Shown here one piece after another: positions 1-44,401 of a stretch of DNA of 44,401 nt (positions within the stretch are counted from its first letter, which is position 1; the number at the start of each line of letters is the position of its first letter). The notes below the pieces were generated by a model. That model saw nothing but the letters and a program-made list of their open reading frames with translations. It was not told the origin of the DNA and searched no databases. The stretch is from Singulisphaera sp. GP187 (GTDB lineage: Bacteria > Planctomycetota > Planctomycetia > Gemmatales > Gemmataceae). A program made the translations under genes and the position numbers. The DNA is taken from the NCBI GenBank assembly GCA_945905925.1, contig CAMDQN010000051.1, positions 1 to 44,401 of the forward strand, in the 5' to 3' direction.

Positions 1-38
1 TACGGGTCGCGGCTAAACACTCCAACCACCCTCTGCCT

Positions 39-1343
39 TCACTCCGGCTTCCACCACGCATCAACCTTCTTCGTTAGCTCCTTCACCTTCTCCGGATTCT
101 GCTCCGCGAGGTTCGTCTTCTCGCTCGCGTCTTTCGACAGGTCGTACAGTTCCGGCTTGGCGCCCTTCACGTTTAGGTCGTGCGGCAGAATCAGTTTCCA
201 GGTTCCGTCGATCACCCAGCGGTATTGCACGTTCGCCGCGGGCTTGGCGATGTCGATCGCGTTGTGTTCAAAGATCGCGCCGAACACCGTGTCGCGGCTC
301 GCGACCCAGTGCGCGTCGAGTAGGTCGATACCGGGCATATCCTTCGCGGGCTTCGCGCCGACTGCTTTCAGCACAGTGGGCACCAGATCGACCGAACTCG
401 CGAGCCGATCCGACGCGCCCGCTTTCACGTGACCCGGCCACTTCACCAGAATCGGTGTGCGCAACCCGCCGTCGTACGGCGAGCGCTTTGATTTCGGTGC
501 GAACACGCTGGAGTTCTCGTCCTGAATCCAGCCGTTGTCGTGAAGGTAGATGACGATGGTGTTCTCGGCCTGACCGTTCTTGTCGAGCTGCGTGAGCAGG
601 TCGCCGACGGTTTCGTCGAACCACTCACACATCGCCCAGTACTTCGCGACGAACTCCGATTTCGTCTTGTCCTTGTACTTGTTGAACAGGCGCTCCGGCG
701 GGTTGTGCGGTGAGTGCGGCATCATCGGCGCGTACCACACGAAGAACGGCTTCTTGTCCTTCTTGGCTTTGTCGAGGAAGTCGAACACGGGTTGCAGTCC
801 CTGGCGTCCGATCTTGAGGCCTTCGTCGCCGTGGCGCCCACCCTTCGCGGGGTCGCCGTGGGTCATGCCTTCGGTGAACCCGCCGCACCGGCACGCGTTC
901 CCTTCCCACCACTTCCCGGCCTGGAAGCTCAGGTAATCTTCCTTCTCCAACATCTTCGGCAGCGCCGGCGATTTCTCGAACAGCGCAATCATCTCCTGGC
1001 GCTGTTTGAGGAACCCCGGATCCTTATTCGCCTGCGCCGCAGTGAGTCCCTTCGGGATGGGCGGGTCGTTGGAGGTCATCAGGTGTTGGTGCGGGTAGAG
1101 GCCGGTAATCATGGTCGCGAGGCTCGCGCGGCACAGGCTCGTCGGCACGTACCCACGCTTAAACACGAGCGACTCGCGCGCGAGTTTGTCGAGGTGCGGC
1201 GTCTTGATGTGCTCGTGGCCCATGAATCCGTAATCGGTCCACGCCTGATCGTCACCCACGATGAACACCACGTTCGGCGGCGCCGCCGTCGCTGGGAGTG
1301 CGAGTGCGAGTACGAGTACGATTCCAGAGAGGTAGCGGAGCAT
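39..1343 (-). CDS. Secreted sulfatase with non-canonical active-site motif
   Basis: A 434-residue S1-family sulfatase (alkaline-phosphatase superfamily), probably exported to act on sulfated glycans. Residues 1-20 form a signal peptide ending ATA-A. The fold signature NVVFIVGDDQ (24-33) supplies metal-binding Asp31/Asp32, and YLHDNGW and KSKRSPYDGG farther on are typical late sulfatase motifs. The formylglycine site reads CRASLATMITG with Cys71. The usual C-x-P/A-x-R lacks its +4 Arg, which is Leu here, and the Arg sits at +1. The downstream LYPHQH plus SNDPP pattern matches a planctomycete sulfatase subgroup that I recall with CRPSL-type sites, so the change is probably a subfamily trait rather than damage. 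The gene lies 61 bp downstream of a second sulfatase on the same strand, separated by a hairpin. Its ATG at 1343 has only a weak ribosome-binding site. The substrate cannot be read from sequence. Confidence 0.93.
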   Translation of the reverse strand: MLRYLSGIVLVLALALPATAAPPNVVFIVGDDQAWTDYGFMGHEHIKTPHLDKLARESLVFKRGYVPTSLCRASLATMITGLYPHQHLMTSNDPPIPKGLTAAQANKDPGFLKQRQEMIALFEKSPALPKMLEKEDYLSFQAGKWWEGNACRCGGFTEGMTHGDPAKGGRHGDEGLKIGRQGLQPVFDFLDKAKKDKKPFFVWYAPMMPHSPHNPPERLFNKYKDKTKSEFVAKYWAMCEWFDETVGDLLTQLDKNGQAENTIVIYLHDNGWIQDENSSVFAPKSKRSPYDGGLRTPILVKWPGHVKAGASDRLASSVDLVPTVLKAVGAKPAKDMPGIDLLDAHWVASRDTVFGAIFEHNAIDIAKPAANVQYRWVIDGTWKLILPHDLNVKGAKPELYDLSKDASEKTNLAEQNPEKVKELTKKVDAWWKPE

Positions 1344-1364
1344 GGAGAACTCTATGTGAGGTGT

Positions 1365-1392
1365 ACGCCCACAGATGGCAATCTGTGGGCGT
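1365..1392. repeat. Perfect 12-bp hairpin between two sulfatase genes
   Basis: The arms ACGCCCACAGAT (1365-1376) and its exact complement (1381-1392) flank a GGCA loop. It lies just after the stop of the upstream sulfatase and before the start of the next. No T-run follows, so it is either a U-tract-free terminator/attenuator or one of the intergenic palindromes that recur in this window. Confidence 0.75.
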
Positions 1393-1404
1393 GCGGTGTG
1401 GTCA

Positions 1405-2862
1405 TCACTTCTTCACCGGGAGCAGCGCCTTCATCTGCTTGACCACGTCCGCGTGCTTCCCATCTTCGGCGAGGTTCTTCAGTTCACCGGGGTCGGTGTC
1501 GTAGTCGTAGAGTTGCACGCCCTTCTTCCCGCCGTCCCACTCGGTGTAGCGGTAACGTTCGTTCCGCACCGAGTAACCCAGGAACCACGGGTTCTTGCCG
1601 ACCACTTCGCCGGTCACGGTCGGTGTGCCGCGACTCACTTGCGTGATCGCCGGCTTCTCCCACTTCGCAGAAGGATCATCGAGCAGTACCTTCACGCTCT
1701 TGCCGTCGAGCGCGGAAACCTTCGGGTCTTTGCCATCGGGAACGGGCAACCCCGCGAGGTCTGCGAGCGTCGGGTGCAGGTCGATCAGTTCCACCGTGCG
1801 AGCACACGCCTTGCCGTTGCCCTTTGCTCGCGGGTCGTAGATGAGGAACGGCACGCGGGCCGAGTTCTCGAACACGCTCATCTTCTGCCACAGGCCGTGT
1901 TCGCCGAGATGGTAACCGTGGTCGCTGATGAACACCACGATCGTCTTGTCCGCGAGCTTCAACTTCTCGAGTGCATCGAGCACTTTGCCGACTTGCGCGT
2001 CCATGAACGTGGTCGATGCGTAGTACGCTTGCAGCGCTTTGCGGCGAAGGTCATCGGTCAGTTTCTCTTGCTCCGGCTTCGCGCTGCCGAACGCGGGTGC
2101 GGGACCGGCTTCGCGGTGCTTGTCCGGTACTTTCGGGAGTTCGATCTTGTCCGTCGGGTACATGTCGAAGTACTTCTTCGGCGCGACATAAGGCGTGTGC
2201 GGGCGGAAGAAGCCGCAGGCGAGGAAGAACGCTTTGTCCTTGTTCGCCTCCATCTGCTTGATGACCGCGTCCGCGATCTGACCGTCGGTCATCTCCTCGT
2301 CAGTGCCTTCCGAGGCGAGCCAACTGAGCGTGCCGCCGAACCGCGCCGAAGCTTTCGCGCTCGGGTTCAGCGTGAAGATGAGGTCTTTGTCTTCGTCGTC
2401 CTTGTCGCGGCCCCGCGGGTTGATCGTCTTCATCCACGACGGTTTGTCGTCGAGTCCGTCGGTGCCGATCTGCGCGGGTACGCCATAGTGGTAGAGTTTG
2501 CCGACGCGTGTGACGTTGTACCCGCCTTTCTGGAACGTCTGGCCGAGGCTCTGCGCGTCGGGGACGTTCTTGCGGAACTGGGTCGCGTTCTCGAAGACCT
2601 TCGTGTTGTCCGGGCGCAGTCCCGTCAAGAAGCTCGCGCGCGACGGGTTACACAGCGGGAACTGGCAGTACGCGCGATCGAAGCGCACGCCCTTCGCCGC
2701 GAGTTTGTCGATGTTGGGTGACTTCGCAACCTTGCTGCCGTAGCAGCCAAGCGTGTTGTTGGTGAGGTCATCGGACACGATGAACAGCACGTTCATCTTC
2801 TCGGCAGTGAACGCGGGCGCGGCGAGGAGAACGAGCGCAACGAGAGCGAACAGACGTGACAT
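1405..2862 (-). CDS. Secreted sulfatase, iduronate-2-sulfatase-like
   Basis: A 485-residue S1 sulfatase. Residues 1-20 are a signal peptide (cleavage near FTA-E). NVLFIVSDDL (24-33) gives the paired Asp metal ligands, and LCNPSRASFLTG carries a fully canonical C-x-P-S-R formylglycine motif with Cys71. Later FISDHGYHLGEHGLWQK is the usual metal- and substrate-site motif (D-H...K). Overall size and the LGCYG, GLRPDNT and PHTPYVAPKKY segments match the iduronate-2-sulfatase-like group abundant in planctomycetes. It presumably desulfates an algal or host polysaccharide outside the cytoplasm after formylglycine formation; no maturase gene is in the window. The upstream AGGTG is about 8 nt from the ATG. 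It is probably co-oriented with, and possibly co-transcribed with, the next sulfatase, although a hairpin lies between them. Family assignment is firm, substrate unknown. Confidence 0.95.
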   Translation of the reverse strand: MSRLFALVALVLLAAPAFTAEKMNVLFIVSDDLTNNTLGCYGSKVAKSPNIDKLAAKGVRFDRAYCQFPLCNPSRASFLTGLRPDNTKVFENATQFRKNVPDAQSLGQTFQKGGYNVTRVGKLYHYGVPAQIGTDGLDDKPSWMKTINPRGRDKDDEDKDLIFTLNPSAKASARFGGTLSWLASEGTDEEMTDGQIADAVIKQMEANKDKAFFLACGFFRPHTPYVAPKKYFDMYPTDKIELPKVPDKHREAGPAPAFGSAKPEQEKLTDDLRRKALQAYYASTTFMDAQVGKVLDALEKLKLADKTIVVFISDHGYHLGEHGLWQKMSVFENSARVPFLIYDPRAKGNGKACARTVELIDLHPTLADLAGLPVPDGKDPKVSALDGKSVKVLLDDPSAKWEKPAITQVSRGTPTVTGEVVGKNPWFLGYSVRNERYRYTEWDGGKKGVQLYDYDTDPGELKNLAEDGKHADVVKQMKALLPVKK

Positions 2863-2898
2863 GATTTGGCACCTGAGGAGAGAGGCAGAGACAAAAGA

Positions 2899-2976
2899 GG
2901 TTAAGCGTTGGACCCGCAGGGGCCATCAGCGAACCAGTCAGGAAATCCCTGGCCCCTCCGGGTCCAACGCTTAACC
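2899..2976. repeat. Long inverted repeat, 27-nt arms, 24-nt loop
   Basis: The left arm (2899-2925) and right arm (2950-2976) are complementary at 26 of 27 positions. The outer end of the left arm begins GGTTAAGCG, close to the GGTTAGCG and GGTTAGCC ends of the repeats near 29433 and 6501. It lies between the stop of the DUF1080 gene and the start of the sulfatase gene, in position to act as a terminator, but its arms are long for that role. Confidence 0.85.
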
Positions 2977-3000
2977 CTCCTATGCCCTCTGCTGGAACGG

Positions 3001-4050
3001 TCACTTCACTTCGACGACCCACACGTTGCGGTACACGACCGGGTCGCCGTGGTTCTGGAACTGGAACGGCCCCGGCATCGCGTTCTCCTTCTGGCCGCCG
3101 CCGCCTTCACCCTTGAACTCCACGTTGTCGTGAATCTTCACGCCGTTGTGGATAACGCTCGCCCGCGCGTTCTTGGTCTTCTTGCCGTCGGCGTCGAACG
3201 CGGCCGGCGTGAACTCGATGTCGTAGGTCTGCCACACCATCGGCGGCAGGCACATGTTCACGGTCGGCTTGTGCGCCTGGTAGAAGCCGCCGCACTCGTT
3301 GTTCTCGCCGGAAAGCCCGAAGCTGTCGAGTACCTGTAGTTCGTAGCGGTCCTGGAGGTACACGCCGCTGTTGCCGCGACCCTGACCGCCGCTGTTCGGC
3401 ATCCACGGGAGCCGGAACTCGACATGTACCTTGAACGCGCCGAACTTCGCCTTGCTCTTCACGCCCACGTCGAGGTACTTGCCGTCGGACAGTTCCTTGA
3501 GTTTGCCGCCGGTCCAGTTCATCTCGTCGCCCGGTTTGCCGAACAGCACGACGGCGCCTTCCGGCGGCTTCTCGCCGAGCGACTTCGCGGTCCGCTCGAT
3601 CTTCTTCAGCTCAATCTTTTTGTCCCCAAGGGAGACCGTGAACACGCCGTCGGCGATGGTGGCGGTAGACGTTTCGGCACCGAACTTCATGGTCGCGACG
3701 ACCTTCCCGTCCTTCGTCTCGGCGGCGCCGGTCAGCACCTCCTTGATGTCCTTGTCCCAGCCGTCGCCGGGAAGACCGCCCTTATAGGCTTTCACCGCGA
3801 ACGTTCCCGCGCCCTTCGCGATCACCTGCACGCCCACCTTTCCGCCGGTGCCGGTGTCGCCCACGTACTCGCCCTGGATGGCGAAGTCCGGGTCTTTCGC
3901 GACGTCCTTCGGCTCCGCAATCGCGATCCGCTCCTTCTTCTTGGGCGGCTCCTTCTTCTCGTCTTTCTTTTCTTGTGCATTCGAGCCGGCGAAGCCGGCA
4001 GCGAGGATAAGACCGGCGGCGAGTAGGCCGGCGAGCAGCGGACGGAACAT
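3001..4050 (-). CDS. Secreted DUF1080 (3-keto-disaccharide hydrolase family) protein
   Basis: A 349-residue exported protein. Residues 1-25 form a signal peptide, followed by a Lys/Glu-rich linker (27-41), an N-terminal domain of about 115 residues (45-155) that I do not recognise, and a C-terminal DUF1080 domain (about 160-349). The DUF1080 hallmarks are the start EGAVVLFGKPGDEMNW, the NSGVYLQDRYELQVLDSFG core and the closing PFQFQNHGDPVVYRNVWV. DUF1080 is a concanavalin-like jelly roll now annotated as 3-keto-disaccharide hydrolase and very numerous in planctomycetes. A role in outer glycan processing fits the neighbouring sulfatases. AGGTG lies 7 nt before the ATG. The gene is divergent from the M41-type peptidase gene, with about 120 bp for both promoters. 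Confidence 0.93.
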   Translation of the reverse strand: MFRPLLAGLLAAGLILAAGFAGSNAQEKKDEKKEPPKKKERIAIAEPKDVAKDPDFAIQGEYVGDTGTGGKVGVQVIAKGAGTFAVKAYKGGLPGDGWDKDIKEVLTGAAETKDGKVVATMKFGAETSTATIADGVFTVSLGDKKIELKKIERTAKSLGEKPPEGAVVLFGKPGDEMNWTGGKLKELSDGKYLDVGVKSKAKFGAFKVHVEFRLPWMPNSGGQGRGNSGVYLQDRYELQVLDSFGLSGENNECGGFYQAHKPTVNMCLPPMVWQTYDIEFTPAAFDADGKKTKNARASVIHNGVKIHDNVEFKGEGGGGQKENAMPGPFQFQNHGDPVVYRNVWVVEVK

Positions 4051-4173
4051 GGTTCACCTGGTGGGAGAATGTGAGGCGGGCGTGACACGCCAATTCTCGC
4101 GACGAGGGCCGCCGCGTCAATGGGCTGCCTGAACTGACTTTCTTCACCGCAACGCGGCGCGTAAAGTGGAAGC

Positions 4174-4635
4174 ATGGAGCAGACCCACGACGAAGTGACC
4201 GCGTACCACGAGGCCGGGCACGCGGTGATCGCACTGGCGCTCGGCCGCACCATCCACAAGGTGAGCGTGCTGCCGAACCGCGAACGGATGGGCGAAGTCC
4301 GCTTCAGTAAAGGCGCGAAACCGACCGACGACTGGGCGGAACGCGAAATACTCATCGCGCTCGGCGGAATGGCCGCGGAGGCCCAACACACCGGCACCTA
4401 CGCGATGGACGAGGCCACCCAAGACCTGCGATTCGTGCGCCGGCTCGCGCTGGAGCGCAAGTCGGAACGGCAGGTCGAGCGCTACGAACAGCGGATGCTG
4501 GACAAGGTCGAGTACATGCTCGCAGACGAAGGGAACTGGAGGGCGGTGAAGTTGATCGCGGCAGAGCTGTTGAAGCACGGCGCAATCAGCGGACGCGCGG
4601 CGCGACACTTGTTTGAATTGGCAACGAAGGAGTGA
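4174..4635 (+). CDS. Stand-alone M41 (FtsH-type) metallopeptidase domain protein
   Basis: A 153-residue protein that corresponds only to the zinc-peptidase part of FtsH. HEAGH (12-16) is the zinc-binding and catalytic motif. LGGMAAEAQHTGTYAMDEATQDL aligns with the FtsH stretch that supplies the third zinc ligand, probably Asp79. There is no membrane segment and no AAA+ ATPase domain, so it cannot unfold substrates by itself; full FtsH is about 600-700 residues. The family is often labelled M50/M41 peptidase-like in planctomycetes. It starts with ATG and ends inside the left arm of a strong hairpin shared with the convergent gene. It may be a cytoplasmic protease for already unfolded peptides or a partner of a separate ATPase (inference); the MoxR ATPase 2 kb away is not evidently linked. 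Confidence 0.85.
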   Translation: MEQTHDEVTAYHEAGHAVIALALGRTIHKVSVLPNRERMGEVRFSKGAKPTDDWAEREILIALGGMAAEAQHTGTYAMDEATQDLRFVRRLALERKSERQVERYEQRMLDKVEYMLADEGNWRAVKLIAAELLKHGAISGRAARHLFELATKE

Positions 4636-4668
4636 GGCGAACCCCGCCCTTGCGGGCGGGGTTCGCCT
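4635..4668. terminator. Bidirectional intrinsic-like terminator hairpin
   Basis: A perfect 15-bp GC-rich stem (4635-4649 with 4654-4668) closes a TTGC loop. It overlaps the stop codon of the M41-type gene on plus and touches the TAG stop of the SUI1-like gene on minus, so one hairpin serves both convergent genes. There is no U-tract on either side. Confidence 0.8.
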
Positions 4669-5248
4669 AACCGCCGGCGCGCTTCACCTTGTAGCCGAGT
4701 TTCTCCAGTTCCTGCGCGAGCTTGTCGCGGTGGTCGCCCTGAATCTCGATGCGGCCATCCTTCGCGGTGCCGCCGGTGCCGCACTTGTTCTTGAGAATCG
4801 TCGCCAACTCTTTCAGCGCGTCTTCGTTCAGCGGCAGTTCCGACACCACCGTGACGCCCTTGCCCCGGCGCCCCGCGGTTTCGCGGCTCAGCTTCACCGT
4901 GTGAACCTTCTTCGGCGGCGCGGTTGGTGCTGCGGACGCGGGCCTGGGCGGTAACTCCGCGTCGCTTCCGCCGAGCAAGCGCGCGATGAGGCGGTTAACA
5001 GCGGCCTCAGACTCGCCGCCGGGCCATTGCTCGATGCGCCCCTCCCAGTCCTTGATGTCGAACGAGAGTTCCTTCCAGACGACAAGGACCGACACGCCCC
5101 CGAGAGAGTAAAAATCCTCCGCGCCGGACCACTGCACCGACCACGACATGCCGAGGCGGCCCGCGGCGGCAACGAATGCTGCCGCCGCGGCCTTCGCCGC
5201 CTCCGCCGAGGGCGCGAGAAACTGGATGATGCGTTGCGATTTTGCCAT
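4667..5248 (-). CDS. SUI1/YciH-family translation factor with N-terminal extension
   Basis: A 193-residue protein with the ATG at 5248 (an in-frame GTG lies two codons upstream). The C-terminal half, about residues 113-193, is a SUI1 (eIF1-like) domain: the KKVHTVKLSRETAGRRGKG loop, the GTGGTAKDGRIEIQG core and the final LEKLGYKVKRAGG. Bacterial YciH proteins are about 105-110 residues, so the first 105 residues are extra. They contain an Ala-rich helix, a WSVQWSGAEDFYSLGGVSVLVVW segment with alternating hydrophobics, a WEGRIEQWPGG motif and a Pro/Ala linker. I do not recognise this domain. SUI1 proteins influence start-codon fidelity in archaea and eukaryotes; the bacterial role is poorly defined. 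It lies 10 nt after lgt and is probably translated from the same mRNA. Confidence 0.9.
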   Translation of the reverse strand: MAKSQRIIQFLAPSAEAAKAAAAAFVAAAGRLGMSWSVQWSGAEDFYSLGGVSVLVVWKELSFDIKDWEGRIEQWPGGESEAAVNRLIARLLGGSDAELPPRPASAAPTAPPKKVHTVKLSRETAGRRGKGVTVVSELPLNEDALKELATILKNKCGTGGTAKDGRIEIQGDHRDKLAQELEKLGYKVKRAGG

Positions 5249-5258
5249 GTTCACGGGC

Positions 5259-6473
5259 CTACAGGGGCGGCATTGCCGCGACCGGCGCGGCCGTCGCCGG
5301 TTCCTTCGGCGGCGGAAGCGGTTCCGGGGGCGTCGGCATCGTACGCCGCAGGTAGATTTCGATCCCCACGGCCGCGACGAAAATCACCACGCTGCCCCAC
5401 TGCGAGAGCGTCAACCCACCGCCGATGGCCGGTTCGATGCGAAGCGACTCGTTGATGAACCGGTGAACCGCGTACCCGACCATCAGCAGAACTATCACCT
5501 GCCCGTCGTGCCGGCGGTACGGGTAGTACGCGATCAGCAGGAAGATGAGCAGCGCCATACTCACCGTCTCGTAAAGCTGCGTCGGATACAGCCCGATGGT
5601 CGCAGGCGCGAACGCCCGTAACGTGACCGCCTCGCCGTCGCGGTCCACGACCAGTTCCAGTTTCGATTTGCCGCGGGGCCAGTTGCCGGTGATCTCGTCC
5701 AGCCGGTCGAAGCCGGGCCGCTTCATCTCGTTTGGCTCGCCGTTGACGGTCACGACACGGTCGCCAACTCGCACACCCGCGGCAGCAGCCGGTGACCCGA
5801 CCTCGACCCCGACGACCTCCAGTTCCAGACCGCCGGACCGCGGCGCACGCACGAACCCGGTGGCGGTCTGAAGGTGCAGCGACGCCTCCCGGGGGTTCTG
5901 ATCGCCGACGACCTGCTGCCTGGCGTGTGCCGGCAGTAAGGGAAAATGCGCCGCGCCGAGCGGCACCACGCGACACTCCTCGCACGCGACCTGACCCCAG
6001 CAGCAACCGTTGAGGTAACACCCGATGCGGCCAACCGCGAGGCCCAGCGCCAGCAGTGGGGCGACCGCGTCCGCGAGCCGCCACCCGGACACGTCGAGGC
6101 GTCGGAGGATGAATTGGTAGAAAAGGCCGTAGCCGATCAAGCCGCCAAGCGCGGAACCGTAGAAGATAATCCCGCCTTCCCAGATCTTGAAGAACGCGCC
6201 AGCCAGCCCCTTGATGCTCTGGTCCGGGAAGTGGTGCGAATACTGGATCATGTACAGGACGCGTGCGCCGATGATCCCGGACACGAAGATCCAAATGACC
6301 ATGTCCTGATAGCGTTCCGGGGGCATGTTCGCCATCCTTTTGCCTCGCCGCGACCCCCACCCGGTCACCGCGACGAAGCACACGAACAGCATCGCCCCGA
6401 ACCCGTACATCGGGATACCGTCGGGCGGGAACGAGTTCTTGAAGATCGGCAGCGTGAACAGAACTTGTTGCAT
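5259..6473 (-). CDS. lgt: Prolipoprotein diacylglyceryl transferase with inserted PDZ domain
   Basis: Lgt moves diacylglycerol from phosphatidylglycerol to the lipobox cysteine of prelipoproteins at the inner membrane. The signature GRIGCYLNGCCWG (148-160) and LYPTQLYETV (295-304) with RFINESLR (338-345) identify it, together with about seven hydrophobic helices. The segment matching the E. coli FHGG motif reads FYGS, so the His is Tyr, as in several other phyla. At 404 residues it is over 100 longer than E. coli Lgt (291). The excess lies between the two signatures and includes a clear PDZ domain, about 215-290 (GLELEVVGVEVGSPAAAAG, then GVRVGDRVVTVNGEP). That insertion point corresponds to the periplasmic head. 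A Pro-rich tail ends the protein. I chose ATG 6473 because the longer TTG start at 6512 lies inside a palindrome. Confidence 0.93.
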   Translation of the reverse strand: MQQVLFTLPIFKNSFPPDGIPMYGFGAMLFVCFVAVTGWGSRRGKRMANMPPERYQDMVIWIFVSGIIGARVLYMIQYSHHFPDQSIKGLAGAFFKIWEGGIIFYGSALGGLIGYGLFYQFILRRLDVSGWRLADAVAPLLALGLAVGRIGCYLNGCCWGQVACEECRVVPLGAAHFPLLPAHARQQVVGDQNPREASLHLQTATGFVRAPRSGGLELEVVGVEVGSPAAAAGVRVGDRVVTVNGEPNEMKRPGFDRLDEITGNWPRGKSKLELVVDRDGEAVTLRAFAPATIGLYPTQLYETVSMALLIFLLIAYYPYRRHDGQVIVLLMVGYAVHRFINESLRIEPAIGGGLTLSQWGSVVIFVAAVGIEIYLRRTMPTPPEPLPPPKEPATAAPVAAMPPL

Positions 6474-6500
6474 AGGTACTTTCCAGTCACTGACAGTCCT

Positions 6501-6563
6501 GGTTAGCCGCAAGCCGAAGGCGAGCGCGGAAGCAGCACGCTCGCCTTCGGCTTGCGGCTAACC
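6501..6563. repeat. Perfect 26-bp inverted repeat upstream of lgt
   Basis: Arms 6501-6526 and 6538-6563 are exact complements around an 11-nt loop. The outer end is GGTTAGCCGCAAGCC. The GCCGCAAGC core recurs in the palindrome at 33220-33260. It lies between the moxR stop and the lgt start, about 27 nt before the lgt ATG. Confidence 0.9.
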
Positions 6564-6583
6564 ACTGCGCCTGCCAACAGCAC

Positions 6584-7558
6584 CTAGGGAACAGGAAGCC
6601 GGTCGAGCACCTGCTTCACGAGCGATTCGGGGCGCAGGTCTTCGGCCTCGGCCTCGAACGAGATCACCAGCCGGTGCCGCAGCACGTCCGGCGCGGCAGT
6701 CTTCACGTCTTCGGGAGTGACGTACCCGCGGCCCGCCAGGAACGCGTGCGCCTTCGCCGCACGAAGTAGCGCGATCGCGGCCCGCGTACTCGCGCCGAGT
6801 TGAATCAGGCCGGTCATGTCGAGCCCGTAGTCCGCGGGCTTGCGCGTGGCGCGGATCACGTCGATCAGGTACTCCTTCACCTTTGTATCGACGTACACCG
6901 AATCCACCGCCTGTCGCAACTCTTCCAGCGCAACCACTTCAAACACCGGTTCGATGTCCACGGACGTGGCCAGCCCGCCCATTCGATCCAAAACCCGGAG
7001 TTCGTCCGCCCGATCCGGGTAGTCGATCACCAGTTTCAGCATGAACCGGTCCACCTGCGCCTCCGGCAGCGGATAGGTTCCTTCTTGTTCGATGGGGTTT
7101 TGGGTCGCGAGCACGAAGAACGGTCGCGGTACTTTCAGCGTGTTCTCGCCGATGGTGACTTGCCGTTCAGCCATCGCTTCGAGCAGCGCGCTTTGAACCT
7201 TCGCAGGGGCGCGGTTGATTTCGTCGGTCAGAACCACATTCGCGAACACCGGGCCTTGCTTCACGGTGAATTCACCGGTCCGCGGGTTGTAGATCTGCGT
7301 GCCGATCACGTCCGCGGGAAGCAGGTCCGGCGTGAACTGAATGCGTGCGAACTTGAGGTGCAGCGCGCTCGCGACGGTTCGCACCGCGAGCGTTTTCGCG
7401 AGGCCCGGCACACCTTCGAGGAGCACATGCCCGTCGGTGAGCAGGCCGATGAGCAACCCGTCGATCAACTTGCGTTGACCGATGAGGACACTTTCGACCA
7501 CCCGGTAGAACGGGTCGAGTTTCGGCCGCAGTTTCTCGATGCTCCTCGGATCGGTCAT
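6584..7558 (-). CDS. MoxR-family AAA+ ATPase
   Basis: A 324-residue cytoplasmic AAA+ ATPase of the MoxR/RavA class, which act as chaperone-like ATPases often paired with VWA or DUF58 proteins. Walker A is EGVPGLAKT (about 46-54), Walker B is VVLTDEINR, sensor 1 is FVLATQNPIEQEG, and PEAQVDRFMLKL with a C-terminal AAA lid follows. Length and order match the family. I chose ATG 7558; an in-frame TTG at 7582 lies inside a palindrome. The nearest GAGAGG ribosome-binding sequence is itself part of the palindrome arm, so folding could hide it. The usual DUF58 partner is not downstream: lgt follows instead, after another palindrome. Confidence 0.93.
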   Translation of the reverse strand: MTDPRSIEKLRPKLDPFYRVVESVLIGQRKLIDGLLIGLLTDGHVLLEGVPGLAKTLAVRTVASALHLKFARIQFTPDLLPADVIGTQIYNPRTGEFTVKQGPVFANVVLTDEINRAPAKVQSALLEAMAERQVTIGENTLKVPRPFFVLATQNPIEQEGTYPLPEAQVDRFMLKLVIDYPDRADELRVLDRMGGLATSVDIEPVFEVVALEELRQAVDSVYVDTKVKEYLIDVIRATRKPADYGLDMTGLIQLGASTRAAIALLRAAKAHAFLAGRGYVTPEDVKTAAPDVLRHRLVISFEAEAEDLRPESLVKQVLDRLPVP

Positions 7559-7875
7559 AATCTTCAGAACCTCTCCCCCCAACCCCCTCCCCTAAGAAGG
7601 GAGGGGGAGTAAGACCAGCGCTCGCGGGTGCTGACGGCGCCCCTTCTTTTCCTGCTCCCCCTCCCCTAATGAAGGGAGGGGGTTGGGGGAGAGGTTGTCT
7701 TCGCGCGTCTACCTCATGATACAGAGGACCGCGCCGGAGAAAGCTATCTTGCCGGTTGAATCGACTCTGAGGATGGGGCAATTGGGCGCGGTTGGGAAAA
7801 ACTGCTGGCGTGCGCCCACCACTTCGCGATAAACCTAATCTTGCTGCCCTGTTGTCGCTCCCAAGAGGTTTTCTC
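7559..7875. other. Divergent intergenic region moxR / S9 peptidase
   Basis: 317 bp with no convincing gene. The moxR-proximal half is occupied by the C-rich/G-rich palindrome at 7568-7696. The remaining 180 bp must hold the promoter of the S9 peptidase gene, but I see no clear sigma-70-type pair. A short ribosome-binding sequence AAGAGG precedes the S9 ATG. Confidence 0.6.
7568..7696. repeat. Nested G/C-tract inverted repeat
   Basis: The outer arms (7568-7591 and 7674-7696) are complementary with a single-base length difference. Each end is also a small hairpin by itself: CCCCCTCCC paired with GGGAGGGGG around CTAAGAA on the left and CTAATGA-A on the right. The structure can therefore fold as two hairpins or one large cruciform. 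The G-rich strand (GGGAGGGGGTTGGGGGAGAGG) has runs suitable for a G-quadruplex. Confidence 0.85.
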
Positions 7876-10800
7876 ATGCTGCGCTTCGCGTACCCGCGTT
7901 CGCGCGGAATCGCGGCGATTGCCCTGTTCGGGCTGCTCGTTGCGTCCGCCGGTCCGCTCTCCGCTCAACCGGTCAACAAGAAGACACTCACCTACGCGGA
8001 GTACGACATCTGGCGTACCGCCAGCGGGGTCACGCTCTCGCGCAACGGACAGTACGTCGCGTACTTGGTCGGCTCCGAAAGCGCAGACGGCGAAGTGATC
8101 GTGCGACACGTTGCGAGCGGCAAGGAGTTCAAGTTCCCGCGTGGCGCCGCGACCGGGTTTGCCTCGCTCGGCACCGCCCCGCGATTCACACCCGATAGCA
8201 AGAAAGTGTTGCTCCCACTCACGCCGACGAAAGCGGAGTTGGACAAAGCAAAAGCCGACAAACTGAAAGTGGAAGAGTACCCGAAGGCTGCGGTCGCAAT
8301 CATCGAACTGTCGAGCGGGAAGGAACTCGACCGCATCGCGAGCGCCAGTTCATTCCAGATTGGCGGCGAAGGCGCCGGGTTCCTGATCTACCGCAAGCCG
8401 ACGACACCGGAACCCGGCAAGGGCGAGACGAAAGAGCCAACGACCCCGCCGGTTAAGGGTAAGAAGGGCAGATTCCCGATCCCAGGCACACCGGCCGCGC
8501 CGACGAAGACCACCGGCTCTGATCTCTTCATTCGCGACATCGCGAGCGGCACGACGCGCACCGTTCTCGACGTGACCGAGTACAGCCTCTCGAACGACGA
8601 GAAGACGCTCGTGTACATCGTGTCGTCGAAGACGGAGGAGAAGAATGGCGTGTACGCGCTGAACCCGAAGTTCGGGACCGGCGGCACGCCGCTAAAGATT
8701 GGCGTCGGCCGGTATTCGAGCCTCACGTGGGACGAGAAACAGAACAGACTCGCGTTCTTCTACGACGATAGCCAGATTCCCTCGCCAACGATTGCCCCAC
8801 CACCGCACCCGGCCGGCACCGCGATCGGAACGTCCATTGGAGGCACACCCGTGCCCCCGACCCCGCCGCGGTATCGCGTCTTCGTGTGGGACCGCACCGC
8901 GACCGGCGCGAAGCCGATCGCGCGCGTGCCGATCGGCACGGTTGGCGGGTTCGGCGCGATCACGGCGCAGGTGGTCGCGGCCAACGCGCCGACAACGGAC
9001 GCGGTCTCGCAGGTATTCGGCCCCGATACGCCTGGGTTGAAGAAGGGTTGGGCGCTGTCCGGCAACACGCTGAGTTTCTCGCAAGACGGAACTAAGCTCT
9101 ACGTCGCGACGGCACCGGAACGTGCGCCGCAAACTCCGACCACGCCCGACGACATCCAACTCGACCTGTGGCACTGGAAAGACGGCGCGCTCCAACCGAT
9201 GCAAAAGCTCCAGGCCGCGCAGGACCGCAACCGCACGTTCGGCGCGGTACTGCTGCTCGACACGAAGCAGTTCCGGCACCTCTCGGACGGCGACGTGAGC
9301 GTTCAGCAACCCGCGTCCGGCGACTGGGCGGTGAGCACCGACAACCGCAAGTACAAGCACATGACCGGCTACGCGTACCCGGTGCCCAGCGACTACGCGC
9401 TCGTGAACATCCGCACCGGCGAATCGAAGCCACTCGCGACCGCAAGCATCGTCGGAATGAGTCTCTCGCCAAATGGCAAATACCTGCTCTCGTTCGACGG
9501 TAAGGACTGGGTCACGACCTCCGTTCCCGACGGCAAGAAGACGAACCTCACGAGCAAACTCGGAGTGAAGTTCTTCGACGAAGAACACGACACGCCTAAC
9601 GAAGCGCCCGCTTACGGCATCTCGCAGTGGACAACCGACGGCAAGTCGATTCTTGTGAGTGACCGGTACGACATCTGGAAGATCGCGGCCGACGGCAGCG
9701 GCGCGGCGAACCTCACGAAGATCGGTCGCGCGCAGGGGATTCGCTTCACGTTGCTGCGTCCGCGAAGCCCGGACGACCGCTCGCCGATCGAGCGCACCGT
9801 TGATCTCGGCAAGCCGCACCTGCTCGGTGCGGAGAACCTCACCACACGCGACACCGGCTTCTACCGGCTCGAACCGGGCGCCGCCCCGAAAATGCTGTTG
9901 ATGGGCGCTCGCGGCTACGGCTTCCCGACGAAGGCGAAGGACGCGGACGTGTACATCCTCACGGTGCAGACGTTCTCGCAGTACCCGGATTACTACGTCA
10001 CCACGCCGGACTTCCACGAACTGAAACGCGTCACCGACATCAACCCGAAGGTGAAGGATTACAACTGGGGCAAAGCCGAACTCATCAAGTACACGAGCAC
10101 CGACGGAACGCCGCTGCAAGGCATCCTCGTGAAGCCGGAGAACTTCGACCCGTCGAAGAAGTACCCGATGGTGGTGTACATCTACGAGCGACTGACGGAG
10201 AACCTGCACCAGTTCCGTGTGCCGAACGTGATTCGCGGACAGATCATCAACCCGACGTTCTACGCGAGCAACGGTTACCTCGTGTTGATGCCGGACATCG
10301 CGTACAAGATCGGCGCGCCCGGCCAGTCCGCGATCAAGTGCATCTTGCCCGCGATTCAAGCGGTGGTTGACAAGGGTTGCGTCGACGAGAAAGCGATCGG
10401 CATCAACGGCCAGTCGTGGGGCGGGTATCAGATCGCGTACATGGTCACGCAAACGAACCGCTTCAAGGCGGCGGTCGCGGGCGCACCGGTCTCGAACATG
10501 GTGAGCGCTTACGACGGCATCCGATGGGGCAGCGGCTTACCGCGACAGTTCCAGTACGAGAAGACGCAGAGTCGCATCGGCGGGACGCTGTGGGAGATGC
10601 CGATGAAGTACATCGAGAACTCCCCGGTGTTCATGGCAGACCGCGTCCAGACACCGCTGTTGATGGTCCACAACGACCAGGACGACGCGGTGCCGTGGTA
10701 TCAAGGCATCGAGTACTTCCTGGCGCTGCGGCGGCTTGGCAAGGAAGCGTACCTGTTGAACTACAACGGCGAACCGCACAACCTGGCGAAGAAAGCCGCG

Positions 10801-10950
10801 GCGCGCGACTTCGCGATGCGGATGTTCCAGTTCTTCGAGTGCCACTTGAAGGACAAGGCCGCCCCGGAGTGGATGGAGAAAGGCGTGCCGTTCCTCGACC
10901 GCGAGAAGGAAAAGGAGCAGTGGAAGAAGCTCTACGGCAAGGAGAAGTGA
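7876..10950 (+). CDS. Secreted S9 prolyl-oligopeptidase-family peptidase
   Basis: A 1024-residue exported serine peptidase. The ATG at 7876 is preceded by AAGAGG and followed by a signal peptide (1-33, ending PLSA-QP), which favours it over the longer frame. Residues 40-770 are beta-propeller-like, with repeated phrases such as LSRNGQYVAYLV, FTPDSKKVLLPL and LSPNGKYLLSFDG, plus two Pro/Lys/Gly-rich insertions (about 165-200 and 300-325). The C-terminal alpha/beta-hydrolase holds the nucleophile in GQSWGGYQIAYM (Ser847), an acid in the NDQDDAVPWYQG motif and the His in NYNGEPHNLAKK. The family cleaves peptides or acyl-peptides; the large size fits the glutamyl-endopeptidase/dipeptidyl-peptidase-like group. 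It converges with a lipoprotein gene only 30 bp away. Confidence 0.93.
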   Translation: MLRFAYPRSRGIAAIALFGLLVASAGPLSAQPVNKKTLTYAEYDIWRTASGVTLSRNGQYVAYLVGSESADGEVIVRHVASGKEFKFPRGAATGFASLGTAPRFTPDSKKVLLPLTPTKAELDKAKADKLKVEEYPKAAVAIIELSSGKELDRIASASSFQIGGEGAGFLIYRKPTTPEPGKGETKEPTTPPVKGKKGRFPIPGTPAAPTKTTGSDLFIRDIASGTTRTVLDVTEYSLSNDEKTLVYIVSSKTEEKNGVYALNPKFGTGGTPLKIGVGRYSSLTWDEKQNRLAFFYDDSQIPSPTIAPPPHPAGTAIGTSIGGTPVPPTPPRYRVFVWDRTATGAKPIARVPIGTVGGFGAITAQVVAANAPTTDAVSQVFGPDTPGLKKGWALSGNTLSFSQDGTKLYVATAPERAPQTPTTPDDIQLDLWHWKDGALQPMQKLQAAQDRNRTFGAVLLLDTKQFRHLSDGDVSVQQPASGDWAVSTDNRKYKHMTGYAYPVPSDYALVNIRTGESKPLATASIVGMSLSPNGKYLLSFDGKDWVTTSVPDGKKTNLTSKLGVKFFDEEHDTPNEAPAYGISQWTTDGKSILVSDRYDIWKIAADGSGAANLTKIGRAQGIRFTLLRPRSPDDRSPIERTVDLGKPHLLGAENLTTRDTGFYRLEPGAAPKMLLMGARGYGFPTKAKDADVYILTVQTFSQYPDYYVTTPDFHELKRVTDINPKVKDYNWGKAELIKYTSTDGTPLQGILVKPENFDPSKKYPMVVYIYERLTENLHQFRVPNVIRGQIINPTFYASNGYLVLMPDIAYKIGAPGQSAIKCILPAIQAVVDKGCVDEKAIGINGQSWGGYQIAYMVTQTNRFKAAVAGAPVSNMVSAYDGIRWGSGLPRQFQYEKTQSRIGGTLWEMPMKYIENSPVFMADRVQTPLLMVHNDQDDAVPWYQGIEYFLALRRLGKEAYLLNYNGEPHNLAKKAAARDFAMRMFQFFECHLKDKAAPEWMEKGVPFLDREKEKEQWKKLYGKEK

Positions 10951-10980
10951 GGCAGAGTATCGCGCCTAAACAAACCCACA

Positions 10981-11451
10981 CTACTTCAGCGCGAGGCTGC
11001 TGTGAACGTTACCGCTGTCGCGGATCTGCTTGACGCTCACCGGGGTGGACGGCTTCACGCCCGGGCGCGCGTAGTACACCATCACTTCCGAAAGGTCCGT
11101 GTCAGCCGGGACGCGGTGTTGCGGGGCCGCCGGGCGCCCGTACGCTTCGCCCGGTAACTGCACCATCCAACGGTCGTTGCCGGGGAGGTCGTAGAGTGCG
11201 AGTGTGCGAGTGTGTTCGTTGTAGGTGATACGGTCCGCGTCGGGCGGGGGCAGTTGCACCCGGTTCGTCATCCAGGCGGGATCGTTCGCGCCGGTCGCGG
11301 AGTGCGGCGACGGATTCGCGCCGGGCGGTTCAACCGACCCGCACCCGAACAGCGCAATCGGAAACACCATCAGCATTGCAGTACGAGCGCGCCGACCCCA
11401 GGCCGCACGCGGGGCAGGTTCAAGCGAGCAGGTTGTCCGTAACGTCGTCAT
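10981..11451 (-). CDS. Small predicted lipoprotein, unknown function
   Basis: A 156-residue protein I cannot assign to a family. The ATG at 11451 is chosen because AGGAGG lies 8-9 nt upstream; the longer open frame to 11601 has no such support. The N-terminus is unusually long and basic (RRAR) before the hydrophobic stretch TAMLMVFPIAL and the lipobox LFGC, with Cys37 as the lipidated residue. This makes it a likely substrate of the lgt product encoded 5 kb away. The mature part is Pro-rich and contains RITYNEHTRTLALYDLPGNDRWMVQ, then a C-terminal half with no visible motif. It is likely periplasmic or outer-membrane anchored. It converges with the S9 peptidase gene. Confidence 0.75.
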   Translation of the reverse strand: MTTLRTTCSLEPAPRAAWGRRARTAMLMVFPIALFGCGSVEPPGANPSPHSATGANDPAWMTNRVQLPPPDADRITYNEHTRTLALYDLPGNDRWMVQLPGEAYGRPAAPQHRVPADTDLSEVMVYYARPGVKPSTPVSVKQIRDSGNVHSSLALK

Positions 11452-11583
11452 GGTGACCCTCCTCCTCCGTGGGGTGGTTCTGGTTGCGAGCGTCCGGCAG
11501 GTTGTTTCGCCGGTGTCGTCCTGCGTTCGGATACCGGCGAGACGGTAGCCGAACACGAAACACCCGCCGCGGAACCGATCCGC

Positions 11584-11614
11584 ATACTTGAAACGTAGCA
11601 CCGGCTTCTGTCAA
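11584..11614 (-). promoter_or_regulatory. Possible sigma-70-like promoter for the lipoprotein gene
   Basis: On the minus strand a perfect TTGACA (11614-11609) is followed after 19 nt by AAGTAT (11589-11584). The spacing is long and the -10 is weak, but it is the only good -35 in the 269-bp gap between the lipoprotein start and the next gene's stop. The implied leader is about 125 nt. Confidence 0.25.
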
Positions 11615-11720
11615 GCGGAAGGCTTGCCGGCGAGAAAACCGCCGACAATCCGGTTTCAACCCGATCCAATCGCAGCCCGGACCACCGCTCAAAGTAGACA
11701 CAAACGCCGGAACCGCGGCA

Positions 11721-14700
11721 TCACTTCCGCCCCGGAACGACGAAGAACGCTCGCTCGGTCCGGGTGACGTTCCCCTGCTTGTCCTTCACGCTGACGGTCA
11801 GCGTTCCCTTCGGTAGTTCCGCGACCGGCTTCGCGAGCTTCAACTCCCACACGCCCGGCGACGCCGGCTTGAAGTGCTTCGCGAGGTTCTCACCAACCGC
11901 GACGCCGTTCACCGCGACATCGGCCGTCACGCTCAGGCTCGCGGGGTCGAGTCCGGTGCCAGTGTCGTAGAGCCCGATCAGGATGCGGTCGAAGGTCGCG
12001 TTCGCCCCGGCCTTCGGGAGCGCGAGCGCGAGCGCCGGGCGCTGATCGTCGAGCAGCCAGCCTTTTGAAGCCGCTTGCGGCTTCGCGGGGTCGTAGTTCA
12101 GATCGATTGGGCACCCGAGGTCGATCCACCTAACCAGCGTGAGCCGGTCCTCGGCGGAAAGCGCCGCGACCTTGCCGCTCTTCACCGCGTCCGGCGGCGG
12201 CATGATGCTTCCCGTGTAACCGGTGTGTGCGATCTCGCGGTTCTGCTTCGTGTCCGGCACCGGCTTACCCTTGTGGTGCAGTGATGCCGGATCACCGGGA
12301 ACCGCCTCATAGGGCATGTCATCGTTGAGCCAGCCGTCAAGCCGTTCGCCGTACACCTTCCAGATGAGCAAACTGCGGCGCGACTGCATCATGCGGACGT
12401 AGCGCGACGCGGAGTTCGCGAGGTGCGACCACTTGTGTTGGTGGAGCGGTTGGTGGCCCCACTTGCCCTGCGGGTCGGCCGCGAGCCTGGCGTAGGTGCC
12501 GGGCACGGTGATGTCGAAACTTTGGCTCGCGGGGCTGGGAGCCTTCACCAGCGCGTCGTCATCGAGAACGAGGTTCCCCGCGGGTTTATCGGACTTCCCC
12601 GAGTGGCACGCAACACAACTCCGCGCGAAGATCGGTTTGACATCGCGGTGGTACTCGACCGTCTTCGTGCCGTCCTGGTAGCGCACACCGGTTTCGTCCT
12701 TCGCGTCCCACTTCTGCTTCGACTCGTCTTTCGCTTTCGTGGTGATGAGCGAAGTCTTCTGGGTCAGATCGAACACCGGGTATTCCGGCTTCGCGGCAGC
12801 GGTCAGTTTGAAGTCGGTCGGCTTCTGACTGTGCGCGTGACAGCCGCCGCAGTCGGTGCGCACTTCGCCCGGCCGAACCTGATGCCACGTCTGCGCGGAG
12901 TTCAACACCATCCCGCGCTTGTCGAGGGTCTGGAACGTCCACGCCACGTCTGCCGGAATCTTCGCGAGGAAACTCGTGTCCGGGTTGCCGTCCGGGTCGA
13001 GCGGTTGCTTGTCGCCAGCGAACTTCCTCAACGGCAGTTCGCCGAGAATCTTCATGCGCTCGCGGGCGTGGTTGTAGTACGTGCGTCCGTTCTTCGCTTC
13101 TGTCGTTGGCTCCAGCAGCACGATGCGCACCGCGTGAATGTCGTCGTTCGCGTAGAGACCGGCGTCGGCGCCTTGCACACTCCAGTTGTGCGACGAATCG
13201 AAACCCTTGTGCCCAGTCGGGTCTTTCTCGCCCGCGAAACTCGCGGTCACGGTGCCCGGCTTCACCGCACCGTAGGGATAGCTCTCGCGCTTGTAGAAGC
13301 TCGATGTGCCGACCATACCGAACGGCGTGCCTTCCGGCAGGTGCTTCGAGAGCTTACCGTTGTTGGCGAGCGGTGTGAGGTTCTTCGGTTCGTCGATGCC
13401 GTGAACACGTTTGTACGGAACCAGCGCGCGCGGCCACTGCTCGTGGTACTTCGGATCGTTCTTGATGAGTCGCATCTGCCCGGGTTCGTTAACGGCCTTC
13501 CCGCCCTTGATTAAGTAGATGCCGCTGTCGAACGCCGGCGTGTGCCGGGTGGTGCTGTTGATCGACCCGGCTGACCACGCGGTCAGCACGTGATTGTCCG
13601 GCGCGCCGGCCGGGTGCGTGACCTTGCCCACGCGGGGCGAGTCGTTCTTCCCCGGCACCGACGGCTCCGAGGGCCAGTCGCCTTTGAGCACGAACGGCGT
13701 GAGCGCCTCGATCCCGTAGGGGCTGAACGGGAACTGGATGTAGTTGCCGCGCCCGTCGGAGTGGCGTCCGTGGCGCACCTTCGCGTTTCGCGGGTCTTGT
13801 TTGTACCCGGGGCCGAAACCCGCGTAGCCGTCCGGCGCCTGTGGCGGGAACTTCAGGTAGGTGCCGAACCCGAAGTTGTTCAGGTTGTAGTAGCTCTGCA
13901 CCACGATGCTGCCGTCGGAGAGTTGCGTCTGGAAGTGCGTGGAGTCCGCGGTGCCGTTGCCGATCTCGAACGCGCTGTACATCGGCCCCCAGTTGGTGCC
14001 GTCCGGGTTGATCGACCACACGCCCCACAGGTGCTGACTGCGCAAACCCTGCGATTCGAGCGAACTGAACATGATGCGCCCGTCTTGCAGCGCGACCGGG
14101 TGCAGCGCCATCGCCAAGTTTAAGTGCCCAATGCAGTCCACATTGCTCCCGTCCTCGTCCATCGTGAACAGTTGAAGGGCGAGCGCGTTCGGTGCGTAAC
14201 CGGGGTTCGTCGCCTTGAACGCATTGCGATCGCTAACGAACGCGAGCTTCCCGCCCGGCAGGGGGCACGGGCCGAGGTTGTACACACCCCACGACGGCAA
14301 CGGCGTCTTCGACCAGTCCGCCGCGCCGGTGTTCGGCGTGAACGTCTGCTGTGTCAGGCGCGTGACCTTCTTTGTGGGAACGTGAACGCGATAGATGTCC
14401 GCGCCTTTGTGGCCGGTGGCGTCGTGCATCTTCGCGAAGTAAACCGACTGTCCGTCGAACGACACCTGCGGGTCCGCGATCGACTCCTTCTCGGTCACCG
14501 CGACCAACACTTCTTCCTTGCCGTCAGGGTGCAGAAGCATCAGGTCCGCGCCCGGTTCCATTGTTCGCGGGTCGCCGACTTCGGCCCACTTCGAGCGCCC
14601 ATCGGCCGTCTTTCGCGGCGCGCGAACATAGACGATATCGAAGTCGTACTTCACGCCCTTGTCGGTGGCGATGTGCGGCGGGTCGATGTCGATAACGCCG

Positions 14701-14816
14701 GGGAACCGCGGCTCCGGGTTGGCTTTCGGTTGCTGCGATGTACCGACACCAACGAACACCGCGAGCGCGAGCAAGCAACTCGCTGCGAGCGCCGATTTGG
14801 GAAAGCGAGCAGTCAT
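11721..14816 (-). CDS. Secreted di-haem protein, hydrazine-synthase-alpha-like
   Basis: A 1031-residue exported protein. Residues 1-27 are a signal peptide from ATG 14816. The first 600 residues look like a PD40/beta-propeller (DPQVSFDGQSVYFAKM, GGKLAFVSDRNAF, DGRIMFSSLES, GSIVVQSYYN) of the type annotated as hydrazine synthase alpha subunit middle domain. Two c-type haem motifs follow, CGGCH (about 654-658) and CVACH (about 733-737), then HTGYTGSIMPPPDAV with a predicted distal role and a C-terminal Ig-like domain (about 940-1031). Such proteins are common in planctomycetes that do not perform anammox, so hydrazine synthesis should not be inferred. An exported redox or scaffold role next to the planctomycete cytochrome operon, which starts 140 bp away divergently, is plausible. 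Confidence 0.85.
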   Translation of the reverse strand: MTARFPKSALAASCLLALAVFVGVGTSQQPKANPEPRFPGVIDIDPPHIATDKGVKYDFDIVYVRAPRKTADGRSKWAEVGDPRTMEPGADLMLLHPDGKEEVLVAVTEKESIADPQVSFDGQSVYFAKMHDATGHKGADIYRVHVPTKKVTRLTQQTFTPNTGAADWSKTPLPSWGVYNLGPCPLPGGKLAFVSDRNAFKATNPGYAPNALALQLFTMDEDGSNVDCIGHLNLAMALHPVALQDGRIMFSSLESQGLRSQHLWGVWSINPDGTNWGPMYSAFEIGNGTADSTHFQTQLSDGSIVVQSYYNLNNFGFGTYLKFPPQAPDGYAGFGPGYKQDPRNAKVRHGRHSDGRGNYIQFPFSPYGIEALTPFVLKGDWPSEPSVPGKNDSPRVGKVTHPAGAPDNHVLTAWSAGSINSTTRHTPAFDSGIYLIKGGKAVNEPGQMRLIKNDPKYHEQWPRALVPYKRVHGIDEPKNLTPLANNGKLSKHLPEGTPFGMVGTSSFYKRESYPYGAVKPGTVTASFAGEKDPTGHKGFDSSHNWSVQGADAGLYANDDIHAVRIVLLEPTTEAKNGRTYYNHARERMKILGELPLRKFAGDKQPLDPDGNPDTSFLAKIPADVAWTFQTLDKRGMVLNSAQTWHQVRPGEVRTDCGGCHAHSQKPTDFKLTAAAKPEYPVFDLTQKTSLITTKAKDESKQKWDAKDETGVRYQDGTKTVEYHRDVKPIFARSCVACHSGKSDKPAGNLVLDDDALVKAPSPASQSFDITVPGTYARLAADPQGKWGHQPLHQHKWSHLANSASRYVRMMQSRRSLLIWKVYGERLDGWLNDDMPYEAVPGDPASLHHKGKPVPDTKQNREIAHTGYTGSIMPPPDAVKSGKVAALSAEDRLTLVRWIDLGCPIDLNYDPAKPQAASKGWLLDDQRPALALALPKAGANATFDRILIGLYDTGTGLDPASLSVTADVAVNGVAVGENLAKHFKPASPGVWELKLAKPVAELPKGTLTVSVKDKQGNVTRTERAFFVVPGRK

Positions 14817-14956
14817 GACGCGATCCTCAGCGAAGGAAGATTCGTAGCGTAGACAGGCGTGAAGCCATCGAGGTAGGCGGGTAGAAGGGATTGAAGATAC
14901 CACGTCGCGGGTGCGGCGTATACTGTGAGGAACCCGAAATCACCCGCCGACCGCAC

Positions 14957-16855
14957 ATGCACACCCGCGCTGCACTCTTCCCGCTACTCCTCCTCATCCT
15001 CGCGCCGGGGGGGGCCGCCACCGGGCGCGGCGATCCTCCGGCGCCGCCGACGTTCAAGGACGCGCTCGCGTTCACCGACACCTACTGCGCGAAGTGCCAC
15101 GGCGAGAAGGTTCAGAAGGGCGGCTTGAACCTCGCGACCTTCACCGACGAAAAACGCGTCCTCAAGCAGCGCAAAGCGTGGCGTGAAGTCGCGGAGCAAC
15201 TCGCGAGCGGCGAGATGCCGCCCCAAGGCGCGAAGCAGCCCACCAAGGACGAACGCGACCGCACCGTGAAGTGGATCAAAGCGACGCTTGACGCTGCCGA
15301 CGAACTCGACCGCAAGCAACCCGACCCCGGCCGACCCGTTGTGCGCCGACTCACACCGGGGGAATACAACCGCACCGTGCGAGACCTCTTCGGTATCGAG
15401 TTCGACGCGGCCGGCGCCGTCGGAATGCCTGACGATACCGTGAGCGAATCGTTCGATAACCTCGCCGCGGCGCTCGCCTTCTCCGACACGCTCACCGAGA
15501 AATACTTCGCTGCGGCCGAACTCGTCATCGAGCGACTCTGTGCGTTGCCGCAGAAAGGTCCGAAGCCGAAGCCCGGCGAACTGCCGCCCCTTCTGGCGAA
15601 AGTGGTGAAGCCCGGTGACGCGAAGGGCACCATCGCGGAACTCGCGCGCCGCGCCTACCGCCGCCCCGTCGAAGCGAAGGAAGTGGACCGGTTGCTCACG
15701 CTCTTCGACAAGGCAACCAAAGGCGGTGCGAAGTTTGAAGACGCGCTCAAGCCGGTGTTCAAAGCGGTGCTGGTGTCGCCGCACTTCCTCCTGCGTGTGG
15801 AGCACGACCGGCCGAAGGACGAGAAGCCGTATCGCGTGACCGACCACGAACTCGCGACGCGGCTCTCGTACTTCCTGTGGTCGAGTATGCCCGACGCGGA
15901 CCTGTTCGCGCTCGCGGACAACGGCGAACTCAGCAAGCCCGCCGTGTACGACGCGCAAGTGAAGCGGATGCTCGCGGACCCGAAGGCGCGGGCGATCACG
16001 GACACGTTCGCGGAGCAGTGGCTGCGATTGCAGAAGCTCCCCGAAGCGCGGCCGAGTACCGAATTCTTCCCGACGTTCACGCCGAGACTGCGCCAGGCGA
16101 TGCACGACGAAGTCGCTCTCTTCTTCGACCACCTGCGCTCCGACGACCTTCCGATTACGGACCTGCTCGACGCGAACTACTCGTACCTCAACGGCGACCT
16201 CGCGAAGCACTACGGCATCGCGGGCATCGCGGGCGCGGAGTTCCAAAAGGTGAAACTCGGCGACCCAAACCGCGGCGGGCTGCTCGGTATGGGAGCGGTT
16301 CTTGCGATGACCTCACACACGAACCGCACCAGTCCGACGCTTCGCGGGAAGTACGTCCTGGACGTGATCCTCGGCACGCCGCCTCCCCCGCCGCCGCCGA
16401 ACGTCAGCCAGATCGACGAAGCAAAGACGCCGAAGGAACTGAAGACGTTTCGCGACAAACTCGCCGCGCACGCGACACAGGCGAACTGTGCCGGGTGCCA
16501 CGCGAAGATCGACCCGATCGGCTTCGGCTTGGAGAACTTCGACGCGGTCGGGCGCTGGCGCAAGTCCGGCGGCGACGTGGACGCAACCGGCAAACTACCG
16601 GGCGGCGACAGTTTCAACGGCTCACAAGAACTGCGTGCGGTGCTGCTCAAGAAGAAACCGCGATTCGTCGAGAACGTGACAGAGAAGTTGCTGGTGTTCG
16701 CGCTCGGCCGCGAGTTGCAACCGAGCGATGCGCCCGCGGTGAAAGCGATCGTGGCGGATCTGGAGAAGAACGGTTACAAGTTCTCTGTGCTGGTCGCGGG
16801 CGTGGCGAAGAGCTTCCCGTTCCAGCACCGCCGGAACCCAAGAGAAGACGAGTAA
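14957..16855 (+). CDS. Planctomycete cytochrome protein, DUF1587/1595/1592/1588/1585
   Basis: A 632-residue exported protein with signal peptide 1-28 from ATG 14957. The N-terminal PSCyt-type haem domain carries CAKCH (about 43-47) and the MPPQGAKQP distal segment. RRLTPGEYNRTVRDLFGIEF is the DUF1587 signature; DUF1595, DUF1592 (FLLRVEHDRP, TRLSYFLWSSMPD), DUF1588 (RGGLLGMGAVLAMTSHTNRTSP, then VLDVILGTPPPPPPP) and DUF1585 follow. A second haem motif, CAGCH (about 511-515), precedes AKIDPIGFGLENFD. The multi-domain architecture is complete and of normal order. A -10-like TATACT at 14919-14924 lies 33 nt upstream of the start, a weak promoter candidate. It forms an operon with the DUF1552 gene 3 nt downstream; function in the family is not established, though links to extracellular degradation have been proposed. 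Confidence 0.93.
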   Translation: MHTRAALFPLLLLILAPGGAATGRGDPPAPPTFKDALAFTDTYCAKCHGEKVQKGGLNLATFTDEKRVLKQRKAWREVAEQLASGEMPPQGAKQPTKDERDRTVKWIKATLDAADELDRKQPDPGRPVVRRLTPGEYNRTVRDLFGIEFDAAGAVGMPDDTVSESFDNLAAALAFSDTLTEKYFAAAELVIERLCALPQKGPKPKPGELPPLLAKVVKPGDAKGTIAELARRAYRRPVEAKEVDRLLTLFDKATKGGAKFEDALKPVFKAVLVSPHFLLRVEHDRPKDEKPYRVTDHELATRLSYFLWSSMPDADLFALADNGELSKPAVYDAQVKRMLADPKARAITDTFAEQWLRLQKLPEARPSTEFFPTFTPRLRQAMHDEVALFFDHLRSDDLPITDLLDANYSYLNGDLAKHYGIAGIAGAEFQKVKLGDPNRGGLLGMGAVLAMTSHTNRTSPTLRGKYVLDVILGTPPPPPPPNVSQIDEAKTPKELKTFRDKLAAHATQANCAGCHAKIDPIGFGLENFDAVGRWRKSGGDVDATGKLPGGDSFNGSQELRAVLLKKKPRFVENVTEKLLVFALGRELQPSDAPAVKAIVADLEKNGYKFSVLVAGVAKSFPFQHRRNPREDE

Positions 16856-16858
16856 CAC

Positions 16859-18313
16859 ATGCCACACATGCATTCCGTCAGCCGTCGGGCGTTCCTTCGC
16901 GGGGCCGGGGCCGCGATGTGCCTCCCCTTTCTCGAACAACTCAGCCCCGCCGCCCCCGGTGCAGGTGGAACAGTAAAGCCGCCGTTGCGGTTCGGCGTGT
17001 TCACCGTGACCGGTGGCACGGTCCTCGAATCGTGGAAGCCGAAGGAAACCGGCGCGCTCACAAAGCTGCCGTCGATCCTCAAGCCGCTGGAGTTCGCGAA
17101 GGACGAACTGCTCGTCCTCTCCGGCTTGAGTCACCACGGGCGCAGCGAAGGGTTGAACGCGCACGAACACTGCGCGCTGATGCACCTCACCGGCGCGGAA
17201 ATCGTGAAGAAGGTGGACGGCAAACTTGTGTCCTCGCCGTCGGTCGATCAGGTCGCAGCGCGAACAGTGGGAGACCAGACGTTCCTGCCTTCGCTCGAAC
17301 TGGGTCTCAGCAACCACGAGACGCAGTATTCGTGGCGCGGGGCCGACGTGCGCGTTCCCTACGAAGCGAACCCGCGACTGGTGTTCGACCGGATGTTCCG
17401 CGGACGCGCGCCGGTCGTTCCCAACTGGAAGACGCGCGCGGCGCAACAGACTCCGGGGGTTAACACCCCCGGCTCGCCAAAGAAAGACACGATCGACCGG
17501 AGCGTACTCGACCTCGTGCGCGAAGAAGCCAACGACCTGCGCCGCGACCTCGGCGCCGCGGATCGCAAACGCCTCGATCAATATCTGGATGGCGTGCGCG
17601 CGATCGAGAAGCGCATCGACTTCGTGGAACACCGGCAGCGGCTCGAAGTCCTCGACAGCGCGAACCCCGGCCCGTCGAAGATCACACTCCCAACCAACTT
17701 GCCGAAAGAGAACGTCCCGATCTGGCAAATCACGAACCCGGTTCACCGCGACCCCGAACACCACGAGAACTACACACGCTTAATGAGCGACCTGATGGTG
17801 CTCGCGTTCCAAACGGACACAACGCGCGTCGGCGTGTTCGCGTGCGGCAGCGACGAAGCGCAGTTCCCCGGCGTGGTCACGGTGGGCTACGAAACGCACT
17901 GCCACACGCTCGAGCACCAGGGCAACGCGGGCCGCGTCGAGGACGCGGACCCAATCTCGCGCGAAGCGTTGCGCCAGATTCACGTGTGGTACACGAAACT
18001 GTTCGCGGAGATGGTCAAGAAGATGCGCGGCATCGACGAAGGCGGTTCGTCACTGCTGGACAACACGCTGATGCTGTACACGTCGTACATGGCGGACGGC
18101 GGGCACGGCACGCACGACTACCCCGCGGTGCTGGTGGGCAAGGCGGGCGGTACGCTGCGCACGGGGCGTCACCTCGCGTTCGCCCCGAAGACGCCGGTGT
18201 CGAACCTGTACGCCGAAATCCTCGACCGCATGGGCGCGAAGACCGCCAAGTTCGGCGAGAACATGACCAGCCAGCACCGCCGGTACGAGGGCAAGCTCCC
18301 GGGGCTGGTGTAG
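16859..18313 (+). CDS. DUF1552 protein with Tat signal
   Basis: A 484-residue protein that begins with a twin-arginine export signal, SRRAFLRGAGAAMCLPFLEQL (residues 8 onward), the usual start of DUF1552 proteins. Further family features are GVFTVTGGTVLESWKP, LSGLSHHG, the LTGAEIVKK segment, VDQVAARTVG and a late LLDNTLMLYTSYMADGGHGTHDYPAVLVG that resembles the metal-binding end of the alkaline-phosphatase/DUF1501 fold. It starts 3 nt after the cytochrome gene, the standard pairing. Around residues 198-206 a short palindrome (17453-17472) lies in frame and encodes PGVNTPGS, which looks like an inserted repeat. It is likely a periplasmic partner of the upstream cytochrome; the biochemical role is unknown. 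Confidence 0.92.
   Translation: MPHMHSVSRRAFLRGAGAAMCLPFLEQLSPAAPGAGGTVKPPLRFGVFTVTGGTVLESWKPKETGALTKLPSILKPLEFAKDELLVLSGLSHHGRSEGLNAHEHCALMHLTGAEIVKKVDGKLVSSPSVDQVAARTVGDQTFLPSLELGLSNHETQYSWRGADVRVPYEANPRLVFDRMFRGRAPVVPNWKTRAAQQTPGVNTPGSPKKDTIDRSVLDLVREEANDLRRDLGAADRKRLDQYLDGVRAIEKRIDFVEHRQRLEVLDSANPGPSKITLPTNLPKENVPIWQITNPVHRDPEHHENYTRLMSDLMVLAFQTDTTRVGVFACGSDEAQFPGVVTVGYETHCHTLEHQGNAGRVEDADPISREALRQIHVWYTKLFAEMVKKMRGIDEGGSSLLDNTLMLYTSYMADGGHGTHDYPAVLVGKAGGTLRTGRHLAFAPKTPVSNLYAEILDRMGAKTAKFGENMTSQHRRYEGKLPGLV
17453..17472. repeat. Short palindrome in frame inside the DUF1552 gene
   Basis: CCGGGGGT and ACCCCCGG flank TAAC, an 8-bp perfect stem. It adds a Pro/Gly-rich loop to the DUF1552 protein without breaking the frame, unlike the helical sequence around it. 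Confidence 0.6.
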
Positions 18314-18352
18314 GCCAGCCGCGATCTGAATCCTTCCACGAACGAGGACAAT

Positions 18353-18889
18353 ATGGAGTGGGCAATCGGTTGCGGGGGTCTGACCCTCCTGGTCATCTTG
18401 GTGGGCGTGGTCGTCTACGTCGTCATGAACCGACAGGTGCTGGCACGCGAGAAGCGGATCAAGGAAGAGGGCGAAACCCTGCTGTGTTGGATCGTCACCG
18501 CTCCCGATGATCTGTACGAGGTCAACGACGTGCCCGGGTACGGGGAGGCGCGAGTGGTCTTCAGCGCCGACGAAACCGATGAGGCCGAACTCAAGAAACG
18601 GTTGAAGGAAGCCGCGAAGCGGTTGAAGAAAGGCGACATCGTTGACGAGGACGTCAGCGTGACGAAGGTCGAGAAGTTCTACGAGAAATACAAAGAGCAG
18701 CGGTGGCTGCACGGGCCGCTCAAGTTGCCGAAGTGGCTGGTGGGCGACGTCGAAGTCTACACCGCTGTCGTGCAGATCTACTGGCGCCGGCTCCCCGAAA
18801 TGCACCTGACGGAACCGTACCTGTACTGCCACGTGTTGTTCGGCGAGGATGGCGGAGTCGAGATGAGCAACGACCGGGACGAAGAGTGA
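18353..18889 (+). CDS. Membrane-anchored protein, unknown, paralogue of the next gene
   Basis: A 178-residue protein that I do not recognise. One N-terminal transmembrane helix (about 4-25, LTLLVILVGVVVYVVM) is followed by a soluble domain containing EGETLLCWIVTAPDDLY, a Lys/Glu-rich helix (80-100) and a C-terminal WRRLPEMHLTEPYLYCHVLFG. The shared order with the next gene is TM, EGETL/DGETV, the P-x-DLY/P-CLYDAD segment, an acidic patch, RLPEMHLTEPY/MLPEDHLTLDY, then Y-x-K/HVL. This shows the two are tandem duplicates that have diverged. AGGA lies a few nt upstream of the ATG. It follows the DUF1552 gene by 39 bp on the same strand but is not an expected partner. Confidence 0.75.
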   Translation: MEWAIGCGGLTLLVILVGVVVYVVMNRQVLAREKRIKEEGETLLCWIVTAPDDLYEVNDVPGYGEARVVFSADETDEAELKKRLKEAAKRLKKGDIVDEDVSVTKVEKFYEKYKEQRWLHGPLKLPKWLVGDVEVYTAVVQIYWRRLPEMHLTEPYLYCHVLFGEDGGVEMSNDRDEE

Positions 18890-18914
18890 CCCGCCACGCG
18901 TTCTGGAGAGACTG

Positions 18915-19463
18915 ATGCCGATCTGGGGCTGGATTTGCGTCGGGCTGGCTGTGGCCGCGGTGGCCGTCGTTGTTCTGCTTGTCATTTTTGTGAAGCAGTA
19001 TGAGCGCGGGCAAGAACGCCTGATGCGCGACGGCGAGACGGTTGTGGCGCGAATCTACTTCGCACACCCGTGTCTTTACGACGCGGACGACACTTCGACG
19101 TTCTCCGCGGCGTTCGTCGTGTTCACACTGGACGACGACAACTCCGAGGAACACCTCGAATATCTGAAACAGGTGTGCGAGCAACTGGAAGACTTCAAGC
19201 CGAGCAAGCGCGGCGACGCCGACGAGCAAACGATCGGAAAGGCGCTGTCGCAGCAGACCACGGTCGGCCAGACCCCGCTTCGACTTCCGGATCGGATTAC
19301 CGACGGGAGAGACGTGTACTTCGCGACCCCGAACGTGTTCCGCCGCATGCTGCCGGAAGATCACCTGACCCTGGATTACATCTACCTCAAGGTGCTGATC
19401 GACGGCGATTACCGCGACCTCGCAATGATCGAATACCCGGTCGGGAAGCGGCGCAACACCTGA
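18915..19463 (+). CDS. Membrane-anchored protein, unknown, tandem paralogue
   Basis: A 182-residue protein, paralogous to the gene 25 bp upstream. The N-terminal helix (about 5-27, VGLAVAAVAVVVLLVIFV) is followed by RDGETVVARIYFAHPCLYDADD, then an acidic segment DDDNSEEHLEYLKQ and the C-terminal MLPEDHLTLDYIYLKVLIDGDY. GGAGAG lies just upstream of the ATG. The topology would place the domain on one side of the inner membrane, with the side not determinable. Sequence similarity to the neighbour is low outside the shared landmarks, so the duplication is old or the pair has been under different selection. No database family is evident to me. Confidence 0.75.
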   Translation: MPIWGWICVGLAVAAVAVVVLLVIFVKQYERGQERLMRDGETVVARIYFAHPCLYDADDTSTFSAAFVVFTLDDDNSEEHLEYLKQVCEQLEDFKPSKRGDADEQTIGKALSQQTTVGQTPLRLPDRITDGRDVYFATPNVFRRMLPEDHLTLDYIYLKVLIDGDYRDLAMIEYPVGKRRNT

Positions 19464-19497
19464 TGGACATTCCGCTCTTCAACCCGAAGCATCACCC

Positions 19498-20379
19498 GTG
19501 AAACCTAAAACCTCCATGTTCATCGCGGTCGGCCTCGACGGATTGCGCATCGCGTCCGCCGACGGCCTCAAGTGGACCGACGCGCAGACCGGGCGCGAAG
19601 GCGAGTCGTACCGCGCCGTGGCCTTTGGGAATGGCCTGTGTGCGGCGGTTGGCAGCTTCGGCGGCGATAACATTCTCGCCAACACCGCTGATGGCAAGAC
19701 ATGGAAGACCGGCAAGCATGAGGCGAAGTACGTGAAGTACATTCGCGGACTCACCTTCGGCAACGGGCAGTTTCTTGCGCTTGGCGGCGATCCCGGGAGC
19801 GTCGGTAGCTCGAAGCCGTTCGTCATGTTCTCCAAAGACGGACTGACCTGGGACGGCCCGCACGACGTTCCCGGCAAGCACATGCTGCGGCGCGCCGCGT
19901 GGGGCGCTGGCCGGTGGGTCGGCGTCGGCGATCGCGGGCGCCGCGCCACGTCGAAAAACGGCAAGGAGTGGACCGACGCACCCGAAACGAAGGCTCTCGA
20001 CACATTGGTGGATGTCGCGTTCGGAAACAACGTGTTCGTCGGAGTGGGTCTGCACGGGTTACGCACTTCGACCACAGACGGCCTGAAGTGGACCGCACGG
20101 CAGACCGGCGAAGAGGGCGAACACCTCAACAGCGTGGTGTTCGCGAACGGCAAGTTTGTCGCGGTCGGTGTTGGCGCGACGTACACCTCTGCCGATGGCG
20201 AGAAGTGGGAGCGCGTCGTAAACGAGGACGCCCCGCAGTTCGCGGCGCACGGTGCCGGCGTGTTCGTCGGGGCCGCGTGGAAGGGCAAGTTGTTTAGCTC
20301 GAAAGACGGCGTCTTGTGGAAGGAAACACACAAGGCTGAGAAGCACGTGCTCGCGGTCGCGGTCGGCACGCTCGGCTGA
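19498..20379 (+). CDS. Beta-propeller repeat protein of BNR/sialidase-like type
   Basis: A 293-residue protein built of about six repeats of the form F-x-x-V-A-F-G-N-G-x-F-V-A-V-G followed by S-x-DG-x-x-W (for example VAFGNNVFVGVGLHGLRTS and TSADGEKWERV). Residues about 12-53 and 182-223 are especially alike, sharing DGLKWT, QTG-EGE and AVG, so the propeller arose by internal duplication. There is no signal peptide or membrane helix, so it is predicted cytoplasmic. The start is GTG 19498; ATG 19516 is the alternative, and ribosome-binding support is weak for both. Its TGA is directly followed, in the same frame, by the leftover end of an ECF sigma factor gene, so its 3' end marks a recombination junction. 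Ligand unknown. Confidence 0.75.
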   Translation: MKPKTSMFIAVGLDGLRIASADGLKWTDAQTGREGESYRAVAFGNGLCAAVGSFGGDNILANTADGKTWKTGKHEAKYVKYIRGLTFGNGQFLALGGDPGSVGSSKPFVMFSKDGLTWDGPHDVPGKHMLRRAAWGAGRWVGVGDRGRRATSKNGKEWTDAPETKALDTLVDVAFGNNVFVGVGLHGLRTSTTDGLKWTARQTGEEGEHLNSVVFANGKFVAVGVGATYTSADGEKWERVVNEDAPQFAAHGAGVFVGAAWKGKLFSSKDGVLWKETHKAEKHVLAVAVGTLG

Positions 20380-20565
20380 CCTCGCCGACACACTTCCAAG
20401 TACCTCGAAGGCGTCTCGGTCGAACGCATCGCGGCCGGCGAGCGTTCCACCGAAACCGCCGTCCGCTCGAAACTCGCCCGCGCCCGGGAAGCGTTCCGCA
20501 AAACCTTCCTCCGGCTCACCGGCGACAGCCCGACCGACGCGGCGACGTGCCATGAACGACCCTGA
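20380..20565 (+). pseudogene. C-terminal remnant of an ECF sigma factor (region 4)
   Basis: In the frame that follows the previous gene's TGA, the sequence reads SKYLEGVSVERIAAGERS, then TETAVRSKLARAREAFRKTF and RLTGD, ending at TGA 20563-20565. This is the region 4.2 helix-turn-helix and tail of ECF sigma factors (compare the general pattern YxEGLSVxEIAA...AVxSxLxRAREAFR). No ATG, GTG or TTG precedes it in this frame, and regions 2 and the linker are absent. The stop overlaps the next gene's start by 14 nt, the classic coupling of a sigma gene with its anti-sigma gene. The head of the gene has been lost and the propeller gene now abuts the break. Confidence 0.78.
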
Positions 20566-23500
20566 AACGTACCCCACCGACGAACAACTCGCCGCGCTGT
20601 TAGCGGCCACCGACAAGGACACGCCCGCCCCGGACCCGGCGTTCCTCGCCCGACTGCGCGAACAATCACAGGCCGCGTTTGAAGCCGCGACCGGCCCAGC
20701 AACAACACTCTCTCCCCCGCGCGGAAAACGAACCATGCTTGCGGTCTCCTTCCGATGGCTCGCGGCATCAGCCGTGGCGATTCTGGTGATCGGCTTCGGT
20801 GTTGCCTACTGGACAGGTGCGTTCAATCAGCCGCTCCCGGTCCCGGTGCCGCAACCGGACGAACCGTTCGTCTTCCAGAACGGACTCACCGACGACGGGC
20901 GCATTGGCAAAGTGACCGACGCGCAAGGCATCGTCGCGGTGAAACCGGTGCTGCACGAGCGATGGTCGCCGGTGCAACCGCGCCTCGTCCTCAAGCCGGG
21001 TGACTGGTTGCGCACGGACTCGCACGGCGCGAACGCGGTCGCGCTGAAGCTCATCAAATCGGCCGCGGTCATTGTCGGACCGCACTCGACCATCGAGCTA
21101 ATCAAAGCGGACGAAGTGCGGCTCCTCGCGGGTGAAGTCGAGATCACCGCGACCGACGCTTCTCCGGTCGAGTTGCACGGTCCCGACAAGCAGAAGCTCA
21201 CCGTGAAAGACAAGCAGCACTTCAAGGTCGAGAAGGAGAAACTGGTTCGCGTCGAGAAAGAACCGCTGTGGCTCGCCGGATTCAAGGGCACGACCGCGAA
21301 CGAGTCGATCGGCTCGCTGGTCCACACGGTCAATGGGGTCAACGTGCCGCTGACGGTCGGCTATCACCACGTCACGGTGGACATCCGCGACCAGATCGCG
21401 CGCACCACCATCGAAGAATCGTTCGTCAACCGCACCGACGGCATTCTCGAAGGCGTGTTCCACTTCCCGCTGCCGCAGGACGCGTCTATCTCCGGCTTCG
21501 GCATGTGGATCGGCAACGAACTCGTCGAAGCCGACGTGGTCGAGAAGCAGCGCGCCCGCGAAATCTACGAGGAGATTCTGAGGGAGAAGCGCGACCCCGG
21601 GTTGCTCGAATGGACCGGCGGGAACATCTTCAAGGCCCGCGTGTTCCCGATCCCGGCGCGGTCCGAGAAACGCATCAAGATCACCTACACGCAGGTGCTT
21701 CCGCTCCGCGGCAACCGCTACAGCTACAGCTACGGCCTGCAAAGCGAGATGCTGAAACAGCACCCGCTGCGCGACTTGAAGATCGACGTGAAGGTGAACT
21801 CCGCGGTGGCGATCAAGGGCATCACCTCGCCGACGCACCCGGCCCGCGTTGCGAAAACTGAACACTCCGGGCAGGTCGAATTCTCGGCTCAAGAATACAC
21901 GCCGACGCGCGACTTTGAAGCCGTCATCGAAGTCGAAGGCGGGCGCCCCGATGTGGTTGTGATCCCGCACCGGCGCGGCACGGACGGTTACTTCCTCGTT
22001 CAACTCACACCGCCCGGCGGCGCCGGCGACTGGGAGCGGCCCCTCGTTCCAAATAGCGAACCGCTCAAACTGTTGCTCCTCGCGGACACGTCCGCGTCGA
22101 TGGACAAGGCGCAGCGCGCGACACAAACGGCCGTGCTGAACTCGCTACTCGGCGCGCTGACACCGAAGGACACGATCAACGTCGCGGCGTGCGATGTGAA
22201 CTGCGACTGGGTATTCGAGAAGCCGGTGAGCGCGACACCCGCGAACATCGCGGCGTTACAGAAGTTTCTGGAAGAGCGGAAGTCTCTCGGTTGGACCGAT
22301 CTCGACCAGGCGTTTGCTTCCGTCATGAAAGCGAGCGTCGCGGGCACGCACGTCGTCTACCTCGGCGACGGCATCACCACGACCGGCAAGGCGGACCCAG
22401 TCGCGTTCGCGAAGCGCCTCGCGAAACTGTACGAGGGGAAGGCCGGCACGTTCCACGCGGTGAGCCTCGGCAGCAGTTACGAATCTACGGTGCTGAAAGC
22501 AATCGCGTCGCTCGGCAACGGGTCGGTGCGGCGCGTTTCGAGTGAGCGCGGGCCGCAAGCCGCGGCGATGGAACTGCTCACCGAGATCGCGACGCCCTCG
22601 CTGCGCGACCTGAAGGTGGAATTCACCGGGTTACGCACGGCCCGCGTCTACCCCGACGTGCTACCCAACGTCGCGGCCGGCACGCAGCAGATTCTGCTCG
22701 GGCGCTACCTCCCCGAAGACAAGGATCAGGCCGGCGAGATCGTCGTCACAGGGATTCTCGGCACGAAGCCCGTACGCTACACGTCGAAGGTTCACCTCAA
22801 GGACGCCGAGCAAGGGAACTCGTTCGTCCCACGACTGTGGGCGCGGATGCACCTCGACAAGTTGCTCGAACAAGGCACGTCCGAAAGCGTGAAGCAGGAC
22901 GTGATCGCGCTGAGTGAAGAGTTCAACATCATCACGCCATACACGTCGCTGCTCGTGCTGGAATCCGACGCCGACCGCGCGCGATTCGGCGTGAAGACCC
23001 AGTTCCGAATGCGCGACGGGGAGAAGTTCTTCGCCGACGGACGCGATAATGCGATGTTCGAGTTGAAGCAAAAGCAGATGAAGCTGGCGGGCGACCACCG
23101 GACCGCGCTGCGGCGGAGCATTCTGGCACAACTCAACGGTCTGGGCCGCGACGCGCGCCAGTTCCGCGGAGAGTTCCGCGAGCGACTGACCAGCGGTCTC
23201 GGGGGCGAGTTGGACCGAGCCGAGCCGTTCCTGTATTTCGGCCGCCTCGGCGAGATCGACAACAAGGAGATGCTCAGTCGCGAGTTCGGCGGGGAAGACA
23301 GTTTTGCGTCCCGAGGCTCGGACGTGTTGGAACGCCGCCTCGGTTTTGGCACCGACGAGGACGATGAAAAGAAATTGAACGAACTCCGTGACGACCCCCG
23401 AGGCGAGACCCACGCAAGGGAAGACCGCATGGGCCGGTGGGCTTTCGAATCGACGCCCGAACTCGCGAAAGCGAAGGACGGTTACTTCGACGGTGAGTAC

Positions 23501-26500
23501 CTCCAGCAACTCGCGCTCTCCGATACGACTTACGACGGGATCGACTTCGGTCTCGATGCGGGGTTGCAAGCGGAACGGCTCGAGGAGTTTGGCCGCCCGC
23601 GGGGCCGCGGCGCAAGCCCGGCCGGCGCGACCCCGTACTACCGACGCGGCTACCGGCAGCCACAACTCCAGTGGCTCGGCACGTACTTCCCGACGCTCGC
23701 GGCACCGGCGCGCGAACTGAAAGAGCCGAAAACGCTGTGGCCGGCACCGGCGCTGGCGCTCTCGCGCAGCCTTCTGCGGACCGACAAGCTCAGTCAGGTG
23801 AAGGGCGGAATCGTCATCGCGCGCAAGACCGATGGCTTCGACACGCGGCGCGCTGAACTGGCTTCGCGCGCCAACCGGCTCGAACTGGTTTCGCCGACCG
23901 CGTGGTTCGCGCGCAGCACGCCAGACGGCGGGCAAATCACGGTCTCCTGGTGCGATCCGAAGGAATACGTCGCGTACACGACCGCGTTCCAGCTCGGCCG
24001 CATTCGCGCGTCCAACAAGCACGATCTCGCACAACCACCGCTCGAACTGGCCGACGATTCCATCACGCCGCTGCACGTCAGTTACGCGTACATGGCGCCC
24101 ACCGTCGAAACCATCGCGAAGGGCCGCGAACTGCTGATCCTCACGCACAAGGACAGCCCGGAGTACGAGGTGCGCGTACTCATCGATACCACACGGCACG
24201 TCGTTCTCAGTGTCGAACACCGGCACAAAGGGAAGGTGACCTCTTCGACGAAGTTCGAGGATTTCGTCGAGGTCGCGGGGCAGTGGTGGGCGCGGAAGAT
24301 CGAGTCACTCGACGACAAGGGCCAACGAACCTCGCTAACGACGCAAACGGTAACGGAAGTCCCGGCAGCCGAGTTTGCAAAGCGAATGGCGCAGGAACTC
24401 GCGGGCAAGAGCAAGGTACAGTTCCTGAAGCAACCGCTGCCGACCATCGCGGAAGCGAAAGCGGCGGTCGCGGCCAAGAAAGCAACGTTCAATGACTTCG
24501 CTGTGCTGACGCTCTACTTCGGTGCCACGCAGCAGTGGGCGCGCGCGCTCGAACACCTCACCGAGGCTGAGCGCCTCGCCACGGGCAAAGTGGGGATGCG
24601 CTGGCTCCGCGATTCATTCCTTCTCGCGAGCCGTCGCCACGATGAGTTGCGCAAGCGTGTGCTCGACGAAGCGGCCGCGCTCGCCGCGACCACCGACGCG
24701 GATACACGCGCCAACGATTACTTCCTTGCCGAACATCTCGGAAATCAAGCCGATCAGGTGTTGCAGACCGACGAACGGCTCGCGCTGTCCGACACGTTGC
24801 AGAAGGTGTACGAACGGCAACCCGCGCACCTGTTCGCGGTGAAGACGTGGCGCAGCCGGCGCGTGTCGCTGTTCGAGCAAGCCGGACAGGCCGACAAGGC
24901 GCTACAACTCGCGAAGGAACTCGCGATCGATTTCCCGCGCGACTACTACCTCCAGTACCGCTACGCCCAGGCGCTCGTCACCAACGGGGATTACGTCGCG
25001 GCCTACGCGTGGCTCGACCGCGTACTCGTTCCCACCGCGAAGTGGGAACCGAGCGAAGAGGACACGCTCCGCGGGCAGTACGCCCAGTTCCTGCGGCAGC
25101 AGGGGCGCTACCGCGAACTCGCGGACTACCTCGCCAAATGGCTCGAACGCAACCCGGAGTCCGAGTCGCCATACGGCCAGTACCTGTCGGCGCTCGTGCG
25201 CAGCAACCAGGCGGCACGCGCCGAGGAACTCGCGGCGCAGTGGCTGCGCGAAGCACGGGTCGAAGGCGAGTTGCCGGCGCCGGTCGCCGCGCGGCTCCGC
25301 GCGGCGGTCGCGTTCGCGACGGGCCAGGGGTACGACCTGCACACGAACCGCGTCGAGGAACGGTGGCACGCGCCGCTCGCCGAAACGGTGCGGTTCTTCG
25401 CCAAACGCGACGAGCACCACAACATCCTCGGCACGATCATGTACTCGTCGCGGTTCTCCAACACCGACGTGGCCCGCGCCGTTCGCAAGGAACTGGCCGA
25501 GTTGCTGGTGAAGGAGATCGACACGCTGCCGGCCGCGCGGATCGACGCTCTCGTGAACATCGTCTGGTCCGACGCCGGGTTGGAGCGCGACGACTGGAAG
25601 AAGATCGCCACCGCGCTCCGCAAGCGATGGGACGCCGAGAAGAAACCGGACGCGAAGCACCGGATCGCGCAGCCGCTGGTTCGCGTGCTGTCGTGGCTCG
25701 GCCCGGCCGAATCGCTCGCGTTCCTTCGCGTGCAACTCAAGGACGGCCCGGAAATCTATCGCGTTTCCTACGTGAGCGATTTGTTCAACGCGATTCTGTC
25801 ACAACCGTGGACGGCTGCGATCGAGGACGAAGCGTTCGCGCTGCTCGACAAACTCGCGAACTCCGAAGAACCGGCGAACGGGCTTCGCACGCGCGTCGCG
25901 AGCCTGCACTACCTCACCGATACCCTGCTCGAAGCTCGCTACCAGGCGCGCGTGAAGACCCTCGAACACCCGGAGAAGTTGACACGCGCCGACCTGCAGA
26001 AGAAGCACGCGGAGTTCCGCAAAGAGACCCGCGAAGCCTTCGCGGACCGGCTCCGCAAGGAGGCCGCGAAGCACGCGAAGCCGTTCGCGAATTGGCTCGT
26101 CGCGGAGCGAGTCTGGATCGACATGTTGCTCGAACGCGACCCGAAGCCGGTCACCGAGGACTGCTGGGCGCTACTCACCGGCGCGCCGAAGAAGGCCGAC
26201 CCCGAAGATGACAACGCGCTCATCGAAGCGAAGTTGGATGAGATGCTTCACGCCCGCGTCTTCGTCACGCTGCTGAACCTCGCGGCCCGCAAAGGTGCCG
26301 ACGCGGCACTGGTGGAGCGGCTCGTGAAGTACGTCGATCAGCAACTCAAGGACAAGCCGGGCGACGCACGCTGGCGCGCGGAGAAATACCGGTTACTCAT
26401 CGCGCTCGACCGCGCGAAGGAACTCGAAACCGTTCTGACTCAGTGGGTCAGCGGTGCAGACCCGGACAACCGATGGCGGCTTGCGCTCGGCTACCTCCTT

Positions 26501-29398
26501 GCCGAACAAGGGAAGGTGCCGGACGCGATCAAGCAATTTGAGGTTCTCGAAGCAGCCGATGAACTCAGCCCCGCCGCGTACCGTACGCTCGCGGAGTGGT
26601 ATCTGGTCGAGAACCGCCGCGCGCAGCACGACAAGGCCCGCGTTGCGGTCTACAAGACTACCGAAGAGTACTACCTCAGTCAGCGGATCAACAACTACCT
26701 GCACCCGTGGCGCGCCACCACGGGCACGCTCCCGACAAAACTCGACCCGGAGATTCTAAACCACTTCACCGTGCTGTTCGAGAAGTCGGCTTCACCCCAG
26801 AACTACCTCTGGCAACTGCAACAGTTCTATCAGGCGTCGCGCGACTTCCGGTTGCTCTCGATGCTCCCCGACGGTGTGATCGGGCACACGGCCGGCAAGG
26901 TGTACCCGTTCCTTCAGGGGATGCGCGCGGTGCTCGGCGAGGTGCGCGATGAGGCGACCGCGGACGAACTCGCGAAGCGGATCGAAGCGGTGCGACTCTC
27001 CGCCAAGACCACAGTCGATCAGCGCGCGCTCGACCTGCTGGAATTGATGGTCGAGCGCCGCGCGGCCGAACTTCAGAACCAGCCCGGGCCGCACGCGGAG
27101 AAGGCGCTCGCGGCACTCGAGAGCGCGTTCAAACGCGAGTGGTCCGCCGGCGAACCGCGGCTCATGGCGGACTTCCTCGCGGCGGTCGGAAACGTCCCGC
27201 AAGCGGCCATCGCGAAGGAACAACTTCGCCAACTGGAACTGCTGCACAAGGGCGCCGCGGCCGGGACGTTCGACCGGTTGCACATCGCCCAGCGCCACGC
27301 TGAAACGCTCAACGCATACTCGCGCCGCCCCGAAGCGACCGACCTCCTTCAGGCCGCGCTGAAGGAGTTTGAAGAGGCGAACAACGGCGTGCTGCCGACT
27401 TCGGCGAACAGCGCCTTGCTCACGCTGATCGGCTTCATGCAAGACGCGGGGCATTATGACCGCGGCGAGAAGGTACTGCTCGCGCAACTCAAACACCCGG
27501 TTCACGGTGAACAAAAACGGTGGCTGGTCCAGCACCTCAACGACCTCTACCATCGCGCGTTGCAGAACAAGGGTGCGGTGTCGCTCGGTGAAGGGCGAGC
27601 GATCTACAAGGCGCTCGAAGGCAAGCTGTTCACCGACATGACCGAACCCGACCAGAATCACCGCTATCAGGTACTCAGTCAGCTCACTCGCCTGTACCGC
27701 ACGGGGCACGGTCTCAAGCTCGAAGGGATCGCTGCCGACCTGAAGGCGTTTGCGTTCAAGCGACTCCCGACGCTCCTGAAGGAACAAACCGTCGGTTACG
27801 ATTCGGTCGTCCGCGACGCGGCTCAAACGCTACACGACCTGATTGGCCCGCGCGACGCGATCGCATTCGTGCTGGACCGCATCGACGACGAACCCGACTG
27901 GCTGCGCTACACCAACCAGAACGCCTGGACCCAGAACAACTACAGGCTCGGCCACTGGCGCCTGGCGGTGAAGGAACTCGGCGACCTCGAACCGCGTCTC
28001 CTGAAACTCGTCCTGGGCGAACTCCGACGCGACCTCAATTCGCGCGAGTCTCGCGAACGCACGATGTACGACCGACGGCACAGCGCCCATTGGCCCGAAA
28101 AGAGCGCCGACTTTGCGAAGGTCGCGGAGGAAATACTCGCCGAACGCAAGAAGTCGAGTGCGTCGGTGGAGTACATCGCGGAGTATCTGTTCTTCGGTCT
28201 GCCTCGCGAGAAGCAGGCGATCGAAATCCTGTTCGCGGCTCACGAGCAGAAGGTTCTCGCCGAGTCCGGGCAGTGGCAACTCGCGGACTATCTCCATCGC
28301 GAACAGCGCTACGCGGAGTCGATCCCGCTGTTGCTTCCGCTGGTCGCGACACGGCCGGAGAACCTCGGTTACCGTACCAAACTGATGCACGCGTACTTCC
28401 GCGCCGGGAAGCAGGCGGAACTCCTCGCGCTGCTCACGCAGACTGACACGTTCTTCCACGAGAAGGACCGGTGGACCGAGGGCGTGCTCGCGGCGCTGGC
28501 CTACAGTTGTCTGGAGAACAAACTCTTCAAGCTATCGACCGTGTACTACGACGAACTCATTCCGTTGCACCAGCGATCGCACGCACGCCGCGGCATCGGT
28601 AACGGCACGCTATCGAACTACTACGCGCACGCGGCCAAAGCCTACGCCGGGTTGGGCGACACGAAGAAGGCCGTCGATATGGCGAGCGGGGCCGTGGTGA
28701 GTTGGGGACCGCGCCACGAACAGCGAACGGCCGCGCTGAACGCGCTCGTGGAGGTTCTCACCGACGCACCGGACCTGGCCGCGTATGTCGCGTGGTTGGA
28801 CAAGGAGAAACAAGACAGCGCGGTGGTCCGCAAGGCGATCGGGAAGGCCTACATCCAGAAGAACGACCACGCGCGGGCGATCCCACAGTTGCAACTCGCG
28901 TCCGAACTGCAACCGGACGACGCGGAGATTTACGAGGCACTACTCGTCTGCCTCGACAAGATCGGTCTGAAGGACGAGGCCGTCGCTCAACTGCTTCGAG
29001 CGGTCGAGTTGTCGCGGCGCGACATCAAGCTCTACGAGCAACTCGGCAAGCGCCTCACCGATCTGAACCGCACGGGCGAAGCCGAGCGCGCGTACACCTC
29101 GGTGGTGGAAATGCTGCCCAACGAATCGGAGGGTCACGCGCTGCTGGCAGAGGTTCGCGGGAAGCAGAACCGCTGGCCGGACGCGATCGCGCACTGGGAG
29201 CGCGTCGCCGAGATTCGCGCGCTGGAGCCGACCGGCCTGTTGAAGCTCGCCGCGGCGCAAATCGAGAACAAGGACTGGGCCGCCGCCTCGAAGTCGTTGC
29301 GCACGCTGCGGAGCCAAAGCTGGCCGCCGCGCTTCACTGATGTGGAGAAGGAGACGCGCGAACTGGAGAAGAAGTTGGAGGAGCGGCAGAAAAAGTGA
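20552..29398 (+). CDS. Giant membrane protein: anti-sigma-like head, FecR-like, VIT, VWA, TPR
   Basis: A 2948-residue protein. ATG 20552 is used because it overlaps the sigma-factor remnant; the open frame runs back to 20252 but with unrelated codon use. Residues 1-66 are cytoplasmic, with PDPAFLARLREQSQAAF resembling planctomycete anti-sigma heads. One helix follows (68-90), then a FecR-like region (about 120-240, LKPGDWLRTD, AVIVGPHSTIEL, LLAGEVEI), a VIT domain (about 258-395), and a VWA domain (about 505-690) with an intact DTSAS metal site (512-516). The VIT-VWA C-terminal signature TPYTSLLVLE comes near 795. A charged low-complexity part (830-1000) leads to a segment near 1190-1262 that resembles LolA/RseB-type sheets (weak). 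From about 1320 to the end are helical/TPR repeats, clearest in 2755-2948. Most of it should be periplasmic. It may sense or bind envelope components; function unproven. Confidence 0.93.
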   Translation: MNDPETYPTDEQLAALLAATDKDTPAPDPAFLARLREQSQAAFEAATGPATTLSPPRGKRTMLAVSFRWLAASAVAILVIGFGVAYWTGAFNQPLPVPVPQPDEPFVFQNGLTDDGRIGKVTDAQGIVAVKPVLHERWSPVQPRLVLKPGDWLRTDSHGANAVALKLIKSAAVIVGPHSTIELIKADEVRLLAGEVEITATDASPVELHGPDKQKLTVKDKQHFKVEKEKLVRVEKEPLWLAGFKGTTANESIGSLVHTVNGVNVPLTVGYHHVTVDIRDQIARTTIEESFVNRTDGILEGVFHFPLPQDASISGFGMWIGNELVEADVVEKQRAREIYEEILREKRDPGLLEWTGGNIFKARVFPIPARSEKRIKITYTQVLPLRGNRYSYSYGLQSEMLKQHPLRDLKIDVKVNSAVAIKGITSPTHPARVAKTEHSGQVEFSAQEYTPTRDFEAVIEVEGGRPDVVVIPHRRGTDGYFLVQLTPPGGAGDWERPLVPNSEPLKLLLLADTSASMDKAQRATQTAVLNSLLGALTPKDTINVAACDVNCDWVFEKPVSATPANIAALQKFLEERKSLGWTDLDQAFASVMKASVAGTHVVYLGDGITTTGKADPVAFAKRLAKLYEGKAGTFHAVSLGSSYESTVLKAIASLGNGSVRRVSSERGPQAAAMELLTEIATPSLRDLKVEFTGLRTARVYPDVLPNVAAGTQQILLGRYLPEDKDQAGEIVVTGILGTKPVRYTSKVHLKDAEQGNSFVPRLWARMHLDKLLEQGTSESVKQDVIALSEEFNIITPYTSLLVLESDADRARFGVKTQFRMRDGEKFFADGRDNAMFELKQKQMKLAGDHRTALRRSILAQLNGLGRDARQFRGEFRERLTSGLGGELDRAEPFLYFGRLGEIDNKEMLSREFGGEDSFASRGSDVLERRLGFGTDEDDEKKLNELRDDPRGETHAREDRMGRWAFESTPELAKAKDGYFDGEYLQQLALSDTTYDGIDFGLDAGLQAERLEEFGRPRGRGASPAGATPYYRRGYRQPQLQWLGTYFPTLAAPARELKEPKTLWPAPALALSRSLLRTDKLSQVKGGIVIARKTDGFDTRRAELASRANRLELVSPTAWFARSTPDGGQITVSWCDPKEYVAYTTAFQLGRIRASNKHDLAQPPLELADDSITPLHVSYAYMAPTVETIAKGRELLILTHKDSPEYEVRVLIDTTRHVVLSVEHRHKGKVTSSTKFEDFVEVAGQWWARKIESLDDKGQRTSLTTQTVTEVPAAEFAKRMAQELAGKSKVQFLKQPLPTIAEAKAAVAAKKATFNDFAVLTLYFGATQQWARALEHLTEAERLATGKVGMRWLRDSFLLASRRHDELRKRVLDEAAALAATTDADTRANDYFLAEHLGNQADQVLQTDERLALSDTLQKVYERQPAHLFAVKTWRSRRVSLFEQAGQADKALQLAKELAIDFPRDYYLQYRYAQALVTNGDYVAAYAWLDRVLVPTAKWEPSEEDTLRGQYAQFLRQQGRYRELADYLAKWLERNPESESPYGQYLSALVRSNQAARAEELAAQWLREARVEGELPAPVAARLRAAVAFATGQGYDLHTNRVEERWHAPLAETVRFFAKRDEHHNILGTIMYSSRFSNTDVARAVRKELAELLVKEIDTLPAARIDALVNIVWSDAGLERDDWKKIATALRKRWDAEKKPDAKHRIAQPLVRVLSWLGPAESLAFLRVQLKDGPEIYRVSYVSDLFNAILSQPWTAAIEDEAFALLDKLANSEEPANGLRTRVASLHYLTDTLLEARYQARVKTLEHPEKLTRADLQKKHAEFRKETREAFADRLRKEAAKHAKPFANWLVAERVWIDMLLERDPKPVTEDCWALLTGAPKKADPEDDNALIEAKLDEMLHARVFVTLLNLAARKGADAALVERLVKYVDQQLKDKPGDARWRAEKYRLLIALDRAKELETVLTQWVSGADPDNRWRLALGYLLAEQGKVPDAIKQFEVLEAADELSPAAYRTLAEWYLVENRRAQHDKARVAVYKTTEEYYLSQRINNYLHPWRATTGTLPTKLDPEILNHFTVLFEKSASPQNYLWQLQQFYQASRDFRLLSMLPDGVIGHTAGKVYPFLQGMRAVLGEVRDEATADELAKRIEAVRLSAKTTVDQRALDLLELMVERRAAELQNQPGPHAEKALAALESAFKREWSAGEPRLMADFLAAVGNVPQAAIAKEQLRQLELLHKGAAAGTFDRLHIAQRHAETLNAYSRRPEATDLLQAALKEFEEANNGVLPTSANSALLTLIGFMQDAGHYDRGEKVLLAQLKHPVHGEQKRWLVQHLNDLYHRALQNKGAVSLGEGRAIYKALEGKLFTDMTEPDQNHRYQVLSQLTRLYRTGHGLKLEGIAADLKAFAFKRLPTLLKEQTVGYDSVVRDAAQTLHDLIGPRDAIAFVLDRIDDEPDWLRYTNQNAWTQNNYRLGHWRLAVKELGDLEPRLLKLVLGELRRDLNSRESRERTMYDRRHSAHWPEKSADFAKVAEEILAERKKSSASVEYIAEYLFFGLPREKQAIEILFAAHEQKVLAESGQWQLADYLHREQRYAESIPLLLPLVATRPENLGYRTKLMHAYFRAGKQAELLALLTQTDTFFHEKDRWTEGVLAALAYSCLENKLFKLSTVYYDELIPLHQRSHARRGIGNGTLSNYYAHAAKAYAGLGDTKKAVDMASGAVVSWGPRHEQRTAALNALVEVLTDAPDLAAYVAWLDKEKQDSAVVRKAIGKAYIQKNDHARAIPQLQLASELQPDDAEIYEALLVCLDKIGLKDEAVAQLLRAVELSRRDIKLYEQLGKRLTDLNRTGEAERAYTSVVEMLPNESEGHALLAEVRGKQNRWPDAIAHWERVAEIRALEPTGLLKLAAAQIENKDWAAASKSLRTLRSQSWPPRFTDVEKETRELEKKLEERQKK

Positions 29399-29432
29399 GA
29401 TAGACCAGTCTCCACAGCGCGCATGAAGTTGG

Positions 29433-29495
29433 TTAGCGTAGGCCCCGTAGGGGCCGTCTCTTCACCCACGACGGCCCCTACGGGGCCTACGCTAA
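29433..29495. repeat. Perfect 26-bp inverted repeat between convergent genes
   Basis: Arms 29433-29458 and 29470-29495 pair exactly around an 11-nt loop. Each arm also contains GGCCCC-GTA-GGGGCC, a hairpin in itself. With flanking GG the left end reads GGTTAGCG. It is placed between the stops of the giant gene and the DUF1501 gene, so it can act as a two-way terminator. Confidence 0.88.
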
Positions 29496-29517
29496 CAACT
29501 CCAATTCCAAACGCGCA

Positions 29518-30930
29518 TCACACCAGTTCGCGCATGGGTTCGCAAGCGTCGAGGAGGTACTGCGGGCGCCCCGTGGGGTCGGGGATCGTCGTCGTGCCCG
29601 AGGTGATGCCGAGCGACTTGTACAGCGTGGCGAACACCTCTTGGTACGTGACGGGGCGCGACACCGCCTTCGCGCCAGTGCGGTCGGTCGCGCCGATCAC
29701 CTGCCCGCCCTTGATCCCGCCGCCCGCGAGCAGCGCCGGACCGACCTCCGGCCAGTGGTCGCGCCCGCCCGACGCGTTCACCTTCGGCGTGCGCCCAAAC
29801 TCGCCCCACACCACGATTGCCACGTCGCCGAGCATCCCGCGATCTTCGAGATCGGTGACCAGCGCCGCGAGCGCGTGATCGACGACCGGAACGAGCTGCC
29901 GCATTCGCGGAAAGTTCTTCGAGTGGGTGTCGAAGTCGCTGAAGGACACGCTCACACACCGCACGCCTGCTTCGACCAGCCGGCGCGCGAGCAACAGCTT
30001 CTTCGCGGCACTCCCGTCCTCGCTCGTGTAGAACTTCTCGCCGCCTGCTGACGACTCCGGCGGCGTGTAGCGTTGTTGCACCTTCTCAGGCTCTTGCGCG
30101 AGATCAAGTGCCGCCGCGAGCCGACCGGAGGTAAGGATGTTCAGCGCCTGCGCGTTGAACTTGTCGAGCGCCTCCATCGTGCCGCTCGCGTCGAGGTCAC
30201 GGCGTGTGTCGTCGAACCCGGCGAGCAACCGCGTCCGGTCTTCGAGCCGCTCGGTCGTCATCCCTTCCGCGAGCGTGAGCTGAATCGTGTGGTTCGCGCC
30301 GCGTGCAGCGAGTTCGCCCTTCATACCGGCTTCGAGTTCACGCGCGAACATCTTCGAGATGTCCGGGCGGAACGGGCCGAACGCCGGTCCGAGGAACCCC
30401 GGCCTGGCGCTGTTGCGCACCAGCGGGCGCCCTTGCAACAGATCGACGAACGCCGGCACTGGGTCGGTGGCCGCGCCGCGCAACTTCGCGACGACGGACC
30501 CCATCGCGGGGCGCCCGCCGACGGTTTGCATGTCCTTCGAAGGGAACCCGGACTGACACTGGAACGCGTCGTGTGCGCCGGCCGAAGCAACCAGCGACCG
30601 CACGAACGCGAACCGGTCCGCGATGGCCGCGACCTTCGGCATGAGTTCCGAGATTCGCAGTCCAATAACTTTGGTAGCGATCGGCGCGAACTCGCCGCGC
30701 ACTTCTTCCGGTGCGTCCGGCTTCGGATCAATGGTGTCGTGCTGTGGTGGACCGCCATCGAGGTGAATGTTGATCACCGACTTCACGGACGAGCGCACTC
30801 CCGACGCTGCTTCGGCGCGAAGCAAGTCCGCGAGCGTCATTCCGCCGAACCCCATCGCGCCCGCGACGAGCACTTGCCGCCGCGTGGGTTGTGCGGACGA
30901 TGAACGGCAGCGTTCGAAGATTGTGAGCAT
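29518..30930 (-). CDS. DUF1501 protein with Tat-type signal
   Basis: A 470-residue protein of the DUF1501 family (alkaline-phosphatase-like fold, abundant in planctomycetes). The export signal holds TRRQVLVAGAMGFGGMTLADLL (from about residue 16). Family motifs are INIHLDGGPPQHDTIDPKP near the start, RISELMPKVAAIADRFAFVRS, and the C-terminal VVWGEFGRTPKVNASGGRDHWP with HW as the metal-site signature. Length matches the family (about 430-480). DUF1501 genes are usually paired with a PSD1/PSCyt cytochrome gene; that partner is missing here. Instead the gene follows, after 108 bp, an MFS transporter gene on the same strand. It may be exported and membrane-associated. Its activity is unknown. Confidence 0.93.
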   Translation of the reverse strand: MLTIFERCRSSSAQPTRRQVLVAGAMGFGGMTLADLLRAEAASGVRSSVKSVINIHLDGGPPQHDTIDPKPDAPEEVRGEFAPIATKVIGLRISELMPKVAAIADRFAFVRSLVASAGAHDAFQCQSGFPSKDMQTVGGRPAMGSVVAKLRGAATDPVPAFVDLLQGRPLVRNSARPGFLGPAFGPFRPDISKMFARELEAGMKGELAARGANHTIQLTLAEGMTTERLEDRTRLLAGFDDTRRDLDASGTMEALDKFNAQALNILTSGRLAAALDLAQEPEKVQQRYTPPESSAGGEKFYTSEDGSAAKKLLLARRLVEAGVRCVSVSFSDFDTHSKNFPRMRQLVPVVDHALAALVTDLEDRGMLGDVAIVVWGEFGRTPKVNASGGRDHWPEVGPALLAGGGIKGGQVIGATDRTGAKAVSRPVTYQEVFATLYKSLGITSGTTTIPDPTGRPQYLLDACEPMRELV

Positions 30931-31038
30931 GTGACTGCGGGGAGGAAGGCAGGAGCCAATCCGGGGAGAAGTTGAGTGTCCCCGGGCGCGACGTGCGCGT
31001 CAAGGGACGTGCCGCGAAACTTGCCAATCGCGAGCGGT

Positions 31039-32406
31039 TCAGTCCGCGATCTGTTTCTTGCTCGTGTCAGGAGCGAACAGGATCGCGACCATACCGAGCA
31101 CGAAAAACATGCCGGTGATTCTCCCGATCCGGGCGTAGTCGCCGCCGAAGTAGCCCATCAGCGCGCCGCTCGCGAAGAGCGTCATCGCGGTCGCGATGCG
31201 CCCGAAGTTGAAGCTCACGCCCGCCCCGGTCGAGCGCACCCGCGTGGGGAACAGTTCCGGCAGGCACAGCGGCAACCACCCGAAGTAGATGCCGCTGACG
31301 AAGCCCAGCACCGCGACCCACGTCAGGAACAACCGGTCCGTCGGAACGAGATACCAGAACACGTACTGCGCGATCAGCAGCGACAACAGGCTGACCAGGA
31401 AGTACGTCGTGCGGCGCCCGACCACGCTGGCGATCCAGCCGCCGAGTAAACTCCCGATGATGCCCGTGAGCGCACGCATCTGAAGCACGTCGGCGCGCAG
31501 CGCGGCGCTTCCGGCTTTCTCCGCCCAAGGCGTCATCCAGTTCGCGGTGCCCCACCCGCCGATCACCGGCGTCGTCGCGAGAATGATGCCCACCAGCGTG
31601 ACCCACAGAAGCGGCGGCCGGAACACGCCGGCAGTAGATACGCCTGCGGCGGGCGTATCCGGTTTCGTGCGCCGCGCCGCGAGCCAGCGAGGTGATTCCG
31701 GCACCGCGACCAGTGCGAACAGCCCCAGCAGGAGCGGCGCGGCCCCGACGAGCATCACCCAGCGCCAGTGGTCCGGCGTGACCGGCTCCACCTTCGCGAG
31801 CGTTGCGAGTAGGAAGATGCCGACGTTCGCGGAGGTACCGATGATGCCAGCCGTCATGGGCCGCGACAGATTCGACCACGCCTCCGCGACCAGCGCGACC
31901 CCGTTGGGCCACATCCCGCCCACGCCGAGGCACGCGAGGAACCACAGCGTGACGAACTGCTCCGGCGCCTGCGCAAGCGCCGTGATCGCCGAGAAGGTCG
32001 AGTAGGTGATGATGCTGATCGCCATGCCGCGAGCGCGGCCGATGCGGTCGCCGAGCCAGCCGAACAGCAGCCCGCCGGCAGCGGCCCCGAACAGGAACGC
32101 GCACTGGTTCCACGCGAACCACCGCCCGACGACCACCTCCCACGCCTTCGCTTGCGCCGCGTCACTCTCGGAGAGCGCCGGCGCGTCGCCTTTCTTCGCG
32201 GCCTCTTGTTGTTTGTTCAGCGCGGTGAAGCGTTCGGCGTCGAGCGCGCCGCTTCGCGCGAGCAAATCAATGGACGCGGCGCGCCCGGTCTGCTGCGTGA
32301 TCGCCATGTGCCCGCCGGCGCCGAGCCAGCCGAGGAACGCGACCGCCAGCACCGTGAGTTTCCCGGCACGCGAGAGCGAAACGACTTCGGGCGCTGGAGA
32401 AGCCAT
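31039..32406 (-). CDS. MFS transporter, sugar/organic-acid type
   Basis: A 455-residue twelve-helix major facilitator protein. The loop 2-3 signature GWLGDRIGRARGM and the matching second-half GGWIASVVGRRTTYF are intact, and PESPRWL after helix 6 is typical of the metabolite:H+ and sugar-porter groups. The first periplasmic loop is long (about residues 38-95), Ala/Glu/Lys-rich and of no known fold. The central cytoplasmic loop after PESPRWL carries a short in-frame palindrome (31637-31659). It sits 13 nt after the aldolase gene on the same strand, so it is likely the uptake step for the sugar acid used by the aldolase and the two oxidoreductase-like proteins. The substrate is inferred only from context. 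Confidence 0.9.
   Translation of the reverse strand: MASPAPEVVSLSRAGKLTVLAVAFLGWLGAGGHMAITQQTGRAASIDLLARSGALDAERFTALNKQQEAAKKGDAPALSESDAAQAKAWEVVVGRWFAWNQCAFLFGAAAGGLLFGWLGDRIGRARGMAISIITYSTFSAITALAQAPEQFVTLWFLACLGVGGMWPNGVALVAEAWSNLSRPMTAGIIGTSANVGIFLLATLAKVEPVTPDHWRWVMLVGAAPLLLGLFALVAVPESPRWLAARRTKPDTPAAGVSTAGVFRPPLLWVTLVGIILATTPVIGGWGTANWMTPWAEKAGSAALRADVLQMRALTGIIGSLLGGWIASVVGRRTTYFLVSLLSLLIAQYVFWYLVPTDRLFLTWVAVLGFVSGIYFGWLPLCLPELFPTRVRSTGAGVSFNFGRIATAMTLFASGALMGYFGGDYARIGRITGMFFVLGMVAILFAPDTSKKQIAD
31637..31659. repeat. Short palindrome in frame inside the MFS gene
   Basis: GATACGCC and GGCGTATC flank TGCGGCG. It encodes part of the segment TPAAGVSTAGV in the loop between helices 6 and 7, a place that tolerates insertions. 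It resembles in type the in-frame palindrome at 17453-17472. Confidence 0.55.
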
Positions 32407-32419
32407 GTGAACGTGCGGC

Positions 32420-33196
32420 TCAGGTGAGCGCCTTTCGGAGTTGCTCGATCTCGGCCTTCAACGTGCGAGTGAACGCGGCGAGGTCGGAACTATGCAGGAC
32501 GAGGTTCCCGCCGGCCTTCGCCCACGCGATCTCCTGATCCATGCCAAGCCAGAAGTGGATGCCCGCACCGACCCCGTGTTCGCGCGCGATGCGGAAGATG
32601 GTGCGCACCGCTTCGTCGAATCGTGGGTGCGCGTACTGCTCTGGAATCCCGAGGCTGCACGACAGGTCGTGCGGACCGATCAGCACCGCGTCGAGTCCCG
32701 GCACGGAGCAGATGTCGTGAAGGTTCTCGATCGCGGGCGCGCTCTCGATGTTCGCGATGAGCACCTTGTCGCCGTTGCGTTTCTCCAGGTAATCGGCCAG
32801 TTCAGGTTCCAGCGTGTTGCGGTCGCGCAGCGCCTCCGCGAGCCTGCGCCCTTTCAGCGGGCGCAGCTTCACCGCACCGACGAGGGCACGAGCCTGATCC
32901 GCCGTTTCGAGGTACGGCCCGATGATGCCGCCGGCGCCGGCGTCGAGCGTCTTGCACGCCTCGAACGGGTCGTTGCACGGGATGCGCACGACCGGAGGCA
33001 GCCCGAGCGCCTGATACGTTTGACACAGGTACGAGAGCGTCTGTCGGTCGAGCGGAATGTGTTCGGTGTCCACGAACACGAAGTCAATGCCGAGCTTCGA
33101 CGCCAGTTCGGGCCACTGCGGTGACATGCCCACCACCGCTGACGCGAACACGTGCCGCCCGTCGTGAAGTGCCCGGATGATCTCGCGGCCGTTCAT
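32420..33196 (-). CDS. HpcH/HpaI-family aldolase
   Basis: A 258-residue class II (metal-dependent) aldolase of the HpcH/HpaI/RhmA/GarL family, which splits 2-keto-3-deoxy sugar acids to pyruvate or related products and an aldehyde. Visible features are FVFVDTEHIPLD (the acid-His base region), PPVVRIP (substrate Arg), GAGGIIGPYLETADQA, IANIESAPAIEN (metal Glu) and VLIGPHDLSCSLG (metal Asp). Length is normal. AAGGAG lies 7 nt before ATG 33196. Downstream is the MFS transporter and upstream, past a 16-bp palindrome, two Gfo/Idh/MocA-like genes. The set reads as a catabolic operon for a sugar acid. The precise substrate (rhamnonate, glucarate-type or another) cannot be told. Confidence 0.92.
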   Translation of the reverse strand: MNGREIIRALHDGRHVFASAVVGMSPQWPELASKLGIDFVFVDTEHIPLDRQTLSYLCQTYQALGLPPVVRIPCNDPFEACKTLDAGAGGIIGPYLETADQARALVGAVKLRPLKGRRLAEALRDRNTLEPELADYLEKRNGDKVLIANIESAPAIENLHDICSVPGLDAVLIGPHDLSCSLGIPEQYAHPRFDEAVRTIFRIAREHGVGAGIHFWLGMDQEIAWAKAGGNLVLHSSDLAAFTRTLKAEIEQLRKALT

Positions 33197-33219
33197 GGGA
33201 ATGCTCCTTCGTTGTGCGC

Positions 33220-33260
33220 CGCTTGCGGCTTCGCGAGCATTACCCGCGAAGCCGCAAGCG
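33220..33260. repeat. Perfect 16-bp inverted repeat
   Basis: Arms CGCTTGCGGCTTCGCG (33220-33235) and its complement (33245-33260) flank a 9-nt loop. It lies between the oxidoreductase stop and the aldolase start and shares the GCCGCAAGC core with the palindrome at 6501-6563. It could attenuate transcription into the aldolase/transporter pair. Confidence 0.85.
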
Positions 33261-33264
33261 ACCC

Positions 33265-34368
33265 CTACTTCACCTCAACCACATCGCCAGTGCGGCACGA
33301 CTCCAGCGCCGCCGCGACCGTAGCGAAGATCGCACAACTCGCACGCGCGCCGAGCACCGTGTCGCGATTCTCGTCGATCGCGCGCGCGAAGTCGTCGGCC
33401 AAGAGAAAATCGTTCTCGTTCGCGACGCGGCGCTGCCGGGCTTCCTTCGGCGGTTGGCCCTTGTGGTAGATGCCCACCTCCGGCCGGGCTTCGCTGATGA
33501 CCAGCGCGCCCGCACTGCCGAGGATGTGCAGTTTGATCTCGCCGCCGCTGGGGTGGCTCGCCAGCCCGATACGGCCGATCGCGATCGAGCCAAGCAGCCC
33601 GCCGTCCATTTCCAACGTGACGCTCGCGAGGTCTTCCACGCCGTTATCCGCGTGTGCCTGATGGAAGAACGCGGTCGAGCGTGCGAACACTTTCCGCACC
33701 TCCGCGCCCGTCAGAAGCCGGATGTAGCCGAGCGGGTAGATGCCTTCGACCCCGAGTTCGCCCATCGGCTCGCGCCCAAGTCCGCCGTCGGCGCCGTCGA
33801 TGTGCGCCGCGATCTGATGCGCCTCCCAGTGGATCGGCGGGTAACCGAGTTGGCGTGACCCGCGTGTCGGGCCGGCATCCTTCGCGAAGTAGAAGTCCGC
33901 GTGGATCGCGTAGGGCTTACCGATCGCGCCCGTGGTGATCTGTTCGCGAGCGTGCAACACGGCCGGAAGGAAGTTCCGGTTCCACATCAGGAACCGCACG
34001 CCGGCGCGCTCGACTTCCTCAACGAGCGCGTTCGCGTCTTCGCGCCGGGTCGCGAGCGGCTTGTCCTGAATGACGTGCTTGCCGGCTCGCGCGGCGCGGA
34101 TGCTCAAGCCGCAGTGCCGCTCCGCTTCCGGGCTGACGATCACGACCTGAGTGTCGAACTCTCGCAGCGCGCGGTCCACGTCGCGGATGTAGGGGATGCA
34201 GTGCGCGTCGGCGAACTGTTGGTTGCGTTCGTGCGCCCACGCGGGCGCATCGTGGTCGTCTGCCACCACGACCAACTCGAAGCGCGGATGCGACGCCACG
34301 CCCCGCGCGACGTAATCGTGCTTCACGGCGCTGAGAACGGCGCACCTAAACTTTCGCGGCGCGGCCAT
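33265..34368 (-). CDS. Gfo/Idh/MocA-family oxidoreductase
   Basis: A 367-residue NAD(P)-dependent dehydrogenase-like protein. The start is ATG 34368, overlapping the previous gene's stop as TGATG, so the two are translationally coupled; the open frame extends much farther upstream but lacks coding character. The Rossmann part starts FRCAVLSAVKHDYVARG, where the usual GxGxxG is not visible. The catalytic EKP motif is present as KHVIQDKPLA, with the Lys kept. The C-terminal part shows the expected GALVISE and late alpha/beta elements. Substrate in this family is a sugar or sugar derivative, fitting the aldolase and transporter downstream. The modified nucleotide loop makes cofactor use uncertain. 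Confidence 0.88.
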   Translation of the reverse strand: MAAPRKFRCAVLSAVKHDYVARGVASHPRFELVVVADDHDAPAWAHERNQQFADAHCIPYIRDVDRALREFDTQVVIVSPEAERHCGLSIRAARAGKHVIQDKPLATRREDANALVEEVERAGVRFLMWNRNFLPAVLHAREQITTGAIGKPYAIHADFYFAKDAGPTRGSRQLGYPPIHWEAHQIAAHIDGADGGLGREPMGELGVEGIYPLGYIRLLTGAEVRKVFARSTAFFHQAHADNGVEDLASVTLEMDGGLLGSIAIGRIGLASHPSGGEIKLHILGSAGALVISEARPEVGIYHKGQPPKEARQRRVANENDFLLADDFARAIDENRDTVLGARASCAIFATVAAALESCRTGDVVEVK

Positions 34369-35228
34369 CACAGCGCCTCCACTTCGACAGCACGCCCGGA
34401 CGCGAGCGACTTCTGAACGATCTTCGCAAGCGCAAACACCGCGTGCCAGTCCGTCGCGCTCGCGGAGAGATTTTGCCCGGCACGGAGGGCATCGACGAAC
34501 TCCTGCGCGACCGACGCAAGTTGCCCAGCGCGCTCTTTGGTGCGGACCGCCTGTGCGTTCCCGCCGCAGTAGAGGAGTTGTGCGTTCTGGTGGTCGTCCG
34601 CGTAGGCCGCGCCGCTGGACGCGATCACCGAGAGCGACTGATAGCCGTCGCCGGGCGGGAGGCGGTTCGTGTAATCGAGCAGCGCCATCCCGCCATTCGC
34701 GAATCCGAGGTGAACTTGAATGCACCGGTCGGCTGCGCCTTCCGCTTTCTGCCCGGTCGCGTAGACGCGATTCGGCGCCCGACCCGCGAGCCACAGCGCC
34801 ACGTCAAGGTCGCGGAGCAGCGCATCGGGCAGCGCAGCCGGATCGCTCGCGCGGTCCGCCGAAGGCGGTTCCCATCTGTGCGAGCGAATGAGTCCCGGTT
34901 CTCCGAGCGGTCCCGCGAGTTGCTTCTTGATGAGCTGGCGCGAAGGCAAGTAGCGGTCCAGGTTCACGACGGCGAACGGCACACCGGACGTCCGCGCGGT
35001 CGCGAACAAACTCTCCATCGCGTCGGCCGTAGGACACGGGTCCGCGACGAGCAGAACAGGAGCGCCACCGCCGAGCAACTGTTCGCAGAGGTGGGCGGCC
35101 CCGCAGAGCATCACGGCGTCACGGTCGCCGGGCGCCCACGGGACGACGGTCGCGCCGCGAAGCCGCGCCGCGATGCCGACGCGGGTGGCTTCGTCCGGGT
35201 AGCTCACCGCTAATCGAACGTCGTGCAT
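34368..35228 (-). CDS. Degenerate Gfo/Idh/MocA-like protein lacking catalytic Lys
   Basis: A 286-residue protein, ATG 35228, whose second half resembles the C-terminal domain of Gfo/Idh/MocA proteins (LGEPGLIRSHRWEPPSA, DLDVALWLAG, HLGFANGGMALLDYTNR, FVDALRAGQNLSASATDW). The N-terminal half is short (about 125 residues) and shows no GxGxxG; at the place of the EKP motif it reads VLLVADPCP, so the catalytic Lys is absent. It is likely a non-catalytic partner of the coupled downstream oxidoreductase or a protein with a different role. The TGATG overlap implies coordinated amounts. No clear ribosome-binding site precedes the start; it is the first gene of the minus-strand operon. Family assignment is moderate. 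Confidence 0.78.
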   Translation of the reverse strand: MHDVRLAVSYPDEATRVGIAARLRGATVVPWAPGDRDAVMLCGAAHLCEQLLGGGAPVLLVADPCPTADAMESLFATARTSGVPFAVVNLDRYLPSRQLIKKQLAGPLGEPGLIRSHRWEPPSADRASDPAALPDALLRDLDVALWLAGRAPNRVYATGQKAEGAADRCIQVHLGFANGGMALLDYTNRLPPGDGYQSLSVIASSGAAYADDHQNAQLLYCGGNAQAVRTKERAGQLASVAQEFVDALRAGQNLSASATDWHAVFALAKIVQKSLASGRAVEVEAL

Positions 35229-35456
35229 ACGTGCGGGGGTGGGAGAGGAAGTCAGCCTCGGCATCGTAGAGGTAGGGTTTGCTCGCCGCAAGCAATATCG
35301 GTTTGCGGGGTCAGCGCGGCACGCGAACTGCGAAACCGTAACGTTTCACCGGTCTGGTGTGGACCGCGCGCGTCGAAGAGCGTATGACCGAAGTACGACG
35401 GGCGCGAAACCCGCCGCGCGGTCACCGACCGCACACCCCAACCGAGGTACTCAGTC

Positions 35457-35555
35457 ATGGCGAAGGGCAACAACTCACAGGGCAAGGAAAAGAAGAAACC
35501 GAAGAAGGACGCGAAGGCGGCGCCGAAGGCTCCCCCGCCCCCCAAGAAGAAATGA
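35457..35555 (+). CDS. Tiny lysine-rich protein
   Basis: A 32-residue protein starting MAKGNNSQGKEKKKPKK, with 12 Lys and 6 Pro and ending KKK-stop. A CGAGG stretch about 11-15 nt upstream is the only ribosome-binding candidate. The MAKGNNSQ start recalls small Lys-rich hypothetical proteins I remember from several bacterial phyla (from memory, not searched). It is predicted disordered, possibly nucleic-acid or ribosome binding because of its charge. A strong hairpin lies 24 bp after its stop. It was missed by length cut-offs. Confidence 0.65.
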   Translation: MAKGNNSQGKEKKKPKKDAKAAPKAPPPPKKK

Positions 35556-35578
35556 CGGCCGACGTGAGCAACCAACAA

Positions 35579-35612
35579 GAAACCCCGGAAACCTGACGGT
35601 TTCCGGGGTTTC
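35579..35612. terminator. Bidirectional intrinsic-like terminator
   Basis: A perfect 15-bp stem (35579-35593 with 35598-35612) with a TGAC loop lies between the Lys-rich small gene (plus) and the tricorn-like gene (minus), whose stops face each other. It has short A/T ends but no long U-tract. Confidence 0.82.
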
Positions 35613-35627
35613 GGCACGCGCACTTCC

Positions 35628-38600
35628 CTACCGCTTCGGGAACGGCGGCGGCGAGACCGCCTTCGGCGGGTTCTTCCTCAGGTCCGCCAGCAGCACTTCC
35701 ACCGCCTTGTTCAGTTGCTGATCATCACCGGCGAACTCCTTCGCCGGGTCGTTGTCCACCACGATGTCGGGCGACACGCCGACGTTCTCCATGATCCACT
35801 CCTTGCCGCCCAGGTCGTAGCGCGAGAACTCCGGCCGATTCAGCGTGCCGCCGTCGAGCAGCGGCAGCGATCCGCGAATACCCACCACCCCACCCCAACT
35901 CCGCTTGCCGATGAGTTGGCCCAGTTTGTGGTGCCGAAAGCGGTACGAAAAGATGTCACCGTCGGACGCGGAGAACTCGTTGAGCAAGCAAGCCATCGGC
36001 CCGACGAACGTGCCCGACGGGTCGATGGTCGGCTCCGCGTTGCGTGCGATGCCCACCATCGCGGCCTCGCGCCGCAATCGCTCGATCAACATGGGAGAGA
36101 CGTTCCCGCCACCGTTGCCGCGAACGTCGATCACCAGCGCCTGCTTCTTGAGTTGCGGATAGTAGTGCTTCGCGAACTCGTTCAGCCCGGTGCTCAGCAT
36201 GTCCGGCACGTGGATGTAGCCGAGTTTGCCGTCGCTCGCGTCGGACACCTTCTTGATGTTGCCTTGAACCCACGCGTAGTAGTACAGGTCCGCTTCGTCG
36301 GCGGTGGGCGTGACGACCACGCGGCGCGCGCCTTCGGGCGCCGGTTTCGCGCTCACGGACAGCACCACTGGTTTCCCAGCCGTGTTCACGAGCAACTCGT
36401 TGATGTTCTTCACCGCGCTCGTCGACTGACCGTTGATGGCAACAATCCACTCGTTCGCGCTCACACTCACGCCGACCTCCGTGAGCGGCGAGCGGCGCTT
36501 CGGGTTCCAGTTCTCGCCCGGAAGAACTCGCGTGATCTGGAAGAACCCGGTCTTCTCGTCTCGCTTGAACTCCGCGCCGAGCAAGCCTTGTGACACTTTC
36601 CGCACCTCGGGGAGTTCGCCGCCACCAACGTAAGCGTGACCGACGTTCAACTCGCTAATCATCTCGCCGATGATGTATGTGAGGTCCGCGCGGTGCGAAA
36701 CGTGTTCCACCAGCGGCTCGTACTTCTTCCGCACGCTCACCCAATCGACGCCGTGCAAGCCGGGATCGTAGAAGAAGTCGCGCATCTGCCGCCAACACTC
36801 GTGAAACATCTGCTTCCACTCGGCGCGCTTATCGAGCGTCACTTCCAACCCCGACAGGTTGAGCGCTTCGCCGATCGTGACCGGGGCTTTCGGGAGGTCG
36901 ATGATCGCGTACTTGCCAGCCTGCTGAACCAGCATCTTCTTGCCATCGGCGGAGATTTCATACCCGCCGACCGTGCCGAGCGCGGTCTCTTTCTTCGAGC
37001 CGAAGTCGAAGACGTAGAGTTGCGGCGGGCTACTGCTGCTCGCGCGGAAATAGTAGAGCGAGTTGCCCGCGGATGTCAGCCCGCGATAGTTCGCCGCCGG
37101 TCCCGGCATCGCAACGATGCGCCCCGCGAGTCCTTCCAGATCGACCTTCACGGGCAGCGGGCCGTCTTTCTTCTCGTCCTTCTTCGCTTCGGGTTCGTCG
37201 TCGAGCTTCGGGCGCAACGGATTCTGCGTCGCCTTCGCGAGCGTCACGAAGTAGACACGCGACATATCGCGATACGAGTGGTTCCATTCCGTCTGGCTGA
37301 ACGTCGGGTTGAAGTCGCGCGCGGACACGAAGAACAGATACTTCCCGTCGCTGCTGAACGCGGGCGAACCGGACGAGTACCAGCCGTCGGTGACTTCGGT
37401 GGCCTTGCCCGCTTCGAGCGAGTACAGGTGAACCTTCGGCATCGCGTCCACTTCTTGGCGACCGAACGCGACCAGCAGCGAGTCCGGCGACCACACGTAA
37501 TCGCGAATCTCCCACGCCTTCGCCTGATTCACCAGCGTGACCTTCTTCGTCTCCACATCCACGAACTGAAGCCGGAGTTTCTTGTCGCTCCACAGAATCT
37601 TCTTCGAGTCGGGCGACCACAAAAGTTCGTACTTGTAGGTGTCCGCGCGCGTGGTGATGGCCTTCGCGGGACCACTGCCGTCAGCCGGTCCGACGTGAAT
37701 CTCGTCCTCGCCGGTGGCGTCGGAGATGAACGCGACGCTCTTGCCGTCGGGCGACCACTTCGGGTTGCGTTCGTGCGCGCCGGGCGAGCGGGTAAGATTG
37801 CGCGTGATGCCTTCACCCGCGGCCACGGTGAACACGTCGCCGCGTGCGCCAAGCAGTGCGCGTTTGCCATCAGGCGAAATCTCGAACGCGGTCACACTCT
37901 TGCTCACGTCGGTGAGCGCACCGCGCGCGCCAAGCCGATCCTCGAGAATCTTCACACTCACCTTCTCGGACTTTCCACTCTTCACGTCAAAGCGGTAAAC
38001 GTACCCCGCGTTCTCGAACACGATCGCGGTTTCGCTCGCGGACGGGAACTTGATGTCGAACTCCGTGAACTCGGTGTGTCGCGTCACCTGCTTCGTCGCG
38101 GGATCGACGGAGTACAGGTTGAAGCGTTGCTCCTTGCCGCGATCCGAGAGGAAGTAAATCTTCCCGCCCGCGAACATCGGGATGATGTCTTGCGCCACGT
38201 CGTCGGTGAGTTGTTCGGTCTTCTTCGTGGCGAAGTCGTAGAGCCACACGTCGTCGCACATCCCACCGCGATAGCGCTTCCACGTGCGGAACTCGCGGAA
38301 GATGCGGTTGTAGACGAGCTGCTTGCCGTCGCCTGAGAAGCTTGCGAACCCGCCGCGCGGCAGCGGCAGCGGTTCGGCAAGTCCACCTTCAACCGGAACC
38401 GTGTAGAGTTGCCCGATGAAGTCGTTGAACGAGCGCATCCGCGAGCGGAAAAGGATGTTCTTCCCGTCCGGTGTCCAGCCCATGACGATGTTGTTCGGCC
38501 CCATGCGGTCGGAGACTTCGTCGCGCCCGAGTGTCGCGGTGAATGTGAGGCGTTTCGGTTCGCCGCCCGCGGCCGGCACCACGAACACCTCCGTGTTGCC

Positions 38601-38858
38601 GTCGTACTGCCCCGTGAACGCAACCTGTGTTCCATCGGGCGAGAACCGCGGGAACATCTCGAAGCCTGGGTGCGACGTGAGACGCCGCGCGGTGCCGCCG
38701 TTCGCGGTCACCGTGTAGAGATCGCCCGCGTAGGTGAAGACGATCTGGTCGCCGTGGATCGCGGGGAAGCGGAGCAACCGCCCTTCCTCCGGCGCGGCGA
38801 AAGTCGGCCCAGCACCGGTCGCGAGTGCGATCAGAGCGAGAAGCATGAACCGAAGCAT
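35628..38858 (-). CDS. Tricorn-type protease (S41) with beta-propellers and PDZ
   Basis: A 1076-residue exported tricorn homologue (about 1050-1100 is normal). Signal peptide 1-21 from ATG 38858; ATG 38870, four codons earlier, is possible. Two beta-propellers occupy about 25-660 (GDLYTVTANGGTARRLTSHPGF, FSPDGTQVAFTGQYDGN, WSPDGKSVAFISDATGED, WSPDSKKILWSDKK). A helical and PDZ part follows, with ELNVGHAYVGG carrying the catalytic His (tricorn has SHAY; here GHAY) and SVSANEWIVAINGQS for the PDZ. The S41 end holds GYIHVPDM, VIDVRGNGGG, the nucleophile in NEFSASDGDIFS (about residue 965) and Glu in MENVGVSPD. It probably degrades oligopeptides in the periplasm. It is divergent from the M28 aminopeptidase, which would finish the same peptides. 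Confidence 0.95.
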   Translation of the reverse strand: MLRFMLLALIALATGAGPTFAAPEEGRLLRFPAIHGDQIVFTYAGDLYTVTANGGTARRLTSHPGFEMFPRFSPDGTQVAFTGQYDGNTEVFVVPAAGGEPKRLTFTATLGRDEVSDRMGPNNIVMGWTPDGKNILFRSRMRSFNDFIGQLYTVPVEGGLAEPLPLPRGGFASFSGDGKQLVYNRIFREFRTWKRYRGGMCDDVWLYDFATKKTEQLTDDVAQDIIPMFAGGKIYFLSDRGKEQRFNLYSVDPATKQVTRHTEFTEFDIKFPSASETAIVFENAGYVYRFDVKSGKSEKVSVKILEDRLGARGALTDVSKSVTAFEISPDGKRALLGARGDVFTVAAGEGITRNLTRSPGAHERNPKWSPDGKSVAFISDATGEDEIHVGPADGSGPAKAITTRADTYKYELLWSPDSKKILWSDKKLRLQFVDVETKKVTLVNQAKAWEIRDYVWSPDSLLVAFGRQEVDAMPKVHLYSLEAGKATEVTDGWYSSGSPAFSSDGKYLFFVSARDFNPTFSQTEWNHSYRDMSRVYFVTLAKATQNPLRPKLDDEPEAKKDEKKDGPLPVKVDLEGLAGRIVAMPGPAANYRGLTSAGNSLYYFRASSSSPPQLYVFDFGSKKETALGTVGGYEISADGKKMLVQQAGKYAIIDLPKAPVTIGEALNLSGLEVTLDKRAEWKQMFHECWRQMRDFFYDPGLHGVDWVSVRKKYEPLVEHVSHRADLTYIIGEMISELNVGHAYVGGGELPEVRKVSQGLLGAEFKRDEKTGFFQITRVLPGENWNPKRRSPLTEVGVSVSANEWIVAINGQSTSAVKNINELLVNTAGKPVVLSVSAKPAPEGARRVVVTPTADEADLYYYAWVQGNIKKVSDASDGKLGYIHVPDMLSTGLNEFAKHYYPQLKKQALVIDVRGNGGGNVSPMLIERLRREAAMVGIARNAEPTIDPSGTFVGPMACLLNEFSASDGDIFSYRFRHHKLGQLIGKRSWGGVVGIRGSLPLLDGGTLNRPEFSRYDLGGKEWIMENVGVSPDIVVDNDPAKEFAGDDQQLNKAVEVLLADLRKNPPKAVSPPPFPKR

Positions 38859-39006
38859 GATGGACCCCATTGTGGGAATCGGTCGTGTGAGCGAATTGTC
38901 GCGGGAAGCGCTCGGGAGTCAACCTGCGAGGAGTCGCGGATCGCGTCGCACCAACTCATTTCCGCATAATAGGAGCGACCCCTCCGCACACAATTGAGGA
39001 ACCCCC

Positions 39007-40632
39007 GTGAGACACCGATTGTTGCTCGCCCTCTGCGCCGCAGCTCTCGCCGCTTTGCCAGCGCGGAGCGCGGACCCACTGCCGGCAATCTCCGCGGAGC
39101 GGATCAAGGCCGATATCGCGTACCTCGCGAGCGACCGGCTCGAAGGGCGCGGCCCCGGCACGCGCGGCGAAGAACTCACCACCGACCACATCGCGGGGGC
39201 GTTCAAGAAGGCTGGCCTCAAGCCGATGGGCGCGGCCGGCACGTACCTTCAACCCGTCCCGCTCGTGCGAGTGTTCACCAGTCCGAAGTCCACGCTCCAG
39301 ACGACGAAGGGCAAGGACACGCTCGGCATCGTCTGCGAAGAGGAGTTCAGCGGCACGAGTCACACGCAGACCGAACTCGAACAGTTCGACGCCGAGGCGG
39401 TGTTCGTCGGCCACGGCATCACCGCCCCCGAGTTCAACTGGGACGACTACAAAGGCACTGACGTGAAGGGGAAAGTGGTCGTCCTCTTCACCAACGAACC
39501 GCCCTCGGACGACCCCAAGTGGTTTGGCGGGAAGGCGCTCACCTATTACGGCCGGTGGACGTTCAAGTACGAGGAGGCTCTGCGCCGCGGCGCGAAGGCG
39601 TGCTTCATCATCCACACGAACGAGACGGCCGGCTACCCGTACTCCGTGGTTCGGCCGCTCGACGGCGCGCAGCTCAAGCGCGACCCCGACAAGCCGGCGC
39701 TCGCGTTCGCCGGGTGGCTCTCGCGCAAGGCCGGCGAAAAGCTCCTCGGACTGAGTGGCTTAACGGTAGACGAAGCGCTCAAGAAAGCCGACACGAAAGG
39801 GTTCAAGGCGTTCTCGCTCGGTGTCAACCTGAAGGGCAACATCACGACGAAGGTCGAGAAGATCGTGAGCAACAACGTCGCTGGCGTGGTCGAGGGTAGC
39901 GACCCGACGCTCAAGTCGGAAGCCGTCATCTTCACGGCGCACTGGGACCATCTCGGCGTCGGCCGAGGCGTGGTCGGCGACACGATCTACAACGGGGCCG
40001 CGGACAACGCCACCGGTTGCGCCCTTCTGATGGAACTGGCCCGCGCGTGGGCTGCCCAGACACCGAAGCCGAAGCGGTCCGCGATCTTCCTCGCCGTCAC
40101 AGCGGAGGAGAAGGGGTTGCTCGGGTCGAAGTACTACGCGCAGAACCCGCTCGTCCCGCTGGGCAAGACCGCGCTCAACCTCAACTTCGACATGATCCTG
40201 CCGCTCGGTGTGCCGGAGTCGATCGTCGTCACCGGGGCGGAGCGGACGACCGCGTGGCCAAGCGTCAAGGCCACAGCGGAGAAGCACAAACTCGAGATCG
40301 AACCTGACCAGCGGGCGCACCTGGGCATCTTCTACCGGTCGGACCACTTCTCGATGGCTCGCGCGGGCGTGCCCGCGTTCTCCGTGGGCGCGGGCGTGAA
40401 GATCAAGGGCAAGTCGCCGGATGCCGTGCGCAAGGCGCTACAGGAGTTCAACGACAAGGCGTACCACTCGCCGCAGGACGAGGTGCAACCTGACTGGGAC
40501 TACACAGGGTTCGTCGTACTGGCCGGGTTCGCACTCGACGTGGCCCGCGACGCCGCCAACGCGGATCGCCTGCCGACGTGGAACCCCGGCGACGAGTTCC
40601 GCCCGGCCCGCGAAAAGAGCGGCGTGAAGTAG
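39007..40632 (+). CDS. Secreted M28 zinc aminopeptidase with PA-domain insert
   Basis: A 541-residue exported metallopeptidase. It starts at GTG 39007, preceded by GAGG at 9 nt; signal peptide 1-21 (ARSA-DP). The front matches M28 proteins (IAYLASDRLEGRGPGTRGEE). A PA-type domain lies about 125-270 (AEAVFVGHGITAPEFNWDDYKG, KGKVVVLF). The zinc site reads HWDHLGVG, YNGAADNATG, TAEEKGLLGS (catalytic Glu pair), NFDMI and a final His in SPQDEVQ or YRSDHFS. All di-zinc ligands appear intact, so it should be active on peptide N-termini outside the cytoplasm. A CATAAT at 38965-38970 could be its -10. It is followed by a large palindrome. Confidence 0.95.
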   Translation: MRHRLLLALCAAALAALPARSADPLPAISAERIKADIAYLASDRLEGRGPGTRGEELTTDHIAGAFKKAGLKPMGAAGTYLQPVPLVRVFTSPKSTLQTTKGKDTLGIVCEEEFSGTSHTQTELEQFDAEAVFVGHGITAPEFNWDDYKGTDVKGKVVVLFTNEPPSDDPKWFGGKALTYYGRWTFKYEEALRRGAKACFIIHTNETAGYPYSVVRPLDGAQLKRDPDKPALAFAGWLSRKAGEKLLGLSGLTVDEALKKADTKGFKAFSLGVNLKGNITTKVEKIVSNNVAGVVEGSDPTLKSEAVIFTAHWDHLGVGRGVVGDTIYNGAADNATGCALLMELARAWAAQTPKPKRSAIFLAVTAEEKGLLGSKYYAQNPLVPLGKTALNLNFDMILPLGVPESIVVTGAERTTAWPSVKATAEKHKLEIEPDQRAHLGIFYRSDHFSMARAGVPAFSVGAGVKIKGKSPDAVRKALQEFNDKAYHSPQDEVQPDWDYTGFVVLAGFALDVARDAANADRLPTWNPGDEFRPAREKSGVK

Positions 40633-40646
40633 ACCACGCGGCTCGG

Positions 40647-40825
40647 AAGAGAAGGGCTTCGGAAGAGGAAGGGGAGAAAGGGAGAAGGGGTGAAAGAAGT
40701 CAGAGGAACACGTCTCTGTCTTCGTCACCCTTTCTCCCCTTCTCCCCTTCTCCCCTTCTCCCCTTCTCCCCTTCTCCCCTTCTCCCCTTCTCCCCTTCCT
40801 CTTCCTCTTCCGAAGCCCTTCTCTT
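40647..40825. repeat. Large imperfect palindrome with an expanded octamer array
   Basis: Outer arms run from 40647 and up to 40825 (AAGAGAAGGGCTTCGGAAG paired with its complement), with the right arm carrying an extra six bases. Inside the right half, TTCTCCCC is repeated eight times without error at 40732-40795. The left half has only about two matching units, so the array grew on one side. It follows the stop of the M28 gene. Confidence 0.9.
40732..40795. repeat. TTCTCCCC octamer tandem repeat, 8 copies
   Basis: Eight exact head-to-tail copies of an 8-bp unit, 64 bp in all. The unit is not a multiple of three, so translation gives a 24-nt, 8-residue cycle (LLPFSPSP). It is prone to slippage. 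Confidence 0.95.
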
Positions 40826-40845
40826 GCAAAGCCGGCCGGGTAAGC

Positions 40846-41088
40846 TTGGGCCGTCGGTACATCGGGATCGAGATCTCTGAAGAGACCGCCGCGATCGCCC
40901 GCCATCGGTTGGCAGTAGCCAATGCCGTCCCCGCTCCGTCCCCGAGTTCGACCGCAGACGAGGACATCGCCGGATCGACCCCGCCCAGCGCCCGTGAACC
41001 TGTCACACGGTGGTCCGCGACACACGTCGGTCGTGGGCTACCGGTTTCTTCTGCTCCTGTTCTGATCGGGCGCACGGGTTGTGGCTGA
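40846..41088 (+). pseudogene. C-terminal remnant of a DNA N6/N4 methyltransferase
   Basis: Starting at 40846 the frame reads LGRRYIGIEISEETAAIARHRL. This matches the end of the N6_N4-type DNA methylase domain, where the DPF-GSGTT SAM motif is followed by (A)LGRRYIGIE and then EY..IA..RL. The SAM motif and all upstream parts are missing; the octamer palindrome lies where they should be. The reading frame continues to a stop at 41088, with an Ala/Ser/Pro-rich tail of no clear homology. It is a relic of a methylase gene cut by insertion or deletion. Confidence 0.6.
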
Positions 41089-41225
41089 AGATGTCCGAGG
41101 TCAGTGACAGTAGTTTCGGACTGCTCAAATGCTCAAATGAGCCCGCCAAGTGCCCAAACACCGAGCAGTCGCCCGTGAGCTAAAAGGGTGCCGCCGTCTT
41201 ATTCCTCACGGATGAGGTACAGCGC

Positions 41226-41459
41226 ATGGATAGCCGCTCTATCGATTGGTTGCCGAACAGTTTCTCTCGCTCGCCGGCGTGGCGCATACTCCGCGCGGAT
41301 TACAGGTGCGAACACGCATTAGCCCCGGACTCGCGGATCGACGACTCGTGGGTCGAGATCGCACTCAAGCTGTTCACATCGACCGACGTCCACGACCGCA
41401 CCGCGGTCACGACCAAGCGGCAGAAGGCTCAGCTCAAACTGTTCAAGGCGGCCCAGTGA
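41226..41459 (+). CDS. Small hypothetical protein
   Basis: A 77-residue protein that I do not recognise. GAGG lies 8-9 nt upstream of ATG 41226 but is inside a small hairpin, so translation could be modulated. It contains DWLPNSFSRSPAWRILRADYR, then a helical acidic-to-basic end with KRQKAQLKLFKAAQ. No signal peptide or membrane helix. The next gene's possible GTG start (41456) overlaps its stop. It lies in a stretch with relic genes and may be a mobile-element cargo gene. The likelihood that it is real is moderate. Confidence 0.5.
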   Translation: MDSRSIDWLPNSFSRSPAWRILRADYRCEHALAPDSRIDDSWVEIALKLFTSTDVHDRTAVTTKRQKAQLKLFKAAQ

Positions 41460-41515
41460 TCCGGCGAAGGGAGTTTTCGGCATGCGGACGGTGCTGCCGT
41501 CCAGAAAGGATTCAT

Positions 41516-41839
41516 GTGCGAAGTGCGAACACCGAACTGGGCAGTAAGCCCGTCGTGATCCCGAACCCGAAGCGGGTCGCGGCCGGGAAACGCAACTGGC
41601 TCAGGCGGCGTGGCCTGTCGCCGGAGGGCCGGGAGAACCTACGCTCGGCCGCGTTGCGCACCAAACCGTGGCAGCACTCGACTGGTCCGAAGACACCGGC
41701 CGGCAAGGCGAAGGCCGCCGCGAACGGCAGGAAGCGGCAATCGGGTCTGGTAAGCGTGCGGGAGTTGAAGGCAGACTTGCGGAGCCTTCGGTCGCTGTTC
41801 AAGGAGATGAAGGCGAGTCGTGATTCGGTGGGCGTGTGA
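41516..41839 (+). CDS. Small basic hypothetical protein with STGPKTP motif
   Basis: A 107-residue, strongly basic protein. GTG 41516 has AAAGGA 6 nt upstream; a GTG at 41456 overlapping the previous stop is the alternative. The central part reads RRRGLSPEGRENLRSAALRT, then PWQHSTGPKTPAGKAKAAAN. The P-W-x-x-STGP-x-T-x-x-GKA-x-x-x-N pattern is one I associate with small bacterial proteins of unknown function, often near phage- or plasmid-like genes (memory, unsearched). The C-terminus is a Lys/Arg/Leu-rich helix. A role in nucleic-acid binding is only a guess. Confidence 0.55.
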   Translation: MRSANTELGSKPVVIPNPKRVAAGKRNWLRRRGLSPEGRENLRSAALRTKPWQHSTGPKTPAGKAKAAANGRKRQSGLVSVRELKADLRSLRSLFKEMKASRDSVGV

Positions 41840-42231
41840 TCGAGGAACGGGCAGCGGATTCGTCGCGAGCGCGTTGAACCCCAGCGAACACCCGCGACCG
41901 TCATTGAACCGCGGTTCACGGGATCCCGCAACTTCCGCGACGCGCGGGTTGCGGGGAATTGAGCCGCCGTGAGCGGGAAACGGGGTACAACGAACCGGCA
42001 CCGCCAGAAACGATCCCCGCCCCAGAAGCGACTCCGCGAGTGTGCCCGCGTTGTCCCATACTCTGCGAGGGGGCCGCAACCTTGCCGGACCTGGAACGGC
42101 ATCTCGGCGGCCTCGGTGCCCGCGGAGAGAGGTTGTGGTGCCGAGGCGGTGCCGGGTTTCGTGCTATCTGCCGTGAAACATCGCACCGGTATCCCCGCCG
42201 TTCGCTCACTCTTTTGACAAGGAGTTTCTAC
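41840..42231. other. Intergenic region, no gene recognised
   Basis: 392 bp. An open frame runs through it (41959 onward) into the esterase gene and encodes CPRCPILCEG and LPDLERHLGGLG, but there is no ribosome-binding site or known domain; it may be a fragment of a lost gene. A perfect 14-bp palindrome TGAACCGCGGTTCA lies at 41905-41918 and a weak hairpin at 41925-41956. AAGGAG directly precedes the esterase ATG. Confidence 0.5.
41905..41918. promoter_or_regulatory. 14-bp perfect palindrome, possible operator
   Basis: TGAACCGCGGTTCA has two-fold symmetry and no loop, as in dimeric repressor sites. It sits about 310 bp before the esterase gene, so the link to regulation is weak. Confidence 0.25.
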
Positions 42232-43470
42232 ATGAACCCACGTTCCCGGATCGCTTCTCTGCTCATCGCGATGTGGCTGACCGTAACGGCTTCCCCATCG
42301 GCACCGGCACAAGAAGCGAAGTGGACGCCAGAGAAGACCAAGGATTCGGAGTTCACCGGGCGGAAACTGGACTCCTTCCAGCACGGAGCCCAGAAGGCGT
42401 GGGGGTACGCCGAACCGCAACGGGACACGTTCCTGGTCCTCCACCCGAAGCAGGCGAAGGCCAAAGCCCCGCTCTACGTCGTCCTGCATTCCGCCGGGCA
42501 TGACGTGAACTCCTGTCTGGCCTGCACGACCAAAGTCGGCAACCACGACATCTACCACGCGCCCCAGGACTTCTACGCGCTGTACCTCGACTGCCGTGCG
42601 AACAAGGGGGACTGGTGGTGGGGCAGTGAAAAACACAAAGGCCCCGAGGTCGGCCCCACGGAAAAGCGGGTGGTCGACACGGTGAAGTGGGTGGTCAAGG
42701 AGTACGGCCTCGACGAGAACCGCGTGTATCTATGTGGCAACTCCATGGGCGGGAGCGGCGCTCTGGGCATCGGCGTGCGCCACGGCGACGTGTTCGCCGC
42801 GGTCAAGGCGAACGTGCCCGCGAAGGTCGAACATGTGTCCAGCCGGATGTATTTCGGCGCGAAGGTGCCAGCGGACGTGACCTTCCCGGACCCTCCGATC
42901 GTAGTCGATTACTCCGCGCAGAACGACACCTGGTCGAAGGGCCACGAGACGTTCGTCAAGGCCATGAACGACCGCAAGTACCCGCTGTTCATGTATTGGG
43001 GTCCGTTCGGCCACGCGAACAACCACGACAACATCCTGAAGGTCAACGACCTCGTCAATTCTTTCGACTGGCTGAGCGTGAAGAAGAACGAGTCGTACCC
43101 GGTGTTCACCAACGCCTCGACCAACGACCCGCTGCCCTGGCCGGACCAACTCGCCAGTAAAAAGTCGGGTCAGGTGAACGCCTTCTTCCGCTGGACAAAC
43201 GTGAGCGACACGGCCGACGCGGCCGAGACGAAGCTGTTTCTAGTCAAGGCCGCGGACCTCAAGACGTCGTTCACGATCCCGACGGAAGCGACCGCGGACG
43301 TGACCCTGCGCCGGGTGCAGAAACTGCGTGTCGCGCCGGGTGCGACCGTGTACTGGACGTTCGGCGCCGCAAAGGGCGAAGCGAAGGCCGACGCTCAAGG
43401 GGGTGTCACCATCACCGGGTTGAAGATCACCACGGAGCCGACCACGCTGAGCGTCCGAACCGTGAAGTAG
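42232..43470 (+). CDS. Secreted alpha/beta-hydrolase (esterase/PHB-depolymerase-like)
   Basis: A 412-residue exported hydrolase. AAGGAG lies 8 nt before ATG 42232, and a signal peptide follows (1-27, PAQ-EA), so the longer frame from 41959 is rejected. The fold starts APLYVVLHSAGHD; the nucleophile elbow is CGNSMGGSGALG with Ser171; an acid candidate is in VDYSAQND and the His in GPFGHANNHDN. About 110 C-terminal residues form a separate beta-rich domain (RVQKLRVAPGATVYWTFG). Similar proteins are annotated as esterase, feruloyl-esterase-like or polyhydroxybutyrate-depolymerase-like. The paired WWWGSEKHKG segment is unusual. The substrate is not determined. Confidence 0.88.
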   Translation: MNPRSRIASLLIAMWLTVTASPSAPAQEAKWTPEKTKDSEFTGRKLDSFQHGAQKAWGYAEPQRDTFLVLHPKQAKAKAPLYVVLHSAGHDVNSCLACTTKVGNHDIYHAPQDFYALYLDCRANKGDWWWGSEKHKGPEVGPTEKRVVDTVKWVVKEYGLDENRVYLCGNSMGGSGALGIGVRHGDVFAAVKANVPAKVEHVSSRMYFGAKVPADVTFPDPPIVVDYSAQNDTWSKGHETFVKAMNDRKYPLFMYWGPFGHANNHDNILKVNDLVNSFDWLSVKKNESYPVFTNASTNDPLPWPDQLASKKSGQVNAFFRWTNVSDTADAAETKLFLVKAADLKTSFTIPTEATADVTLRRVQKLRVAPGATVYWTFGAAKGEAKADAQGGVTITGLKITTEPTTLSVRTVK

Positions 43471-43844
43471 GCACCACCTCGGCGAACGGGAAGTTGGTCT
43501 GGCGTTAGCCTTCCTTGTGGGTTCTGCTTGGTAAAAGTGTTTCGCCTGTCCGGGCAGGAGGCCCCCAATGACCACTCTCCCCGCATTCCGTACCCCGCCC
43601 CGCATCATCATCCCCAAGGTGGTGCGTTCTCGCGATGCCTGGAAGGCCAAAGGACCACACGCAAGACACAACGCAAGGCCCTCGAAATGACCTTTGGTGA
43701 TTATCCCCGAAAAGAGGTTCTTCCGAAATGTTTGGCAGTCGGCGCACCGTGCCCCGCGACGACGCTACGCCACGCAATTTGCTTCGCAATCGTGCGGGCG
43801 TCGGGTTAGGATTTCCACACCCAATTCGCTCGCGAGGTGCTTCA
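43471..43844. other. Intergenic region with a possible transposase relic
   Basis: 374 bp between the esterase and the kinase. Only the short frame at 43568-43690 has a translation signal. The last 150 bp should hold the kinase promoter; nothing clear is visible. GAGG lies 8 nt before the kinase ATG. Confidence 0.5.
43568..43690 (+). pseudogene. Possible transposase N-terminal remnant, or a 40-residue gene
   Basis: A strong AGGAGG lies 6 nt before ATG 43568. The frame gives 40 residues, including PRIIIPKVVRSRDAWKAKG, then a stop at 43688-43690. The SRDAWKAK phrase recalls the coiled-coil start of a planctomycete transposase family (from memory). Shifting frame near 43650 gives TTRKTQRKALEM, the sort of sequence that would continue it, so a frameshifted, truncated gene is likely. 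It could alternatively be a real small protein. Confidence 0.4.
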
Positions 43845-44401
43845 ATGTCCGGTGTCGCCCGCTGTCCCCATTGTCAGACGGTACTTTCGCCCGACGACCA
43901 GAGCCGCGCCCTGAATTGCCCACGGTGTACCATCGCCGCCAGCGTTGGGCCGAACTCTGCGCCGGACAAAACACTCACCATGTCTCCACTCGCGGAGCGG
44001 GCGTCGGAAGCCACCTTTGCGCAGACGCCGGACCAGACCGCAACGCCGGACGCGGGTTCCGAATCGCAGGCGGAAGCCGTTCCCGGCTACGAGCTGCTCG
44101 ACGAGTTGGGACGCGGTGCGATGGGAATCGTCTACCGCGCACGCGACACAAAGCTGAACCGCGAAGTCGCCTTGAAGATGATCCTGCACATCGGCGCGGA
44201 CCGCACGACCGTCGCGAGGTTCTGGGCCGAAGCTGAGGTGATGGCCGCGGTCAAGCACGCGTATGTCGTGCAGGTGTACGAACTGGGCGAGCACAAAGGA
44301 CGCCCGTTCATGGCGATGGAGTTCGTGAGAGGCGGTTCGCTCGCGGACCTGTTGGCGAACCCCGGCCGTAAGTCCGGGAGTGGGCCGCTCGCGCCGCGTG
44401 A
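43845..44401 (+). CDS. Ser/Thr protein kinase, N-terminal part (runs off the window)
   Basis: The first 185 residues of a Hanks-type kinase, cut by the window end. The start is ATG 43845 with GAGG at 8-9 nt. A zinc-ribbon-like head, CPHC (8-11) and CPRC (25-28), is typical of planctomycete kinases. After a 50-residue linker rich in Ala/Thr/Glu comes the kinase domain: YELLDELGRGAMGIVYRARD (Gly loop), VALKMI with the ATP-binding Lys, a helix with the partner Glu (FWAEAEVMAAVKH) and the hinge FMAMEFVRGGSL. HRD and DFG would lie beyond the end. The kinase probably phosphorylates unknown targets in the cytoplasm; whether it has a membrane helix or a sensor tail cannot be seen. Confidence 0.92.
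   Translation, partial: MSGVARCPHCQTVLSPDDQSRALNCPRCTIAASVGPNSAPDKTLTMSPLAERASEATFAQTPDQTATPDAGSESQAEAVPGYELLDELGRGAMGIVYRARDTKLNREVALKMILHIGADRTTVARFWAEAEVMAAVKHAYVVQVYELGEHKGRPFMAMEFVRGGSLADLLANPGRKSGSGPLAPR

Follow-up and report, generated by a model that had tools for sequence, protein, structure and literature searches.

The window, i.e. the whole stretch of 44,401 nucleotides that was analyzed, represents one entire contig of the 251-contig, 6.47-Mb genome of Singulisphaera sp. GP187 (G000, 96.6% complete). It contains a giant gene on the forward strand, which runs from an ATG at position 20552 to a stop at 29398 and encodes a protein of 2948 amino acids. The initial annotation had reported this single open frame, and both the absence of internal stops and the comparison with orthologs confirmed that it is intact. 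The giant gene is preceded by a gene for a protein of 287 amino acids (19516..20379, +), which is a conserved neighbor in G003 and G015 and forms the left edge of a deletion. The window further includes two adjoining genes for small single-helix proteins (18353-18889 and 18915-19463, both +) that look like tandem paralogs and are both also found 5' of the giant gene in G003, and two frames (14957-18313, + and 29518-30930, -) that we take to resemble planctomycete cytochrome-type and DUF1552/DUF1501-type proteins. A promoter and terminator scan of positions 20200-20620 yielded none, and a plasmid search with positions 18300-20700 gave no match.

The first 66 residues of the giant protein (20552..20749, +) constitute a putative cytoplasmic head with helices predicted at residues 10-20 and 29-46, the confidence of which is low (block pLDDT 41-74; the head model is poor). 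The head is followed by a predicted membrane helix at residues 68-89 (20753..20818, +), and a hydrophobic segment is likewise seen in the sister row L046. The presumed topology, a cytosolic head and then a single membrane helix, was assigned to the relatives by hydropathy, and agrees with the head of 66 residues before a single helix that had been described earlier. The proposal that this head is of the anti-sigma type found no counterpart at the level of sequence: the head gave no meaningful match to Pfam and no credible match to PDB, and residues 1-66 contain neither His nor Cys, so that the Hx3Cx2C zinc motif is absent. The latter excludes the zinc type only, as class I anti-sigma domains without zinc exist. 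The case for the head is thus one of gene context.

Beyond the membrane helix, residues 108-260 (20873..21331, +) make up a beta domain that is FecR-like in looks and has no Pfam match. FecR as a family label, as implied by the initial annotation, was rejected on Pfam: the FecR domain (PF04773) was recovered in 0 of 12 orthologs and not in window residues 104-263 at E<=10, and a genome-wide search at E<=1 matched two other genes and not the giant gene. Within a set of five relatives with a signal peptide, one matched FecR at E 0.16, which is below the cut-off. The VIT domain (residues 272-379; 21365..21688, +; PF08487, E 6.3e-30) and the VWA domain (residues 506-658; 22067..22525, +; PF13768, VWA_3, E 1.6e-12) both scored above the Pfam cut-offs, as anticipated. 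The residues D512, S514, S516, T582 and D606, which we take to be the metal site (MIDAS) of the VWA domain, are all present, T582 being nearly invariant and the other four invariant in the 12 orthologs, which makes the protein a member of the ITIH-like VIT-VWA group. Residues 277-813 (21380..22990, +), spanning both domains, resemble a module of the ITIH heavy-chain type: a profile of residues 1-880 matched ITIH4 over exactly this range (E 1.2e-29), and the structure model, of middling confidence with a mean pLDDT of 64.7, matched the ITIH1 fold (E 5.9e-34). The giant shares the VIT and VWA domains and the MIDAS residues with the ITIH heavy chains and differs from them in being a bacterial membrane protein of a different surrounding architecture. 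Residues 402-811 furthermore match the VWA part of the marine sortase target protein family of NCBIfam (TIGR03788), of which the giant is not a member (206 bits against a cut-off of 551.65).

A variable linker (residues 841-1030; 23072..23641, +), recognizable by low ortholog identity and a high pN, leads to a part that had been noted for its likeness to LolA and RseB. As a fold this likeness was upheld: residues 1025-1340 were modeled with a pLDDT of 89.9 as a LolA/RseB-type sheet, and residues ~1065-1296 (23744..24439, +) are predicted to have the fold of the LolA/RseB superfamily. Foldseek retrieved LolA3 of Porphyromonas on top (E 1.3e-10), other proteins of the LolA superfamily, and RseB (E 3.9e-7), and VIA-align 2 (model residues 37-272) returned Z-scores of 13.4 for a DUF1329 protein (196 residues at 6.0 A), 13.2 for LolA3 and 9.5 for RseB (171 residues at 5.0 A). 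Because the TM-scores are modest (0.37/0.45 at the top match), the model points to a shared fold and not to a close relative; by sequence, this part had no credible PDB match and a Pfam LolA_like match at E 0.03, below the cut-off. The ~1600 residues of helical repeats that had been assigned to the C-terminal part were recovered at both of its ends, the stretch between them not being confirmed. TPR-like repeats lie at residues 1443-1541 (24878..25174, +; TPR_19 with 31.2 bits and TPR_14 with 32.0 bits, cut-offs 25 and 23.5) and TPRs at residues 2751-2918 (28802..29305, +; TPR_11 at 2764-2797 with 33.2 bits, cut-off 26.8; NCBIfam models below their cut-offs), each given as the best stretch per Pfam family.

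Of the 98 other genomes that were searched, 11 have a full-length ortholog of 2933-3306 amino acids, which implies that size and layout are conserved, and one more (G006) has an ortholog split by a frameshift. The identity of the orthologs to the window protein amounts to 86% for G003, 79% for G015 and 67% for G004 and G028, and to 35-39% for three orthologs from a different family of the same class. In addition, scanning named genomes yielded 105 confirmed loci, the best 80 of which were used for comparison. These 80 come mostly from Planctomycetota and further from records of Verrucomicrobia, Kiritimatiellae, Lentisphaerae and Latescibacterota, the closest named isolate among them being Zavarzinella formosa (Gemmataceae; L047, DSM 19928). 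The giant protein thus belongs to a family of ~3000-residue proteins present mostly in Planctomycetota and neighboring phyla.

Between the 287-residue gene, which ends at 20379, and the giant gene we found what is left of an ECF sigma factor gene. The codons that run up to the giant gene and across its start encode ...KYLEGVSVERIAAGERSTETAVRSKLARAREAFRKTFLRLTGDS..., i.e. the last ~58 codons (region 4) and the stop of an ECF gene (20389..20565, +), overlapping the start of the giant gene; the encoded stretch shares 81% identity with residues 147-204 of the G006 ECF (E 5.7e-23). These ~58 codons are all that the window holds of a cognate ECF beside the giant gene, which the relatives do possess. 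Alignment to G015 showed that the window junction at 20395/20398 joins G015 positions 4783 and 5383, so that ~600 bp are missing, among them the intergenic sequence and ~160 codons from the start of the 213-codon ECF gene. In the sister species G003 it is the stretch 5027-5528 that is missing, leaving a 5' ECF fragment with a stop. Since the window and G003 each keep part of what was lost in the other, neither deletion derives from the other, and the giant gene is intact in both. An intact orthologous ECF gene was not found elsewhere in G000 or G003, where the other matches are at most 33% identical, and with G000 being 96.6% complete there is room for a copy in an assembly gap. It is extremely improbable that the missing ECF is itself an artefact of the genome bin. 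The window makes up one entire contig of a fragmented assembly, which would leave scope for such an error, but the junction lies inside the contig, between syntenic genes, and a 3' remnant is kept in frame; G003, which was assembled separately, lacks its ECF through a different deletion with a 5' remnant and stop.

The relatives make clear what has been lost. At 11 of the 13 whole-genome loci a same-strand ECF gene of ~200 residues lies directly upstream of the giant gene, the exceptions being the window and G003; in a Pfam scan of three of these ECFs, Sigma70_r2 scored above the cut-off in all three and Sigma70_r4_2 in two. Among the best 80 of the 105 loci, the body is the same but the N-terminus takes three forms, with a first type of head (head 1, 47 loci), a second type (head 2, 7 loci) or a signal peptide or short anchor called by eye (22 loci), and four loci lack the N-terminus. 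For head 1, an ECF frame is directly upstream at 43 of the 47 loci, including L099, whose ECF runs off the contig. The other four are L087, with the ECF split by a frameshift into two overlapping frames, L046, which corresponds to G003, with a remnant, L050 at a contig edge, and L098, a headed giant with a broken frame for which no ECF was found; L098 and L087 are possible further cases of ECF loss or else assembly errors. For head 2, all seven loci have an ECF of another group directly upstream. The latter ECFs score 244-279 bits against an HMM built from these same seven and 27-40 bits against the head-1 ECF HMM, and the two that were compared with NCBIfam reached 132.7 and 135.7 bits for TIGR02989, a Rhodopirellula/Verrucomicrobium family with a cut-off of 124.55. 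The adjacency of ECF genes that had been predicted for homologs was therefore borne out, with 50 of the 54 headed loci (43 + 7) among the best 80 of 105. No ECF lies directly upstream in any of the 22 signal-peptide forms, 19 of them having at least ~600 upstream bases to judge by; an ECF frame downstream on the opposite strand (L066) and a weak ECF match of 23 bits in a long frame ~2.5 kb upstream (L120) were not counted as adjacent. The sorting of the forms was done by eye and by hydropathy while the ECF result was already known. The earlier expectation that the helix is no plain signal peptide consequently holds for the window form, where 66 residues precede it, and not for the 22 relatives (among the best 80 of 105) that by eye begin with a signal peptide or short anchor. 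At 29 of the 52 ECF/giant pairs measured, the two genes overlap by 1-20 bases. Of the possible start codons of the giant gene, the one closest to the stop of the ECF gene was used, which favors short gaps, and the gap for L101 was mis-measured.

The window head keeps the conserved core of head 1, which in 45 relatives (the 47 less L046 and L098) consists of D/E10 (44 of 45), L13, L16, L17, D28 (39), L32 (40), R36 (32) and F43 (37). Between heads 1 and 2, hhalign detected no similarity, and since the two dissimilar heads each come with their own ECF group, head type tracks ECF type. A Pfam scan of two head-2 N-termini found a true FecR domain C-terminal to the helix in L109 (E 2.7e-9) and no match in L101. 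The beta domain (up to 79 loci) aligned to the seven head-2 cassettes too weakly for the match to be of use (hhalign probability 4.6%, E 0.0088, 34 columns). In most head-1 proteins (e.g. L042, L043, L061) a domain of ~180 residues is inserted between the helix and the beta domain. It is absent from the window protein (between residues 89 and 106) and its clade, which lost it, and from L060 and L067. It was suspected to be a second LolA-type domain, for which the evidence is weak (one of 20 members matched Pfam LolA, E 0.0016; PDB LolA, E 0.27), and a profile comparison with the LolA-type part of the window protein gave no match.

On a tree of the VIT-VWA part (INDEPENDENCE; 85 rows), the three forms require seven changes when loci without an N-terminus are excluded. 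The signal-peptide loci L073 and L074 fall within the head-1 side (support 86), and the head-2 and signal-peptide forms intermix. In a test on 77 rows, an ECF accompanied 56 of 58 headed and 0 of 19 signal-peptide forms (Fisher 4e-16, the rows not being independent). This test added the window and five whole-genome loci, scored L087 as ECF-bearing (other than in the 43 of 47), and omitted L098 (broken frame), L050, L057, L062 and L108 (short upstream sequence) and the four loci without an N-terminus. There are three independent contrasts on well-supported branches (seven on the whole tree), and these three agree in direction (sign test p 0.25); the correlation of form and ECF is for that reason striking but phylogenetically thin.

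Because the three N-terminal forms differ in ECF adjacency, the headed ones having it and the signal-peptide ones not, the head is probably a sigma-interacting module. We consider it likely that the gene is an orphaned member of a conserved two-gene ECF/giant system, the protein being the membrane regulator of an ECF that was lost here. Two other explanations were weighed against the same data. It could be argued that the protein is purely structural or adhesive and that the ECF adjacency is a by-product of gene order. Conservation, measured as ortholog identity, indeed peaks in VIT-VWA and not in the head, and modules of the ITIH type act in binding extracellular partners. Such a role by itself is nevertheless very unlikely, as an ECF directly upstream at 50 of 54 headed and 0 of 22 signal-peptide loci (19 judgeable; best 80 of 105), with two ECF groups involved, is not what a by-product would look like. 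Rather unlikely is also the possibility that the ECF drives transcription of the giant gene, which would then be its target, an envelope scaffold with the head as a mere membrane anchor. The body must have a function of its own, because 22 of the best 80 of 105 loci have it with neither a head nor an adjacent ECF, and the failure of the head to match any anti-sigma domain fits a scaffold as well. A target, however, needs no head, and the head is absent in exactly those forms that lack the ECF, with two dissimilar heads matching two ECF groups.

To judge the state of the orphan, the window and G003 were compared by the Nei-Gojobori method, with several dS values near saturation. The dN/dS is 0.17 overall, 0.07 for the beta domain, 0.10 for VIT and 0.40 for the head; as far as these ratios tell, the giant gene is under purifying selection. 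Five pairs that keep the ECF gave 0.16-0.50 for the head, a range that spans the 0.40 of the window, so that no relaxation of selection on the head was seen to follow the loss of the ECF. Compared over 47 codons, the amino-acid changes in the ECF remnant do not clearly exceed those in intact copies. As the remnant differs no more than intact ECFs do among themselves, the ECF may have been lost recently, which means that the purifying selection cannot be dated to the time after the loss. These data bear on a further explanation, which we hold to be distinctly unlikely, in which another ECF of this genome has adopted the orphan head, which still signals. Candidates abound, with 31 Sigma70_r4_2 matches at E<=0.01 (24-129 per genome in the 13 genomes examined), and a takeover would account for a head core that was kept after the ECF was lost and for a giant gene that stayed intact in two species with separate losses. 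The other ECF matches of the genome are, on the other hand, at most 33% identical to the lost type, and a head dN/dS within the range of the ECF-keeping pairs is no sign of continued use, with the loss perhaps too recent to tell.

The orphaned-regulator reading can be worked out as follows, building on the deletion, the intact giant gene, the folds, the three forms and the gene context, and with the binding of the head to the sigma factor, the direction of control and the ligands being what we infer. In the relatives, the short head would bind, hold or assist, inside the cell, the ECF that is encoded together with the giant. The single helix would cross the inner membrane and the ~2850 residues outside would sense a ligand in the envelope, which might act at the VWA metal site, the LolA/RseB-type part or the TPRs and alter the membrane-proximal part. 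Proteolysis or a conformational change of the head would then release or hold the sigma factor. The body is a module that also occurs alone behind a signal peptide and that has been joined to two unrelated cassettes of head and ECF. In the present genome, the deletion of ~600 bp has removed the 5' three quarters of the ECF gene, with the head and body kept and the output missing. The window protein thus most likely descends from a transmembrane regulator of a sigma factor, to which its head would have bound, and is now orphaned; the locus gives the impression of a receptor that has been severed from its output. The transmembrane signaling receptor that had been proposed earlier fits the family and, because the ECF gene was lost here, probably no longer this locus with a sigma factor of its own.

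A bolder version, which we put forward tentatively and lean slightly against, is that the envelope body is a plug-in sensor that has repeatedly been coupled to RNA polymerase and uncoupled from it. The fusion to two unrelated sigma-binding heads with matching ECFs, the change to or from the signal-peptide form, and the twofold deletion of the ECF in the window lineage with the receptor kept would all be expressions of this. The window would then have been caught in mid-switch to a sigma-free protein, or would encode a decoy that binds foreign sigma factors. If the head is the sigma-binding part, the family provides a natural domain-swap experiment, with one body, two heads with their own ECFs and a headless form, in which head specificity and signal transmission become testable by exchange of parts. 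The two sister species with the receptor and without the sigma factor moreover raise the question whether a giant protein of the anti-sigma type can work alone.

The layout of the giant compares well with that of the membrane-bound ECF anti-sigma factors (the RseA, RsiW, FecR and CnrY classes), with a short cytosolic N-terminus, one helix and a large outer part, and with a gene that in the relatives lies directly downstream of the ECF gene. In the parts consulted of PMC8103513 and PMC7406223, anti-sigma genes are said to usually adjoin their ECF gene, and the class II anti-sigma factor CnrY is described there (PMC7406223, PMC8103513) as a pair of helices wrapped around the sigma factor; the two helices predicted with low confidence for the window head are merely reminiscent of CnrY. 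The differences are an outer part of ~2850 residues, a head without detectable similarity and without Hx3Cx2C, and, for the window giant, the lack of a partner sigma factor in this genome. With RseB/MucB and the LolA superfamily the giant shares the modeled fold of residues ~1065-1296, which unlike in RseB/MucB is built into the receptor polypeptide and is not a separate periplasmic protein.

ECF factors are numerous in planctomycetes, and their inputs are for the most part unknown. Unusual multidomain proteins of Gemmataceae that join ECF sigma domains with repeats such as WD40 are mentioned in the part consulted of PMC11032199, citing Mahajan et al. 2020, and in a search of open-access papers we recognized no description of an ECF-linked VIT-VWA-TPR giant. 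Most other matches of the giant in the search of the 98 other genomes were short VIT-VWA proteins, mostly of 750-930 amino acids and ~25-33% identical, some of which, in Gemmataceae, lie beside ECF genes. They share the VIT-VWA module with the giant, no LolA-type part was seen in them, and the one that was read has a signal peptide by eye. At five Gemmataceae loci, picked for a nearby ECF match, the order is ECF, a single-helix protein of 450-472 amino acids that is anti-sigma-like by eye (the one scanned gave no Pfam match), and short VIT-VWA; these loci are possibly an unfused counterpart of the giant. The genome of the window itself contains a second, short VIT-VWA gene (L128, G000:C43:40000-47938, 3983-6637, -), with no ECF within the 8 kb fetched at that contig end. 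Finally, in G006 (L040, G006:C616) the ECF gene is whole but the giant gene is broken near residue 930-1012 into two frames, which may be a sequencing error; the damage, a broken giant and a kept ECF, is the opposite of that in the window.
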